A stretch of 64,000 nucleotides of DNA from Bryum argenteum (taxonomy: Eukaryota > Streptophyta > Bryopsida > Bryales > Bryaceae), in NCBI GenBank assembly GCA_037043015.1, contig CM073321.1, positions 27,951,010-28,015,009 of the forward strand, written 5' to 3'. Shown here one piece after another: positions 1 to 64,000 of the stretch (positions are counted from its first letter, which is position 1; every line of letters begins with the position of its first letter). The position numbers were made by a program, and so were the translations under genes. The notes under the pieces are model-generated. The model made no database searches, had not been told where the DNA came from, and saw only the letters and a program-made list of their open reading frames with translations.

Positions 1-2050
1 ATAGAATAATTAATTTGATTTGATATAGGTTAAAAAACTATAAAACTTTGTGTAAAGTAAACCGACCATTTGAAAAACTCATAGTAATTATTCAAATTCA
101 GTACTGCAAAAAAAGGGTTTCCAATGTTACAAACAATTCTTACTTGGATATTCAATGTTTCATTGCATCATTGCAAACCCCCCTCTTTGTGAGTAGTGAA
201 TGCAATACTGAAACATGAAATCTGATTAATCAAATATTGTTGTAAATTTGAGAAAATACTCGCATTCTTTCGTATACCAGAACTCGTAATATACGCCTAA
301 CATTATAATAATTTTAACATAGTTTATTAAGTGATAATTTTTTATTTAAACTTGGTTTAATTTATTTTTTTTATTTGGTTTTAATTATTTATTGTATAAA
401 ACAATTTAATCTTGAGATTCTTAAAAAATTTGCGTAATACTAATAAATACCTTTGACTAGTTTTCCTCAAAAATTATGTAGTGTTCGACGGAAGAATTCT
501 AAAATTTATGTTTTTCGATATTTTTCCATTGATACAGATTGGAATTCAAAGTAACTACCACACAAGTTTATAATCTTTTATAGTGTTAGCTGTAGTTATG
601 ATTCAAATTTAAGTGTTTAGGGATAAGGGTTTAGTCTAGAATTTAAGGTTTAGAGTTTACAAATTAAGATTTAGGTTATAGTGTATAGGGTTGAGGATTA
701 AAGGTTAATTAATTTTAAAGATCATGATTTAGGATTGCAATGTAAAGACAAGCTAGATAGCAACTTTGTGGAAGAAAGCGTAGATGCGGATACATTCTAA
801 ACTTTTGAAAACAAGTTAAGAATACCATTGATACTAAAAAAATCATCTTAGCATAAGAATTGAAGTAAAACTAAATATTATTAAGTTTGAATATCACACA
901 TAGAATATGAAACCAGTAAAATATATTTAGTCACTGAATGTTAATAAGACTTAATTCTAAACCAATAATTATATATTTCAAATATCATATATGGTAATAA
1001 TACACTTGAAAAAGCTAAGTATTAAACTTATAATTCCTCAACTTATTCACTGTCTAAATACTTATATAATAGTATCTCACATAAATTTATTGAATATTGT
1101 ATTTACAATATGCATTTGTAAAATAATACATTCAACCCATTGAATATCATACTTAATATAGCAGACCTAATTAGGTAGAAACTAATCTTATAGAATCACA
1201 TTTTAAAAAACTCAATATTATATTTACTATAACTGTTGTAAAGTGCAAGATATTAGTCATTTAATATTACACATATTTTAGTAAGTGCGAATGTTACTAT
1301 ACCTCACATCACCTGTCGGTACCTTATTGCTTTAATTTAGTATGAAATAAAATTAAGTCATTTAAGACTACATGAATCCAAGGTACACGACGAGAACAAT
1401 TTGTGTTCCATCTAAACATTTGATAAGTTAGTATAAATTTCAGGTAATTTAATCATTTTCTATTATTTTCCCTATACTCTATTTAAGGTAATCTTGTAAA
1501 CTATGTAAACTATAATCTTGTAACAAATGACACTCTCTTTAACAACTAGATAGAAGTTTTTTTTTTTTTTCTCGTTGTGTAGTCGGATGAATTGTGGTAA
1601 ACAATATTTGCAACAATGGTAAAACTATTGATATTAAAGTTATTGATTTATGAAATATCAAAGGTTAAGTTAATTATGGACTAGGGACTAGAGTTTTTCA
1701 TTATGGTTTGATGTAAACTTGACTAATTTCCAATAAAATAGAAGAGGTGTCTTCACTAAAGTGCATTCCATTGATTCACACTTTATTGCAAGGTTTTGAA
1801 TACAAACTAGACTTGATTTGGAACAATACCCAAGTGATTTCATCCAAAACGGACCTCGGATGAAGAAGATATGGCTATTCAAAGTACTGCCTTCTATCCA
1901 AAATATCGTTTTTTGACATTCGGCGCATTTAGGGGTTAACATTCTAGTGCCCAATATGAAATTATTTTGTTAATTTGAGTTTGGGTTATCCATTTTCCTT
2001 GCGAATCCGGCTTTTTTCATTACAATTATGAAATTTCTATTTTTAGAAAT
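1..2050. other. AT-rich intergenic DNA, no gene seen
   Basis: The stretch is strongly AT-rich with stops in all frames. The only long open frame (88 codons, minus strand, 1688-1954) has no recognisable motif and no paralogue in the window, so I leave it uncalled. I did not find the left terminal repeat of the downstream DUF7869 element here by eye. Confidence 0.7.
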
Positions 2051-2314
2051 ATTTCGGATTTCTCGGTGACTTAACTTCAAATGATTATTACTGGCCCAAG
2101 ATGTCTTCGTTCCTCCCAAAGTTCCCAAGATGTCCTCGTTCCTTGCGAAGTTCCCCGTTCCTCGTGAAGTTCCCCGTTCCCGCCAAAGTTCCCAACCACA
2201 TCGCTTTTACTCAATACCGTTACTGGCCGTTTTTGGCGCCCTTTCTCTCTTGAGTTCATGCTCTTTTTTGGCGCCATTTCTCTTCCCGCTTGCTCTGGCT
2301 CTCTCCTCATTTGC

Positions 2315-2430
2315 GCACTATGCGCTTTCCGCTCCTCTCCTGCTCCGCTCGTGTGCTCTTTCCGCTCCTTCGGTCCTGCTCCGCTCCTGTGCTCTTTCCG
2401 CTCCTCTCGTGCTCCGCTCCTGTTGCCCTT
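2315..2430. repeat. Pyrimidine-rich minisatellite
   Basis: Several imperfect copies of a unit like GCTCTTTCCGCTCCT follow one another. The open frames on both strands across 2077-2537 are Ser/Leu/Pro-rich or Lys/Glu/Arg-rich low-complexity products of this repeat and are probably not genes. Confidence 0.6.
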
Positions 2431-2554
2431 CGCCTCACCTCCGCACCTTCGCATCTCTGCCCCTCGTCTCTGTACACTACGTTTCGCCTAAACTCCCTAT
2501 TACCATTAGTGCTTCCAGTTTTGAAAATTTTGATTAGGGTTTGGGACTCTTAGT

Positions 2555-2638
2555 AGCTCTGGAGTTGATGCGCGTGCTGCTATTGAGGATGCCCAGGGCC
2601 TTCGTTGAAGTATTGCAGTTGTCAAGCACGGCGTGAGG
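2555..2638 (+). other. Possible 5' exon of the DUF7869 gene
   Basis: A short frame reading SGVDARAAIEDAQG ends at a good donor, GTAAGT (2639-2644). A plausible acceptor, CATTCAG, ends at 3788 just before the ATG at 3795. If both are used, the palindrome array lies inside the first intron. One in-frame stop and no transcript evidence keep this tentative. Confidence 0.25.
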
Positions 2639-2919
2639 GTAAGTTCGATCTATATCCTCAATGTCAATGTATAACAAGAATTTGTTGTTGATTGGTCATA
2701 TCTTGCGTTCATCGTGGTGCATTCCTGATGGCAATGTGGATATCGTCGGAGTAGTTGTGCACAGAAATCGAGGCAAAGATACTGTTTTACTTGTGCACAG
2801 TTCCCAAGAACGATTCTTACTATTTGCTGTGCACGAATATCGAGGCAGTTTCATATAGAAAATGCATGAAATATGAACAAGCTCATGAAGTCCTGTACTT
2901 AAGGATTCATTGGATGACC

Positions 2920-3695
2920 ATTTAGCTCGACTCGAGCTAAATGGGCGTACTGCTCTGATTCAGTGCAAGCCCATTTAGCTCGAGTCGAGCTAAAGTGGCC
3001 CTCTGCTCTGATTAAATGCAAGCCCATTTAGCTCGAGTCGAGCTAAATGGGCTTACTGGCCTTGATTAAGGTCAAGCCCATTTAGCTCGACTCGAGCTAA
3101 ATAGGCTTGCAATGTATCAGAGCTGTAAGCACATTTAGCTCAAGTCGAGCTAAATGGGCTTAACCTGCAAGCGTGTGGTATACCCATTTAGCTCGACTCG
3201 AGCTAAATGGTCATTCAGCTTTAACTGCGTCGTGGTGAGTGGTGAATAGTTTTCTTGAAGACCAGTTAGCTCGAGTCGAGCTAAATGGTCATTAAGAAAA
3301 CTGTTCATCACGCTTACCTCGAAGCTGTTAAAGCTTGATGACCATTTAGCTCGAGTCGAGCTAAATGGTCTTCCTCTTCGTCATGCTTTGGGGTAAGATT
3401 CATGTATTAAGATCTTCAAGTCCATTTAGCTCGACTCGAGCTAAAAGGTCATCCAGCTTTTACTTCTTCGCGGTGAGTCGTGAGCAGTTATCCTGATGAC
3501 CATTTAGCTCGATTCGAGCTAAATGGTCATTAAGAAAACTGTTCACCACGCTTTTCTCGAAGGTGGTCATGTATTAAGATCTTCAAAACCATTTAGCTCG
3601 ACTCGAGCTAGATGGTCTTCAATATACACGTGCATCGTGAGTAAGTGGTAGATTCTTAACTTGAAGCCCATTTAGCTCGAGTCGAGCTAAATGGT
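2920..3695. repeat. Array of 12 odd-length palindromes
   Basis: Twelve sites have arms TTTAGCTCGA and TCGAGCTAAA around one central base, usually C or G, often extended to CCA...TGG. They start near 2921, 2973, 3024, 3079, 3133, 3184, 3262, 3342, 3422, 3500, 3589 and 3669. A few carry one mismatch and one has a central T. The central base makes each site orientable. Spacing is about 52 bp for the first six and about 80 bp for the last six. The spacers are partly repeated but less conserved than the palindromes. The array ends about 100 bp before the first ATG of the DUF7869 gene, so binding sites for a dimeric protein of the element are the simplest reading (inference). Confidence 0.95.
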
Positions 3696-3794
3696 CATAT
3701 ATTCTCAATGGTCTTAGACATTATTGACTGCACGTAGATTAAGTTACCAGTGATTTCTCATGATTGTTTGTTTATTGCTGGCATTCAGGTTATC

Positions 3795-3848
3795 ATGGAA
3801 TTGAGTGAATCCGATGGCAACGGTGATTTTCAGCATCTTTTTTCAGAG
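3795..3848 (+). CDS. Putative first coding exon, DUF7869 gene
   Basis: ATG at 3795 opens 18 codons (MELSESDGNGDFQHLF...) that end at a donor GTACTG at 3849. An acceptor TTTAG ends at 3934 after a pyrimidine-rich stretch, giving an 86-bp intron. The phase does not match the long downstream frame exactly, so either the boundary differs or an indel has occurred. Confidence 0.35.
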
Positions 3849-3981
3849 GTACTGAACTTACTTATTTTGCATAATACAATTTTGTTCTGAATTTATCCAT
3901 TTGTACTAATTCGTCTATGTTTGTGGTCCTTTAGGACTTGGATGGTCCTTCCGAGCTTGTTCTTCCGGACCACTTAAAAGA

Positions 3982-4914
3982 TTGCCCCGGACTGCCAAAA
4001 GTAAATGGGTTACGAAATTTGTGACACTTCTCAACGATAGTGGGGACGTTGTTGGTGAAGGCATTTGTCAGACTCTGGACGCTGAAAGAATGCTTGAGAG
4101 TAATGACGTGCCCGTATGTGAAGATCAAGTAGTTGTGCAGATCGTGAAGTGCTTGAATTTCGACTTCGTACCTACTGAGACCATTTATGGAACTAAGATC
4201 TGGAAGCTCAGCCATGCTATGCATGAGGGTTGGTCACTACTTGATCATTTACGAGTTGATCAGTTCAACGTCGCTGTTTATGCCCGCAATCATCCAAAGA
4301 AGAAGGGGGTGCGACCGTATGATTTGGGAGAACGGAACCAACGATTTGTAAGGACCAAGAGGGAGGAGGAGCTCTTGACGTTAGATTCAGTCAACTTGGT
4401 TGCAAGCAAGATTTGCTGCAGCAAGAACTGTTGCCAACCTTTCCCTCGAGACAAAATTATGGCTCTCCGAAAGCAGATGTACGAGGCGTCGGGTTTTAAA
4501 TTTAAGTCACATTTCAAAATAGATGTTCATAATCGTTTTCATCAGGCACCGGACGGCACGATGATGGTAATGACTGAAGGCATTGATGTTTGCGCGCGTG
4601 CATGGCAACATATTAGTGGAGTTTCGATTTCCACATTTTACAAGAGGAAGGCAGAAGCTGCAGCAGGACTACGTGCTCGGCACCATGGAAATGTTGGTCA
4701 GAAGAAACCACGATTGCATGTAAAGCAAGCTGTTGCTACTTTGAAGACATTTATTGACAATGCTGCTGATCATATGCCTCACCGGTCGAAGATGTTGACA
4801 TCTGGTGAGAAGGTTGTCTCTCGGTCCTTGCCATCGTCCTTCAGATGGAAGGATGCCATACCCGGGATCAATGACATCAATGAGAGGTTGGGCTTGAGGG
4901 TGAAAGCATGCTAG
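3982..4914 (+). CDS. DUF7869-type protein, N-terminal module (copy 1)
   Basis: The open frame runs back to about 3935 without a stop. It includes a Cys cluster ICCSKNCCQPFPRDKI (about residues 136-151) and then a helix-turn-helix-like segment, CARAWQHISGVSISTFYKRK. That segment aligns with CTTAWYKIHGIARSTFYGYI in the minus-strand copy at 14.7-17.9 kb. From memory, this arrangement (Cys cluster, AW-xIxG-S-ST-Y, HGN...KP) is typical of uncharacterised plant and moss proteins that end in DUF7869. The last codons lie inside the 600-bp insertion that starts at 4898; without it the frame would continue directly into the next module. Function is unknown; a DNA-binding transposase or accessory protein is likely (inference). 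Confidence 0.6.
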   Translation: MPRTAKSKWVTKFVTLLNDSGDVVGEGICQTLDAERMLESNDVPVCEDQVVVQIVKCLNFDFVPTETIYGTKIWKLSHAMHEGWSLLDHLRVDQFNVAVYARNHPKKKGVRPYDLGERNQRFVRTKREEELLTLDSVNLVASKICCSKNCCQPFPRDKIMALRKQMYEASGFKFKSHFKIDVHNRFHQAPDGTMMVMTEGIDVCARAWQHISGVSISTFYKRKAEAAAGLRARHHGNVGQKKPRLHVKQAVATLKTFIDNAADHMPHRSKMLTSGEKVVSRSLPSSFRWKDAIPGINDINERLGLRVKAC

Positions 4915-5497
4915 GGTGGCTCACTTTTGGACAACTCATTGTACCTTAAATGTACTGAAAAGTACAATTTCTTTTGGTTTAAGGCTTCTAATCGTGAAAT
5001 TGCATATTTTATACAAGTTTAAGCAAATGACCATCTTAGATTATCCTTTAATCTACTGAAAGTCGAAAAAAAATTCTTTTTAACCAAACTATGGCATAAA
5101 TATTTTTTAGCACTTTAAGAGAAGAAATCAAGATACTTGTGAATTTTTTTTCGAAATTCTAGAGCAACATATGGTTCCTTTTAGCATGCTCTTAAACTCT
5201 CGCCAATTCATTTTGTACTCTACTCTTTTATTTGAGTACTTAATTGTACTTTTGTAAGTTTTTGGACAGCTCTGACATTTTTTTAAAAAGTAAAAAACAT
5301 GTTTTTTTATCAACTACCCTACATTTTTGGGACCAAAACACAAAAGATTTGTAAATGGACAAGTCTTAGCATTGTCTCTCCCCAATAAAATTAGTACTTT
5401 TGCATTTGGAGTCATCCTTGAATGGCCTTTCGAAATGACTACTTCCTGCAAAAAAATTGTGACGTACGATTTGATCCACCCTAGCATGCTTTCACCC
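4898..5497. mobile_element. 600-bp inverted-repeat element (MITE-like) inside the DUF7869 gene
   Basis: The ends are a perfect 22-bp inverted repeat beginning GGGTGAAAGCAT (4898-4919 and 5476-5497), flanked by a 4-bp direct repeat TTGA (4894-4897 and 5498-5501). Removing the insert plus one TTGA joins the two flanking reading frames in phase, ...INERLGL to KSISQITLSRIRR.... The second DUF7869 copy in this window shows the matching uninterrupted order, SQSAISRIKT. The interior is AT-rich, has no gene and contains about seven GTAC sites. The superfamily is not clear from a 4-bp duplication and a GGG start. Confidence 0.88.
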
Positions 5498-6094
5498 TTG
5501 AAATCTATTTCTCAAATCACACTGAGCAGGATTAGGAGGTCAAAATTTTCTGAGTATTCAAAGAAGGCGCATGGGGACAACTTTGCTCGTTGCTCAACTT
5601 GTGACATGATGGAGACAATGATCAAGTCTATGGTACCTGATTCATGTGAAGAGAATATGTGGATCAAGAAGCTTGAGGAGCATTTGCATCATCAAGAAAC
5701 GCATCGTGAGTATTATTATTCAAATCGTTCTCTTTCTATTCAGAGGCCGAGAGATGTCCTTTGTATTATACATGACAAAATGGATCATGCAAAGACTGCG
5801 TGCCCTGTATTTTCACATAAAACAAAGGCAAACGATGCATTGATGAAGCTTCCAATTGCTGTGACTGGCATGATTGCTCACGGGCATAGCGATGTCCGGT
5901 ATGCTCATTATGGGCTCGATATTTATCCAAGTGATTGCAATCACACTGTTGGATCAATATTAAAGCTTTTACGAGATCTAGAAGGTGTTCCGATCTCGTA
6001 TTCGAAGTCATTATTCGCAAATTCGGGGTCGCTGCCTTTATTTGAAGCTGTATTGTTTGGAAAAAAAAGGGTGTTTAAACTCTCTTCTTTCTGA
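5498..6094 (+). CDS. DUF7869-type protein, middle module (copy 1)
   Basis: This is the continuation of the frame interrupted by the 600-bp insertion; the open frame itself reaches back to 5327 inside the insert. It holds ARCSTCDMM, LEEHLHHQ, VLCIIHDKMDHAKTACP and TGMIAHGHSD. These are matched in copy 2 by AKCTECNTL, LSHLHHQ, YLCVIHDNLDTTKTA and TGMVAHGHND. The His/Cys/Asp-rich segments could bind metal or nucleic acid. The frame breaks near an eight-A run at about 6060, after which the DUF7869 core LHVQLDNAASDNKNR (about 6135-6180) continues in another frame. Confidence 0.6.
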   Translation: MKSISQITLSRIRRSKFSEYSKKAHGDNFARCSTCDMMETMIKSMVPDSCEENMWIKKLEEHLHHQETHREYYYSNRSLSIQRPRDVLCIIHDKMDHAKTACPVFSHKTKANDALMKLPIAVTGMIAHGHSDVRYAHYGLDIYPSDCNHTVGSILKLLRDLEGVPISYSKSLFANSGSLPLFEAVLFGKKRVFKLSSF

Positions 6095-6274
6095 AAGTGA
6101 AGTTTCTGGGGTGGCGGAGCCTCTACCTCTTGTCTTGCATGTGCAACTGGACAACGCAGCTTCTGACAACAAAAATAGATTTATGTTTTTCTTTTGGTCT
6201 CTTCTGGTACACATGGGTGTGTTCCGTGAAGTATATGTCAATTTCTCCGTGAGTCTCTGCCGGTCATTCCTCAT
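6095..6274 (+). pseudogene. DUF7869 core, frame-shifted and internally deleted (copy 1)
   Basis: In the +1 frame this stretch reads LPLVLHVQLDNAASDNKNRFM followed by SLLVHMGVFREVYVNF, the hallmark start of DUF7869 as I recall it. The family normally continues with a GHTHxDID-like motif, which copy 2 keeps as HTYEDIDA. Here the text jumps directly to PVIPHLIVEIPDFKGY, so roughly 40 codons including that motif are missing. This copy is therefore unlikely to be active. Confidence 0.6.
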
Positions 6275-7231
6275 TTGATAGTGGAAATACCTGACTTCAA
6301 GGGTTATATCAAAGACTACATTGGTTCCAGAGATGAAATTCTAGTTGGGCATTCGGAGGGTCAGCAGTTCAAGTTTTACAAGCATGACAATGGATGGCCC
6401 ATGATGCAGTATAAGATGCTATGCACAGACAATGAGTGGTTACCTTCTACTAATGGAGGTATAAAATTGTGGAAGGAGGACCGAAGTACGGGAAAACCAA
6501 TGTTACCTACAGGTGAGATGAAACCTTTGGCGCCCATTCCCATGAAGAACCGTGATGACATTGTAAAAGGCATTGGAGGGTTTATTAAGATGTGGGAGAC
6601 TTCAAGTGCGGAGGACATATCTGGGGAATTTGGTCGGCGTCATGAATTTGTTATTCGCTATTGGCGAGCTGTGAAGCTTGCGTTGGTTGAGCCTATAGAA
6701 GTGTCTTCATTTTTGAAGAACGGGTGTTGGCCTTTAACTCGAGTATCTGCGACACGAGAATTCTTAAATACTGGCGAATTGCGAGAGGAATATGGGCGTG
6801 ATCCGCACTTTATCGGACGGTTGTGTGATAGACCAAGGGAGTCGTTTCAGGTTGGTCGAGATGTTTTTGCTGGATATTTTGTAGCTCTACGGCCAGCTGA
6901 TGGGGATGCTCGTCCTTTCTGGATTGCTAGGGCTTTAACTGATTTCGATGTTGATCACAACTATCCAGGCTGTACTCAAATGCAATATTTTCAACCTACA
7001 TCGAAAAATAGTGTTGTTCAGGAAACCTATGCTGGTTGGGATACAAAGAAGACATTCAAATGGAAAGTTGAAGACACTCACATTCCGGAATGGCTTCATG
7101 CTGATGCTATTTTTACGTTATGGAAATCAAGTGCAAAACTTGGCTCTCGGCGTCCGATTATTTCATTATCGGAGCGTCAAATCGACATCATCAAACAAAG
7201 TATTGAGCAGTTCGGCGGTGGAGAGGAGTAG
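6275..7231 (+). CDS. DUF7869-type protein, C-terminal module (copy 1)
   Basis: This intact 318-codon frame starts at an internal ATG; the true protein is the downstream part of the broken gene. It contains QQFKFYKHDNGWPMMQYK (copy 2: HLFKFYVDSDGWPVMRWK), a linker, and a C-terminal barrel-like segment, GRDVFAGYFVALRPADGDA, then FWIARAL and WKVEDTHIPEWLHADAIF. The ending resembles the small all-beta adaptor seen at the C-terminus of these plant proteins. The stop at 7229-7231 is followed within about 30 bp by a diverged copy of the palindrome that fills the upstream array. Confidence 0.65.
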   Translation: MIVEIPDFKGYIKDYIGSRDEILVGHSEGQQFKFYKHDNGWPMMQYKMLCTDNEWLPSTNGGIKLWKEDRSTGKPMLPTGEMKPLAPIPMKNRDDIVKGIGGFIKMWETSSAEDISGEFGRRHEFVIRYWRAVKLALVEPIEVSSFLKNGCWPLTRVSATREFLNTGELREEYGRDPHFIGRLCDRPRESFQVGRDVFAGYFVALRPADGDARPFWIARALTDFDVDHNYPGCTQMQYFQPTSKNSVVQETYAGWDTKKTFKWKVEDTHIPEWLHADAIFTLWKSSAKLGSRRPIISLSERQIDIIKQSIEQFGGGEE

Positions 7232-7683
7232 CCTGACATCCCTCCTTTATTTGGGCATGCCAATTTAGCTCTAGTCGAGCTAAATGACCTCAATGCAATT
7301 TGAGCTGTCAATTTATCGTGTCGTGACTTTTTGCCAATAGATTCATCTTAGAAATACACGTAGAAGTCCTACCTCTCAACCGTAGTTAAGTATTGGTACA
7401 GTTGTTATGCCTTAAAGTCAACAATTCAAGTGTTTGTAAATTTTTGGAGTTGATTGTCGATTCCCAGTTTAATTGAGTTTATCGTTTTATTGTGCTCTTT
7501 TTGCAAATTGCTGTGAGGATGCATTTTGCTTTTGCTACTTTCATCATCTTTTGTATTCAGTTTAACTCTACCACATGCGCGTTTAGCTCTACATCACGCG
7601 CGTTTAGCTCGATATATATGTTGGAATTTAGGTCGATTGGTTTTTGAGAGTTTGAATATTCCCATTATAACGAATTACGTGTT
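7232..7683 (+). mobile_element. Right end of the DUF7869 element, with palindrome remnants
   Basis: A one-mismatch palindrome lies at 7264-7284, and two half-sites GCGCGTTTAGCTC lie between 7568 and 7612. The segment closes at 7654-7683 with a sequence whose reverse complement begins AACACGTAATTC. That sequence matches the left terminal inverted repeat of the MITE at 45682-45842 over 22 bp with one difference. I therefore take 7683 as the right boundary of the element. The left boundary was not found. Confidence 0.6.
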
Positions 7684-7707
7684 GTAGCCATAGTTTAGTC
7701 TTCCGAT

Positions 7708-8421
7708 ATGGATAGTCAAGAGATAGAAAGTATGCCAGTTATGTCATCTCAACGACGAAGGATACCAAGCAACCGATCGCTGGTGATTGTATTCGAAGTG
7801 GAGCCTGCGTTCAATGGTGTGCCAGAAGGCGTGTTTGCAGGACAATTTCCCAATGAAGACACGGAGGTTCATGCTTGGTCGGAAGTGGAAGGCGTGGGCC
7901 ACTACCGTTAGCTTCAAGGACCAATGTACCACTTACCTCGTGAACAACAATTGGAGTTCATTGCAGACGTGATGCGGCAGATCTTCATTTTTCTGCGTTG
8001 GTATTGACTCACAACAGCATTGCTTCTCGGAGACCTCGAAGCTAAAGAAGGGGGTGATGTTAGGGACATAGGCTCTGGAAACTTCTAGAAGGAAGTCTCT
8101 AGAAGTCTCTGGAAACTTCTAGAAGGAAGTCTCTAGAAGTCTCTGGAACCTTCTAGAAGGAAGTCTTTAGAATCTTCTAGAAGCTAGTCTCTAGAACCTT
8201 CTAGAAGCATCCTAGTTGGCAGAAGTTCTAGTAGCTTCTTGGTTTCTAGAAGTATATATAGGAGTCGAGGCTGAAGTGTTCTTCAGTCTCGACAACGCAT
8301 CTCTTGGAGCTCTAGCTCATCTCTCTTGGTGTTGTTCGTGTACTCTTCTTGTTAATCCAAGCTCCTATCAGTTCTTGTTAGTTTCAAGATATTCTTGTCA
8401 TCTGTTTCCGTGTCCCTGACA
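7708..8421 (+). mobile_element. LTR retroelement fragment: internal 3' end plus one LTR
   Basis: A purine tract (about 8043-8057, AAAGAAGGGGG) precedes an LTR of about 364 bp. The LTR starts TGTTAGGGACA (8058) and ends TGTCCCTGACA (8421), short inverted termini with one mismatch. The LTR holds a TATA box and a dense array of heat-shock-element-like sites. Upstream, about 350 bp of internal sequence has a short frame of unknown function. No second LTR of this sequence is seen in the window, so this is a truncated fossil; its age cannot be judged without the partner LTR. Confidence 0.65.
8073..8215 (+). promoter_or_regulatory. Heat-shock-element-like array in the LTR
   Basis: Units such as CTTCTAGAAGGAAGTCTCT recur about six times in about 140 bp. 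They give many TTCnnGAA and GAAnnTTC modules, the consensus bound by heat-shock factors. A TATA box, TATATATA (8253-8260), follows about 40 bp downstream. The order, HSE array then TATA, is that of a stress-inducible promoter; function here is inferred. Confidence 0.65.
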
Positions 8422-11111
8422 CAATCTTCACTAGTACAACCTACTTCGCACGCCTCGCATGTCGTTGGTGGCGGTATTTTGCAACCTCGTCGTCTCCGAC
8501 AACATTGTCATTGCCACTCAATTTTGCGGCGTCGACGTCCGCATCGACCATGCCCCAGATTGGAGAGACACTCCACCTCCCCACTTCTACCAACATCTCC
8601 CAACTCGTGCCAGGCAAATTTCCACCAGAGCGCCTTGCGGAGTATGCCGACCTCCCCGCTCCATCCGAGGGGTACTAGATCGTCAAGCGCTCGGGCAAGT
8701 ATCACGCCTGCCTCTGGGCGTTTAGGCATGGCCTATGTTTTAAACGTAGGAATTCCTACATCAGCCAGGAGGGACTTGAGAACCTCTCCATCTGGAATTG
8801 GTGCAAGTGGATGTTTGACAACCTCTCCGCAAAATCTGTCAAATCCAGATGACCGACACGTGGTTGCTACCCTTGGCCGAAGTAATCGACAAATTCATGC
8901 TCTCTTTCTTTCCGGAGGCTGGAAATCCCTATACAGATTGGATAAGCATGGCAACCATCAACAAACGCCAACAAGACGAGAACCTGGTGAATCGATACAT
9001 GGAACCGGACTACATCATGGCCCAACCTGATTGGGGCACGACGCCTACACTCAACTCCGCGCCTTCCCCAACTTCAGCATCCAGCCAATCCAGCACTCCC
9101 TCAGCATGGGTCCAGTCAGAGGAAAGGCCCGGCCCTCTTATGCGCGGCATGGAGCACAAGCCGACAGACTTGGCGCCTCTGTTCCCGTTGGCCATTCTCG
9201 CACTGATCCAATATTGGCATTCGGATCTGACACTAAGTCGACTCTACCCTCTTCAACGGACGTCACTCTGACAGGTACACCCAAAAGTTTCAAATCTGCA
9301 TCCCCCACCGGAGCCTATGCAGATTCTCGACAACGTAGTCCCTCTCCCACCAATTCAAGTGTTCGCTGTCCACGCTTTGTCTCTGCCATCCTTTAGCAAG
9401 CACGTCGACAGCGCATTCGGTCGGGTACCCCTTTTCCACCTATCTTCTTTACCCCGCTACCAGCATTCGCTTCCGACGGTACGTGCCACCTTCTCCAAAT
9501 TTGAGAACGCCATTCTTGAAATGGAGCAACAGTTGGCGGCTGCTCGACTTCACCACTCGACACTAGGACAGGATAAGGCTCGAATCGAGAATAGCTGCCT
9601 CTTCCAAAGACAACACTGCGCTCCGCCAGCAAGCCGCTCAACGTGCTACGGAGCTAACCACTTGGACTACCAAGGTCAACCAACTCCAAGCCAAAGTTAT
9701 AACCCTGCAACACTCGAACTCCAAGCAACTGGCCACCATCACCCGCCTGCAAGGCGAGCTCGCCAACAAAAACACTACGATCGACCACCTTCGGACTGAA
9801 GGCAATCGCTTTATTGTCGAATGTGATTGTCATCAAATTGCGCTCAACCAAGCCACTGCCGAGTCGACCCTCCAGCAAGGCAAAATAAGTCGAACTCGGT
9901 CACTCCAACGAAGCACTAGACGTACGCGCAAGCCAACTCCACCAACTCTGCAAGACCAAGTGCGACCTCAAAGGACACGCCCTTTCTTTAATCCAGCTCC
10001 TCTATCACATGCTCCAAGACACCCGCAGTCAACTCTATTGCTGTAGTTGACAGATATTGTGGGTCCACGAGACCCACAAGATTCTCGACCCCACTGTTTT
10101 TGACATCGACAAGGATGTGGCGGTTTCTCCACACCAACCCCTACCAAAGGCCGCGTGGGCCGCCACCGGCCTCAACTTTGAGGATGAAAGTAGTAGCGAC
10201 AATGAGTATTTTGACGACGACTCAGACTCGTCCGGCCCCCACATCCGCTCTCAATGCCCGATTGCATCGGAACACATTCGTATGCAAGAAGAAGTAAGAA
10301 TGGACGAGGAATTGGAGACAAAGACTACACGACAAACTCACCAACATCACAACGAACGCGACAACAACATACAGGACAATGATCACCCCATCCACCCGGC
10401 TCAAAGGATACCTTAGGCCATACAACCCCGGAGGCCTCCCGCGATACTAGTAGCGGCGACACCACTCGACCTCCATCTACCGGTCCACTGTCGGCTTCTC
10501 CGCCACCTCCTCCAACTGTTACATCCCCGGCAGCACCGACCCAACGGTTGAGTCAACTTCAAGCTACCGAGCCCGACTACAACCTCGTGAACTCTCTAGG
10601 GTTGATACAACCAACAGCGGCCATTGGCCTCTCGTCCATCCTGCTGGATGATGCTGCGGATGCATTCACAACCCAGTTTGAGATCTCTCCTAACCGTGTT
10701 GGAGTCCAGGTACCCTTGCACCGCCAACCCATTGACTTTGCGGCAGTAAACTTTGGCATTGATTCTCCGCCACCACAACCGCTACAGGCGCGTACGCCCC
10801 TCAACTAGTGGAGGTACTCTTCTTTGACGAGGACACTGCTCTCCGTCCCCCTTGCCCATTCAAATTGCACCGACAGCCACCGAATCGTCCATTCCGGCCA
10901 CCACGAGGCGCTAGCATTCGTCCGCTTGGGAGCACACACGTACTCCACCCCCGACTCCGAACACCCGAAGTAACTCGTTGACACTCAAGTCGACTTTGGC
11001 CACGGAGTTATTTCTCAACTCTCACCTTGCCATTTCTTCGGTGCGACTTCTTTTCAGCGTCAATCTTGTTGAGCACGTCACAGAGGTGAATGTAGTTTAG
11101 AAGAAGGGCAA
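8422..11111 (+). mobile_element. Decayed LTR-retroelement interior, Pro-rich and coiled-coil regions
   Basis: This GC-richer stretch holds several overlapping Pro/Ser/Thr-rich frames on +. About 9500-9800 has coiled-coil character, with runs of Gln/Leu/Ala heptads. It ends in a purine tract directly before an LTR start at 11112. A gag-like or 3' accessory region of a gypsy-type element is likely, because the gypsy element at 47-53.8 kb has a comparable Pro-rich region before the same kind of LTR start. It is broken in several places and no pol domain is recognisable. Confidence 0.45.
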
Positions 11112-11600
11112 TGTTAACCAAATATTCTTTGAATATTCTCTTTTTCACTATCTATACCCGGTAGGTATGGACTTACAAGTAGATAACGAGCAGAAACGAC
11201 ACTAGCCAAGGGTTGTTACCCGATAGGTCAACCGACCTACCCATAGGCCGAATTGACTCTAGTATCGACCGGGCCTCAAACCCCTTACCAATATGTACTC
11301 AACTCTCTTTGGAGAAGATGTTGTTTATTCTCATAATTATGTTATATTTTGCTAGTAATTCAAAGCGAGTCGACTTGATCTTTGCTTGCTTATACTCCTA
11401 AGCTTGGTATTCAGATCAATCGACCTCTTCTTGCTTTTATAAACTCAAATCCTTTTTTAATGCTGATTCTACAGCCGACCTCTGGGTCGACTATGTGTTA
11501 GGTCCGCATTGATATTTTCAATCCGCAAACCGACTTATGAGGTCGATATGGATTTATTTCTTTTGTAGTGATTTCATACTACTCTGAGACTTGATATCTA
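11112..11600 (+). mobile_element. LTR of a gypsy-type element (right end approximate)
   Basis: The sequence starts TGTTAACCAAATATTC right after the purine tract GAAGAAGGGCAA. The minus-strand gypsy element at 47-53.8 kb has the same kind of start (TGTTAACGAAATATTC, reading down from 47561) after GGGAGGGCAA. Both contain a TATACCCGG-like segment about 45-55 bp in. The two LTRs therefore belong to related families. The right end is an estimate. Confidence 0.6.
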
Positions 11601-12820
11601 GAACTGATTACTAACCTAAACCATTTTCTGTAGTTCGATCACTTAAGCGTTATTAAACTAAATATGAACAATCCACATTCCATATTTTACTAGCACCAAA
11701 AGTTGCATAAATGGATGGATCTCGCGATGCAATGGTATGAGGAAGCCTTAGACACTGAGCTTGTTAATTTAGGAAGTAATTCAGTGAGGAATTGGTTTGC
11801 TTAAGAATAAAAAGAAAAAATCATGAGATAGATCGAGATATCGACCGATCTGTAATTGTGGTTGGAGGAGTGTATTACAGTAGTGGAGAGTCATAATTAA
11901 AAAAAGACTAGAGAAATGTAGACTTGTGTTCTGAACATAGGAAAGTGGGAAAAATAAAGTTACGACGTTATTAAGACGAAAGAGTAACGAACCAAATCCT
12001 CAGCATGGGTTGGTTCTGAGAACTATAAGTGAAACATCAAAAAGTTACACGACTACGAGTACCCATTTTGGGTCGGAAGAAACACCAATCTTCTGCACAA
12101 ACTTGAACGCACATTAAAAGAAAAGAATGGCAATCAGAAAAGAACAACAGAAAATGACCATTACACCTCTTACACATGGGTCGATCCCCCGATACAGATA
12201 AGGAAATTAGCATCATAATCTATTCACAAAATGCGGATAAAATAACAAAAGAACAGATTCAAACACAGCCATAATACATCAACTGCATGAGTGGGGTATA
12301 AGGAAAATGACATCTTTTAGGCAAAAGGTAACCAGTACAAAAAACAAATGAATACAAAGTCGTGGTACATCACATCGCGCAATCGCCCCATGGCAAGCGT
12401 CATTTTCATATTTTATTTTTGGAGCCATCAAATCGCTTTCAGCAAGTCGCGTCATTTGACAGGAAATAAATGCGGTCACAGAAGCAAACATAGTCTGTAG
12501 TTGAAATGGGGGGGTCCACCGATGCACTATAGTATAATAGATTTAGGAACATTTAATAACTTCATAGAAACCAAGCAGAAAGTGCACAATATGTATTGGT
12601 GGATCCTCCTATATATAAGTGAGACTTCAGAGCATGAATTTATCATCATTCAATGTACTAAAATACGGTGGATTTCACCTAAATACGTTATACGAAAGGA
12701 TAGAGCGGGCCTCTGCAAATGATTATTACACAAACTAATATCCATAAAACAGTTTGCGCATTGGACGAATAACAATGTTTGATGGCTACTTATAGGCTAT
12801 CTTTACACACGGAAATAAAA
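11600..12820. other. AT-rich DNA without a supported gene
   Basis: Only short, unrelated open frames occur (12279-12527 minus; 12501-12722 plus). A GATC-type half-palindrome, TCGATCCCCCGAT, lies at 12181-12193. It resembles the sites near the minus-strand DUF7869 copy and may mark the outer part of that element. Confidence 0.5.
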
Positions 12821-12824
12821 TTCA

Positions 12825-13232
12825 TTACAGTGATCGCTGTAACTCTACATGGAGAGACATGAGCTCTTTAGTGCTCATTTCTGCAAATGGCTTGTGTAGG
12901 TAAACACTTCGATAGAAGGCAGCATGAGGACGACATTGCAACTTCTTGAAGTCATTCCATATCGTCCGCACCTAGAAGACGACTTGTTGAGCTAGGGAAA
13001 CCCAATATGGAACCTGCAATATTGCTGCATAATAAACGGCTAACTTCATAGCAAAATACTCCACATGGGTGTGAAGGTATGTCCTGAAAAGTGAGCATGT
13101 TCTAGCAAGGTCGACGATGAGTGGCAAGGACTCAAAGTCCAGGTAGAACTTAAAATCCAGATGCCACACACAGTCTGTATGGATAGACTGCAGAATGAAA
13201 TGTGCAAATATAGCGACGAAGGTCGGACCCAT
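12825..13232 (-). other. Unassigned minus-strand frame with one in-frame stop
   Basis: From 13232 the frame reads MGPTFVAIFAHFILQSIH... to LAQQVVF, meets one TAG, then continues in the same frame as VRTIWNDFKKLQCRPHAAF to LHVELQRSL. The upstream side ends in TGTTTGTAG just before the ATG, a possible splice acceptor. The composition looks protein-like, but I recognise no family and found no paralogue in the window. It could be a last exon, a pseudogene or chance. Confidence 0.25.
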
Positions 13233-14660
13233 CTACAAACACCCAAACAAATCAATCAGAGAAGTTGACAGTCATCAATCGGATCTTAAGACAGCGAGAG
13301 TGCATCTGCAAGCAATACCGAAAATAGAATTTAAAAACCTGAAATCAAGAGCAAAAGTAAGAAGATCACCTGAAATACTAAACATTTGCCCTGATTTGCA
13401 AGAGTGGAAAACGACAAAGACATGCTATGAGAATAAGCTAGTCTAGCAAGGTATAAGCTCTTCGGTGTAAGTTAAGTCGTCTCCTCTCAATGGAATGAAC
13501 AACAATACTAGAAAGTGAATTGCCTCCGAACAGTAGAATCCTAGACGACATGCAAAGGAGTGAGGAAAATCACAATGAAGGATATCTTAAATAGCAGCAT
13601 GCATTTGAGGAAGAGAAGCTCCAAATATACTGAAAGGTTGAATCCAACATCAGACAGTATGAGGACCACTCTAGATTCAAAGATGGCGGCCAACGGCACG
13701 TGTAATCATGAGAGCCATCATAAGGACTGAAGTACTTAAGAATAAGATTGCTTTTGATGAGTATTCACGTAATTCAAGAGGACAATGCCTAAACTATGGA
13801 TTATTAGGCACAACCATTGTTAATTGGCCTTGAAATATTGCAATTCCATATTGTATGAAGTGATTGGTTGACGCCCCGAAGGACAATACTAGAGAAGTCT
13901 TTGAAGAGAGTAATATGTATTAAATAAAGGACTACCTATACAGTAATGACAAAAAATAACACTAACTTAGCTAATCACCATTTGTGAACATAAATAGGAC
14001 ATAAAAAAATTTGGCCGTAGATCATATCATTCGTATAATATAAACAGTTGACGCCTCCAAGGACTATGACAAATATGTAGAGTAAAATAAATAGAAGTAC
14101 CTAAAACTTATCGCGCCCGATAAGATTGACAGGCATGAAAGAATGAAGCCTAAAAAACAGATGGATAGCCTAGTGGGTATAGAAATTAAAGCAAACAAGC
14201 AAAGAAAAGTAAACAAATTACCTTGTCCCCAGCAGAATTGGGAAAGAAAAAGACACGGTTAGTAAGTAGGCCCCTATCAGTAAAAGAGGTAAGGGTGAGA
14301 ACTATCAAGAGACAATATGCAAAGAAGAAGGGTGACCTCTCAGTCAATGTGACAATGTACAACATGTTGTACGTAACATTCTAATTTAGCTAGTCTCTAA
14401 TATGAAAACGTTATGAAAATGAGCTTCATACAGATAAGACTCACGTATTGAATAATATTAAAAAGTATAATCTTTTAAAGTCAATTACGGAAAACAAGAC
14501 CAAAAAATGATGTTCAAGACGGCTTGATATGTCAATATTGGTTTCAGTACTCATGCTTATGACAATCAAATTCGGAATTGAAATATAGTCAACTGATCAG
14601 AAAAGTCACGTCATCTCGGAGATGTAGAAAAACTTTGTGAAATAAAAATAAAAATATCTG
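13233..14660. other. No supported gene
   Basis: The DNA is AT-rich with scattered stops in all frames and no repeat or RNA gene that I could recognise. Introns of a minus-strand gene ending near 12825 are possible but unsupported. Confidence 0.4.
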
Positions 14661-14661
14661 T

Positions 14662-14681
14662 CATCGGGGGATCGCCCGATG
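14662..14681. repeat. GATC-centred near-palindrome at the 3' side of DUF7869 copy 2
   Basis: CATCGGGGGATCGCCCGATG is a 20-bp near-perfect palindrome about 45 bp beyond the stop of the minus-strand DUF7869 gene. It is the best-formed member of the site family that fills the arrays at 18.2-18.9 and 22.6-23.6 kb. Confidence 0.8.
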
Positions 14682-14724
14682 ATGCACTTCACTCTGCCCC
14701 AAAAAGATATGCCTTCATTACGGG

Positions 14725-15195
14725 TCAGCATTCATTGGCTCTTGTTAAGTTGTCTAAGGCACGAGCTATATCTTTCTTGGGAATAGTACGAGACTTCGGA
14801 TTACTAATCTTAGAGAATGACGCGTACAACACAGCGCCAACGTCAATCCACTCAGGACGACGGTCCTCCACAACCCACTTGGCACACCAACAATTCTTGT
14901 ACTTCTTTGTCATGTCTTGCACTACGTTTTGGGGCTCCCAATACATGATAAGAAACTTCCCGTACCCAGCAACACCCTCGTCCCTACAAATACGTGACAC
15001 TGCTCCACCTAGCCACACATGACATATTGCTGGGTTTTCGGATCCTAGGAGGACCCACCAAAGAAGAGCGATCTGGCGCCAGGGGTTAAATCTTTCTTCA
15101 GGCCTCTCATTAGTAGGCCCATAGTATGCCTCAATCTCTTTGTCCTTCGGAGTAACGTCCAGTGGTAGCAAAGTTAGGCGTGGGACGCAGAACAA
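14725..15195 (-). CDS. DUF7869 copy 2, C-terminal adaptor
   Basis: This 156-codon frame contains RFNPWRQIALLWWVLLG, FLIMYWEPQNVVQDMTKKY and WVVEDRRPEWIDVGAVLYASF. It parallels WKVEDTHIPEWLHADAIF in copy 1. A small all-beta adaptor domain is likely; partner and function are unknown. Confidence 0.5.
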   Translation of the reverse strand: MFCVPRLTLLPLDVTPKDKEIEAYYGPTNERPEERFNPWRQIALLWWVLLGSENPAICHVWLGGAVSRICRDEGVAGYGKFLIMYWEPQNVVQDMTKKYKNCWCAKWVVEDRRPEWIDVGAVLYASFSKISNPKSRTIPKKDIARALDNLTRANEC

Positions 15196-15396
15196 GGGCC
15201 CTCGCCAATCGTGAAGCAGCTAGAAGCCCTCAACTAAGCAAGACACTGTGGGGGGCAAAGGCTTTTAGATTTCTGCCAGCACTCGAGACCAATACTCTAC
15301 ATAAGGTTCAAATGCAGCAGCAAATGTTGAGCACCTCCTCCAACCACTCTCCCAGTACTCAATGTATTTACGAACTCCATGCATCGTGAAAGTTTG

Positions 15397-15798
15397 TTAA
15401 TCTGTTGCTTTGGCTGCAGCCTGCTGCGCCTTCGCTTGATTCCCCGTTTCTGATGAAACTTTGCTGCCCCACATATGCTTGAAAGGAATTGGGTTCGGAT
15501 CACGAGACGGTAGTAAAGGTAGCATGTTGATGTCTTCTTTCCGAAGACAAATTGGTGGTTTGTTACGCGGTTGCCACTGGGAATCCACCACTGACTTCTT
15601 CCATCTCATTACCGGCCAGCCGTCCGAGTCAACATAGAACTTGAAAAGATGCATCTCCCCAAGTCCAATCAATTGATTTGCTCCGTCGCATTGGTAACCC
15701 TTGACGTAAGACTTGAAATCTGCAACTTCTTGCACAGACTTCGGCATGAACGACAATTCTTGAGACGGTATGAAAGCTTTCATAAGGTCTGCAAGCAC
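15397..15798 (-). CDS. DUF7869 copy 2, segment after the core
   Basis: It reads FKSYVKGYQ...LIGLGEMHLFKFYVDSDGWPVMRWKK, aligning with FKGYIKDYI...LVGHSEGQQFKFYKHDNGWPMMQYK in copy 1. Upstream of it, across 15800-16000, lies the core with HTYEDIDA, in frame but with stops. Confidence 0.55.
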   Translation of the reverse strand: MLADLMKAFIPSQELSFMPKSVQEVADFKSYVKGYQCDGANQLIGLGEMHLFKFYVDSDGWPVMRWKKSVVDSQWQPRNKPPICLRKEDINMLPLLPSRDPNPIPFKHMWGSKVSSETGNQAKAQQAAAKATD

Positions 15799-16234
15799 GA
15801 AGGTATCTCTGCTCTTGAGTGCCTTTGAGAGATGGCTAATTTACGCATCAATATCTTCATAAGTATGTCTGGCTAATAGGAACCCAGCCTGGATTTCTTG
15901 GAATGCCCCCTTGGCTGTAAGTAGTGACAGAAATGACATCAGATACTTGTTATTGTTGTCCTTTGCGGAATTGTCTAACTAAAGATACAGTTTCTTAGGT
16001 AGTGGAGACCCGCCAATAAATTTGTTTGGATCCAAGACCGTTAGGGCATCGATGCACGTGAATTTTCAGCGTAACAATGCTTCAAAGAGAGATTTAGCTG
16101 GTGGATGAGGAAAGAGTGCCCTTGATTCTCGAAGTGGAGGCTCTAGAAGCTGCCTAAAGAGCTTTGCAAGAGAGAAAATTGTGGCATTGGGATCGGACGG
16201 CCAGCAGTCCGATGAGTAATGCGCATGGGCGCCG

Positions 16235-16576
16235 TCATTGTGGCCATGAGCAACCATTCCCGTCACGTTCATTAAAACCGCCAGTTGTTGCCTTCGTTGT
16301 AGTCCTCATCCGTGAAAGAGCTGTCTTCGTAGTATCCAAATTGTCATGAATCACACATAGATATTCTTGAGGATTCCGCTTTGACTCTTCATGCCAAGTT
16401 GCATATAGCCGACGACAGGACGCTTGGTGATGCAAATGAGAAAGTTTCTGCTTTATGAATGAAACATACTCAGGACTGCCATTAGAACTCTTTAGAATAA
16501 ACTGCTGAAGGGTGTTGCACTCGGTACATTTTGCAAAACTACTCCCAACGGGTTTGATAGCAACTTTATTAAACAT
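16235..16576 (-). CDS. DUF7869 copy 2, Cys/His middle module
   Basis: The piece carries AKCTECNTLQQF, LSHLHHQASCRR and YLCVIHDNLDTTKTA, each aligning with the middle module of copy 1. The homologous text begins upstream at the splice acceptor (16640) with NLSYGLPPVSQSAISRIKT. The frame then slips near 16260, and MVAHGHNDGAHAHYSSD continues in another frame (16272-16066). Confidence 0.55.
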   Translation of the reverse strand: MFNKVAIKPVGSSFAKCTECNTLQQFILKSSNGSPEYVSFIKQKLSHLHHQASCRRLYATWHEESKRNPQEYLCVIHDNLDTTKTALSRMRTTTKATTGGFNERDGNGCSWPQ

Positions 16577-16836
16577 GTCTGTCTTGATTCGGCTAATTGC
16601 AGACTGACTGACTGGCGGCAGGCCGTAGGAAAGGTTCGTCTGCGAAAGAATTCAAAAAAATCAGGTTAGATGAAAATCGTCTCATTTCCTATTACAAGCA
16701 AAGCAGACCTATTACTACAAATATCTAGACCCAAGAAGCCTCGCTCAGGCATGGGGCGACCTCCCCATTCCGACCTTAAAAACATCTCAATGCGAAGGTA
16801 GGAATTTACCTCATTAACATTGGCGTGAACTTTCCT

Positions 16837-17409
16837 CTAGTTGTTAAGGGCCGAAAGATACTTCAATGTGTCGATACGGCGGGGTTTTCCGGTTCCGCGC
16901 ATTAGGTTAGGCATCTGATCAACGTTCTCAGACACAATTGCTGCAATTGTGCCCATAGCTTGAACCGTCCCGATGAGGGGACGCTTGATGCCTTTATTTT
17001 CATGGTGACCAGAAAGAACACCTTTCTTGAAGTTTCGAATGTATCCATAGAATGTTGATCTGGCGATACCATGAATTTTATACCACGCCGTAGTGCACAC
17101 CTTAAGTCCCATAAAAGTCATGAACTTCACTCTGACCCCCCGTTTGGAGTGCAATTGTCCACCGGCTGCGATGCAGTACTCATGCCTGTCCTGATACTCT
17201 TTTAGATAGAAACAGCTGTCTAACGGAGCGAGAATGTGACCATGGAAATCGATGGCAACACAGTTAATTGCAACACTTCTTCGCGCTGTCTCCCGTAATT
17301 TTAGTGTTGAAGGAAATGACAGGACTTTCACGGCGCTTTCTCCTGACAAAGCAATAGGGAGGTTTCTAAATCCCCCCGTATATGCATCAGGGTCGGCAAC
17401 TTCGAGCAA
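16837..17409 (-). CDS. DUF7869 copy 2, HTH-like module
   Basis: This is a 190-codon open piece of the pseudogene above. It carries DSCFYLKEYQDRHEYC, then CTTAWYKIHGIARSTFYGYI (about residues 118-137) and HENKGIKRP. It is in the same frame as the N-terminal piece that starts at 17886, with two stops between them. Its own stop (TAG) lies 30 bp before the splice donor; the homologous text resumes after it as KVHANVNE, then the intron. Confidence 0.55.
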   Translation of the reverse strand: MLEVADPDAYTGGFRNLPIALSGESAVKVLSFPSTLKLRETARRSVAINCVAIDFHGHILAPLDSCFYLKEYQDRHEYCIAAGGQLHSKRGVRVKFMTFMGLKVCTTAWYKIHGIARSTFYGYIRNFKKGVLSGHHENKGIKRPLIGTVQAMGTIAAIVSENVDQMPNLMRGTGKPRRIDTLKYLSALNN

Positions 17410-18209
17410 GGACGCGAAGTGTTGAAGTCTGTCAGTCAGGGATCAACCATTGAATGCAAAAGAACATTCCGAAAGGAGCCACTTCTAATGCGTGATAGAG
17501 GACATGATATCACCGGTCATCACCTGAAGAACGGTGACTCCAACAGAGTCCTCACCAAGAATACCATCCTGGTAGGGGTCACTGGGATTGCAACAATTTA
17601 TTCTACCCGAAGCTATAACAACCCCGTCATCACCCATTCTCATTACCTCGTGTCCCACCCACTTGGATCTTGTAATATAAGGGGAGTCCACACCCTCATG
17701 AGTATCATGAGTGTGGGAGTCTTCCGGTGGAATCATCAAGTCCATGACTTTCCAAAGCACAGTCTTATCAACTGCCTGGCCGAGGACACTAACACCTACC
17801 TGGAGTGGATGGAGGGGCAAGGATAAAAATAGTGGAATGATCTTGGATGGCTGTAGCAATACAAAGTCATTGTTGTTATTTAGCACATGAACACCCCGCC
17901 AGTCGCCAGCAGCATGTGCTTCAAGAATAAAACTTGTCCCCGCCTCTCCAATCCTAAGAAAAGAAGAGTCACATCCATCCCATTCCGATAAACAATGTCG
18001 TGTGAAGTGCTTCCACTAACCCAATCAGAATTTGAGAAGCTACGCAATGCCATTATGTAGAGTAGACGTGTATTGTGCGCTATGGATGCAACTGAGTATA
18101 ATTAAAATATCAACACTTGAATCTCACAGTCGCCTGAGGTTGATCAAAAAATGTTGCACTTGTCTCGTTGATGGAGGTCTCATACAATGTTGGCGGTCAC
18201 CGCGATTCC

Positions 18210-18912
18210 CCAAGGTGTATCGGGGGATCACCCAATGTTGGTAATTACCATGTACAATCTCCAAAGATGAATCCGGGAAGCGCCAGATGATAGCTGTCAA
18301 CAAGATCTTTTGAGGTGTATCGGGGGATTGCCTGATGTTGGTTGCCACTACAACCTCGTCGAGTGTATCGGTGGATCGCCCCATGTTGGATATTGCCGCA
18401 ACCTTGTATGGCATATTGGGGGATCACCCAATGTTGGATGTCACTTCAACCACGTTGGATGTATCGGTGGATCGCCCAATATTGGCTATCACTACAACCT
18501 TGTTCGGCGTATTGGGAGATCGCTCGATGTTGGCTCTGACTACAATCTCGTCGGGCGTATCAATGGGATCTCCTGATATTGGCTATGACTACAACCTTAT
18601 CATGGGATCGCCCAATGCTAGCCTTGAATATAATCTCTTTGCTGTATTGGGGGACCGCCCAATGCTATCTCCCACGACTATTCCCTAGGTGTATCGAGGA
18701 ATCTCCCAATCATTCTTGTCACTACATCCTCGCCAATGTATTGGGGGATTGCTTGATAATAGCCTCGAGTATAATAGCCCCCCAATAGGCTATATTGGGA
18801 GGCCGCCCGATGTTGGCACCCGCGAAAATCTTTTAGGTGTATCGAGGAATCTTCCGATGTTGGCTTTCACTACAACCTCGTCGGGTGTATCGAGGGATTG
18901 CCCGATACCGAA
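18210..18912. repeat. Array of about 14 GATC-centred near-palindromes, ~48-bp period
   Basis: Units read about GTGTATCGGTGGATCGCCCGATGTTGG with a less conserved tail like CTACAACCTCGTCGG. They start near 18210, 18314, 18361, 18412, 18459, 18507, 18554, 18600, 18642, 18690, 18737, 18790, 18838 and 18884. The core ATCGGgGGATCgCCCGAT is nearly palindromic. Short open frames on both strands here are by-products of the repeat. The array lies about 300 bp upstream of the minus-strand DUF7869 gene start. Confidence 0.92.
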
Positions 18913-21900
18913 GGTGAAGTGATAGTCAAGGCAGAATCGAAGGTGTGTTACGCGCAGCTGGATTAGGATGTCTTAATGTTAATTGAACAGTTCACTCAGA
19001 TTGGGTGTTGCCCAATGATCGACTTGCCCGTGATGCTCAGCTTGCAAAAAGGAGATTCTGTTATTGCAATCTTAATTCAGTAAGAAGTATCCTACCTCCG
19101 ATGACTCAATGAATACTGCTAAGCCTTGGTAACCATCCGTACAGTTCTATGTCATAACATGTCGATAGTAGTATTGTATTTACTCCATCTCGAGAACCAC
19201 TTCCTGAGAATTCATGAGCTATTACAATTAATGTACCTATACAAAAATTGCCGTTAGTACTCAAGAGATTGAAGCACATGAAGCAATTGCTGAAACCTTC
19301 ATATGCCCATTAAAACAAGATGGCCACTTAATGAAGATACTCAGTGGTATACACCAATCCTATCAAGGTGTAAAATGAATTCCACAACAACAGTTTCAGG
19401 AACCATTATATTCTTAATCTTGCCAAGTTCATCGTTCTCACAGATTCTATAGAAGATCTGTTGTTGTTGTTTGAACTAAAAGTGTTTACCGATCTTTCAG
19501 AACATTTACAACTCAACTACATCGTTTCATAAAGAATGACTAAGAAGACTGTGGTCACTTCCTCTAACATATAACGCAATCTAGTAACAAGATAGGAATA
19601 CTAAATCTACTAACTGTTTTAATGAGAACTTCTAAATTGGTACTGGATATTGATCAAAGTACCTCACTCAACAACGAGATTGACTTTTAATCAGAAGTCT
19701 CATGCCAAAATTGTAGCTTCCAAATACGTCCAACAAAATTTTGAAGATGAGTAGCAAGAAGCCAACAACTCCAGATTGAACCTCCGACGCTTTGCTGCTG
19801 ATACAAAATATGTCTCCACTAACTAGCCTAACTATCCTAACTCTAGCATCTAATATTTGAGATCCCGATGACACAAACACATCGTGACACAATGGAATCA
19901 AAATACGTAATGTTCTGCACAAAAAGGGATGGTCGTGTGCTACTATTGTAAGTGAGTCGGAAACATAAGAGAATGTGGAAGACAGATTTATATGATAGGT
20001 CCTAGCGTGAGAAATGGCAGCAAAGACCGTGAATAAAATATTCATTACCGGTATCTTGAAAATGGAGGGAGATCTGACTGGACGGAGATGTTAGAGGCCA
20101 GAACAATGATATAGAATAAAAAGGAATTTGTACGTGACGTGGGAGTCGATGTTAGTCGCACTTTGGTTTACATTATGATTGTCATGTACACTTGCAACCG
20201 TTAGTAATTGCATAGTCCTGTACCAGAGCTAGTCTTTTAATATACTGCACATTGGTACATTTTGTAAAATTAAGCATGAAAGGGTTGAACGATTACAAAT
20301 TTGGTTTTGAAGTATGAAATGAACTTTGAGGCGTGTACCGTCTGCACTGAATCTCACAACTCTAAATCTTATAATACTTTTTGGTCGGACATTGTAAATC
20401 AAACATCACAAAACAACATAACCATAACATTGTACTTGTCCAGTACAATTGTGTGAGATGTTGTTCAATAGACTTGTATTCGAAATGTCGTTGCATTAAC
20501 CCGTTGACATTCATTTCTGTCGATTCAACCCACGCCGAAGTCTCGGAGTCACCTTTGGATTTAAAACTTTCATATTCAAAACCATATTTTTTAATTAATA
20601 ATACATACACTGTTCTTGACAAAATTAATCGTATATGATAATTAGAGAAGTGCAAATTAGCTTGAAATATTATAGATCTACTGAATGAAGTATCGAACAA
20701 ATTGCTAACCCCATCAAATATAAACAAGATACATATACATCTCTTAATATCATCATTCTTATGTAGAAATATTAATTCCAATATATCAAATGTGTCTACT
20801 TATAGAACAATTTAGGGTGATTAGCATGTTATAATTATGTATAATCTAATCATAATCCAATCATAATCTGTCGTTGCTACTAGTTGTTATCTATATTACA
20901 AGAATCATGGCATAATATTTTGGGTAATACTGCATGCTTATGAGTTACTAGGTAAATATTGAATCTATAAGTTGCAAATAGCTTGCACCATACAATCATG
21001 TTGTTGCGTTTGAGCATATTTGCCAACAATGCTTGGAATCGGCATAGAAAAATATTAGAGTATTGTCGTACACAGATAAGACTATTATGCCATATATTAA
21101 TACACAAGTTTGAACATGGTAAGTATCGTACTCATGTACTCGGAATATCTATTCTAATATATCAAATGTGCATACTCATAGAACTATTTAAGGTGATTAT
21201 CTGGTCATATCTATGTATAAACCAATGATAATTTTGTCATTAGTATTACTTCGTATCTATATTATTTACATGAATTATGGCATAGGGTTTAGGGTTTAGA
21301 GTTGTGGCAAAATATTGAAAATGGCGTTTGGAGGTGAAGGTAATCATTGCAACTTCTTATTCACAACAATATATGAACACATTATTTAGAAGGCTCTGAT
21401 AATCTAGTACTAATAAGTTTAGCACGTAAATTAGGATTTCATTTCAGTATTTAGTTATTTACATAGTTGATATACTTTATTTGTATTAAATTTTTTAGTG
21501 GAATTGATGGATAATAATTATTTTAATATAAATACGTATGTTCAATACATGTCCTTCAAATGAATTTCATAAAAATTATGTATTGAAAATGAATTTATAC
21601 GTTAATCAAAAAATTATGTTTGTCAAATGATTATAAAATTCATTTTGGTACCATGTGCAAATAACAAGTATTTCATTTAGATATGTATTCCAAATGAATA
21701 TATATTTTGTTGAATGCGCTACAAGAAGGAAATACTTGTATTTTGTATAAATGATAGCGAAAGTGTTGAAGCGGGGGCGTCAACATGTCCGCATGAGATT
21801 GGAGAATGTTGGCGGCAACGAAGTGAAAGATGTGAGTAAGAACTTTATTGTGGTGGGTCATGATGAGTGAAGGTGGCGGCGTGATGAATGGATTTGGCAG

Positions 21901-22100
21901 CATGACAGCGTCCTGACGCCACTCACTCATTTCCCGCTCTTGCTTCTGTAAGCGGTGATCGTAATGAAATTTATATTTTATGCTTTTGAATTCTGCTTCC
22001 TCCGCGTGCGTCCGCTTGACTGCTTGTGAGTGTTTGAATCACTGCTTGCGTCAGTTGCGTGCTAATCGGAGGTGAAGAGCGTCGCGGAACGAAGGTTTGT
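18913..22100. other. AT-rich region without a supported gene
   Basis: No frame here has a recognisable motif. The region separates the two divergent genes of the putative two-gene element. The open frames at 19668-20045 and 20362-20781 on minus are Ile/Leu/Ser-rich and look like chance. Confidence 0.5.
20765..21290. repeat. Diverged direct repeat of ~150 bp
   Basis: About 20765-20920 and 21140-21290 share an ordered series of words: AATATATCAAATGTG, AGAAC.ATTTA.GGTGATTA, TATGTATAA, GTTATCTATATTA-like text and ATTATGGCATA. They are clearly duplicated and partly diverged. The origin is unknown. Confidence 0.75.
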
Positions 22101-22480
22101 ACTTCGCAATCGTTTGCGGATTGCTTTCAGTTCACTTAGATTGTAATTGTTGTGTTTAGGGTTTTTGTATTGTTTCACTTTATGTTTCATCATTGGTTAT
22201 ATTCTCTTTATTTGGTTCTTGCCGATGCTTGAGTTCCTTTTATGCTTGCATTACTATTGCGTATACAGAGTTTTACTTAGCAATTCCAGAATTGAGTAGT
22301 GCTGTAGGTTTTTCTTCAAAATGCCTTTACCAATTTGCTTTGTGGGTGCATTTGGTTGTGTTCCATCCATACAAACCGCTTTCTTGTCTTTGGATTTGTT
22401 GTTTTAAAACTACAATAGTTGAAATGCAAATATTGAAGACAATTTGGCCTCAAATTTAGATTAAAGCCCTGGCGCGTACA

Positions 22481-22602
22481 ATGAGCACTACCCGGATTCG
22501 GCGCACTGGTCCTGATAAAATCAAGAAGCTGTTTGATGAGCGAAACAAGGAAATACTCGGCAAAGAACCGGAGAACAACTGTACGGATTGTCCCAATATG
22601 GA
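22481..22602 (+). CDS. Putative first exon of the ParB-like gene
   Basis: ATG at 22481 opens MSTTRIRRTGPDKIKKLF, then DERNKEILGKEPENNCTDC, a basic then Cys-containing stretch ending at a donor-like GTAAAT (22603). The next coding-like frame is at about 23683. The site array would then lie in the first intron, as proposed for the copy-1 element. The phase to the next exon is not resolved. Confidence 0.3.
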
Positions 22603-22654
22603 GTAAATTCAGTTTGTGCTCTTCTATTTTGAAGCAAGAAAGAATGTCAACTGA

Positions 22655-23620
22655 TCCTAGAGTTCATTGGGGGATCAATCGATGCAGAGTTTTCTCGTCT
22701 TTCCAAGCGTATCAGCTATCTGTACAAACTACTCTGTAAGTTATAATTAAACGCTGAGCAGTGATTTCCCGATATGGGTCGATTGCACGATGCAGGACGA
22801 CGATTACAATGTTTTAATACTCGTTGATGTTGTAAATGGGATCATTTCAGACTCCGTATGAGGCGGTCAACCGATGTAATGAGTAACTGTATTGGAACTT
22901 GGAGTTGCTAGTCTAGAATACGTTATCGGTGGAACCCTCATCAAACATGAAAGTAATGTTAACCAGTCAAATACATCGGTTGATCGCTCGATGCAAGACA
23001 ACTTGTCTAACTGTATTATCAGTTTATGTTCTATATTTAATTGAGTTTACACTGGACATGGCGCGATTGATCGATGTACTGGATCACTGAGTTGGAACTC
23101 GGTCTCCCAAGAAGGTAATTATTCACGATTTTGTCGCCTTTATAATCATGAAACATTTGGAACAACAATCTTATACATCCGTTAATCGCCTGACGCAAGA
23201 CATCCAGCCCAACTGTATTATCAGTTTATGTTGTATTTTTCAATGAGTTTACACTGGACATGGCGCGGTTGACCGATGTAATGGATCATTGAGTTGGATC
23301 TTGGAATTGCAAGCAGGTAATTATCCACAAGTTTGTCGCCCCTATAATCATGAAACCTTTGGAACAGCAGTCTGATACATCGGTTGATGGCTCGATGCAA
23401 AACTAGTGCTACCAAAGAGTCTATTGATGTTTTGTTGTGATCGTGTTAGCACTGTTCATGGGGTGGTCGACTAATGAAATGGTACAATGGATTGGAACTT
23501 AGACCTTAATGTCTAAACCTTATTGGATCCACTGGGTCCCCTCCGATCATAGGTAAAGTTCAGCGGTCGTCTGCATCGGTTGATCGCCCCATGCATAACA
23601 AGCATGTTTATGTCTACCGA
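22655..23620. repeat. ~200-bp tandem repeat with alternating near-palindromes
   Basis: Forward sites like TACATCGGTTGATCGCTCGA lie near 22972, 23173, 23370 and 23570. Reverse sites like GGCGCGGTTGACCGATGTAA lie near 22855, 23056, 23257 and 23457. Each orientation repeats every 197-201 bp. Between them, blocks such as TTATCAGTTTATGTT, GAGTTTACACTGGACATGG and TATAATCATGAAAC also repeat. Two looser sites lie near 22662 and 22768. The core is related to the 18.2-18.9 kb array. Confidence 0.9.
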
Positions 23621-23682
23621 TGAATGGAGGATTTGAATCAATTTTATATCAGCAATAAGCCCTTCATACAATCATTGTTGTA

Positions 23683-25007
23683 ATGGGTGTGACTAACCTT
23701 GTCTCACATTTGTTCCTAATTCTCTTGTTTGTTTCTTACACGCATCCTTCTTTTAAAGATGCACCGGAGCACATGCAACCGATCAGAACGGCACGCTATG
23801 TCGGGTTCTGGCTTCATACCTTTGTCCTGAACATGCCTGATAGCAGTCAAGTCCCAACAGTATATATTGTGAAGCCGTCAATTGGAGGTTGAGGGTTCGT
23901 GACGAAGAAGCTTAGAAACGACATGGCGAAAATAGAACCAGTAATTACCAATGCAAATGCAACGTCTCAAACTATGAGTAGCAGCATGGAAGTATTGCAC
24001 TTAGATGCATCGAGGGACAGATGGCCATACGTTTTCCTTGTCATACATGAAGATCCACTCTTAGAATATCTGAAAGACCGATTATATGGAGTGCGCTTTC
24101 ATGTCCGGAAGTTAGATGTCACACTTTCGCTTAGTTGTAAAGGGAGGGGGTTAGATATTCACGATGATCCTAAAGTAACTCGTGCTTCTCTCAATTAAGC
24201 GTGCGCACTTATGCTTGAGGCCCAATACAAATCTGCAGTTGGTGGCGATGACCCTCCTCCTAATGTTGGGACGCCTACCAAGAAAAGAAAGTCCCCAATG
24301 AAGCTGAAAATGGACTCAAGGAAGCCCGCAGTAGTCAAGAAGAGAAAAACGGACTCTATGAAGGGTTTGACGATTGAAGAGGCCGTGACGTTTAGAGGTA
24401 AGGAGAAGAAACTCCTCACACGTGAAAGTAGAGAAGAAATTAGGGCGCTCTACGACAAGGAATTCAGCACCCTGTACATTCATTGTCAGGCATTTGGGGG
24501 GGGGGGACTAGAGCATTTCAGAGACTTCCAGGAACCGACCTCCTGGTACATTTCTCAAAGTTGCACTTTGCAGAACCGGGGAAGATGTTGTACCGTGGGC
24601 TTGTACTGGATAGGATTCATCAATTGGTGATGGCACTAGACATTGTCGCTGATATTAGTCTCGTAAGAGCTCAAGTGGTTGTCTTACCGATTAGGGCCTT
24701 CAATCAACATGACATTCCGACTTACTTCAAGCGTGAACCAGAGGAGAACGAGATTAGTGCGGATACGCACTTCTTTATTATTGGCGGCCAACACACGGTT
24801 GAAGCTCATAAGAAAGTCGTGGTTAGTCCAAAACATATTTTGGACCTGAAGAAGAATGTACAATTGGACTTCGCCATCATACCTGTGTGGTGCCATGAAT
24901 TCAACGATGAGAAGTTGTTGTATCTATTCCCGAATCCTGAATCAAAACGTTGTTGGAGAGAGGACTTAACTTACAATCAACAACTATTTAACGCTCGTGT
25001 CGCATGA
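23683..25007 (+). pseudogene. ParB-like gene of a mobile element, 5' part
   Basis: One frame runs from 23683 to about 24500 with two in-frame stops. It includes RTARYVGFWLHTFVLNM and a Lys/Arg-rich linker (PTKKRKSPMK, VVKKRKTDSMK) that could be a nuclear localisation signal. At a ten-G run (24497-24506) the frame shifts, and an open 174-codon piece follows (24483-25007). It contains GLVLDRIHQLVMALDI, ISADTHFFIIGGQHTVEAHK and VQLDFAIIPVWCHEF, and ends NQQLFNARVA. The GGQHT motif after a beta strand recalls the DGQHR-type loop of ParB/sulfiredoxin-fold proteins; that assignment is from memory and weak. Text after the stop (KNCGSPPPALCGRIHSDKFK) is still coding-like. Confidence 0.5.
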
Positions 25008-25429
25008 AAGAATTGCGGAAGTCCTCCTCCTGCTCTCTGTGGACGCATACACTCCGACAAGTTTAAGATTAGAGAATTCTCCTATGTGCAGCTCATTTTT
25101 AATCGATGGAATTATAAGTGCATTTGAACATGGGGCGATCCTCCCATGCCTTAACAATGTTCATCTGATTCTCAAGTTTGTAGGTGTTCGTTATAAGTTC
25201 TGCTTTGTAATAAATATCGTACTGTCGGCCTGCCGTGATCGGAAGGTGTGATACCTCAACGTCTAAAACGTCATGGTGAGGGCCATTGGACCTAAAAGTC
25301 ACTTTAAATATGTGTTCATCAGTGTATATGTGCGTCATGGGTGGACCCCCCGATGCTTCGTATGTTAGATCAATGTACTTGTGCTTTCACTGCAGACTGA
25401 ATTTATACCTCAACTGAAAGCCATATTTG

Positions 25430-25717
25430 CAGGTAAAGGTACTCAGCGAAAAATGCCGGCGACGGAAGAGTTCCACTGCTGTATCTTGAGGAGCCCGACT
25501 TCGAGGCTTGGGTTCAAATTGAAAAAGAGTAGTTGGCAGGGAGGCTTCCTGATCAATGGGATAGGGAATCGGCTCCACATGAAGTCGTAGCTGTTTATCC
25601 AAGGAAGCCGTACGTCAAAAACAACTTGAAAATACTCCATGGGATGCAAAATGAAGATGTCTCTACAATGGCTCAATTTATCACAAAGAAGAGCGTGTAG
25701 AGCACGAACTCCATGCC
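25430..25717 (+). pseudogene. ParB-like gene, segment up to the hAT insertion
   Basis: The frame reads GDGRVPLLYLEEPDFEAWVQ, LAGRLPDQWDRESAPHEVVA, KPYVKNNLKILHGMQNED and FITKKSV, then STNSMP at the insertion point, with two stops. The text continues in frame after the hAT as EPATVMSIVDFCN when one copy of the 8-bp duplication is removed. The 25126-25430 stretch before it is probably an intron and carries two more GATC-type sites, near 25130 and 25345. Confidence 0.5.
25710..25717. other. Left target-site duplication of the hAT
   Basis: TCCATGCC here is repeated exactly at 39723-39730, the 8-bp duplication length expected of hAT transposons. Confidence 0.93.
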
Positions 25718-25899
25718 CAAGGTTGTCATATCGGGCGTGTTGAGGCAATCGGGCGGACAAAATGGACGTACGAGTTGTCCCGGACGGACGGGCGTGCCCG
25801 CCCACCTTGATAGTAGGAGGCGTGTAATTTTTTCATGGGTAAGAAACTTTGCAGTAAAAAGCCACGTACGATGTGACGTGTAAGTCCATTGTGGCGTCA

Positions 25900-26360
25900 G
25901 GGCCGGTGAAATTGTGCCATGGCGGGTGAACTTTTGTTAGGGGGGGTGAACATTTTAGGGGACGGGTGAACTTTAGAGGGGGCGGGTGAACTTTAGAGGG
26001 GGGGGTGAACTTTGGTGGCAGGGCGGGTGAGGGAGGAGGCGGGGCGGGGGGGGGGGCGGGGAAGGGGGTAGGGGACGGGAGGGGGGGGGGTAGGGCGTGG
26101 GAGGGGGGGGGGGGGGGGGTAGGGCGGGGGGGGGGGTAGGGGGGGAGGGGGTAGGGCGTAGGAGGGGGTAGGGCGGGGGGGGGGGGAGGTAGGGCGTAGG
26201 AGGAGGGGTAGGGCGTGGGAGGGGGGGGTAGGGCAAGGGAAGGGGTTAGAGATGGTAAGGTAGGTTAGGGGGGGTAAGGGGATAAGGTGGGTTAGGAGGG
26301 GGTAGGGGGGGGTAAAGGGGGAGTAAGGGGTGGTTTAGGGGAGGGGTATGGGTGGTTGCT
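25900..26360 (+). repeat. G-rich subterminal block of the hAT
   Basis: Repeats of GGCGGGTGAACTTTAGAGGG (about 25920-26020) grade into long runs of G with GGTAGGG units up to about 26340. At the opposite end (39280-39510) the + strand is C-rich with CACCCGCCCTAACCCC units, so the two ends are inverted in composition. The Pro-rich minus-strand frame here is not a gene. Confidence 0.85.
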
Positions 26361-26441
26361 TTGTTTTCATTTATTTCTTTTTTAAATTTTTTAAAAAGTT
26401 TTTTTTTTTTTTTTTTTTGAGAATTTCTTTAAATAGAAATA

Positions 26442-26612
26442 TCGTAGTATTTACAAACTGATTCATGCATAGGTTGAGTGGTATTTGGCAAGGTATGCAT
26501 ATAAGCGGTTGGAAGAGTGAGGAGGGGTGGGAATAAGTAAATATGTGCACTCAAATCAAAACAATGCAATTAAATATGTCATATGACGAAGTACACATGC
26601 ATCGATAAGAGA
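26442..26612 (-). repeat. 3' flank module A (shared with the kinase-like gene)
   Basis: About 170 bp downstream of the transposase gene matches 37176-37316 downstream of the kinase-like gene in the same orientation. Shared words include GATTCATGCATAGGTTGAGT, GGTATTTGGCA, AAATATGTGCAC, CAAAACAATGCAATTAAATA and TGTCATATGA. It may serve as a shared terminator or 3' UTR, or may be a subterminal repeat. Confidence 0.85.
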
Positions 26613-27825
26613 AATTGCCTTATTTCATACATAAGGCGAATGTAATGTAGTAAAAAGTAGAAAGCATGAATAATAATATGATATAATATAATTCATAGTG
26701 AATAACGATACAACGTAGATATAAGGAAATTATATATATTCCCACAACACATAATCTGAACTTCTCTATTTTTTTATAAACTTATGCACTATAATAGACT
26801 AATAATAGTGTCTAATAAAGACTACAATAATGATGAGAAGTTCTAAAATACCCGAATAGATAATATAAGTCCATTCTACTTATTAAAACGATTTGATTGC
26901 CGCACCCTTATAGTGGATGTACCCTCCATGTTAGGATCTCGGATCAGGTCTTGGATAACAACGTTATCATCATCTGGCGCCTCATCGCACTGTGGGTTAC
27001 CATCATCGTCGTCGTCGTCGTTGTTGCCACGTTCAATATCATCGTTGTTGTCGCTACCACTTGAAGAACAAGTAGACTCATTGCGGAGAAGGGCTATTTT
27101 TTCGCCGTATAGGTTTTCCTCAAGTCTGATAACCTTGTGTCTCTTTGCTCTGGGACACTCCCCATCCAAATTCACCGGCGGTCCTCTAGGAACAACAAAA
27201 GCTGGTGTTGATGAAGTGCGACCAGAAACATATGTGTCCACGAATGGTTCAATTACCGTGTTTGGGTTCCTCCCCCCTATTCCTAATGAAGAACGTCTGC
27301 TTGGCCTGGAAGAGAAGACATCGCCAACATTCTGTCCCCCTCCATCTACAGTGTCTGCAATGCCTCTAGGCCGTATCCGTTTTGTAGTGGATGTTGAGCC
27401 TCCAAACCCACTGCGGTCTTTGTTTCCGCTAGGAGTGTTAGTTCCCCCACGTCCTCTAGCTCCATTTCTTCCACGTGCTTGGTGGTATTGTCCCATTGGA
27501 TGATGGGTACCGGGCCTAGGAATAATAGGAGGCCTCCCACGGGACCCATCAGATTGGAAAGCTCTTGCACCAGCATTTGTTGCTCCTCCACTAGTATTTG
27601 GCGAAGGTGTATTTAGCCCAGAGACTGTTCTAGAGATCGGAATATCCGCGTGTATTGGGTCAACATCATCGGTCAATTTGAATGCATCGTGAATCCTACT
27701 GAGATTCGGATCAAGACATTGGGGCGCAGCAACGGGTGTAATAGTTCTCCCAATCCCTCCCAATCTTGATGCATTTGGGCTATTTCCCACTTCTCGCAGG
27801 GCCACATCTTCAAAACAATTTACAA

Positions 27826-28842
27826 TCATTGTATAGGTATTGGGAATTCCAATATTACCAATTGTGCCATCTTCTCCCTCGTTCTGCTCATTGTCCTCAT
27901 TGTTTCCGAAAGTGGGTGGTTGTAGTTAACATCATGAGCGGGTATGGTTTGATTTGCTTCACGATCTAGCCAATGATCTGAATCTTTGTATTCCGAATCC
28001 GATACTGTAATCCGCGCTTGATTGATGCCGACATCGGGGCGATTGTCTGGCGATGGAATGCGACAAGTAGGACTTGTACTCCATGCTCCAGCACCCCAAC
28101 GGATTGGCTCTTGGTCATCGTCCATTGCATCGTCTTCACCGTAATATTCTCTACTATCCTCTAGACGGTCCGCACCTTCAGCCCAGGGATCTGGATTTTG
28201 TCGGTACTCTCTACCTTCCCAATTGGCTTCCATGTCACTATCGTCCTCCTCTTCTATGAACTCTCGGTTGGGCTCATCTACAGGAACTGGGCCAAGGGCA
28301 TCTGGGTCTGAATCCTCTGAGTTGACATTGTCTTCATACCAGCGAAGTGGTTCGGGCCCTGGTCTTTTTTGTAATACACGGCCATTGGTATAGATATACA
28401 GTAATGTCTCTGCCTTTTCCGGGGCTAACCGATTTCGGCTCTTATTGTGCACAAATGAATAAGCACTCCAATTACACTCATAGGAACTAGCTGAACATGT
28501 GAGAGACAATATGCGTACCGCTATTTTGGAAAGGTAGTGATCTCCAATCTTATACCACCATTGATGGGGGACCATGTTCATTGCACGGATGTTGAAGGCA
28601 ATGTCCGGGCTATATGGCCCTGTACCTTCGTCATACTCTTGTAATTCGGATATGACGTCTTCATACTTCACACCCACCACGTCTTTTAATTTCTGAATTA
28701 CACGATATAGCGCACGGAGGGCTACGCCATCTTGCTTTAGCGCTGCATTCTCCTTGAGATATGGATTCAAGAGCTGCATAGTGAAGATCCGTAAAACACA
28801 TGGCCCTCCTCGCTTTGAATGAATCCTCCAATATTGTTGCAA
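27826..28842 (-). CDS. hAT transposase, C-terminal dimerisation region
   Basis: This 338-codon open piece contains YWRIHSKRGGPCVLRIFTMQ, LLNPYLKENAALKQ, RAMNMVPHQWWYKIGDHY, then ILSLTCSASSYECNWSAY and NRLAPEKAETLLYIYTN. That is the conserved hATC block around the S-x-E-x-N-W-S motif, followed by an acidic, Pro-rich extension. Confidence 0.75.
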   Translation of the reverse strand: MQQYWRIHSKRGGPCVLRIFTMQLLNPYLKENAALKQDGVALRALYRVIQKLKDVVGVKYEDVISELQEYDEGTGPYSPDIAFNIRAMNMVPHQWWYKIGDHYLSKIAVRILSLTCSASSYECNWSAYSFVHNKSRNRLAPEKAETLLYIYTNGRVLQKRPGPEPLRWYEDNVNSEDSDPDALGPVPVDEPNREFIEEEDDSDMEANWEGREYRQNPDPWAEGADRLEDSREYYGEDDAMDDDQEPIRWGAGAWSTSPTCRIPSPDNRPDVGINQARITVSDSEYKDSDHWLDREANQTIPAHDVNYNHPLSETMRTMSRTREKMAQLVILEFPIPIQ

Positions 28843-28912
28843 TATCTGGTCGGACGCTAAATGGTGGATCCCTGAATGAAGTCACATGTTGATGCAATCC
28901 TTGTAGTATGAG

Positions 28913-29452
28913 TCATGCCTTACCCATTGCGGGTTCTCGGCCATCAAACACGCGTGATGCTTTCAAAACCTCCTCCGTCATGAAAATGAAATTCTTGAAC
29001 CGTAGCCAGAAGGCCCAATCCTCAATGGTGCGCACGATATTGCGCATGGTGGTGGTTTCCCGCTCCCCTCCCATTCTGTCCCTCAATGTATTGGTATAGT
29101 TCTGAACTCGGGGATGGTCTTTTAGTGCCTCTAGGACAGGCTTGAGTTTGACGAGTCGGTCCATCATCAACATATTGCATGCAAAGCGCGTCTCCCCTGG
29201 CACTAGAATTGAGAGTTTAGGACTAAATTCACGAAATGTTGCCATTCTTGCATGATGGTTCCTAATATAATGGCACAACTTTCTTGCCCTCTCGATAAGG
29301 TCCTTGAAGATGTTGATCTTTGCCCAATCTTCCAATAGGAGATCCAAAGCATGAGTCATGCATCCTTGCGAGAAAATCCATGGATACTCCTCGATGATAC
29401 ATTTCATTGCTCCAAGCATGTGTGCAGCGTTATCCGTACACACTGCGCTCAC
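28913..29452 (-). CDS. hAT transposase, DUF659-like core part
   Basis: The 179-codon piece starts SAVCTDNAAHMLGAM (second candidate catalytic Asp) and continues GCMTHALDLLLEDWAKI, ETRFACNMLMMDRL and WAFWLRFKNFIFMTE. These match the order in plant hAT proteins of the DUF659 group. Confidence 0.75.
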   Translation of the reverse strand: MSAVCTDNAAHMLGAMKCIIEEYPWIFSQGCMTHALDLLLEDWAKINIFKDLIERARKLCHYIRNHHARMATFREFSPKLSILVPGETRFACNMLMMDRLVKLKPVLEALKDHPRVQNYTNTLRDRMGGERETTTMRNIVRTIEDWAFWLRFKNFIFMTEEVLKASRVFDGREPAMGKA

Positions 29453-29608
29453 ATTCTTAGGTCACACCTACTCAATGAATACTTTGAGTTTGTCTGCTAT
29501 ATACGTCGCAGATTTTGTTTGCCCAGTGGTGTCAATGCTTCCTAGAAATACATCTCCAGGTGGGCACGTCATCATCACATTCATGAGGGGCCTACGATTA
29601 ACATCGTC

Positions 29609-30238
29609 CTAACCATCGGTGCATATGGACACCCCATACGCGGATTTTGCAAATCCAATTCTTGACTCAATCTCCTTCTCGACTTGCAATCTGCTGGGTT
29701 CTATGAGATTAGTCCTGAATTGGTGATAAGATGGAGGAACATAGTCAAACCTCGCCATGGAAGTAGCTAAAACCGCTTCAATAAAAAACGGGTTCCTGGC
29801 CACGTTGAATGGGATATTTGCGTTATAGAAACAATCTGCCCACTTTTCATCCAATTCTCTTCTCTTCGCGGTGTTCAAAGATTCCTCCATGCTACGTTGG
29901 CGTACTGCTACGGACCTCGTAGAATTTGATGCGCCTCGGGTAGCTGACATGGAGTGAGGATTCTCCTGTCTCTCTACCACGCACGCATCCCGGCCTCCTC
30001 TATGAGGACTTCCACCCCTCACTCCAACCCCTGTGTTTGTATCAACACCTACATGGCATGAAGAACCACTGAGGATTCCCTTGGAGGGACCATCTGTAGT
30101 AGAATCTCCACCGTACATGTCTTCATCACTCATTCTGGCGGGAACTATGCCCCCACAATTTGCAAACTTGCTGCGAACACGATGCAGTATAAGGGAACAC
30201 ACACTCTTCTCTGATTTCGGCATGTAGCCTAGGTGCAT
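29609..30238 (-). CDS. hAT transposase, post-BED region
   Basis: From the end of the BED finger (HLGYMPKSEKSVC) it runs through a low-complexity linker to WADCFYNANIPFNVARNPFF, YVPPSYHQFRTNLIE and ESRIGFAKSAYGVSICTDG. The last Asp is the first candidate catalytic residue. A stop in place of the expected Trp follows. Confidence 0.75.
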   Translation of the reverse strand: MHLGYMPKSEKSVCSLILHRVRSKFANCGGIVPARMSDEDMYGGDSTTDGPSKGILSGSSCHVGVDTNTGVGVRGGSPHRGGRDACVVERQENPHSMSATRGASNSTRSVAVRQRSMEESLNTAKRRELDEKWADCFYNANIPFNVARNPFFIEAVLATSMARFDYVPPSYHQFRTNLIEPSRLQVEKEIESRIGFAKSAYGVSICTDG

Positions 30239-30494
30239 GAATGCTCGAATTCGTTTGTAGGTGAATTTTTTGTTGCAAAAAAAACAAGTAATGTTCCTAT
30301 CACCATGAAATTTATACCACGAATTCTACTCTCTTGTTGTCCTCCGTTGGCTCCCCATCGCATTCGAGCCTAAAGGATGAAGGCTCTAGTGGCCAATTTG
30401 GTATATCATGTAAACCCTCGTAATAATTCTTTGCTCTATTCTCTTGCGTGAACCAATTTTGACATTAGCTCCGTTGTCAGCTAGTGCTGGTCAC

Positions 30495-30670
30495 CATCGT
30501 TGTAGAAAAAAAATTTGAAAACCTCCTCCCTATGTGCTCAAACGCCCTTTATCAATCCCCAATCCAACCCTCACAAAGAGAAGTGAATCTTGGGAGCTAG
30601 GAGGGGCAGGTTACAATTCAGAAGTTCGCCCCTTATATAGTGGTTGGACCCCCCATGGTACATGGATGGG
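30495..30670 (-). promoter_or_regulatory. Promoter/leader module P1 (transposase gene)
   Basis: This block matches 36251-36410 nearly throughout: shared words are ATCGTTGTAGAAAA, GCTCAAACGCCCTT, CAATCCCCAATCCAACCCTC and AGTGAATCTTGGGAGCTAGG. It ends at an ATG (30496-30494) equivalent to the start codon of the GWED gene. A TATA box, TATATAAG (minus strand, 30639-30632), lies about 138 bp before that ATG. The ATG opens only six codons, so the transposase probably uses 30358 or the leader is spliced. Confidence 0.75.
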
Positions 30671-31276
30671 AAGATGGAGATTTCTATGGGAGGAGGGGCG
30701 GGTTAGGGGGGAGAGGGGCGGGTTACGGGGGTGAGGGGCGACCATCGGGGAGGAGGACGGGTTACGGGGGGAGAAGGGGGAAGGGGGGAGGGTGACGAGA
30801 GTAGGGGTGTAGAGGAGGGGGCGGGGAAAGGGGGGTGGGGAAGGGGGCGAGGAAATAGGGGGCGAGGAAATAGGGGCGAGGAAATAGGGGCGAGGAAATA
30901 GGGGGCGAGGAAATAGGGGGGCGGGGGAAGGGGGGCAGGGGAAGGGGAAGGGGAGGGCAGGGGAAGGGGAGGGCAGGGGAAGGGGGGGGCAGGGGAAGGG
31001 GGGGCGGGGGAAGAGGAGGGGTAGAGTGAGAGATAAAGGGGGGGTAGAGGGAGGGATAAGGAGGGGTAGAGGGAGGGATAAGGAGGGGTAGAGGGAGGGA
31101 TAAGGAGGGGTAGAGGGAGGGATAAGGGGGGGTAGGGGGATGGATAAAGGGGGGGGTAGGGGGGATAAGGGTGAGGGAGGTGGGATAGGAGAGGGGGTAA
31201 GAGGGAGTAAGGAGGGTTGCTGCGTTTTTTAAATTTTGTTTAAAAATTTTTTAATTTTTTAAAATAAAATGTTATT

Positions 31277-31700
31277 TGAAGAGGAATGAAATAAACATAA
31301 CACTACCCACCAGTATATTCTCTAGTCTTAATATAAATTTTGATCCTAAAATCAAATATATGATAAAACCATTAGAATGATAAATTTATTTGTAATATAG
31401 TATTGGAGAAAAGAATGAAATAAACATAGAACTACCCACCATTATATCCTTCAGTCTTAATATAAATAGTAAGCGTAGAATCAAATATATGGTTAAACAA
31501 TTAGGATGATAGATTTATTTGTAATATAGTATTGGGAAGAAGATTGAAATAAACATAATACTACCCACCAGTATATTCTTTAGTCTTAATATAAATAGTA
31601 AGCGTAAAATCAAATATATGGTTAAACAATTAGGATGATAGATTTATTTGTAATATAGTATTGGGAAGAAGAATGAAAAAACATAATAGAAGGTGGGATT
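31277..31700. repeat. 128-bp tandem repeat, about 3.3 copies
   Basis: Copies start near 31277, 31405, 31533 and 31661 (partial). Conserved words are AATGAAATAAACATA, CTACCCACCA, GTCTTAATATAAAT and GATTTATTTGTAATATAGTA. It is AT-rich with no frame. Confidence 0.9.
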
Positions 31701-31879
31701 GGAGAGAAATAGCACACATTTTAAGATGATCATTTTTTTGGGGATGTGGTAGCTAGACTTTGAAATAGAGGGGGGAATTGGTTTGTAGTGGGGCAAATTT
31801 GAATAAGAGGGGGACGTATAAAAACTTTAATTCTCTCTTTTCTTGGATCCCCTTGGCTCCTTCTTCCACGTACCGAATA

Positions 31880-33560
31880 TTTTTAAGGTAATGAAGTCCA
31901 AACACTCCCTCATTAAAGCCGGCATTTGGACACCCCCGGTTATAGTGAGAAATGTTTGGATTTCCAATGATTGGATTGACCATCATTCCACTCCTCTTCC
32001 ACTTCCTCCCCTTCTCTCCTCTTCCCTCCCCTTCTCTCCCCACTCCTCCCTTTCTTTTCTTCTCTTCCCCCCTCACCCGCCCCCTCATCCTCACCCCCCC
32101 CCTCTCACCCTCACCCCCCCCCTCTCACCCTCACCCCCCCTCACCCCACCCTCATCCTCACCCCCCCTCACACTCCTCTCACCCTCACCCTCACTCCTCT
32201 GACTCCACCTTACCTCCTCCGCCCTACCCCACGTTACCCGCCCCTACCCCCCGGCACCCGCCCTACCCCCCCCATTACCCGCCCTACCTCCCGGCACCCG
32301 CCCCTACCCCCCCCCTACCCGCCCCCCCCCCCCCACCCTCACTCCCCCACCCTCACCCTCCTCTCACCCTCACCCCCTCTCACCTTCATCTCCCCTCACC
32401 CTCACCTCCCCTCACCCCACCCTCATCCTCACCCCCGTCACCGCCTCACACTCACTCCCCTCAATCCCCTTACCTCCTTTGCCCTACCTCCTCCCAGACC
32501 CACCCTACCCCCTCGTTACCCGCCCGCCCTACCCTCCCGCACCCACCCTACCCCCTCGTTACCCGCCCAACCCCCCAATACCCGCCCTACCCCCACCATG
32601 TTACTCCCCCTCCCCCCTCGTAACCCGCCCCCCCCTCTCACCCACCTCACGTAGTTTTCTGAAAATTTTTGCAAAGGTTTTTGTCATCTCTCTCATCAAT
32701 CTTATGTTTTGCAAACAAGCATCATAAATGAGATAAGCAAATCCAAACATTCCCTCACTTAACCCGCCCTCTCACCTCCCCCTCCCCCTTACTCTCACCC
32801 CCCCACTCACTCTCACCCCCCCTCACCCTCACCCCCCCTCACCCTCACCCCCCCCTCACCCTCACCCCCCCTCACCCTCTCTCATCCCCTCACCCTCACT
32901 CTCCCATCACTCCCCCGTACCCCCTCCGCCCCCCCCTGCCCGCCCTACCCTCCCTATACCCGCCCGCCCTTGCACCCGCCCGCCTCCCTATACCCGCCCC
33001 CGCCCCCGGCACCCGCCCGCCCCCCGGCACCCGCCCCGCCCTCCCTATACCCGCCCGCCCCCGGCACCCGCCCCCGCCCTCCCTATACCCGCCCCGCCCC
33101 TTACTACCCGCCCTCCCCCATGGTACCCACCTCTATCACCTTAATACCCACCCCTACCCCCCCGCACACCGCCCCGCCCCGTAACCCACTCCTCCCCCTA
33201 ACTCCCCCCCTCCCTCCCCCCTCCCTCCCGTAACCCGCCCCTCTCTTCTCACCTACCCCACATAGTTTTGTGAAAAAGTTTGCGAAGGTTTTTCCCATCT
33301 CTCTCGCCAATCTTATGTTTTGCAAAAAAACATCATTAATAGAATAAGCAAATTCAAACATTTCCTCACTAAAGCCGGGATTCGGAGTATCCCGCATATA
33401 GAAGGGGAATGTTTGGATTTGCAATGATTAGATTGACCATCCCTCCACTCCTCTTCTCCTTCCTCCCCTTCTCTCCTCTTCCCTCCCCTTCTCTCCCCAC
33501 TCCTCCCTTTCATTTCTTCTCCTCCCCTCTCCACCCCCCCTTCACCCGCCCCTTCCACCT
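31880..33560. repeat. C-rich region with a duplicated ~200-bp block
   Basis: 31880-32090 and 33340-33560 are direct repeats (CAAACA.TCCCTCA.TAAAGCC, AATGTTTGGATTT.CAATGAT, GATTGACCAT, TCCCCTTCTCTCCTCTTCCC). 32645-32760 and 33245-33365 are another direct pair (AATCTTATGTTTTGCAAA). Between them are long runs of CACCC, TACCC and CCCGCCC. The Pro-rich frames here are not genes. Confidence 0.85.
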
Positions 33561-34172
33561 CACCCTCATTCCCCCTCACCCTCACTTCCCCTCTCTCTCC
33601 CCTCACTTTGGATTGACATCTCCTACCCGTATGTTTATTTTTTTATTGTCCTATCATGTTCATAAGATATTTATTAATTGTAACAAGATTTTAAATTATT
33701 TTTTCTCCCACTTAACTATTTATCAAGCTAACCATACAATGACTCCATGATAATTAGCATTCACATGATCATATGATTATTAACACCTGCATAGAGTGTG
33801 CCAACAAGTTTGCAAAAGAAAAGCATATTTCAGTAGTGTTTAACGATACAGAAAAAGAAAACTATATCTTGGTTGCTACACAACTACAAAAATCCACAAT
33901 TATTTCTCATCCATCGCTGCACTGCTTGGGCCGGCCTCGGCATCATTCGTATCCTCCGGCAAATCTTCACCCCCGCCCAATTGAAGTCTACGAACTGCTG
34001 ATTGAGTCCTCGCAGGCCCGTCTTCTTCAAGAATATCTCTCGGGAATAGCGATTGTTGCATGGCTCAAAGCATGTGTCCGGTTTGAGGACTATGCTGTTC
34101 CATCAGAAAATCAATGCTTCGATGGTGTAAAAGGTCTGTCCATTCGGATTTATCTGTTGCCTTGTTCATCTC

Positions 34173-34970
34173 CTAATCGCGGTCGGAACGCTCTTCCGAC
34201 GAATACATCATTCCATCTGACTTCCACCTTAGTCCTTCTGGATGAATCCCAAATCGAAACTCCTTGTGCGCTTCGTCCCAATACCCGCTGTAAACCTGGT
34301 AGAAGAAGTTTCGCTTGCCATTGGCATTTGAGACATTTGATGGAATTAAATGATGGGACGCCCTCGTAATTGCCTTCGTATCCTTTTGCCAGCCGAATTC
34401 CAGGGCAGCCAACTGCTTCTCTATAGAAGTGCAAGACAATTTCCAACTCCATACCAAGTCTTCTCCCCATTTCCCTTTGTGTTTAGGACCATTGGTTTCA
34501 TTATACTCCCAATGCGGTGGCATGTAATCTTCTAATTCAAAAAGGTTGTACAAGCGCTTGTGGAAGGGAGATTTACATAGTGGACATCGTCGTCGAACAA
34601 CCATGAAGCCAATCAGGCAAATCGGATGAAACATGTGGCGGCAAGTGCCTACGCAAAATCCCCCTTCAGGTCCAAAGGGGTTGCAAGACATCGCACAATT
34701 TTCACCATTCGTCACGAACGTTGCTAGTGCAGGCCACAGTTTGGCTGCTTAATTGATGTTCATCATGTTTTCAAAATCCCACTCGCACGGGACCCAATCA
34801 ATTGTTTCATCCGGTTTTTTTGGCAATTTGTCCGAAAACATCTCGTCTACAATTGCCCATGATGACAAACCAAATACCTGCTCTTGATTATGATCCTTCC
34901 ATGTCCTATCAATCTTCCTCAACTCCTCAGCTATTTGGTCACCCTTGGCGATGGATAAAATGCATGTCAA
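34173..34970 (-). CDS. GWED/RING gene, RING-H2 piece
   Basis: One frame with a single TAA between KPDETIDWVPCEWDFENM and AAKLWPALATFVTNGENC. The Cys/His order C-x3-C-R-H-x2-F-H-x2-C, then R-C-P-L-C, fits a RING-H2 finger whose first Cys pair is less certain (NCAMSC). It is followed by HKRLYNLFELEDYMPPHWEY, mirrored by HERFYEMFNLRTYMPPSCEH at about 57.5 kb. Confidence 0.6.
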
Positions 34971-35041
34971 CTTCCACTAATAGTATTGCTCAGCCATCTG
35001 ATTCATTCGACTCTTCAAGACCTCATTATCTCGTCAAACAT

Positions 35042-36010
35042 CTACCATATCAACTTCAAGGGGTGTTGGAGGCGACCTAATACCTCATTATCTCGTCGAA
35101 CATCTACCAAATCAACTTCAAGGGGTGTTGCACGCGAGCCTAATCCTTCGTTGAAATCTGCATTATCGAATGCCAAGGAGTCAAGCACACTTCCTATGAC
35201 CAATCCGTTTGCACTAGTCGATGTACTAGGTCGTGTTTGTGATGTAGAGGCCCCCTTCCCCTTTGCCATGGCCTCCTCAAGCTCCATGATACGTCGTTGC
35301 TTGGATGAGATCTCGTCGCTAGCTCTCCGCATGTCCTCTTTCAGCCGTTGATTCTCTTCCTTCAAGAGTTGATTTTCTCCCATCAATTGCTGAATCTGGC
35401 CTTCTCTTGTATCAAAATACTCCATCTCGACAGACAAATCTACCGGTGGAATTTCATCCGGCACGCCCCCATCCACAACAACCTCCACTTCCTGGGGCAC
35501 AATGTTTCCACCAACTGCATGAACCATCTCCACATCTACTATGCCGGGAAGTAGCTGCACCGGAACTGGTTGCATTACTTGGGCCAATGAAGCCATGGGC
35601 ATAGGCTCTAATGATCGAGCTAGCGTCTTCCGCTTATTCCTTGCCATCATTTTGCGTCGAGGTAAAACTATCTTGCGGGAGCCATCGGAGTCCGAATCAA
35701 GCGGGGAGTCAGACATATGGTTATGAGGGTCCAATTCCGTAGGTCTGTCGGCCAAGAGAAACCACCCAGGATCCTCTACCGCCCGAGTTTCAAAGCCAAG
35801 GAAACCATTTTGTACTCGTGGTGCTCGAGCCTTGCCTTCTAAACCCTGCAGAGTAGACCACCCGAACCTCTTCTTTAAAATGATCTCCACATGAACGCCG
35901 CGCACTAAATATAACCTGACTTGGATCTTATTTGGTAACTTCGTGGAGTAAAGGAGTTGGTAAATTTGAAGACATCGGGAAAGGTACTCCGGGTAGGTGA
36001 AGTTGCGCAA
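35042..36010 (-). CDS. GWED/RING gene, coiled-coil piece
   Basis: A 322-codon open piece. The first 60 residues are the end of the GWED domain (CLQIYQLLYSTKLPNKIQVR...). Then comes an acidic Ser/Asp linker with a basic stretch KMMARNKRKTLARS and a hydrophobic/Pro region. A heptad coiled coil follows (about residues 205-255, DTREGQIQQLMGENQLLKEE onward). The stop is a frame end rather than the gene end. Confidence 0.55.
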   Translation of the reverse strand: MRNFTYPEYLSRCLQIYQLLYSTKLPNKIQVRLYLVRGVHVEIILKKRFGWSTLQGLEGKARAPRVQNGFLGFETRAVEDPGWFLLADRPTELDPHNHMSDSPLDSDSDGSRKIVLPRRKMMARNKRKTLARSLEPMPMASLAQVMQPVPVQLLPGIVDVEMVHAVGGNIVPQEVEVVVDGGVPDEIPPVDLSVEMEYFDTREGQIQQLMGENQLLKEENQRLKEDMRRASDEISSKQRRIMELEEAMAKGKGASTSQTRPSTSTSANGLVIGSVLDSLAFDNADFNEGLGSRATPLEVDLVDVRRDNEVLGRLQHPLKLIW

Positions 36011-36249
36011 ATTGGCCTTCTGCTTCTCAAGTGTAAAACATGGCGTTCAGGCTGGAAGGATTTGTCGATGTGGCACCACTCAATGTATTGCTTTGCATGG
36101 TCAAAATCCCATGGGTCAGCCACATCTTCCCAGCCTCTGAATGCCAATTTTAACGGATTATTTAACACATGATGGCGGGCCCGCTGTTATTTTCCTTGTT
36201 GCACTCGTTCTTTGTCTTTTTCTTCCTTGCGGATCGCACCTCGTGTCGC

Positions 36250-36412
36250 CATCGTTGTAGAAAAGAAATTCTAAAACCTCCCCAAATATGCTCAAACGCC
36301 CTTCTCCAATCCCCAATCCAACCCTCACGAAGACAAGTGAATCTTGGGAGCTAGGAAGGGCGGGTTATAAATGAGGAGTCCGCCTCTTATAAATTGGTTG
36401 GACACCCCCCCC
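36250..36412 (-). promoter_or_regulatory. Promoter/leader module P2 (GWED/RING gene)
   Basis: This block is homologous to 30495-30670. The TATA box TTTATAAG (minus strand, about 36394-36387) lies about 136 bp before the ATG at 36252, almost the same distance as in module P1. The two genes probably share regulation. Confidence 0.75.
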
Positions 36413-36419
36413 AACCGAC

Positions 36420-36768
36420 CCTAACATCAAGCCAGGGGGGGCGAGGGGGGGCTAGGACGGAGGCGGTGGGGGGCGGGGAAGGGGGCAGGCGGGGTGGGGG
36501 TAGGGGGGGAGGCGGCGGGCGGCGCGGTGGTGGCGGGGGGGGGGGGGGGTTAGGCGAGGCGAGCGGCGGGAGGGGAGGGAGGGGCGGGCGGGCGGGCGGT
36601 GGTAGGGCGGGGGCGGGGAGGGTAGGGGGGGGCGAGGGGGGCAGAGGGTCAGGGCGGGGGGGGGGCGGAGGGTCGGGCGGGGGGCGAGGGGGGTTAGGGG
36701 CGGATTAGAAGAGGTAGCGGGTGTTAGAGGGGGTAGAGGGGGTAGGGAGGGTAGGGGTAGGGGGGAAG
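36420..36768 (+). repeat. G-rich low-complexity block
   Basis: Runs of G with GGCGGG, GGGTAGGG and GGCGAGG units; quadruplex formation is likely. The Gly/Arg-rich frame (36394-36708) is composition only. Confidence 0.85.
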
Positions 36769-36826
36769 GGTTTTAGGGTTTAGGGTTTAGGGTTTAGGGT
36801 TTTAGGGTTTAGGGTTTAGGGTTAGA
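36769..36826 (+). repeat. Interstitial TTTAGGG telomere-type repeat
   Basis: About eight consecutive TTTAGGG units, two with an extra T, lie in the G-rich block between the GWED and kinase-like genes. TTTAGGG is the Arabidopsis-type telomere unit, supporting a green-lineage source. Confidence 0.92.
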
Positions 36827-37097
36827 GGGAGTAGGGTAGTTGGTATATATTTTATTTAGTTTAAACTTTCTTTTTTAATCTTTTCTTAAATTTTTAAAAA
36901 AATTTTAAATTTTTTTTAAAAAGTTTTTTACAATTTTTTTTAGGGGCGGGGAGAGGTGGGGAGGTTAGGGAGCGGGAGTGGAGGGGGTAGGGGCAGGGTA
37001 GAGGGGTTAGGAGAAGGATTAAGGGATATGGGGGGGACTAAGGGGGTAGCAAGCGTTTTTTTTTTTTTTTTTTTTTTTGACTTTTTGTTTTATTTTT

Positions 37098-37098
37098 A

Positions 37099-37160
<62 letters not shown>
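37098..37160. repeat. (AT)n microsatellite
   Basis: About 30 AT dinucleotides follow a run of more than 20 T at 37054-37078. Confidence 0.95.
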
Positions 37161-37163
<3 letters not shown>

Positions 37164-37175
37164 TTTTAAATTTTT

Positions 37176-37316
37176 TCGTGGTATTTAAAGAGCGATTCAT
37201 GCATAGGTTGAGTGGTATTTGGCAGGGTATGGAACCAATAAATATGTGCACCCAACTCAAAACAATGCAATTAAATATGTCATATGAAAATGTACAAATG
37301 CATCGAATATGAGAAG
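37176..37316 (-). repeat. 3' flank module B (copy of module A)
   Basis: Matches 26442-26612 as described there. It lies about 115 bp beyond the stop of the kinase-like gene, as module A lies about 260 bp beyond the stop of the transposase. Confidence 0.85.
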
Positions 37317-37429
37317 TTGATGCGTATATTATATGTATGTGCACAAATGGGGAGTACATATAGTATTGTAATTATCCATGCAATCCTTCTACATACAATA
37401 GGCACACGCTAACTTTGAAGACCGCTAAA

Positions 37430-38233
37430 CTAAATAGCTGAATTACGGAAACAACACATGGGCATGGTCCAATTAAATGGATAGTTTTCCGAGGCCTCTT
37501 TAACATCGGACACGGTCAACCTTTTGGACACGTTCGGGTCCTGGAGGGCTTTTAATTGGAAACTGAGGTGCTCGTGATTCATGGCGCGGTCTCTGCGGTG
37601 TGGCATAAAGTACTTCATATCGTACTCTTCTTGCCAAATGCGTTGTGCTAACCACCCGGCGGAGAATGCATCGGCTGCCTTGGAATATATATGTTTGCAT
37701 TCCATTACCTCAAGGGGATTGTCAGAACCGCATGGACCATACAAAAACCATAATTCCGGTGCCACAAATTTTCGCCGTTTGCGTTCTTCATTCAAGTCCT
37801 CTAGCTTTGCAAATCCATACTTGGATGGCGCTTGTTCCACCACTCGACTTAAAATCCCCCAATCACAAAGCCCGATGTAAACCGTATCTGATTTCCAATC
37901 ATCGAAATGCAATAGAACATTGGTTGGAGTAATGTCGTTGTGTAGATAATTTTGTTCATGACACTTTTCCACAATGACAAGCAACAACAATGCCAAGTCA
38001 AGTCGTCGTTTACGGAATGTTACAACCCAACGTAGTTGAATATCGGATAGCCCTGAGTTCCGCTCTTTTCGAATGTCGTCGTATTCCAAGGGCTTTGGGA
38101 TTTTCCGATTGATATGGATGTCAAAATCTTTGAAGCTACTTCCATCCACCATAGCGAAAATCCATCCATCTAGGATGCAAGTACGATAGTCTGATGATTC
38201 CAGGGTGCTTTGCTGGACATCCACCCGCCTCAT
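37430..38233 (-). CDS. Kinase-like gene, C-lobe piece
   Basis: The 267-codon piece begins in a shifted frame, then reads VDGSSFKDFDIHINRK, RRLDLALLLLVIVEKCHEQN, YLHNDITPTNVLLHFDDWK, YIGLCDWGILSRVVEQAPSK and RKFVAPELWFLYGP. The helices after APE include FSAGWLAQRIWQEEYDMKYF. It ends at a stop at 37430. Confidence 0.65.
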   Translation of the reverse strand: MRRVDVQQSTLESSDYRTCILDGWIFAMVDGSSFKDFDIHINRKIPKPLEYDDIRKERNSGLSDIQLRWVVTFRKRRLDLALLLLVIVEKCHEQNYLHNDITPTNVLLHFDDWKSDTVYIGLCDWGILSRVVEQAPSKYGFAKLEDLNEERKRRKFVAPELWFLYGPCGSDNPLEVMECKHIYSKAADAFSAGWLAQRIWQEEYDMKYFMPHRRDRAMNHEHLSFQLKALQDPNVSKRLTVSDVKEASENYPFNWTMPMCCFRNSAI

Positions 38234-38813
38234 TTACGATTGCCATGCGCTTCTCCCTCTCGTTGTTCACATTCGTCAATTGTTTACGCGCGAATGGAAT
38301 CCAACTAGGAATATGTTGAAGCTTTGTAAACACCACCTTAGTAACCTTGCCATATCCACCTTGGATACGTTGTCCTGGAATAGATACCACCGTAACGGTT
38401 GATTCTAGCCACTTGAAAGTTCCACTGTTGCAATGCGACATAACAACATCCTCGGCTTTTGATTTCCATCTCTCATTCCTCTTCCCATGAGCTTTCGAGA
38501 AGGATTGACCAAAACTTTTCACTAAATCTAGCTTTGAAACTAATTCCTCATCTTCAGTTGTCCATTTGCTCTTGTCTGTCAATTTCTTCCCCGAAATATA
38601 CGTCCAGGCGTCTACGGTGTTGGTAGTCAACTCTACCACTCTGAGGTCCAACCATGCACCATGGTCGTAGAAGTTGGTCCAATCACAAAGTTTGTAATTA
38701 TTTTCAAAACAACGCTCTAGGTATTGGTGAAAGATCGTGACACAAATTGTGGTATCCTTCCTTATTCGCCCCAATGTAAGACCTATGCAAATCTGGCCTA
38801 GTTCGTATCTCAT
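38136..38813 (-). CDS. Kinase-like gene, central and N-lobe piece
   Basis: The 225-codon piece covers the unknown middle domain and the kinase N-lobe (RIQGGYGKVTKVVFTKLQHI, PFARKQLTNVNNEREKRM, CPAKHPGIIRLSYLHPRW). It aligns with GGHGLVRKVKILGVDHVPTN and NHPGIIKFWALHTRTFEAYS in the paralogue at 55-56.2 kb. Confidence 0.6.
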   Translation of the reverse strand: MRYELGQICIGLTLGRIRKDTTICVTIFHQYLERCFENNYKLCDWTNFYDHGAWLDLRVVELTTNTVDAWTYISGKKLTDKSKWTTEDEELVSKLDLVKSFGQSFSKAHGKRNERWKSKAEDVVMSHCNSGTFKWLESTVTVVSIPGQRIQGGYGKVTKVVFTKLQHIPSWIPFARKQLTNVNNEREKRMAIVNEAGGCPAKHPGIIRLSYLHPRWMDFRYGGWK

Positions 38814-39145
38814 AGATATTTAAACCACTCCGTTCGAGCAAATTCGAGATACTCCTCGGTTGGCATAAGTAGTGTCTCTTCCTCCTGTAGCAAAATCGAA
38901 TTGTTCTTTTTTGACCCCTTACTTTTTTTCTTTTTTCCCTTTTTTTTCCGTGATCCCGAGGAAGAAGGGTTTGTAGATTTTGTCTCCTTTGAAATTTCCT
39001 CTGTTTCCTCAGGACGGTCAAGGGGGGTTTCCAAATCTTGATTTCCGTGTCGCATACTCAAACCTTGGCTCCCTTCACCCTCCATTTCAAATGTGAGAAA
39101 AAACGGCAAAAACTCCTCCATCGTGCTGAAAAAACACCCTGCCAA
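38810..39145 (-). CDS. Kinase-like gene, N-terminal piece
   Basis: It begins MAGCFFSTMEEFLPFF with several possible starts (39145, 39121, and others downstream). An acidic/basic low-complexity region and EEYLEFARTEWFKYL follow, where it overlaps the next frame by four bases. Confidence 0.5.
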   Translation of the reverse strand: MAGCFFSTMEEFLPFFLTFEMEGEGSQGLSMRHGNQDLETPLDRPEETEEISKETKSTNPSSSGSRKKKGKKKKSKGSKKNNSILLQEEETLLMPTEEYLEFARTEWFKYL

Positions 39146-39279
39146 GTGCCCACACTAACTCAATGAAGAAGTAGTGCTTGGCAACTAGCGGAGTGAGGTG
39201 AATAATGAATCAACTTGGCTTTTATAGGGGAGGGGAGTAGAGGCACTTGGAGTGTGGAAAAGTAAAAGGAGGGTGGGCC

Positions 39280-39510
39280 CAACCCCACCTCCCCCCTTTT
39301 CCTCCTCTTCTCCCGCCCTGGCCCCCCCGCCCTCGCCTTGGCCCCCCCCCGGCCCCCGCCCGGCCTGGCCCCCCCCCCCCCGCGCCTCCCCCCGCCCCGC
39401 CCGCCCCGCCCCCCCCCCGACCCCCCCCCCACCCGCACCCGCCCGCCCCCTCCCCGCCCCCTAAACCCCTCACCCGCCCTAACCCCCTCACCCGCCCCTA
39501 ACCCGTTTCA
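39280..39510 (+). repeat. C-rich subterminal block of the hAT
   Basis: Runs of C with CCCGCCC and CACCCGCCCTAACCCC units, the inverted counterpart of 25900-26360. The Gly- and Pro-rich frames are not genes. Confidence 0.85.
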
Positions 39511-39722
39511 CCCGCCCTGTCCTTAGACTACGTGGCGCGTACGTGGCGTGTACGTGGCGGCCAAGTGGCTTGGTTTTTACCCAAACCCTTGCCACGTCCT
39601 TGTTTTTTTACCTAAATTAAAAGTCAACAGAGGTTTGATCGTATCGGGCGAGCGAGAGCTCTATCGGACGGACAAGGCGGACGGACGGGCGGGCCGCCTG
39701 CCCCCCCGGTATGACAACCTTG

Positions 39723-39730
39723 TCCATGCC
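39723..39730. other. Right target-site duplication of the hAT
   Basis: Second copy of TCCATGCC. The ParB-like reading frame continues from here. Confidence 0.93.
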
Positions 39731-41151
39731 TGAACCTGCGACAGTGATGTCTATAGTTGACTTCTGCAACACGGAGAAGAGGTTACGAGTCTGGAAGAAT
39801 GAACTCATGTATCTGTTGAAGAACATACCTCTCTCAAGCAAGAAACCGAAGTACATTTCTTACGATGCTAGGATTGGGACATGTTTGAGCGTGAGAAGGG
39901 TATTGGTCACAGTCTCATGATGTCTCTACTTGACAAAGTTCATTCATCATCAAAGGGAGAGGATTTTCTTAAACTTCGCACAAATAACTACGTGAAGAAT
40001 CCCAAATACAGTAACCTTCCTGCGAACATCAAGACTCTCAGTCTGTCTTATACTTCCTTCAAAGAGGCTCGTGTAGAACAGAGTCTAGAAGAATTCTTCA
40101 GCCGAACATACAAGTGCCTTAGTTTTGATTAGTTCAGGGGAGATCTAAATTCTTGTATCCAATTACAAATAACAAGAACTTGGATAGATAACACAGATCT
40201 CAAGCTAATGATATTTTGTTTCCGCTTCACCAAAGTTGAAGGCAAGAGTAAGGCTAGATTGATGGAGGGTAAATGACTTATTGGCATTTTTGATGTCTGC
40301 GAAGAGTTCAACGTGAAGAAGCGCATCATTTGTGTACGAGCGGGAATCGTTGTGACGGACCTTGACGGGATGGTGGAAGTCGTGAAGGAGGTTCAATCGC
40401 GGTCAACAAGACTGAATTTGCAACCTTGGGACTACCACGTAGTTCACTACATTCCGCAACCAGATGATGATTTCCCCCCATGCACCATCAAAGAATCCTA
40501 TTGTGCATACGTTGTATTTCTCTTCGCCAAGAACCCCAAAATGCCAAGACGCGCGAGCTTTGACAACTAGATGATGACAAAGAAACGGGCTTTAGAGTCA
40601 TCTTTGATCCCAACATATTAAGCAAGAATCTGGAAGAAGGATGCTGCGGACCAAAAGTGGCGACTTCCTCAAAAGCCGTCCTTTAATCGGAGCATTGCAT
40701 CGCAATTGCTCAGCTCTTTCATTAAGGAGGGTGTTGTCTTCGTCAACCTGCATGGTGGTCCCAACATCACAAATATTGCATTGATAAGTATGTAAATTCC
40801 ATTCTTGGCTACACTGATTTGGTTCTTTTGTTATTTCTCCCTTGACTTTGATTGTTCTAGTATGGGGCGATTGACCAAAGATTTATTGTTCATCTTGCTC
40901 AGAGAAACAATGCGACTGTACTGGAGTTGGTGGACCACCCCGCAATGATGGATGAGGCTAGTCGTCTTGCAAGATCCATGTGGGATGACATCGTCAAAGA
41001 GGCAAGCGCAGAGACTAGCAGACCTGAAGTGCAAACCACTGGTACTACAAGGCGAAAGCACACTAAGGTGGAACACTTAGTACGTTTTAAATTCACTACT
41101 CGAGGGGTAGCCAACTTCAAGGGCCAATTTAGGCTAGATCCCAATCTTTAA
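39723..41151 (+). pseudogene. ParB-like gene, 3' part
   Basis: The text continues SMPEPATVMSIVDFCNTEKR, RVWKNELMYLLKNIP. After one shift it reads GHSLMMSLLDKVHSSSKGED, YVKNPKYSNLPANIKTLSLS and VEQSLEEFFSRTYKC. After two stops it reads FNVKKRIICVRAGIVVTDLD, WDYHVVHYIPQPDDDF and SYCAYVVFLFAKNP. A 73-bp intron is likely at 40788-40860 (GTATGT...GTTCTAG), followed by YGAIDQRFIVHLAQRNNATV, MMDEASRLARSMWDDIVKEA and the stop at 41151. The Gly/Arg/Asp content of the middle part resembles no family I can name. About five disruptions show this gene is dead apart from the hAT insertion. Confidence 0.5.
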
Positions 41152-41560
41152 GTACTAATTTTATTTGAGGCGATGATGTTAATACTTATGAATATTACGA
41201 TTTCATTGTACTCCTCTTCAAAATTCAAAGGGCACAATTACAAATTTGTACTTTTTCACCTTTTTCAGAGTACACTCGCACCTGCCAAAAAATTACAAAA
41301 GTACAAAGTTTGCCTTGAATTAAGGAAGATAGTACAAATTCACACATGAATAATGTAAATACATGCATATAGCCTTCAAAAGCACACTAAGCATGTAAGT
41401 AGATCTTTTTTGCTCATGGTAATTTTTACAGTCAAAAAGCTAGAATTGGATTTGAGTGGAATTTAGTGAAAAATGATCCAAACTTTTTTTTTTTTTTTTG
41501 CACATCCTCTCTGACTTGAGTACAAAAGGATGGTAGAGAGGTACTTCTTTAGAAATCATA
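41152..41560. repeat. GTAC-dense AT-rich segment
   Basis: About seven GTAC words occur within 410 bp, mostly as TTGTACT or AGTACAA in alternating orientation, and several more follow to about 41740. No gene is present. Similar density occurs inside the 600-bp element at 4.9-5.5 kb and in the intron at 45.85-46.32 kb. Confidence 0.6.
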
Positions 41561-42177
41561 GTGACTTCAAGCTCTCAAGCACATCTCCCCAATCCTCTAA
41601 CTAGTGCAATGTATTACTACAAGTACGATTTCGGACCTTATAATAATTGCATATTGCATTAAAGTTGAGTGACATGCAGAGCTGGTATCGGCTGCATTTA
41701 ACTAGTTAACTCCCGTTGCTTTCCAGCCGCCGTTCTTGTACTCAGTCAATTTGGCTCATCTTCATGAGGATTCCGCGGCGTGTCTTTCCATTTGTAGCGG
41801 AATGATCAAAATCCAAGTTTGCGACGGATTTTCTTGCTCCTTGTGCGAGTGCTTGTGTGTTGTAGTGATACGTGTTGCTTTCGATCTGTGTTATTGAGTT
41901 TTGTTTTGGCTACTATTTGCTTTGGTGTACTGGATGAGATGGAAAACGCTGAATTGAGAGATGCCGTTTAGGTATTTCTCGTCGTGGACCCCAAGTTACG
42001 GCAGTAGCGGCAGCCGAAGCGGCAGTTGTAGCGGAAGAAAAGCGGCTTGCTTGAAACGAGCAAGCCCGTATCTGCCAGAGGAAGAGGCGTGCGAGGCTGG
42101 TAGAAGAAGTTGACGTTGTAGAAGAAATTGATGTTGCTTTAGAAGCGACTAGGATACTAGAGAGAACAACATCTTGA

Positions 42178-42720
42178 ATGTCAAACAAGCTTGCCCGTGC
42201 AATCAACGACGAGTTGAGAAGGTGCCACACGCTAGATTGTAAGCTTGCAGTAATGGAGAAGCTCCTCAACCACAACAGCGTGTGGCCTCTATTTCCCAAG
42301 TACTACAACAACCTTCAAGAGGCAGAGTCAACGTTTGTGTTTTTGGAGAGTTATCGGACTAAGCCCCTGTTAGTGAAGAATGCCAACTCAAGGGTATTCT
42401 TAGCTAGGAAGGGGGCCTTGCTTGATGCTGCCGTAAGCAAAGGGTGCGATGGATCAAGGGCTCTAGGGACGCTGCTCGGAGTTCATCCGAGGAATATTTA
42501 TGCTGCGGTTCGTAGGAGGATTGGCTTGGACTCGACAGATCAGTTTTAATTGTTGGAGAGAGCAAAGAGAGTAGGTGTGTATCCTTACGTGAAGGAGAAG
42601 GTGATGCTCTGGTAGACTCAACATACCAGAGTCTCACCAAACAAGAAGGACGTCACAAGAAAATGTATTCGTGTAAACGAATGCGTTGTTTATGCAACGC
42701 ACTACCTCACACACACTCAA
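42178..42720 (+). CDS. Transposase-like gene, exon 1 main part
   Basis: The frame MSNKLARAINDELRRC through FVFLESYRTKPLLVKN, LLGVHPRNIYAAVRRRIGLD runs open to 42549. It then continues past two stops as LLERAKRVGVYPYVKEKV, KKDVTRKCIRVNE, to the donor at 42721. The same frame extends upstream to about 41970 (VTAVAAAEAAVVAEEKRL, RLVEEVDVVEEIDVALEA) across two stops, so the ATG at 42178 is probably internal. Confidence 0.5.
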
Positions 42721-44529
42721 GTAAGAGTTTCTGGTTTAGGGTTTCATAGATAGTGTAATTTGTACTAAATCTTCTATTTTTATGAGCATTTCCAATTCTG
42801 AAAAGTAAACTGTGCTCTTTCGATACGTAATTTAGTATCACAGGTAGGCGTTTATTGTAGTCGTGGCAGTAGAGTGGGCTTCTCTTTTTAAAATATGTAT
42901 ACCTTACTATTACCCATGACGTACAGTAGTCGCGACCCTAATTACTCCAACTCTTTTTATTCTTACTAGTGAGCCTTTCATGGTAGCAGAATCCCGACTC
43001 ACTTAGTTGGTAGCAACCGACCATGACTTTGCTAACACTTGCATGTGCCCACACACACACAATGTTAGCACCATTCTAAGTCAAGGTGTCCAACCCACCT
43101 TGACTCCATAACTCATTACCGGATACTCATTACCCGGAACTCCCACCAACACATGGGCATGCCAACCCGGAACTCCCACCAACACATGGGCATGCGACTT
43201 GGTGGCACGGGGCGGCCTTCCACAAATGTCTAAGCTCCCAAGGGTGACACTACTCACTCCCGGAGCAAACCGCCCTTATCCATTGTCCAACTTCCTACTA
43301 GTCCACTTCCACTCTTGTTTCTCACTCCATTCGGGACTTTGCCGGAAACCTTCCCAGAATCCGGCACTAGGTTTCCCAGAAATTAGTTTGGGGCGGGACC
43401 CTTTCCAACCCTGGAATGTTGCGGGATGCTCAAGAGCATCTCACAATGCCCAAGGTGTAGGAGTGAGGCTTTTTTTCCATGCCTCACTCTTTTGAGCCAT
43501 TCCCGGTCACTCCCGAGAACCCGCACTACTTATCACGGGGAGTAACTTGGAGAGGCACACTTCCCAACCCCATGTTTAGAGATGCTCCAAAGCACTCTCC
43601 ATTTTCCACAAGGTGCGGGAGTGAGGCCCCATCCCAAGCCTCACCCCTTGGAGCCACCCCGGCTCCTCATGGCACTATGTGCAAGTGAGGAGGGAGACCA
43701 TCCCTCCTCATAGCACTCTCTGGAGTCTTCGGTAGGCCCCCCCCCCTCTTGTGTTGAGGGGCCTTCCGTGACACACTTTCTTTTTGGAGGACCACCCGTT
43801 TTTGCCTTAGTCTCAAAAACGGGCCGTAACTTCTCCTTGGGCTAGCTCCTAGCTCAGGTATCTAGATGGGACATGCAAGCCCATTTTTGACATCTACTCT
43901 TTGACTAGAAATCTATGCACTACCTACTTGCCCTAATTGGAGTTGTCCCAAGGGAGATATGCCCCTCTGAACATTCGGTGTCCCGGGAGGCAACATTCCC
44001 GAGTCCCGAAGTCCCGACCACTTTGAGGAGCCATATCTCCTAGAATATTCATCATGAGCCTTAGCATTCTAGAAAGCCCTTGTTATTAGCTTTCCAGCGA
44101 TATGCAACATGCCGCCCTCCACAAAGGTCGACACATTGAGTCCCGAAAGGCAACACTCCCGAGTCCCGGAGTGTCCCGGAACGCGCTCCAACTTTGGAGA
44201 GCCATATCTCATGACTTACAAATCCAAGTCGCGCGTTCTTTAGACTCATGGGTGCGTGCTTGAACAAGGTTTCTATCCATGTAAGGCACACTACCAAGTT
44301 CGTCCCGAGCACGACGCTATTGCGTACTGTTTGCTCGGGACTCTCCTTGGTCACCTCACCTTGTCTCTTGCCAAGCCTGGGGCGTCACTCCCGGGGTCCT
44401 CTTGGCTCACCACGGTGTCCGGGCATCCTTTGGAAAGGGATGTGACAACAGTTGTGGAATATGTATTTGTTTTACGCCCACTTGGAGGTACTAACTCTGT
44501 TATAACTCTATTTTGTTTGTTTCGAGCAG
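42721..44529 (+). other. Large intron with a GC-rich unassigned insert
   Basis: Donor GTAAGA at 42721 and acceptor GAGCAG at 44529 join CAA to ACT in phase (THTQ/TELFQ). From about 42960 to 44450 the composition turns GC-rich. There is a direct duplication of CGGAACTCCCACCAACACAT (near 43136 and 43170) and many CCCGAGTCCCG-like words. This looks like an inserted element, but I found no terminal repeats or coding domain. Confidence 0.6.
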
Positions 44530-45084
44530 ACTGAACTTTTCCAAGGGTTCAAAGATGCCCACCCTCAGTGCAGAATCAAGCAAAGGGCTTTTAAGTATAT
44601 AAAACCATTTTATGTTAAAACCTTAAAAGACCAGAATACTTGTTGTTGTATCTATCATGTGGAAATGGATATGATGAAACAAGCCTTGTTTGCAATGAGG
44701 GACTCAAAGTCTAGTATGCATACTTCTATACAATGTATGTGTGCATGTGATGTACGTGGTATTGATTCCGATGATTGTAAAGCTCATTCACATGTCTAGC
44801 ACAATCCATCTAGCATGTGGGTGGCATGTGTGTGCCCAATAGGGGCACTGAGTAAGTGGCATCATTTGGAGTGTTTCATGGGTTGCTCCCAGGCCTATGG
44901 AGAGAGCACATCCGAGTTCTGTCCTCATGAGTTGTCCCATTCCTACCACTAGAAGATAAAATGGAAATGTTTTTCTAAAGTAAGTTTTGGGGTTGATGAG
45001 GAATCTGGGCAACAAAAAAAAAGGATTCAAGAGGTCTTTAAAGAGACCGCGTCGGGTGAATTTGTGACCTATTGAAGATTGAAG
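44530..45084 (+). CDS. Transposase-like gene, exon 2
   Basis: The 185-codon frame in phase with exon 1 has three internal stops (after AHSHV, SHSYH and GEFVTY). It contains two Cys/His clusters, TCCCIYH and CMCACDVRGIDSDDC, possible zinc ligands, then KWHHLECFMGC. A 42-bp intron (45085-45126, GTACGT...GGCAG) would follow. Confidence 0.55.
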
Positions 45085-45126
45085 GTACGTGGTTTTGTAA
45101 CCCATAACTTTGTGGTTAATTGGCAG

Positions 45127-45560
45127 GATGGAGAGTGAAGAAAGATGATGGAGAACCTTTCGGTTGATGTGTTGATCTCACGCTGAGAACTACTCCTTTG
45201 CAATCCAAAATGAGGTCCAGTCCATGCATTGGTTTAGCACTAGTATTATTATACTAGTTCATATAATCTTTTATAGAATATCCCCTGTGGTAGATGGTGA
45301 GGAAGGTGAAATTGTGAAACACACACATTACTACATATCTGATGACAAAAACCATGATAGCTTATTTGTTCAACATTGTCTCATGTTGTTTTGGGGTTGG
45401 ATACTTGCCTCAGGTGTTAAACCTACAGAACATTGGGTTTATTCCGATGGTTGTGCTGCCCAATTTAAAGGGGCTAAAGCCATGTATTTTGTGGCGCTTT
45501 ATCATGGGCTAACCAGATGCTCCATGCGCTGGAACTTCTTTGGCAGCGGGCACGGTAAAG
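45127..45560 (+). CDS. Transposase-like gene, exon 3 (candidate catalytic core)
   Basis: After one shift near the start, the frame runs ENYSFAIQNEVQSMHWFSTS to YYISDDKNHDSLFVQHCLML, EHWVYSDGCAAQFKGAKAMY and WNFFGSGHGK. It stops being coding at the donor GTGAGT (45561). The Asp in SDGC and the acidic residue before ENYS are candidate metal ligands. Confidence 0.6.
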
Positions 45561-45681
45561 GTGAGTTTCTAAATCAAATGAAGTTGTACCATTTGCATAT
45601 TTTCATATTATCGTTTAGAATTTGTTTTATTGCATGGGAATTTTATCTTGGTGTTGGGGTAAAGGTGATATAAGTCATAGT

Positions 45682-45842
45682 AACACGTAATTCATTATAA
45701 TGGTATTATTCACTGATTTTGAGAAATGTGGGTTTAGCTCGAGTCGAGCTTAATGTACCCACACACTACATTGGGCTCAACTCAAGCTCAATTGTCATCA
45801 ATTTGATAACATAAATATTCCCACTATAAAGAATTAAGTGTT
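45682..45842 (+). mobile_element. 161-bp palindrome-bearing MITE in the intron
   Basis: Terminal inverted repeats begin AACACGTAATTC on the left and AACACTTAATTC on the right (reverse strand), matching over about 22 bp with three differences. A 4-bp direct repeat TAGT flanks them (45678-45681 and 45843-45846). Inside is one palindrome (45733-45753) of the type in the 2.9-3.7 kb array and a looser second one. The left repeat matches the right end of the DUF7869 element at 7.65-7.68 kb, so this looks like its non-autonomous derivative. Confidence 0.8.
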
Positions 45843-45846
45843 TAGT

Positions 45847-46320
45847 ATTGATGTGGCACAATCTGAGTACAAAGTCTGCTTTTCAAAGTAAAGTAGGTGC
45901 CAATGTAAAATTAGCGTGGCCTTGATTTGGTACAAAGTTTGCAACTTAAAGTTAGAAAGGTAGGTTCTTGATGTGTAATGTAGTTTGTGGTGTACTTTCA
46001 ACGAGTCGAAGTAAGAGTGGTACAATTTGTACAAAAATGTAGGGTATGAGTGCTCAGTTGACCATCTAGAGTGAAAATGGTAGTGCTTTGTACTATAATG
46101 TACAATGCGGGTACATAGTATGGCCGGAAAAGTATAAGTGCTATGTTAAAATTGCGCTAGCCCACCATGAGTACACAATCTGGTGCTTGAATGAAAAATG
46201 GTACAGGTTTTTGTACTCTTTGGTCAAAGTGAGTACAACATTTGGTAGAAATTGTGTACTTGTTTACCCTATTTTGTACCTATTTCACCTATATGTACCT
46301 ACTTCAATAGAAAGCATTTA
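45847..46320. repeat. GTAC-dense intronic segment
   Basis: About fifteen GTAC words in about 470 bp, many as GAGTACAA, GGTACAA or TTGTAC(T/C). There is no open frame of note. The intron as a whole is 45561-46356 (GTGAGT...GGCAG). Confidence 0.65.
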
Positions 46321-46356
46321 ACTGATTTTCGGCTTATTTTTTTACTCCATTGGCAG

Positions 46357-47005
46357 GTGAATGGGATGGTGCGGGGGCAGTTGTCAAGAGGGCGTTGAGG
46401 ACGCACCAAATCAGCACCCTGAGGATGAGCTATCAAATGCCCAAAATTGTGTTAATGTCTTAAAAACTAAATTATCACACCGTGCCTTTAGTTCATATGA
46501 AGGGTCCAAAGTGGTGCCAGTTTCTTGTGAGTTTTGGGATATTGCTAATGGTGATGTAGACAAGTCTATTGATTGGGGTTGCAGAACAATTACTGGCTCA
46601 TGGCAACTTCACTCCATATTAGGAGCATCTGAGACTGACCTCACCCTTTGACTAGTTTGAGATTTATTGTGCTTTTGTGCACCATGTATAGGGTAGGATT
46701 GGAGTAATTGCGAGGAGCAGTCTCATGTACGATAGTCGCGGGCGGTTCGTTTGAGGCCATATGATGTTGGAGTTGTTCAACAACAAATAGAAGCTCATGA
46801 CGACCCGACAAATTCGTCATATGGAGGGGTTGGTGGTGGACACGGTGATCTAACACAACTTGGGGATAATTTCATGATTCCTGCTGAGGAAGGGAACAAG
46901 GAAAATGTAGAATTCTATATCCTCCAGTGTGTGAAGGCCAAGTTTGAAGTGCAGGAGGATTTTGTTAAGGGGGTTTTTGGTGTAAACAACCTTAAACGAG
47001 TCTAA
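46357..47005 (+). CDS. Transposase-like gene, 3' exons
   Basis: The splice acceptor at 46356 restores GKGEWDGAGAVVKRALRTHQ. A frameshift then leads to HPEDELSNAQNCVNVLKTKL and EFWDIANGDVDKSIDW (46361-46651). Further on, another frame gives VRPYDVGVVQQQIE-like text and NKENVEFYILQCVKAKFEVQ, ending at 47005 beside the gypsy LTR. Confidence 0.5.
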
Positions 47006-48946
47006 TCTGATCTCGAGCTACCGGACATGCTAAGCCTGATCGGAACATCAAAAGCAGTCTAAACAGCAAGAGATCGGCGTACGCTCTACCGTCTGTGAGA
47101 CGACTTAGTGTATCTGTAGGCACTAAGGTCGGATCTTCCAAATAGACGAGAGTAGAGAATAACGCAGTTCTAACAACAGTCAAAATCCTACCAGTCAAAG
47201 TCGAGTCTGCTAAACACACAAGCATACAAAGTGAACAGCACAGAAAGACAAGATAGGAAGATGAGGGTACTAGCAAACAGTGTGTATAAACTAGCAACAC
47301 TCCTCACATAGTGGGCAGTAGTACATATAGTCGGCTGGGTCTGACTCACTGTCAGATCCACCTGAGAACAACAGGTCAGCCGACCAGTCTGCCAGGTCGG
47401 CCAGAACGGTCGGGTGTCCAGAATGAGTCTAAGACTCTAAAAACAACAACTAGAGATCCGATCTGCTAAGCCTACCGGGTATTCCTGCCGGGTCTATACA
47501 TGCCGGGTATAGACTAGACCAACAATAGCCTAGCGAATATACTACGAATATTTCGTTAACATTGCCCTCCCTTTAGGACAAGTACACTCCTGTGAACTTG
47601 TAGCTTAACACGGAAGGCAATCAAGAGCGGTCGGACCATACAGAGACCTAACAAGTCGTCGGTGAGGCGTCTGGGAGGGCTCCCGGATGTTGACGGTCGG
47701 GTTGTTCGCTGGTGTCAGGTCGGCTGCAAACTGCTGGACCGCTGCTGTGGGTGAAGACGGTGGTGCCTTCAGGAAAGTTGACGGTGGTGCCGGTGATGGA
47801 CTTCGGTTGAGACGGTCTGTTGAATCTCGAAAGGGTCGGTTGACTAGAGATGAAGAACGTTGCTGGCGGTCGGTAAGATACCAGGGGTCGACCGGTGGTG
47901 CAAGTCGAGGTGATCGGCGTCGGGTCGAGCGTAGAGCGCGCTGCTCAAAAGCTCCGAATGGAGCCGGGTCAACCAAGTCGACTGCTGGAAAGTCGGATGT
48001 CGGAAAGTCGAGTGAGTCGGTTCGGGATGGTGGTGGTGCCAGCACAATCACACGACTAGGAGACATGTGAAAGGAAGGGAAGTCATCCTGCAAGGACGTC
48101 GGGATAGCCACTGTCTCCTACCATATCCGACCGGGTGTCGGGTCGGTCGGGTTGAGTGCTGCTAGAACTGGAGGCGTTGGAGGAAACGGCTCCGTCGTGA
48201 TGGAGAGGTTCTCGTGCTTTTCTGCTGTCGGGTCGGGTTGTGGCGTTGGAGGGGCTTGCTCCGATGGCGCGGTCGGGTGCTGCTGTCCTCCGGTCGGGCC
48301 CTGATGCTGTCCTCCGGTCGGGTCCTGTGGGCTGGGCTCTTGGCCGAGCTGGTGGTCGCCTGATGGGTCGTCACCTCCGTCTTGACCATTACTGCTGTCG
48401 GGTCCCCGTGAGCGATCATCATCGTCGCGCTTGCTGGTGTCATCGAGGTCTTGGTCATTCGTCTTGGGGCTGTCGGGTGGTGTTTGTTCGCCTGATGGCA
48501 GTCGCTCTTCGTCGTCGGTCGACTCGTTCTCCAGCAGTGTCAGGTCGGGTGTAAGACGTCGGCTCCGGAAACCCTTGCGCTGGCTGTGCGTATGCAAAAA
48601 AAACTCCGACGGCGATGGCGGCAGCTGCTCAAGGTCGGGTGGACGAAAAATCTTGCTGCGCCGTTCTGAAACCCTAGTTTGGGGTGCCGGTCAACTTATG
48701 TAGGGTCGAGGTCGGCCTGCTCGCCTGCGCCCTGCTCCTCCCGCGCTTGTAGTCTGCTGTTGTCGTGATCCGATGTGTGGCGGCTTGGTGTGAAACTCCG
48801 CTGCGTGGGTACGGTGTTTTCCTCTTCCAACACTAAGAACGCACAAAGCAAAGGCAGCGTAGTGTTCATGAGAAGAGGAGAAAAGAGGAGAAGAGATGGG
48901 CGTTGCCATGAGGCTAAATAATTGCCCACACGGTAAGTAAAAGTTG

Positions 48947-48972
48947 GAACTCGAAGTGACAACTTCGAGTTC
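48947..48972. repeat. Short hairpin in the gypsy 3' region
   Basis: Eleven-bp arms GAACTCGAAGT and ACTTCGAGTTC around a 4-nt spacer, next to a TATA-like TATTTAAAG on the minus strand. It could be an internal regulatory site ahead of the accessory region. Confidence 0.5.
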
Positions 48973-51900
48973 AGTCTTTAAATATGCTGGACTGGCCGTT
49001 GACTGTTTGTCAGCTGCTAGGTGTCTGCGAGTCAGTGGCTGGTCAACGTGCCGTTCACTAGCGGTCGGATGTTGGGCACATGTCGATTCTGCACCGCTGA
49101 GTTGGACTGCCTGCCCGGTATAGGGTCGGGTTGGGTCGGGTCGTTTCACAGACGGTTTGGACCGCTCACAATACTGCTACCGTGGTCAGTCGGGTGCGCG
49201 GAAGTTCGTCCTCGTTATTTAAAACCATGTTTTTGATAGCCGACTTGCTGGAGGTCGGGTCGGGTATGTTGGTCGGTAGGTGCTCATCCAATAAACGGTA
49301 AGGTTTGAGCTTACCGACATTGACCACTACCGGGTCAAGGTCGAAGTGTTGGATGCTGACTAGAAGTACAGTATTGTTCGGGAGAACATACTGTACTCGG
49401 TAGGGTCCGAACCACTTGCTCCGTAACTTGCCGGCATGAACGTTAGCACCTTTGGGGTGCCACAGGATATAGTCACCTACATTATATCGGGTTGTCGGTC
49501 CTTGTGTTTGAGCCCATTGGGCCCGATTCCACTGCTTCTCTCCATGCTGGGTGGCAGCGGAAAGTCGGGTCTCGTCAAGCTTCTCCAGGTCGGCTAGGCG
49601 GGCTGCTAGAACACGCCTGGGATTGAAGTCGAAAGTGCCGGTCGACTTCAAGGTCGGTACTACATACTCGGTCGGCATCAGCGAGGTTAGTCCATAGACT
49701 AGCTGGAATGGGGAATGTCTAGTGCCGACCTTGTACGCAGTCCGGTATGCAAATAAGACTGTGTGAAGTTGGACATCCCAGTCGGTTCGATTGTCATTGA
49801 CCAACTTCTGCAGCATACGGACAATCACCTTGTTAGTCGACTCCGCCTGTCCGTTTCCCTGCGCGTAGTATGTCGTGGATGTCGTATGTCGGAGCAGAAA
49901 ATGTTCCGTGAAGGTGTGGATCGTGCTATTGATGAAATAGCTACCTTGATCGCTAACAAGCTGTAGGGGCAACCAAATCGGGTTCGGACTGCCTCGTACA
50001 GGAACTGAGCCGTTTCCTTGGCGGTGTTCCCCCTTAGTGCCCTTGCCTCGACCCACTTGGTAGCATAGTCGGTTGCCACCAGGATGTACCGACAACCGGT
50101 ATGTCGGGTCTTCACAACCGGTTCTACGAAGTCGAGTCCCCACTTCATGAACGGCTCGGCTGGAAGTTGTGTCACCAGTTTTGGTGATAGCGACTTGGTC
50201 AGACCGCCCGCCAGTTGGCACTCGTGACACGACTGACAGTACAGGACAGTGTCCCGGTAGAGGGTCGGCCACCAGTAACTTGCGTCCAGAATCTCCCGAA
50301 CGGTGATGTCGTGTGAGAAGTGGCCTCCTGCGTTACCCTTGTGTAGTTCCAGCAAGATTGCTGTCGGCTCGGTATCGATCAGGACCTTTCTGAGGTGGTT
50401 ATCCTTGCCTAGTCGATAGAGTCGACCTTCTACAACCTGAAACGGAATGGCTTTGTGAGCCAGCCGTTTCCGGGCCTCCTTCGACATGGAAGTCGGGAAA
50501 GTCCCGGTCGTGAGGTAGTCGACTATAGGGGAGAGCCAGTCCGGTTCTGCGCTGAACAGATGGGCGACACTAGTCTGGTCGGGTATGCCGACTGCCGGTT
50601 CCGCCCCTTTGTTTCTGGACAACGCGTCTGCTACTCCATGAGTTTTACCGGGTTTATAAACCACAGTAAAATCAAATTCGAGGAACAATAATAACCATCG
50701 TGCTAGTCGACCCGACACCTGGGGTTTGTTAATCAGATACTGCAAAGCCAGGTGGTCGACATAGAACACAAACCGGTTACCGAGAAGGTAGTTTCGGTAC
50801 TTGTTGATGGCATAAACCATGGCGAGAGCCTCTTTTCCGGTTGTCGTATAGTTCTTCTCCGCCTTGTTCAGCAATCTGGATGCGTAAGCAATCGGCTGGT
50901 CGACCTTACCGGTCGGGTTCTGTGCCAGCACTGCACCGACTGCAATGTCGGATGCGTCTGTGTGTTTGTGGAACTCCAGGGACCAGTCGACCCCTATCAG
51001 GATAGGTGCGGACGTATACTTCTCCTTGATGGTCCGGTAGGCTGCCTCGCATGCATCCGACCAGATGAATGGTTTGTTCTTCCTGGTCAGTCGGGTGATG
51101 GTCTCCATGATCGCTGCATAGTTCTTGATGAAGCAGCGATTGAAGACTGCAAGGCCGTTAAACTCCTGGATGGCCTTAACGTTCTTAGAAGTCGGCATGT
51201 CGACTAGTGCCTGGATCTTTTTCGGATCCGAGAACTTGCCCTCCTTGTCGACAATGTACCCCAGGATGACACCGGTAGGTACAATGAAAATGCATTTTTC
51301 AGGGTTTAGGCTCACCCCGTACTGCCGACATCTCTCGAAGACTAGACGCAGCTTCGAGAGGTGGGTCGACATGTCGTTGTAGACACTAAAATCGTCAAGA
51401 AACAGCTTCATGAAGTCGCCCAGGTATTCCTTAAAGATCTGGTTGACTATGCGTTGATAAGTCGGAGGGGCATTTTTCAGCCCAAATGGCATGACGACCC
51501 AGACGTAAGCACCCCACTCTGTGATGAATGCTGTCTTAGGTCGGTCGGCTGGCTGGATCCGAACCTGGTGGTATCCGGAAAAACAGTCCAGAAATGAGTA
51601 GGCCTCATACCCGATGACTGTGTCGAGTACCTCATCGGTGAAGGGTAGCGGATATGGGTCCTTCTTAGTGGCCGCATTGAGTCGACGAAAGTCAACACAA
51701 ATACGTAGCTTGCCGTTCTTCTTCGGGACTACGACAATAGGCGACAGCCAGGTGGCCTGGTCGACTGGTGCTATGAACCCGGCAGTTAGAAGTCGCTCCA
51801 GGTCGTCCTTGACTGCATGCGCATAGTTGGGGTTCATGCAATACCGGGCCTGGTGACTAGGCGATATGGTCAGGTCGAGGTCGATCCGATGGGTCGCAAT

Positions 51901-53304
51901 GTGTACCTGTATGCCAAGCAGGTCCTTGTAGGAAAACGCGAAAATGTCCACATATTCCCGGAACAACGACTCTGCACCAACCCTGATATCCGGGCTCAGG
52001 TTGGCATTTAGCTTCAGCAGCTTCGGGTCGGTCGGGGTGCCAACATTGACCAACTCGAGTTGATCTTCCTCATTGTGGTTCCAGTGGACAATGTCCATGT
52101 ACTGGAGCTTCTGCTGGATGGGTGTCTCGTCGAGAGGCATCGAACCTGGCGTGTGCGGAATTGCTAGGTGCGGAGGTCGGGTCGACTCTGTGAGTGGGTA
52201 CCGACAGGTCGGATCGTCTGTCGACTCAACCGGCGTGGCGACTGAAGTGTTGACCGGGGTGTTGACTGTCGGGTCAACTGCTGTGTCAACAACCGGGTCC
52301 ACTGCGGGGTCGACTGGTGTGTCGACTGTCGGGTCGACAGAAGATATCTGGTTCCAGTCGATCGTGCCAAGTGGATGCAGCTCCGGGTCGGATGCCAGGA
52401 GTATGGCTTCTTCCTCATCGGTAGTGCCTTCAACAAAGTTGTAGCAAACAAGGGCATGTCGTGTGACTGCCTCGTATCCCAACTGTCGGTTGATCCTAAC
52501 TGTCCTGACGGTTCCATTGCCCATGATTTGTACCTCATTGTTGCCCCAGTCGTGTGTGACTTTGGCGTGTCGGAGCCACGCTCGACCAAGTAACATCCGC
52601 TAGTCCGACTGGACCGTTGAGCAGTTGAGTACCACCATGGTCACGATGTACGGGATGCTATGGATGTGAATCTTGACATCCCGGAGGAGACCCTTAGGTC
52701 GGGTGAGTCTACCGTTAGCCATCTTCAGATTGAAGGGTGCTATAGAAGGCTTCGGTAGGCCCAGGCGGCGTCGTTCTTCTTCTGTGACGACGTTGACCCC
52801 GGAACCTCCGCCGATCAGAACGTCCTCGACTAGGTTCTTGCCGACCGACACGGAAATGACCAGCATGTGCCGGTCAATCACCTCGGCCGCTGCAATTAAC
52901 ACGTCCTCTGTGGTCGACTGGTCCCGGACTGTCGGGTCAGGTGAGGTGGGTTGAGATAGCCTATCTCGCACCATACTCGTGAGAGTCGGTGAAAGTTGGA
53001 ACAAGACCTTCAGCGACACTTGTAACTTGCAGTCGTGAAACCTGGTCAGAATCTGTTGGTGTATGTCCCCTACCACCGTGGAGGTTGGGTCGACTAGTCG
53101 GGTCGGCTTTGTCCGCTCCTGGTGAGGTGGGGTCGGTTGCTGGGGTAACGCATTCGGGTCCCATTCTGTTGCCGTAATGTCCTCTGCTGACTGTGTGTCA
53201 TTGTTGAAGGTCGTCGACTCCAACTCGAGTTGGAGCAGGCGGACTTCCTGCATCATTTTATCACGCAGGGCCTCCTGTACTGTCCAGTCGATCGGTTCCG
53301 GTGC

Positions 53305-53412
53305 CTGCTGGTCGGGTGTCGACTGGTCGAGTGTCGAAGGGTCGAGTGTCGACTGGTCGAGTGTGGACTGGGCGGGTGTCGACTGGTCGAGTGTCGACTA
53401 GTCGGGTGTCGA
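53305..53412. repeat. 15-bp minisatellite in the gypsy element
   Basis: About seven units like GGTCGAGTGTCGACT, giving a Ser/Thr/Asp/Pro repeat in the encoded protein. A comparable Val-Asp-Pro-Thr repeat lies at about 52.2-52.35 kb. Confidence 0.8.
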
Positions 53413-54021
53413 CTGGCTCCAAGTGATAGCTGCGACTGTCACCACGCCTACTGTAGCTGTCGGCAGATCCTCGATCACCACTGTCAAAGTACTAGGCTTG
53501 TTTTCCTTCGTCTGCTCGTTCAAAAACTTGACCACCCGTGGGTCCTTCAACATTGGACACAAATGGGTCGGATGATCCAACTGCTTGCAGAGTGAGCACG
53601 GAAATATGCGCTTTGGAGTTGTGTCCCGAGGGGGTCGACTCCTGGATCCGGGTCTCGACGGTGTTGGTGTGGCGACTGCTACTGGTACGGTCGTTGTTAC
53701 TGCTGCTCGTCGTTTGGCGAAATCGCTCTCAGGGTTGAGCCAACAATCCTTCTCCGGATGTCCCAATTTCTTGCACAGCGTACACACCTGACGTTTCGTC
53801 TTGTCGACCCGGTCGGGTCGGGCAGGGTTGTCTTGTTAGACACTGACGGACGTCAGACAGACACGACATGTCAGACAGACATTGAGCCTCAGAATGTCTA
53901 ATAGAATCTACAGAATCTTTTTTTTACCCTGGATTTACCCTGTCCAGGTTGCATCCTACGTGGCTGCCACGTGGTGTGTACAGCTCAGCAATACGGTTCG
54001 CGACTGCGCCGCGTAGAACTA

Positions 54022-54238
54022 GACCGGCGGTCGCGTCATCTAGACCGGCGGTCGCCGTGACTAGACCGGCGGTCGCCTTCTCTTCGCCTTAGCGACCGAC
54101 GATCGCCCAGGGTCGACCGACGATCGCCCAGGGTCGACCGACGATCGCCCATGAGCGACCGACGATCGCCCAGGGCGACGAGCGGTCTCGCTTGACCGGC
54201 GGTCGCCTATTTTCGCCCCTGGACCGGTGGTCGCCTAA
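54022..54238. repeat. GC-rich palindrome array 1
   Basis: Nine sites GACCGGCGGTCGCC or GACCGACGATCGCCC start near 54022, 54043, 54064, 54094, 54115, 54136, 54157, 54194 and 54222, mostly 21 bp apart. The core GACCG-G-CGGTC is an odd-length palindrome with a central G or C. Confidence 0.9.
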
Positions 54239-54648
54239 GGTGGCCTTGCATTGGAGGCTTCCCCCGAGTAGAATAAGTCAATTTATTTATCCAACATTAT
54301 CCAAAATTCTTTCGTTCACGTTTTTAAACGTAGATTAAGCATTAAGAATTCAAGATGAAACAAATTACAACAATCCACGAACCCCCGAAGAAAAGGCTAA
54401 CATCAACCATGAGGTTTGAAACTCATGTAACAAAAAATGTGGTGACATACATATGTGACTAGTGTAAAAAGGGAACATAATTATAAGAGTTGCAAAAATC
54501 TATTAGATTTGGAACAATATGTCAAAAAGTAGATTGTATATATTGCAAGTATGAAATGTGAATTACATGGCTAAATGAGCACTCAATGACGTGAGATGGT
54601 CATCCATAGGAGTCTATGAATTGCAAGAAGATATACTGATATTATAAA

Positions 54649-55029
54649 CTAATAACTGTCCTCTCTAAATACAAGCTCCGGTGGAAGCATATGATATGGT
54701 TTCGCCATCAAGCAGTTCACCACCTCCGCACACGTCATTCTCTCTTTCAATTCATGTCTGGTTAATGAAAACACTTTTGATAGGAATGAATCTCGCACCG
54801 TCGAATTCGGTAATAATTCTTCGTCGAATTCGTTATGCACACCAATCAGCTGGATGAGCTTGCCAACCGCATACGAATCTAATGCTACTGTGGTTGGATG
54901 TCGAAGTTCCTGGACGTTCAAATTTGTATCAGAAATTTTGAGGTCCATAAGTATAGAATATCTCGGGCGCCACCCACCATCGACGTGCCATATCTTCTTC
55001 TTTTTTCTGCGTCGTTTGGTATCCGTCAC
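54649..55029 (-). CDS. Kinase-like gene copy 2, C-lobe piece
   Basis: This 126-codon piece reads VALDSYAVGKLIQLIGVHNE, FLSKVFSLTRHELKERMTCA and EVVNCLMAKPYHMLPP, typical of the helical C-lobe end of a kinase domain. The first 40 residues are read in a frame shifted from the upstream text. Confidence 0.5.
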   Translation of the reverse strand: MTDTKRRRKKKKIWHVDGGWRPRYSILMDLKISDTNLNVQELRHPTTVALDSYAVGKLIQLIGVHNEFDEELLPNSTVRDSFLSKVFSLTRHELKERMTCAEVVNCLMAKPYHMLPPELVFREDSY

Positions 55030-55066
55030 GTGAAGGTTGTTTTTCTACTATACGAGATGCCATCCC

Positions 55067-56227
55067 CTAGTCACACACTCCAATACAAATCTTGGTTCCT
55101 CCGTGAGTTGGGAAATGCAATAGTATGTTTGAGGGGGATAGGTCGTTGTGAAGTACTCCTGTCTTATGCACGAGATTCATGATGTACACTAAACTCCAAG
55201 CTAACTTCATCCTGTGCTGATGGAAAAGGCTAATTCTGAAAGCCTCCTCTTGAGTGAGACTCGGAACTTCCTTCACTTTCGACCAGTGAAGATGTTTGTC
55301 TCCGACCTTCTCATCCAACTTCAACATCTCGTGTAGTGATCCTCCATTCCACCAATATGAGTAAGCTTCGAATGTCCTTGTATGCAACGCCCAAAACTTG
55401 ATAATTCCTGGATGATTCAAAGGACATACAAGAGCTTCTGCTGCAGTCTCTATCCTCCTCTTCTGAATATTCATATTCTTGGAAAGCTTTGCTGCAAACT
55501 CGATATTAGTTGGAACGTGGTCTACTCCAAGTATCTTCACCTTCCGCACCAGTCCATGGCCTCCCTCCATGTCGCGGGCTGATAGAGCTTCTATCGTAGT
55601 GTCTTGAGGAATCCACACCACCCCCGACCATGTGTCTCGTTCAAATGTGGCGCGCAAAGCGGTTTTTTCCCATGACATCCCTCGGGTTTTATTCTTGCTA
55701 AGCTTTTGGATTGAGTGTTGCCACCAATCCATCTTGCGTTTAAACTGGTCCTCCTCTTGTGTTAGACGCCTCTGTCCAAATAGCTTCTTCCACAACTCCT
55801 TTACATTGAAGATGCATTGTTCAACTCTATTTTCCATCCACAACTGGTACTGCGAATGATAATCCACATCTTGGTATTCATCCGTTTCCTCCATGGCCTT
55901 CAAAATTACTGCCTCCAATTTCTTCTTCAGTCTCTCTTTGCCGGTGCTAACATTCTTGAGGTAGGTGTGCTCTAGGAATTGAGCCTCTGTTTCCTCATAC
56001 CAATCCAAACATGCTTTTTCCGCAAACCTAGTATAATCTGGTGTTGGGAATCCGGGTTTTACTTCTTTTGGGTGTCTCCTCTTCCTCTTATGGCCTCCAC
56101 TTCCACTAGGTTGTTGCATACCAACGTCTGGTGCAAATGTTTCGGGGGCATCCAGATCCCATGTTCGTTGTCCCTCCTGGTGCTTTTTGGATTTACTCAT
56201 CGCTGAACTTCTTGAAAAAACCGGCAA
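55067..56227 (-). CDS. Kinase-like gene copy 2, main open frame
   Basis: The 386-codon piece contains the N-terminal region, the middle domain and the kinase N-lobe to catalytic loop (LVHKTGVLHNDLSPSNILLH). The glycine loop GGHGLV lacks one canonical Gly. It ends at the stop that replaces Trp after VCD. Confidence 0.65.
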   Translation of the reverse strand: MPVFSRSSAMSKSKKHQEGQRTWDLDAPETFAPDVGMQQPSGSGGHKRKRRHPKEVKPGFPTPDYTRFAEKACLDWYEETEAQFLEHTYLKNVSTGKERLKKKLEAVILKAMEETDEYQDVDYHSQYQLWMENRVEQCIFNVKELWKKLFGQRRLTQEEDQFKRKMDWWQHSIQKLSKNKTRGMSWEKTALRATFERDTWSGVVWIPQDTTIEALSARDMEGGHGLVRKVKILGVDHVPTNIEFAAKLSKNMNIQKRRIETAAEALVCPLNHPGIIKFWALHTRTFEAYSYWWNGGSLHEMLKLDEKVGDKHLHWSKVKEVPSLTQEEAFRISLFHQHRMKLAWSLVYIMNLVHKTGVLHNDLSPSNILLHFPTHGGTKICIGVCD

Positions 56228-56392
56228 AAAATCTCCCCCCTACTATCAATGTGCACCAAACTCCAAAAACTCCTCAGACGACCCGGCAGTGCGCATCATT
56301 AAGACGAGCAAGGACACAGGGCGGAGGTGAGTTCAGTAGCGGTTTGGAAAAAAGTAATATCAAACCCCTCGCGTTGGGGTTTAAATATCCTT

Positions 56393-56690
56393 GGAGACCG
56401 GCGGTCACCCTACAGTCGCCCACCAGCGGTCGCCCCAGGTCCCGCTGTTGCGACAGCTGCACCGGCGGTCGCCCTACGTCCCGCTGTCGGGACAGCTGCA
56501 CCGGCGGTCGCCGTGCGTCCCGCTGTCGCGAACAGCTGCACCGGCGGTTGCCCTACCTACCGCTGTCGCCCTACCTCCTGCGTCGCGACAGCTGTACCTG
56601 CGGTCGCGCCCTCACTGGACCGGCGGTCGCCACGCAACATCCTACCTCTATCCGGACCGCCGGCCGCCTTGAATTTGTGGTCGCCCCGGC
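56393..56690. repeat. GC-rich palindrome array 2 (between divergent genes)
   Basis: About eight sites of CAGCTG.ACCGGCGGTCGCC type with CCCGCTGTCGCGACAGCTG-like spacers. The array lies between the kinase-like gene (starting 56227, minus) and the GWED gene (starting 56826, plus), a natural bidirectional promoter position. A TATA-like ATTTAAAC is present near 56381-56388. Confidence 0.85.
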
Positions 56691-56825
56691 GTATATATTC
56701 CCCCATCGTATCTAAACTTGTTATTTGGGTTTACTGGCCTAGCGCGTTGTCTTACATCCATTAAATTGGCTGCATGCTCGTTCCGGGTAGGTAATAAGTA
56801 TTTGCCATTTTTGGCTATTTCATCC

Positions 56826-57455
56826 ATGGCTACTCTCGGGCAACTTAGGAAGGAAGAGAACGACAAGAAGAGGAAGAGGAAGGGCGCTCCACACCGGAAA
56901 AGATTACACGTGCTTCAAAATCCAAATAAGCTTGCCTTGAGAGGTTGGGAAGATGAACCAGATATGTGGACGATGGCCACTTGCGAATCGTTCATTGAAT
57001 GGTGTCACATTGACAAGAAATTCCCTCTGTCTCGTCACCATTTTCATCGGCGCACCAACAAGGCAAATCTTAAGTTTTGCGAATGCCCAAACTTCAAGGA
57101 ACGATGCATTGAGGTTTACCAAGTCCTGTATGGCATGCCATGTGTGGAGCGCAACGAGGTTCCATTGTTTCTTGCTCGTGGAGTATACGCCGAGGTTACT
57201 CTTGGTAAACGAGTGGATTGGACAACTGTCAAAGAGGGGAAGCATGTAATACGACCTTCAACGAGTGACATTCCGACAGGCATTCTAAGATTCCCTGACG
57301 CTCCTAATGGTGGCATGGCAGTGACGAGGTCTATTACCAAGGCTATGGAAGAGGCTGCCTATCATAGTGCTACATCGGAAGAGGACGATGACTCGGATGG
57401 TTCGCGGCCTCGTAAGCCGGTGCGTCAAGTACAACAACCTCTTCCTCCCGTTTGA
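56826..57455 (+). CDS. GWED gene, second copy, N-terminal domain
   Basis: I chose the ATG at 56826 over the one at 56718 because MATLGQLRKEEND matches MATRGAIRKEEKD in the hAT copy. The GWED signature follows: KLALRGWED...WTMATCESFIEWCHIDKKF, FHRRTNKANLKFCECPNFKE, RCIEVYQVLYG and LARGVYAEVTLGKRVDW. After an acidic DDDSDGS stretch it ends just before the second half of the RING-like text. The coiled coil and first RING half of the hAT copy are absent, so this is an internal-deletion form. Confidence 0.65.
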   Translation: MATLGQLRKEENDKKRKRKGAPHRKRLHVLQNPNKLALRGWEDEPDMWTMATCESFIEWCHIDKKFPLSRHHFHRRTNKANLKFCECPNFKERCIEVYQVLYGMPCVERNEVPLFLARGVYAEVTLGKRVDWTTVKEGKHVIRPSTSDIPTGILRFPDAPNGGMAVTRSITKAMEEAAYHSATSEEDDDSDGSRPRKPVRQVQQPLPPV

Positions 57456-58104
57456 CTCAAAGTCGTTGTGCTATATGCAAAGCGCCTTTTCACGAGCGGT
57501 TCTACGAGATGTTCAATCTAAGAACTTATATGCCGCCTTCTTGTGAACACAATGCTGAGACTACTGACGAGGTTCGATTATGGGTAAAGACCTTATCTGG
57601 AGTTGGCGTAGAGGTGAACATGATCTCGAGAAGAGTACTCCTAGCTCCCAATTGAATTGGGAGACTGACCCAAACGAGATTCTAAGAGTTGCACCAATAC
57701 TTGTCGGACAAGGTCCACAGCATGAGGGTAATCGGATGTTCTTCTTCCAATGCCTTGGAGGCTATTTTGATGTGAGCTCTAATACATTCAAGTGGGGGCC
57801 ACATCCAATGGGACATCGATGGAATCAATATGGGAAGAGAGTAACCGACGGTGAAGGTCGTGCCTCCATGGAAAATTTGGAAGAGTGTCAATATGCTGAG
57901 TCTACTTGGGGGCCACGATACCAGTCTCAAGCTCTAGACTATTTACTGGATGTACATAGTCCCCTCACAAGAAGGACTTTGCAGTACTTGAAAGACTCTA
58001 GAGTCTTAGATCTGATCTTAAATGCAGATGGTCCATTCAATCGAACTCGTGCAAAGCGTAAACTTCTTGTTGGAGAATGCTCCAACCCTCAGCCTAGTGA
58101 ATGA
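57456..58104 (+). pseudogene. GWED gene, second copy, RING remnant and C-terminal domain
   Basis: In one frame SRCAICKAPFHERFYEMFNL, TYMPPSCEH; then in another GKDLIWSWRRGEHDLEKSTP, GNRMFFFQCLGGYFDVSSNT, STWGPRYQSQALDYLLDVHS and a Lys/Arg-rich end at 58104. The same order (CPLCKSPFHKRLY, GEDLVWSWK, NFFYQVYSGYWDE) occurs in the hAT copy. Two frame changes are present. Confidence 0.55.
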
Positions 58105-58538
58105 TAATTACGATATTGTGAATCCATACACTCCAGCATAGCGTATGGTTTTAGCTATATAGGAATATATTCCATTATAGTATTATCGAGTGGTAGCTTT
58201 TTGCGCAACAATGTATCTCATTTCCTATTGTACTACTTTTTGCATCGATTAAATCAATGGTATGTATTTGGTTCGCTCCTTTGCTTGTGGTCTATCGATT
58301 GTACTTTGTCAGCTTTTATTGTATCTTACATCTTCATAGTCCATATAACCCGCCCAACCCCTTGTACCAATGCACAAACACGTACTTACGCATGATGAAA
58401 GGTAAAAACAAACTTCCATATATAAAGAGTATGCGAAAAAGTACATAGAAGAAATTACGTACACTTTCCCTACACCTCAATAACGTAAATCAAATATCGT
58501 TTGGTGAATGTTGGGGGTGTAAGTCCATCGCCTCTACG
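58105..58538. other. AT-rich spacer between convergent genes
   Basis: Only short frames without motifs. It separates the 3' ends of the + and - GWED genes and probably holds their terminators. Confidence 0.5.
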
Positions 58539-59864
58539 TTAAGAATCTTCAACTTTTTCCTTGCCCTTTGAAAAAAGTGATCCTTGTGGTTCCAAATCAA
58601 CGTCAATTGCGTTTAAATTGATGTCATCTTTTGCGTTACTTTTACGATGAGCCCACTCTGCCCATGCGTCCTCGAATTGAGCATTCTCCTCAGCGACACG
58701 TAGTTGCTTTGCGAGTTTTACATTTTGGTCTTCACTCCATTTCACCAGCCTCTTTAATTTGTCAACTTCCTCTGGAGTCTTGCCATACTTACCCGCTAAT
58801 GCCAAATCCCGAATGCGTAGCATCTCTTTATCTACCTCTAGAGCAATAGATTCTTCAATATCCGTCAACCGATCCCTCCTCCCAGCTAGGACCCCTTCCA
58901 GGTAAGTATGTTTTGCTGTCCAGAACTCTACGTAGTCTTCTATGGAAAGGCTCTTTGAATTTTTCTTCTCGAAAAACTTCTCCTTAGCCTCTTTTCGTAG
59001 CACAAGCATGGTCTCCATGTCAGCTATGCTGTCTAGAGCTTTTTCCAAAAGCTCCCGACATTCTTCTTGTACATCGTATGGTGCAGAAAGGGCTCTTTCT
59101 TTGAGGGCTTCCAATTCCTTTCTATTCTGCAGTACTAACTCCAATTCCATGCATTTTCCTATACTGAAATTGTGCAAAATGATCAAAGTATCCATGACTT
59201 TGGATAATCTTCCACCCACTTTTCGGAGTGGATTTACCTGAAAGGAAATTCCTTCAGTCCAATTTATTGGAGGACTAGTTGGTTCACAGAGCTCGTATTC
59301 GTGTGTGTGTTCATCCTCCGAGGATTCGGAAGAAGACCCTGGTGTGTAAAATTCCGCGTCGGCCTTAGGACTCATAGGTATAGTTCCAATTCCATCTCCT
59401 TCAATAGTCTTTGATGTCTCTCCAACCTCTATTGGTTCGGTCTTCTCTTGCATAGGCAAACGTGGATGCGTCCACCAATGCACCTCCTTTCCAAGAATCA
59501 TTTCCGCATATGCCATTTGTGCCAAAAAGTAGGGAACCTCATATTTAAAATTATGGTTGTTACCGTATATCATATGCCAAGCATATATGCATCTCGCTTT
59601 GAATTCGAAATGATGGCACTCTCGGAGGTTAGCTTCATTCTTGTGCCGATGAATATTGTGCCAATGTAGAGGAAAGAGCTTGTTGATGTGGCACCACTCC
59701 ACATATTTCTCACATATGGCAAAAGACCACGGCCCCGTCTCTTCCTCCCATCCTCTAAACGCTAATATCTTTGGATTCTTCAAGATGTCTCTGTGCTTCT
59801 TCGCAATCTGACCTCGGTCATGGCGAACCATGGATGTACCCGCTACAACGGGTAGTGCCTCCAT
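58539..59864 (-). CDS. GWED-family protein, intact 441-codon copy
   Basis: This is the best preserved member. MEALPVVAGTSMVRHDRGQ, then KILAFRGWEEETGPWSFAIC, EKYVEWCHINKLFPLHWHNI, NEANLRECHHFEFKARCIYA, VPYFLAQMAYAEMILGKEVH make up the family domain (residues about 28-135). An acidic linker and a long Glu/Lys/Leu-rich coiled coil (about residues 225-410) follow; no RING is present. It ends near residue 440. The domain has conserved Trp, Cys and His residues (WCHI, H..R.K.ANL, RC) that could bind metal or nucleic acid. I recognise no named family. Confidence 0.7.
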   Translation of the reverse strand: MEALPVVAGTSMVRHDRGQIAKKHRDILKNPKILAFRGWEEETGPWSFAICEKYVEWCHINKLFPLHWHNIHRHKNEANLRECHHFEFKARCIYAWHMIYGNNHNFKYEVPYFLAQMAYAEMILGKEVHWWTHPRLPMQEKTEPIEVGETSKTIEGDGIGTIPMSPKADAEFYTPGSSSESSEDEHTHEYELCEPTSPPINWTEGISFQVNPLRKVGGRLSKVMDTLIILHNFSIGKCMELELVLQNRKELEALKERALSAPYDVQEECRELLEKALDSIADMETMLVLRKEAKEKFFEKKNSKSLSIEDYVEFWTAKHTYLEGVLAGRRDRLTDIEESIALEVDKEMLRIRDLALAGKYGKTPEEVDKLKRLVKWSEDQNVKLAKQLRVAEENAQFEDAWAEWAHRKSNAKDDINLNAIDVDLEPQGSLFSKGKEKVEDS

Positions 59865-59999
59865 AAGAAAGATTCGTAGAAACGCAAAGTCCCTCTACGA
59901 GCAAGCAAGCAGCAACTCTGAAGTCGATACTAGTCAATGCGCGAAAAGGAGGGACTCGCAAAGTGTGAATATGGACTGCCCATCGCGTTCTTAAGCATA

Positions 60000-60335
60000 G
60001 TGATAAGGCGACCAACGGTCTACAAAATCTGCACCGCCGGTCGCCCGCCGGTCCAGCTATCGCCCTATCTGTACCGCCGATCGCCCCAGCGACCGACGTT
60101 CGCCCATGAGCGACCAACGTTTGCCCATAAGCTATACCGGCGATCGCCTTGTGACTGACGTTCGCTCGTTGGCTGGACCGCCGATCGCCCTAGCGACCGA
60201 CGTTCGCCCATGAGCTGGACCGCCGATCGCCCCAGCGACCGACGTTCGCCCATCGGCTGAATCCGGGGTCGCCCTATTTGCAATCGGGAATTCACCGACG
60301 TTCGCCCATGAGCTGAATCGGTGGTCGCCCTATTT
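60000..60335. repeat. GC-rich palindrome array 3
   Basis: Alternating sites GCTGGACCGCCGATCGCCC and GCGACCGACGTTCGCCCATG, about a dozen in all, some diverged, 20-40 bp apart. The array lies upstream of the minus-strand GWED gene (start 59864). Confidence 0.88.
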
Positions 60336-60340
60336 CACCT

Positions 60341-61630
60341 CTTTATGTTGAATGCGAGGGCATGAGGTTTCATAGCAGCTCCTACGAGGATGAGAATCAT
60401 GAGATGAGGATGAATATTGGATGGGGGAGGAATAAAAGAGCCCTTTAGTTTATAATGTATTAGTTTAAAAATTAGGAAGGTACGCATAGGGTAGAAATTT
60501 CGGTTCGTGGGTCCCATAATTCCCATTTTATGATCATTCAATTCCTAAGAAATGAACAAGAGATGTCTAAATGGATAATAATGATTGGGAGGAAGGAAGG
60601 GGTGAGAGTTCCTCGTCCTCTTTGTAGGCATGAATGGTATATATTATTTTGTATGGTGTATATTTTAAGAAGTCATATTGTGCCTAATCATTTATAATAA
60701 TTGATAAAATGTGAATTCATTTATAGAGCATCAGCCTCTTCAATGCATGAAAACACTTTAATGAATCTAACGATTCAATACCTACAATCTAAGAATGTAA
60801 TCCAAGGGAGTCCATTTCTAGCATCTAGATAAGATACCATTTTTGTACCAAAACTGCACCTCATATTTTAACATCACATTCAAGAACAATTTCTAGTTTC
60901 TTTTTATATCAGTGGAGCCTTTAATAAATTATAAGATCTCCGTATATAATATCCAAGTGATAGATTATCCTTGCAATGAGTTTATGGGCTCATAATATTA
61001 TGAAATTGGTTAAATTGAGTGGGGGGAGGATTTTGAAAATTTTGGCAAGTCAAATAATAAGGCCTTGAAATACAATGAAGTGAATGGGATTAGTGCATAT
61101 ACCCTAGAAAGCACTGAGAGAAATAGTTGCTTACCAAATTAAAAGGTGATATATCATGACATATTATATGTTTGGAGAAAAAATGAGTGACCACTATATG
61201 AAGGTAAATATTTGAAGTCAAGAAGACTAATGATTTGCGGACATTCTAATCAACCCATTACTGAGGGTACTTTTGGAACCAATATTTGATGAGTATTTTA
61301 TGTTGAGAATTTTGAGAATGTTGAAAATTATAATTTTGTAAGTTGTGATTAAACATGTATCGATCTAAATCCATATTACACCACAAGAGTATCCACTGAG
61401 AATAAAATCATTTTTCATGTATCATGGTCACCGCTCTTGGCAAAATGCCCATGACCATGAGAATCATTTTCAATTGTGAATGAGATATAGGAAGAACGGA
61501 GTGGGAATGAGAGGGAATGAGGGGGGATGAGGGGGGATGAGGGGGATTGAAGGGGGGAATGGGGGAGATGCTTGAATCGGTTAATTCAAAATTTGAATAT
61601 TGCATAAAGAGGATCCAAGAAAAAGAGCGA
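60341..61630. other. AT-rich stretch without a supported gene
   Basis: No frame with a motif. 61497-61560 carries GGGAATGAGGGGGGATGAGG repeats. A break in the element or a nested insertion cannot be excluded. Confidence 0.5.
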
Positions 61631-61639
61631 AAGCTCTCG

Positions 61640-61835
61640 AGAAGTCGCCCCTGCAGAGTGCCGGTCGCCCCAAAGCGCTCCACTGAGGCTGGATCGAAAC
61701 TCTTCTGAAGCTGCACCGGCGGTCGCCCCGGAGGTCTGCTGCAGCTGGACCGCCGGTCGCCCTGGAGCGAGTCTTGCAAGAAACACTCGACCGGCGGTCG
61801 CCCTAACGATGTCGCCGTGACACCGCCGGTCGCCC
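61640..61835. repeat. GC-rich palindrome array 4
   Basis: Five or six sites, the best being AGCTGCACCGGCGGTCGCCC (61710-61730 region), AGCTGGACCGCCGGTCGCCC and CGACCGGCGGTCGCCC. It lies about 200 bp upstream of the + strand GWED gene at 62036. Confidence 0.85.
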
Positions 61836-62386
61836 TGCCACAGGAGGTTAAATACAATCGTAATTGGCCGTAGTCGTCACTTTTCAGTCCACGTGCCGTG
61901 GTGTTGCGCATTGTCTGGTGTCGACTCAAAGTTGCCACTTGCTTGCTCGATTGGAGGCCAACGTGGACTGCACTATTTTTGGTGTTTTGTATCTAACATC
62001 ATATCATAGCGGCATTTCCGTGATCGGAGGTAACAATGACTACAATTGCGGAACGTAAAATAGTACTCGGGGAGCGACGCAAGAAGAGAGGAAAAACACA
62101 GAAGAGGAATCACCGTATTCTCCAAGATGCCACTCAACGCGCTTTTCCGGGGTGGGAGACCGAAGAGGGTGTGTGGAGTCAGACAACAGTGAAGAATTAC
62201 ATCGCCTGGTGCCACATCAGCAAGTTGTTTCCACACTTTCGACATGAGACACACTTGAAATTAAATGCTGTAAATCTGCACTATTGTAAGCATGACGAAT
62301 TTGTGCAATGATGTATTGAAGTGTGGAGGTTCCTTTAAAAAGGCAAGAATGTCACCAAGAACGAGGTTTCGTATCATATTGCTCAA

Positions 62387-63094
62387 ATGGTGTATGCAGA
62401 GGTAATATTGAAGAAAGTGGTGGATTGGAGCTCAATGAAAAAATCGCCTCAATTCTTCCTTCCAACCAAGCTAGACATCCCAAGAGCCCCATTGACAGAA
62501 AACCCACGAGAAGGACTTACGGCAGCAAGGCATCGGAAAGATGGGGATGTTGATGATGTGTATGTTTGGGTAAATCCTAATTCTGATGAAGAAGAGGTTA
62601 AGGAGAGGGAGCATCATACTCCTCTTGTAGAAGGTTCTATTGGTGGCGTTGAACACTTTCATGTGGGTGAAACAAGCGTGCAAGATTTGGATGTGATTGA
62701 TGCACTTGTGAAGCACGTCGAGGACCTACGAACAGAAGGAGAAGCGGATGTCATTGAATACATGGAGGTTGAAGGAATGTTTGGTGCTTGTACTTTGGGA
62801 ACACCCGAAGTTATAGTTCGGCCCGCTATGAGCGCCTCTCCTCAAACAAATGTTAGCGTAGAGGATGGGACTCTAGAATATTCAGTGGAAACGATTGAAC
62901 AGCCAGAAAGAGAAGGAAATGAAGAAGTAGAGCTGGAGAAGGAAGTTCAAGTAGTCTTCAAAGCGAAACGCCCGAATGAAAACGATGATTCGTGGATGAA
63001 GTTGTTGAACAAGGCTTATGAGGATTATGAATATATGTGTTTCATGCTTTGTCATACGAACGGGCAAAGTGTGTTGAAGTCCAACATGACATAG
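62387..63094 (+). CDS. GWED copy 4, central piece
   Basis: The 235-codon open piece from YAEVILKKVVDWSSMKK through an acidic region to LNKAYEDYEYMCFMLCH. It is in frame with the N-terminal domain across two stops and out of frame with the coiled-coil piece. Confidence 0.5.
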   Translation: MVYAEVILKKVVDWSSMKKSPQFFLPTKLDIPRAPLTENPREGLTAARHRKDGDVDDVYVWVNPNSDEEEVKEREHHTPLVEGSIGGVEHFHVGETSVQDLDVIDALVKHVEDLRTEGEADVIEYMEVEGMFGACTLGTPEVIVRPAMSASPQTNVSVEDGTLEYSVETIEQPEREGNEEVELEKEVQVVFKAKRPNENDDSWMKLLNKAYEDYEYMCFMLCHTNGQSVLKSNMT

Positions 63095-63621
63095 AGGTAA
63101 TCAAGGATGCAAAAAAGAAGATTCAAGAGGAGGCGACGAATGTCCTCCCAGCTCTGGTTGCATCAGATCAGGTCGATTATGAGGAAGAGCTCATAAAGAA
63201 GACGAAACATTTCGAGGATGTGCATAGGAGATACAAGCGCGTCGACGAATGGTTTGTGGTCAATGATTGGGGTCGCGAGAAGGATTTTATGGTTGAAGGA
63301 GCCAAGGACCAAGGTCATTTTGAGAAGGAGCTAAAGGAACTCATTTCGGCATGCGATGCCTTGAGAGCTGAGATCGAAAGGGTGAACCTAGCATCAATAA
63401 GATTGAAGGGGAACAAGGAAAAGTTAGTCCTCAATGGAATAGATGGAACCGTGGATATTGCAGAAGAGGGTCAAAGTTCACAGCGCAATGAAACAACTGA
63501 GGAGTTGGTCAAAAAGCTACTTGTGCTCGCAGAAGAGGAGAGGTTCTTAAATGCAAGGATCGAAGATCTATGTATTGCAAATAAGACAAAGGAGAAATGT
63601 CGGAGTTGGTACCATCTATAA
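63037..63621 (+). CDS. GWED copy 4, coiled-coil piece
   Basis: The 194-codon piece is rich in Glu/Lys/Leu heptads (KDAKKKIQEEATNVLPAL, KELKELISACDALRAEIERV, ELVKKLLVLAEEERFLNARI). Coiled-coil dimerisation is likely. The stop is at 63621. Confidence 0.5.
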   Translation: MFHALSYERAKCVEVQHDIEVIKDAKKKIQEEATNVLPALVASDQVDYEEELIKKTKHFEDVHRRYKRVDEWFVVNDWGREKDFMVEGAKDQGHFEKELKELISACDALRAEIERVNLASIRLKGNKEKLVLNGIDGTVDIAEEGQSSQRNETTEELVKKLLVLAEEERFLNARIEDLCIANKTKEKCRSWYHL

Positions 63622-64000
63622 AAAGTCGAAAGTACAGTGGAAGAAGATTAGAGTAAGCGGAATCAAATTTTAGAAAGACGTTGGTGTGTTAGTTATATCC
63701 ATTTACTTCATTTTATTTGTGAACTGAAAGTTGGGAGATAAGTGCTAGTCTGGATGTTATACAATGTATCTTTTTGATTATATGATATGTTTTTACTAGT
63801 AAGATACCCGTTGAACGATGTTATGTTTATTATTTGTATATATGCGCACGGTGTTATTTTAATCATCTTTTTTATTCTTTTTATTTTTTTATTGTTTATT
63901 TTAAATGCATGATTTGGAAATATCTTAAAAGAGGTTCTTAGAATGGTATGTAGGTTGGTAATTATTTAAGTTGGTAGGTTTGTATGTTGGTAGGTTGGTG
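63622..64000. other. AT-rich end of window with a short minisatellite
   Basis: No gene is seen. 63945-64000 has GTAGGTTGGTA-like units repeated about four times and is cut by the window end. Confidence 0.5.

Follow-up and report, generated by a model that had tools for sequence, protein, structure and literature searches.

Ordinary autonomous hAT transposons are a few kb long with one gene, and an autonomous element alongside miniature, gene-less derivatives is the usual pattern. To our knowledge, few plant DNA transposons carry conserved accessory genes; VANC, the best-studied case, changed understanding of the contest between elements and silencing. The VANDAL elements of Arabidopsis to which VANC belongs are described as Mutator-like and multi-gene, with accessory proteins and with family-specific short motifs dense in their noncoding intervals (PMC5735166). 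DNA transposons with accessory enzymes, one group of them hAT, have been described in fungi, and in the TET-bearing IS3EU families a kinase lies beside the transposase in a fixed order (PMC12730594). Helitrons with viral-tegument-like deubiquitinases offer an example of a transposon-borne ubiquitin-system enzyme, proposed to aid transposition (PMC9741609), and ToxhAT/ToxTA of wheat-pathogenic fungi is a 14-kb multi-gene DNA transposon once called a hAT and now placed by its authors in Tc1/mariner (PMC12506042).

We analysed a 64,000-nucleotide stretch of the Bryum argenteum genome, hereafter the window, which contains a hAT element of 14,005 bp bounded by perfect 13-bp inverted ends and an 8-bp duplication. 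Inside it lie three minus-strand genes, encoding a transposase with DUF659 and hAT-dimerisation regions, a GWED-coiled coil-RING-H2 protein and a Ser/Thr-kinase-like protein. The start codons of the latter two were read from the sequence, and that of the transposase was inferred from a copy on chromosome C3 together with the sequence. The features of the element are:

25710..25717, unstranded: left copy of the target-site duplication, TCCATGCC, an exact octamer adjoining the left inverted end
25718..25730, plus strand: left 13-bp terminal inverted repeat, CAAGGTTGTCATA, an exact match, enriched genome-wide
25921..26350, unstranded: G-rich noncoding tandem-repeat array of octamers GGGCGGGT and GGGTAGGG, 3' of the transposase gene
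26876..30358 (ends approximate), minus strand: hAT transposase gene (DUF659, Dimer_Tnp_hAT), here with several in-frame stops and two frameshifts
30507..30654, minus strand: predicted promoter/5' leader of the transposase gene with a TATA-like box, 82% identical to 36261-36408
30690..31210, unstranded: G-rich noncoding array, 5' of the transposase gene
31278..31686, unstranded: 129-bp tandem repeat, 3.2 copies
31951..33640, unstranded: C-rich noncoding array with 22 ACCCGCCC, 11 CCCTACCC and 19 CCCTCACC
34104..36252, minus strand: GWED-coiled coil-RING-H2 gene, with a frameshift and stops in this copy
36261..36408, minus strand: predicted promoter/5' leader of the RING gene, with homology to the transposase one at 30507-30654
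36420..37050, unstranded: G-rich noncoding array between the RING and kinase genes, including a short TTTAGGG block at 36767-36823
37176..37306, minus strand: 3' flank of the kinase gene, related to the sequence 3' of the transposase gene (26442-26605), with ~70% identity over the wider flank
37430..39085, minus strand: serine/threonine-kinase-like gene, frameshifted here, with HND and DWG motifs present
39300..39520, unstranded: C-rich noncoding array, 5' of the kinase gene
39710..39722, minus strand: right 13-bp terminal inverted repeat, an exact match to CAAGGTTGTCATA
39723..39730, unstranded: right copy of the target-site duplication, TCCATGCC, an exact octamer adjoining the right inverted end

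The 13-bp inverted termini and the 8-bp duplication named in the original prediction were both recovered. CAAGGTTGTCATA occurs without mismatch exactly twice in the window, at 25718 (plus) and 39710 (minus), and a third match carries two mismatches. By frequency alone TCCATGCC lacks significance, with 4 occurrences in the window where 2.2 would be expected, and it is the exact placement at 25710-25717 and 39723-39730, beside both inverted ends, that makes the duplication significant. Across the whole genome the 13-mer occurred 282 + 294 times on the two strands, against 11 + 3 for the reversed control, and many pairs among the 100 places listed lay ~327 bp apart, as miniature derivatives. We also joined the flanks around a single TCCATGCC into a 300-bp query and searched it against the genome. 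Of 32 matches, two were the window's own halves and 30 crossed the junction without an insert; 27 of these, 80-86% identical, covered the query up to its 3' end, and the remaining three were partial (81, 84 and 67% identity). Thirty insert-free junctions elsewhere in the genome establish the empty site, and they show the interrupted ‘host gene’ to be repeated sequence in its own right. The claim of a host gene continuing in frame across the empty site therefore stands only in part: the joined frame does read through, but it is interrupted on the left by two stop codons, one of which comes right before the junction, and the target belongs to a repeat family and is no unique gene.

The transposase matched DUF659 (PF04937, 3e-11) and Dimer_Tnp_hAT (PF05699, 1.3e-6), both above Pfam cut-offs, the latter giving it the C-terminal dimerisation region typical of hATs. 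In the window copy the RING (1.4e-4) and Pkinase (1.7e-6) scores fall below Pfam's own cut-offs, and these two assignments are backed by family alignments. Among 18 aligned kinase sequences, K247, H360-N361-D362, N367 and D386 were invariant and G388 nearly so, giving the eukaryotic protein kinase hallmarks of a VAIK-type Lys (K247, equated by eye), HxD..N and a DFG-type Asp (in DWG or DFG); the nearest solved chains were CDPK/CaMK (1e-6). The C3H2C3 zinc ligands of a RING-H2 domain (C-x2-C, C-H, H-x2-C, C-x2-C) could be made out in most of the full-length sequences in the RING family alignment, zf-RING_2 was found in 10 of 15 family members, and the nearest solved chain was RNF24 (E = 5.6e-7). 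For the GWED domain no significant fold or family match was found. No viral contig yielded a relative in searches with the kinase and RING alignments. In bacterial genome contigs the kinase alignment returned only five matches, weak and partial. Rfam gave no match anywhere in the window, and NCBIfam no family above cut-off for the four proteins scanned. The original prediction of a 14-kb element with two long non-transposase genes, kinase-like and GWED/RING, in the same orientation as its transposase was thus borne out as to families and strand, although this copy has decayed: stops and/or frameshifts break all three genes, and it is degenerate.

The same gene set recurs widely. Genome searches returned at least 128 matches for the transposase, 148 for the kinase and 150 for the RING protein, and about two thirds of all matches lie on chromosome C1, which makes up 17% of the genome. 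Among the 65 RING genes listed for the clade of the window element (clade 1), 51 were accompanied by a kinase, 43 by a transposase and 39 by both at distances of up to 25 kb, in any layout. On the expected side and strand, 43 had the kinase (same strand, 1.8-4.5 kb upstream), 42 the transposase (same strand, downstream, at 5.0-6.6 kb in 26 of these) and 35 both, as had been predicted of a family with many copies of the same three genes. Because the order is the same in many copies, the kinase-like and RING genes seem to belong to the working equipment of the element and not to have been carried along by accident. On C3 a full-length colinear copy is complete at 12.8 kb, ~89% identical to the window element over most of its length, and keeps its RING gene as a 748-codon open frame. 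Tabulating cargo at the termini gave a mixed picture: among 41 right-end copies, 14 had all three genes and 16 had none among the gene matches listed, which makes it probable that many copies with ends are deletion products. The possibility raised with the prediction, that other copies of the termini lack these genes, is true for that part of the family; many other copies carry the same gene families, so the cargo is no peculiarity of this one.

A second clade, with roughly 35-50% protein identity to the first, a length of about 19-20 kb and different ends, holds the same three families with the kinase inverted and extra GWED genes added. One diverged member is cut by the end of the window:

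53823..64000, plus strand: clade-2 element, running on to C1:28023674, about 18.8 kb in total, with terminal inverted repeat CAGGGTTGTCTTGTTAGACA
54652..56239, minus strand: clade-2 kinase gene, its frame broken in this copy
56673..58032, plus strand: clade-2 GWED-RING gene, in pieces
58542..59894, minus strand: clade-2 stand-alone GWED-coiled coil gene, supported also by a fold model of its C1 relative
62339..63528, plus strand: further clade-2 GWED-like gene, in two frames

A complete clade-2 copy on C1 measures 19.8 kb. Among the 75 clade-2 RING genes listed, at least 25 had a kinase nearby, at least 22 of these on the opposite strand 3.5-7.3 kb upstream (at least 17 at 3.4-3.8 kb); at least 21 had a transposase, at least 18 of these downstream on the same strand (at least 13 at 12.0-13.1 kb); and at least five had both partners in that layout. 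DUF659 was found in 53 and Dimer_Tnp_hAT in 43 of 54 clade-2 transposase relatives. The 8-bp duplication characteristic of hATs takes the form TCCATGCC in the window element, CTCACCGC in the C3 copy and ACTTATAT in the complete C1 copy, with 7 of 8 positions matching in the clade-2 copy of the window. The inverted ends are likewise short, 13 bp and perfect in the window element and just under 20 bp and imperfect in clade 2.

Clade-specific G/C-rich octamers fill the noncoding parts of the copies compared. CGGTCGCC occurs 35 times in the clade-2 C1 copy, always in noncoding sequence (about 0.4 expected), and is absent from two clade-1 copies, while GGGCGGGT occurs 31 and 24 times in those two clade-1 copies and once in each clade-2 sequence. 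In the clade-2 C1 copy each of the six genes has array clusters on its 5' side, for one gene at a distance of ~0.9 kb. The one miniature derivative examined held none of the three clade-1 octamers tested. The clade-1 arrays are of very low complexity and could be slippage products without function. The 5' regions of the transposase and RING genes are copies of one predicted promoter/leader. Concerted evolution of these duplicates was considered and rejected, since they are 76-79% identical within an element, against 93-95% for the same promoter between two copies.

Median dN/dS was 0.61 for the kinase (13 copies, 77 of 78 pairs) and 0.59 for the transposase (7 copies, 20 of 21 pairs). The RING gene gave 0.48 in the single comparison of the window with C3, and one clade-2 GWED gene gave 1.36, on only 4.5 synonymous differences. 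A value near 0.6 is moderate, and decayed kinase copies gave nearly the same (0.60; 17 copies, 135 pairs), so the selection argument is carried by the contrast between variants shared by several copies and private ones. Shared variants had the lower dN/dS both in the kinase (0.47 versus 0.85) and in the transposase (0.62 versus 0.80), in a comparison that takes in broken copies; their frame-shifted stretches, of which the transposase set has many, bring the private values closer to 1. The pattern suggests purifying selection on cargo and transposase alike. Nucleotide distances of transposase and kinase were correlated across nine elements (r = 0.58, p = 0.005; leaving out any single element still gave p below 0.03). 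An apparent lack of co-travel in codon alignments of the same nine elements (r = -0.035, p = 0.42) was discarded, as frame-shifts had inflated some of those distances.

The window element is very probably a degenerate copy of a large-hAT family with conserved GWED-coiled coil-RING-H2 and kinase-like cargo, a set that predates the split into two clades. Chance capture, in which fragments of the host were acquired a single time and then multiplied along with one copy, is very improbable. A single capture could be ancestral to all copies within a clade, but three families kept in two clades at the identity given above, kinase catalytic residues and RING ligands conserved among relatives, shared variants that look constrained, and deletion derivatives suggesting that the genes can be lost largely refute it; the original prediction, too, had argued for selected cargo over chance capture. 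Barely credible is a nested or composite insertion of separate kinase, RING and transposase mobile units lying together by chance. It could draw on the promoter and the 3' flank, each duplicated within the element, yet a single colinear alignment series runs end to end with the C3 copy, and a search with the 13-mer found only the one extra match in the window, with its two mismatches. A composite origin of the whole element is largely refuted, and for the internal duplications, old events of gene duplication or promoter sharing are the best reading.

What the conserved cargo does is a separate matter. Our tentative suggestion, drawn from sequence and in itself somewhat less likely than not, is that it may protect or regulate the element and keep it expressed or mobile; the identity of the family and this working, taken jointly, seem to us about evenly poised between holding and failing. 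That the kinase and RING proteins instead act on the transposase (activation, turnover or a limit on copy number), with the arrays as enhancers or transposase-binding repeats, is possible though somewhat unlikely. Mobility-controlling accessory proteins are known in other DNA transposons, and both the promoter/leader common to the transposase and RING genes and the array clusters before all six genes of the clade-2 C1 copy speak for such regulation of transposition. The one miniature derivative examined, however, keeps the ends without arrays, so the arrays seem dispensable in cis for movement; a role in expression is still compatible. Improbable is a benefit to the host, or to the element via the plant, in signalling or defence, with the element a carrier of useful genes like the Starships of fungi. 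Kinase and RING proteins are typical signalling modules, and the concentration of matches on C1 would fit, but that excess may be mere retention, for instance if C1 recombines poorly, and no fixed host copy came to light incidentally. Moreover, the variable cargo typical of Starships is absent from the four moss copies inspected (for clade 1 the window element and the C3 copy, for clade 2 the C1 copy and the one in the window), all of which hold the same families across two anciently split clades.

Under the protective working that we prefer, the transposase would cut and paste the element between its inverted ends, leaving 8-bp duplications, while the RING protein, a putative ubiquitin ligase, and the kinase, putatively an active Ser/Thr kinase, would act on host factors or the transposase, thereby keeping the element in an expressed or mobile state. 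The octamer arrays may be landing sites for an element-encoded DNA-binding protein, which would work like the VANC anti-silencing proteins of VANDAL elements. The GWED family, with several paralogues in clade 2, is a candidate binder, although DNA binding by GWED is a guess, as the domain lacks a significant fold or family match. More doubtful is the full version, a giant-hAT anti-silencing module of mosses, independent of VANDAL/VANC, in which GWED would bind the octamers and bring in the RING protein, as a ubiquitin ligase, and the kinase to eliminate or inactivate host silencing factors, with arrays and proteins co-evolving by clade.

With the hAT superfamily (Ac/Tam3-like and DUF659-type plant hATs) the moss elements share the 8-bp duplication, short inverted ends, a transposase with DUF659 and dimerisation regions and miniature derivatives; they differ from ordinary hATs in their 13-20 kb and conserved multi-gene cargo. 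Unlike Starships, they have an 8-bp duplication and inverted ends, and no tyrosine-recombinase captain (DUF3435) was found in ten ORFs scanned, seven of them inside the element. The same seven gave no TET/JBP match; the TET-bearing IS3EU families carry an alpha-kinase, in contrast to the classical protein kinase here, and the excerpted text of that source mentions no RING protein (PMC12730594). The Helitron enzymes, as described, remove ubiquitin, which the moss RING protein would putatively add, and are domains within the open reading frame of a rolling-circle element (PMC9741609). ToxhAT/ToxTA, by its description, has a TA duplication and is single-copy and probably non-autonomous (PMC12506042). 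Nearest in working, though not in membership, are the VANDAL elements, likewise multi-gene with family-specific noncoding motifs; the moss element has a hAT and no Mutator-like transposase, carries RING and kinase cargo instead of VANB/VANC, and has in GWED at most a candidate counterpart of VANC, which binds its motif and lowers methylation. In the literature searched we found no hAT element with kinase and RING cargo. Multi-gene DNA transposons are already known, and a hAT with this cargo is a new variant among them. A hAT family that keeps RING and kinase-like proteins through deep divergence, with clade-specific arrays next to the genes in the copies inspected, provides an independent case in a bryophyte, and it would give annotators a name for a set of uncharacterised kinase and RING genes that resemble transposon parts.

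The original prediction had placed exact boundaries on a hAT insertion within a disrupted host gene. The window contains the 13-mer CAAGGTTGTCATA at exactly two sites, 25718 and 39710, which are the inverted ends of the element, and TCCATGCC adjoins both. We joined the window flanks with one TCCATGCC and searched this empty-site query against the genome (258.8 Mb, 25 contigs), in which the window spans C1:27951010-28015009. Two of the 32 matches were the window's own halves and all 30 others crossed the junction uninterrupted, 27 of them extending to the 3' end of the query (80-86% identity) and three being partial (81, 84 and 67% identity). Because these 30 matches cross the junction without the insert, they confirm both the insertion and its limits. 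Since the joined flanks match 30 further genomic places, what the element interrupts is a repeat family and not a unique host gene; its frame does continue through the empty site as predicted, but with two stops on the left side. This family (window 24000-25709 and 39731-41160) has 25 of its at least 30 other places on C1, the contig of the window, and one of its reading frames contains a GGQHTVEAH stretch that, we presume, recalls ParB-type nucleases. Genome-wide, CAAGGTTGTCATA occurred 282+294 times, versus 11+3 for the reversed control. Many of the 100 places listed formed pairs ~327 bp apart, and one such pair (sequence L003) marks a miniature element that has an 8-bp duplication of its own.

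Elements compared with the window element (clade 1, window 25718-39722); TSD, target-site duplication; TIR, terminal inverted repeat
C3:2458264-2471090, full-length clade-1 copy, TSD CTCACCGC
C1:4647573-4667388 (19,816 bp), complete clade-2 copy, TSD ACTTATAT, TIR CAGGGTTGTCTTATTAGACA
Window 53823-64000, clade-2 copy cut by the window end, 91-95% identical to the clade-2 C1 copy over two long blocks

The window element copy is decayed. Its transposase, with DUF659 and Dimer_Tnp_hAT (Pfam), has four stops in the 302 codons aligned, and its alignment breaks into three pieces, indicating two frameshifts; the other two genes matched RING and Pkinase below the Pfam threshold, the RING gene aligning to that of the C3 copy in three pieces and the kinase gene being spread over two overlapping frames. 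The C3 copy is colinear with the window element from one terminus to the other (main blocks 80-90% identical, most of them ~89%), and its RING frame is open over 748 codons. A 129-bp tandem repeat lies between the transposase and RING genes (window 31278-31686), with several copies in the C3 element too, and the plant-type telomere repeat TTTAGGG forms a short block at window 36767-36823.

Protein searches of the genome, scoring the best candidates and so giving lower bounds, returned at least 128 transposase, 148 kinase and 150 RING rows. Among the matches listed, 65 were clade-1 RING genes (>52% identity, exon pieces merged), of which 51 had a kinase within 25 kb, 43 a transposase and 39 both; the other 14 had no kinase among the matches listed within that distance. 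The kinase lay 1.8-4.5 kb upstream on the same strand in 43 of 51 cases and farther away or on the opposite strand in eight, while the transposase was downstream on the same strand in 42 of 43 (26 at 5.0-6.6 kb), the exception being a clade-2 neighbour. Both genes were in the expected layout at 35 of the 65. Among 41 right-end copies (from 40 of 395 candidates scored, and including two adjacent ends with one body in common), all three genes were present at 14, and none was among the matches listed at 16. Kinase and RING were found at three, RING alone at five, and kinase only, transposase only and kinase with transposase at one each; the gene at the transposase-only copy may belong to a neighbouring element.

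C1 accounts for 44.1 Mb (17%) of the genome and for 87/128 transposase, 100/148 kinase and 103/150 RING rows listed. Unlike these, the 163-bp right ends among the matches listed were scattered over many contigs. Full elements seem to be retained on C1, which may be a sex chromosome or one that recombines poorly.

The same searches matched a second group at ~34-51% identity, clade 2, in which the kinase gene points the opposite way to that of clade 1. The clade-2 C1 copy has transposase and kinase frames of 921 and 513 codons, a GWED-RING gene in two frames and three further genes of GWED or GWED-like type. The far end of the window clade-2 copy is at C1:28023674, where the 8-bp duplication agrees at 7/8 positions, and the transposase of this copy, just past the window end, has 12 stops. 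All 40 matches scored to the 135-bp clade-2 end, of 266 candidates and with the window included, were 97-100% identical, so clade 2 moved recently. Among 75 clade-2 RING genes in the matches listed, at least 25 had a kinase, 21 a transposase and seven both within 25 kb; three of these kinases and three transposases are clade-1 neighbours or misplaced, leaving at least 22, 18 and five in the layout proper. Likewise, of 49 clade-2 transposases listed, at least 21 had a RING gene, 13 a kinase and six both in the expected orientation. These counts are lower bounds; the clade-2 RING gene in the window itself, for example, is absent from the matches listed. By eye, a Ty3/gypsy-like polyprotein with long open frames (window 49166-53397) adjoins the window clade-2 copy, and a protein resembling window 3910-4914 flanks the clade-2 C1 copy, pointing to a further repeat family. 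A DUF7869-like protein below the Pfam cut-off was seen as well; the loci concerned are window 5294-6094 and L071:194-892.

Nei-Gojobori dN/dS was 0.61 (median) for open kinase segments (13 copies, 77/78 pairs used, including the window's own segment though that gene is frameshifted overall), 0.60 for broken kinase copies (17 copies, 135 pairs) and 0.59 for open transposase segments (7 copies, 20/21 pairs). Variants present in at least two copies gave lower values than private ones for kinase (0.47 vs 0.85) and transposase (0.62 vs 0.80), in a comparison that takes in broken copies and whose private class is inflated where the frame has shifted, as it often has in the transposase set. This is as expected if the genes were kept during transposition and decayed after insertion. 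Between the window and C3 copies, RING dN/dS was 0.48 over 718 codons; between the two clade-2 copies it was 0.52 for kinase, 0.46 for GWED, and 0.64 and 0.39 for the N and C parts of RING, with one GWED gene at 1.36, resting on 4.5 synonymous changes. Transposase and kinase distances correlated across the nine elements from which both were retrieved (r 0.58, p 0.005); an earlier version from frame-distorted alignments had given r -0.035.

One promoter/leader, with a TATA-like box, is present as copies 5' of both the transposase and the RING gene (identity 76-79% within one element, 93-95% between the two elements examined). The 3' flanks of the transposase and kinase genes are also related to each other (~70%). 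Octamers densely fill the noncoding intervals, in sets that differ by clade. CGGTCGCC occurs 35 times in the clade-2 C1 copy and 13 times in the window clade-2 part (~0.4 or fewer expected), and in neither clade-1 copy nor 39.8 kb of other window sequence; GGGCGGGT occurs 31 and 24 times in the clade-1 copies and once or never elsewhere. The leading G/C-rich octamers tallied in the clade-2 C1 and clade-1 window copies were all or nearly all noncoding. In the former, each of the six genes has clusters on its 5' side (~0.9 kb off for one GWED gene), and of the 20 spacings shorter than 100 bp, 10 were 37-42 bp. Three clade-1 octamers tested in one miniature derivative were absent.

The kinase had 91 relatives, among them one row named Ceratodon purpureus (a moss) and one named 'Bacilli bacterium' (a MAG); K247, HND, N367 and D386 were invariant across 18 aligned sequences, and the DWG/DFG glycine nearly so. 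RING-GWED had 17 relatives, and the family alignment shows conserved RING ligands and a conserved GWED core. Transposase relatives numbered 54, including a Ceratodon protein (63% identity, covering 11% of the query) and proteins of flowering plants with ~30% identity or less. The two Ceratodon rows suggest that the source is a moss.

These elements form a hAT family with several genes, whose cargo recurs in two old clades and is apparently under selection. This cargo could protect or regulate the element by way of phosphorylation and ubiquitylation, and the GWED proteins are candidates for binding the octamer arrays. The search listings of the literature contained no hAT element with kinase and RING cargo; the authors of ToxhAT, a cargo-carrying 'hAT' of 14 kb, now assign it to Tc1/mariner (PMC12506042). 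Parallels come from three other reports: the array layout resembles that of VANC targets in VANDAL elements (PMC5735166), fungal transposons carry TET/JBP and alpha-kinase genes (PMC12730594), and Helitrons carry deubiquitinases (PMC9741609).
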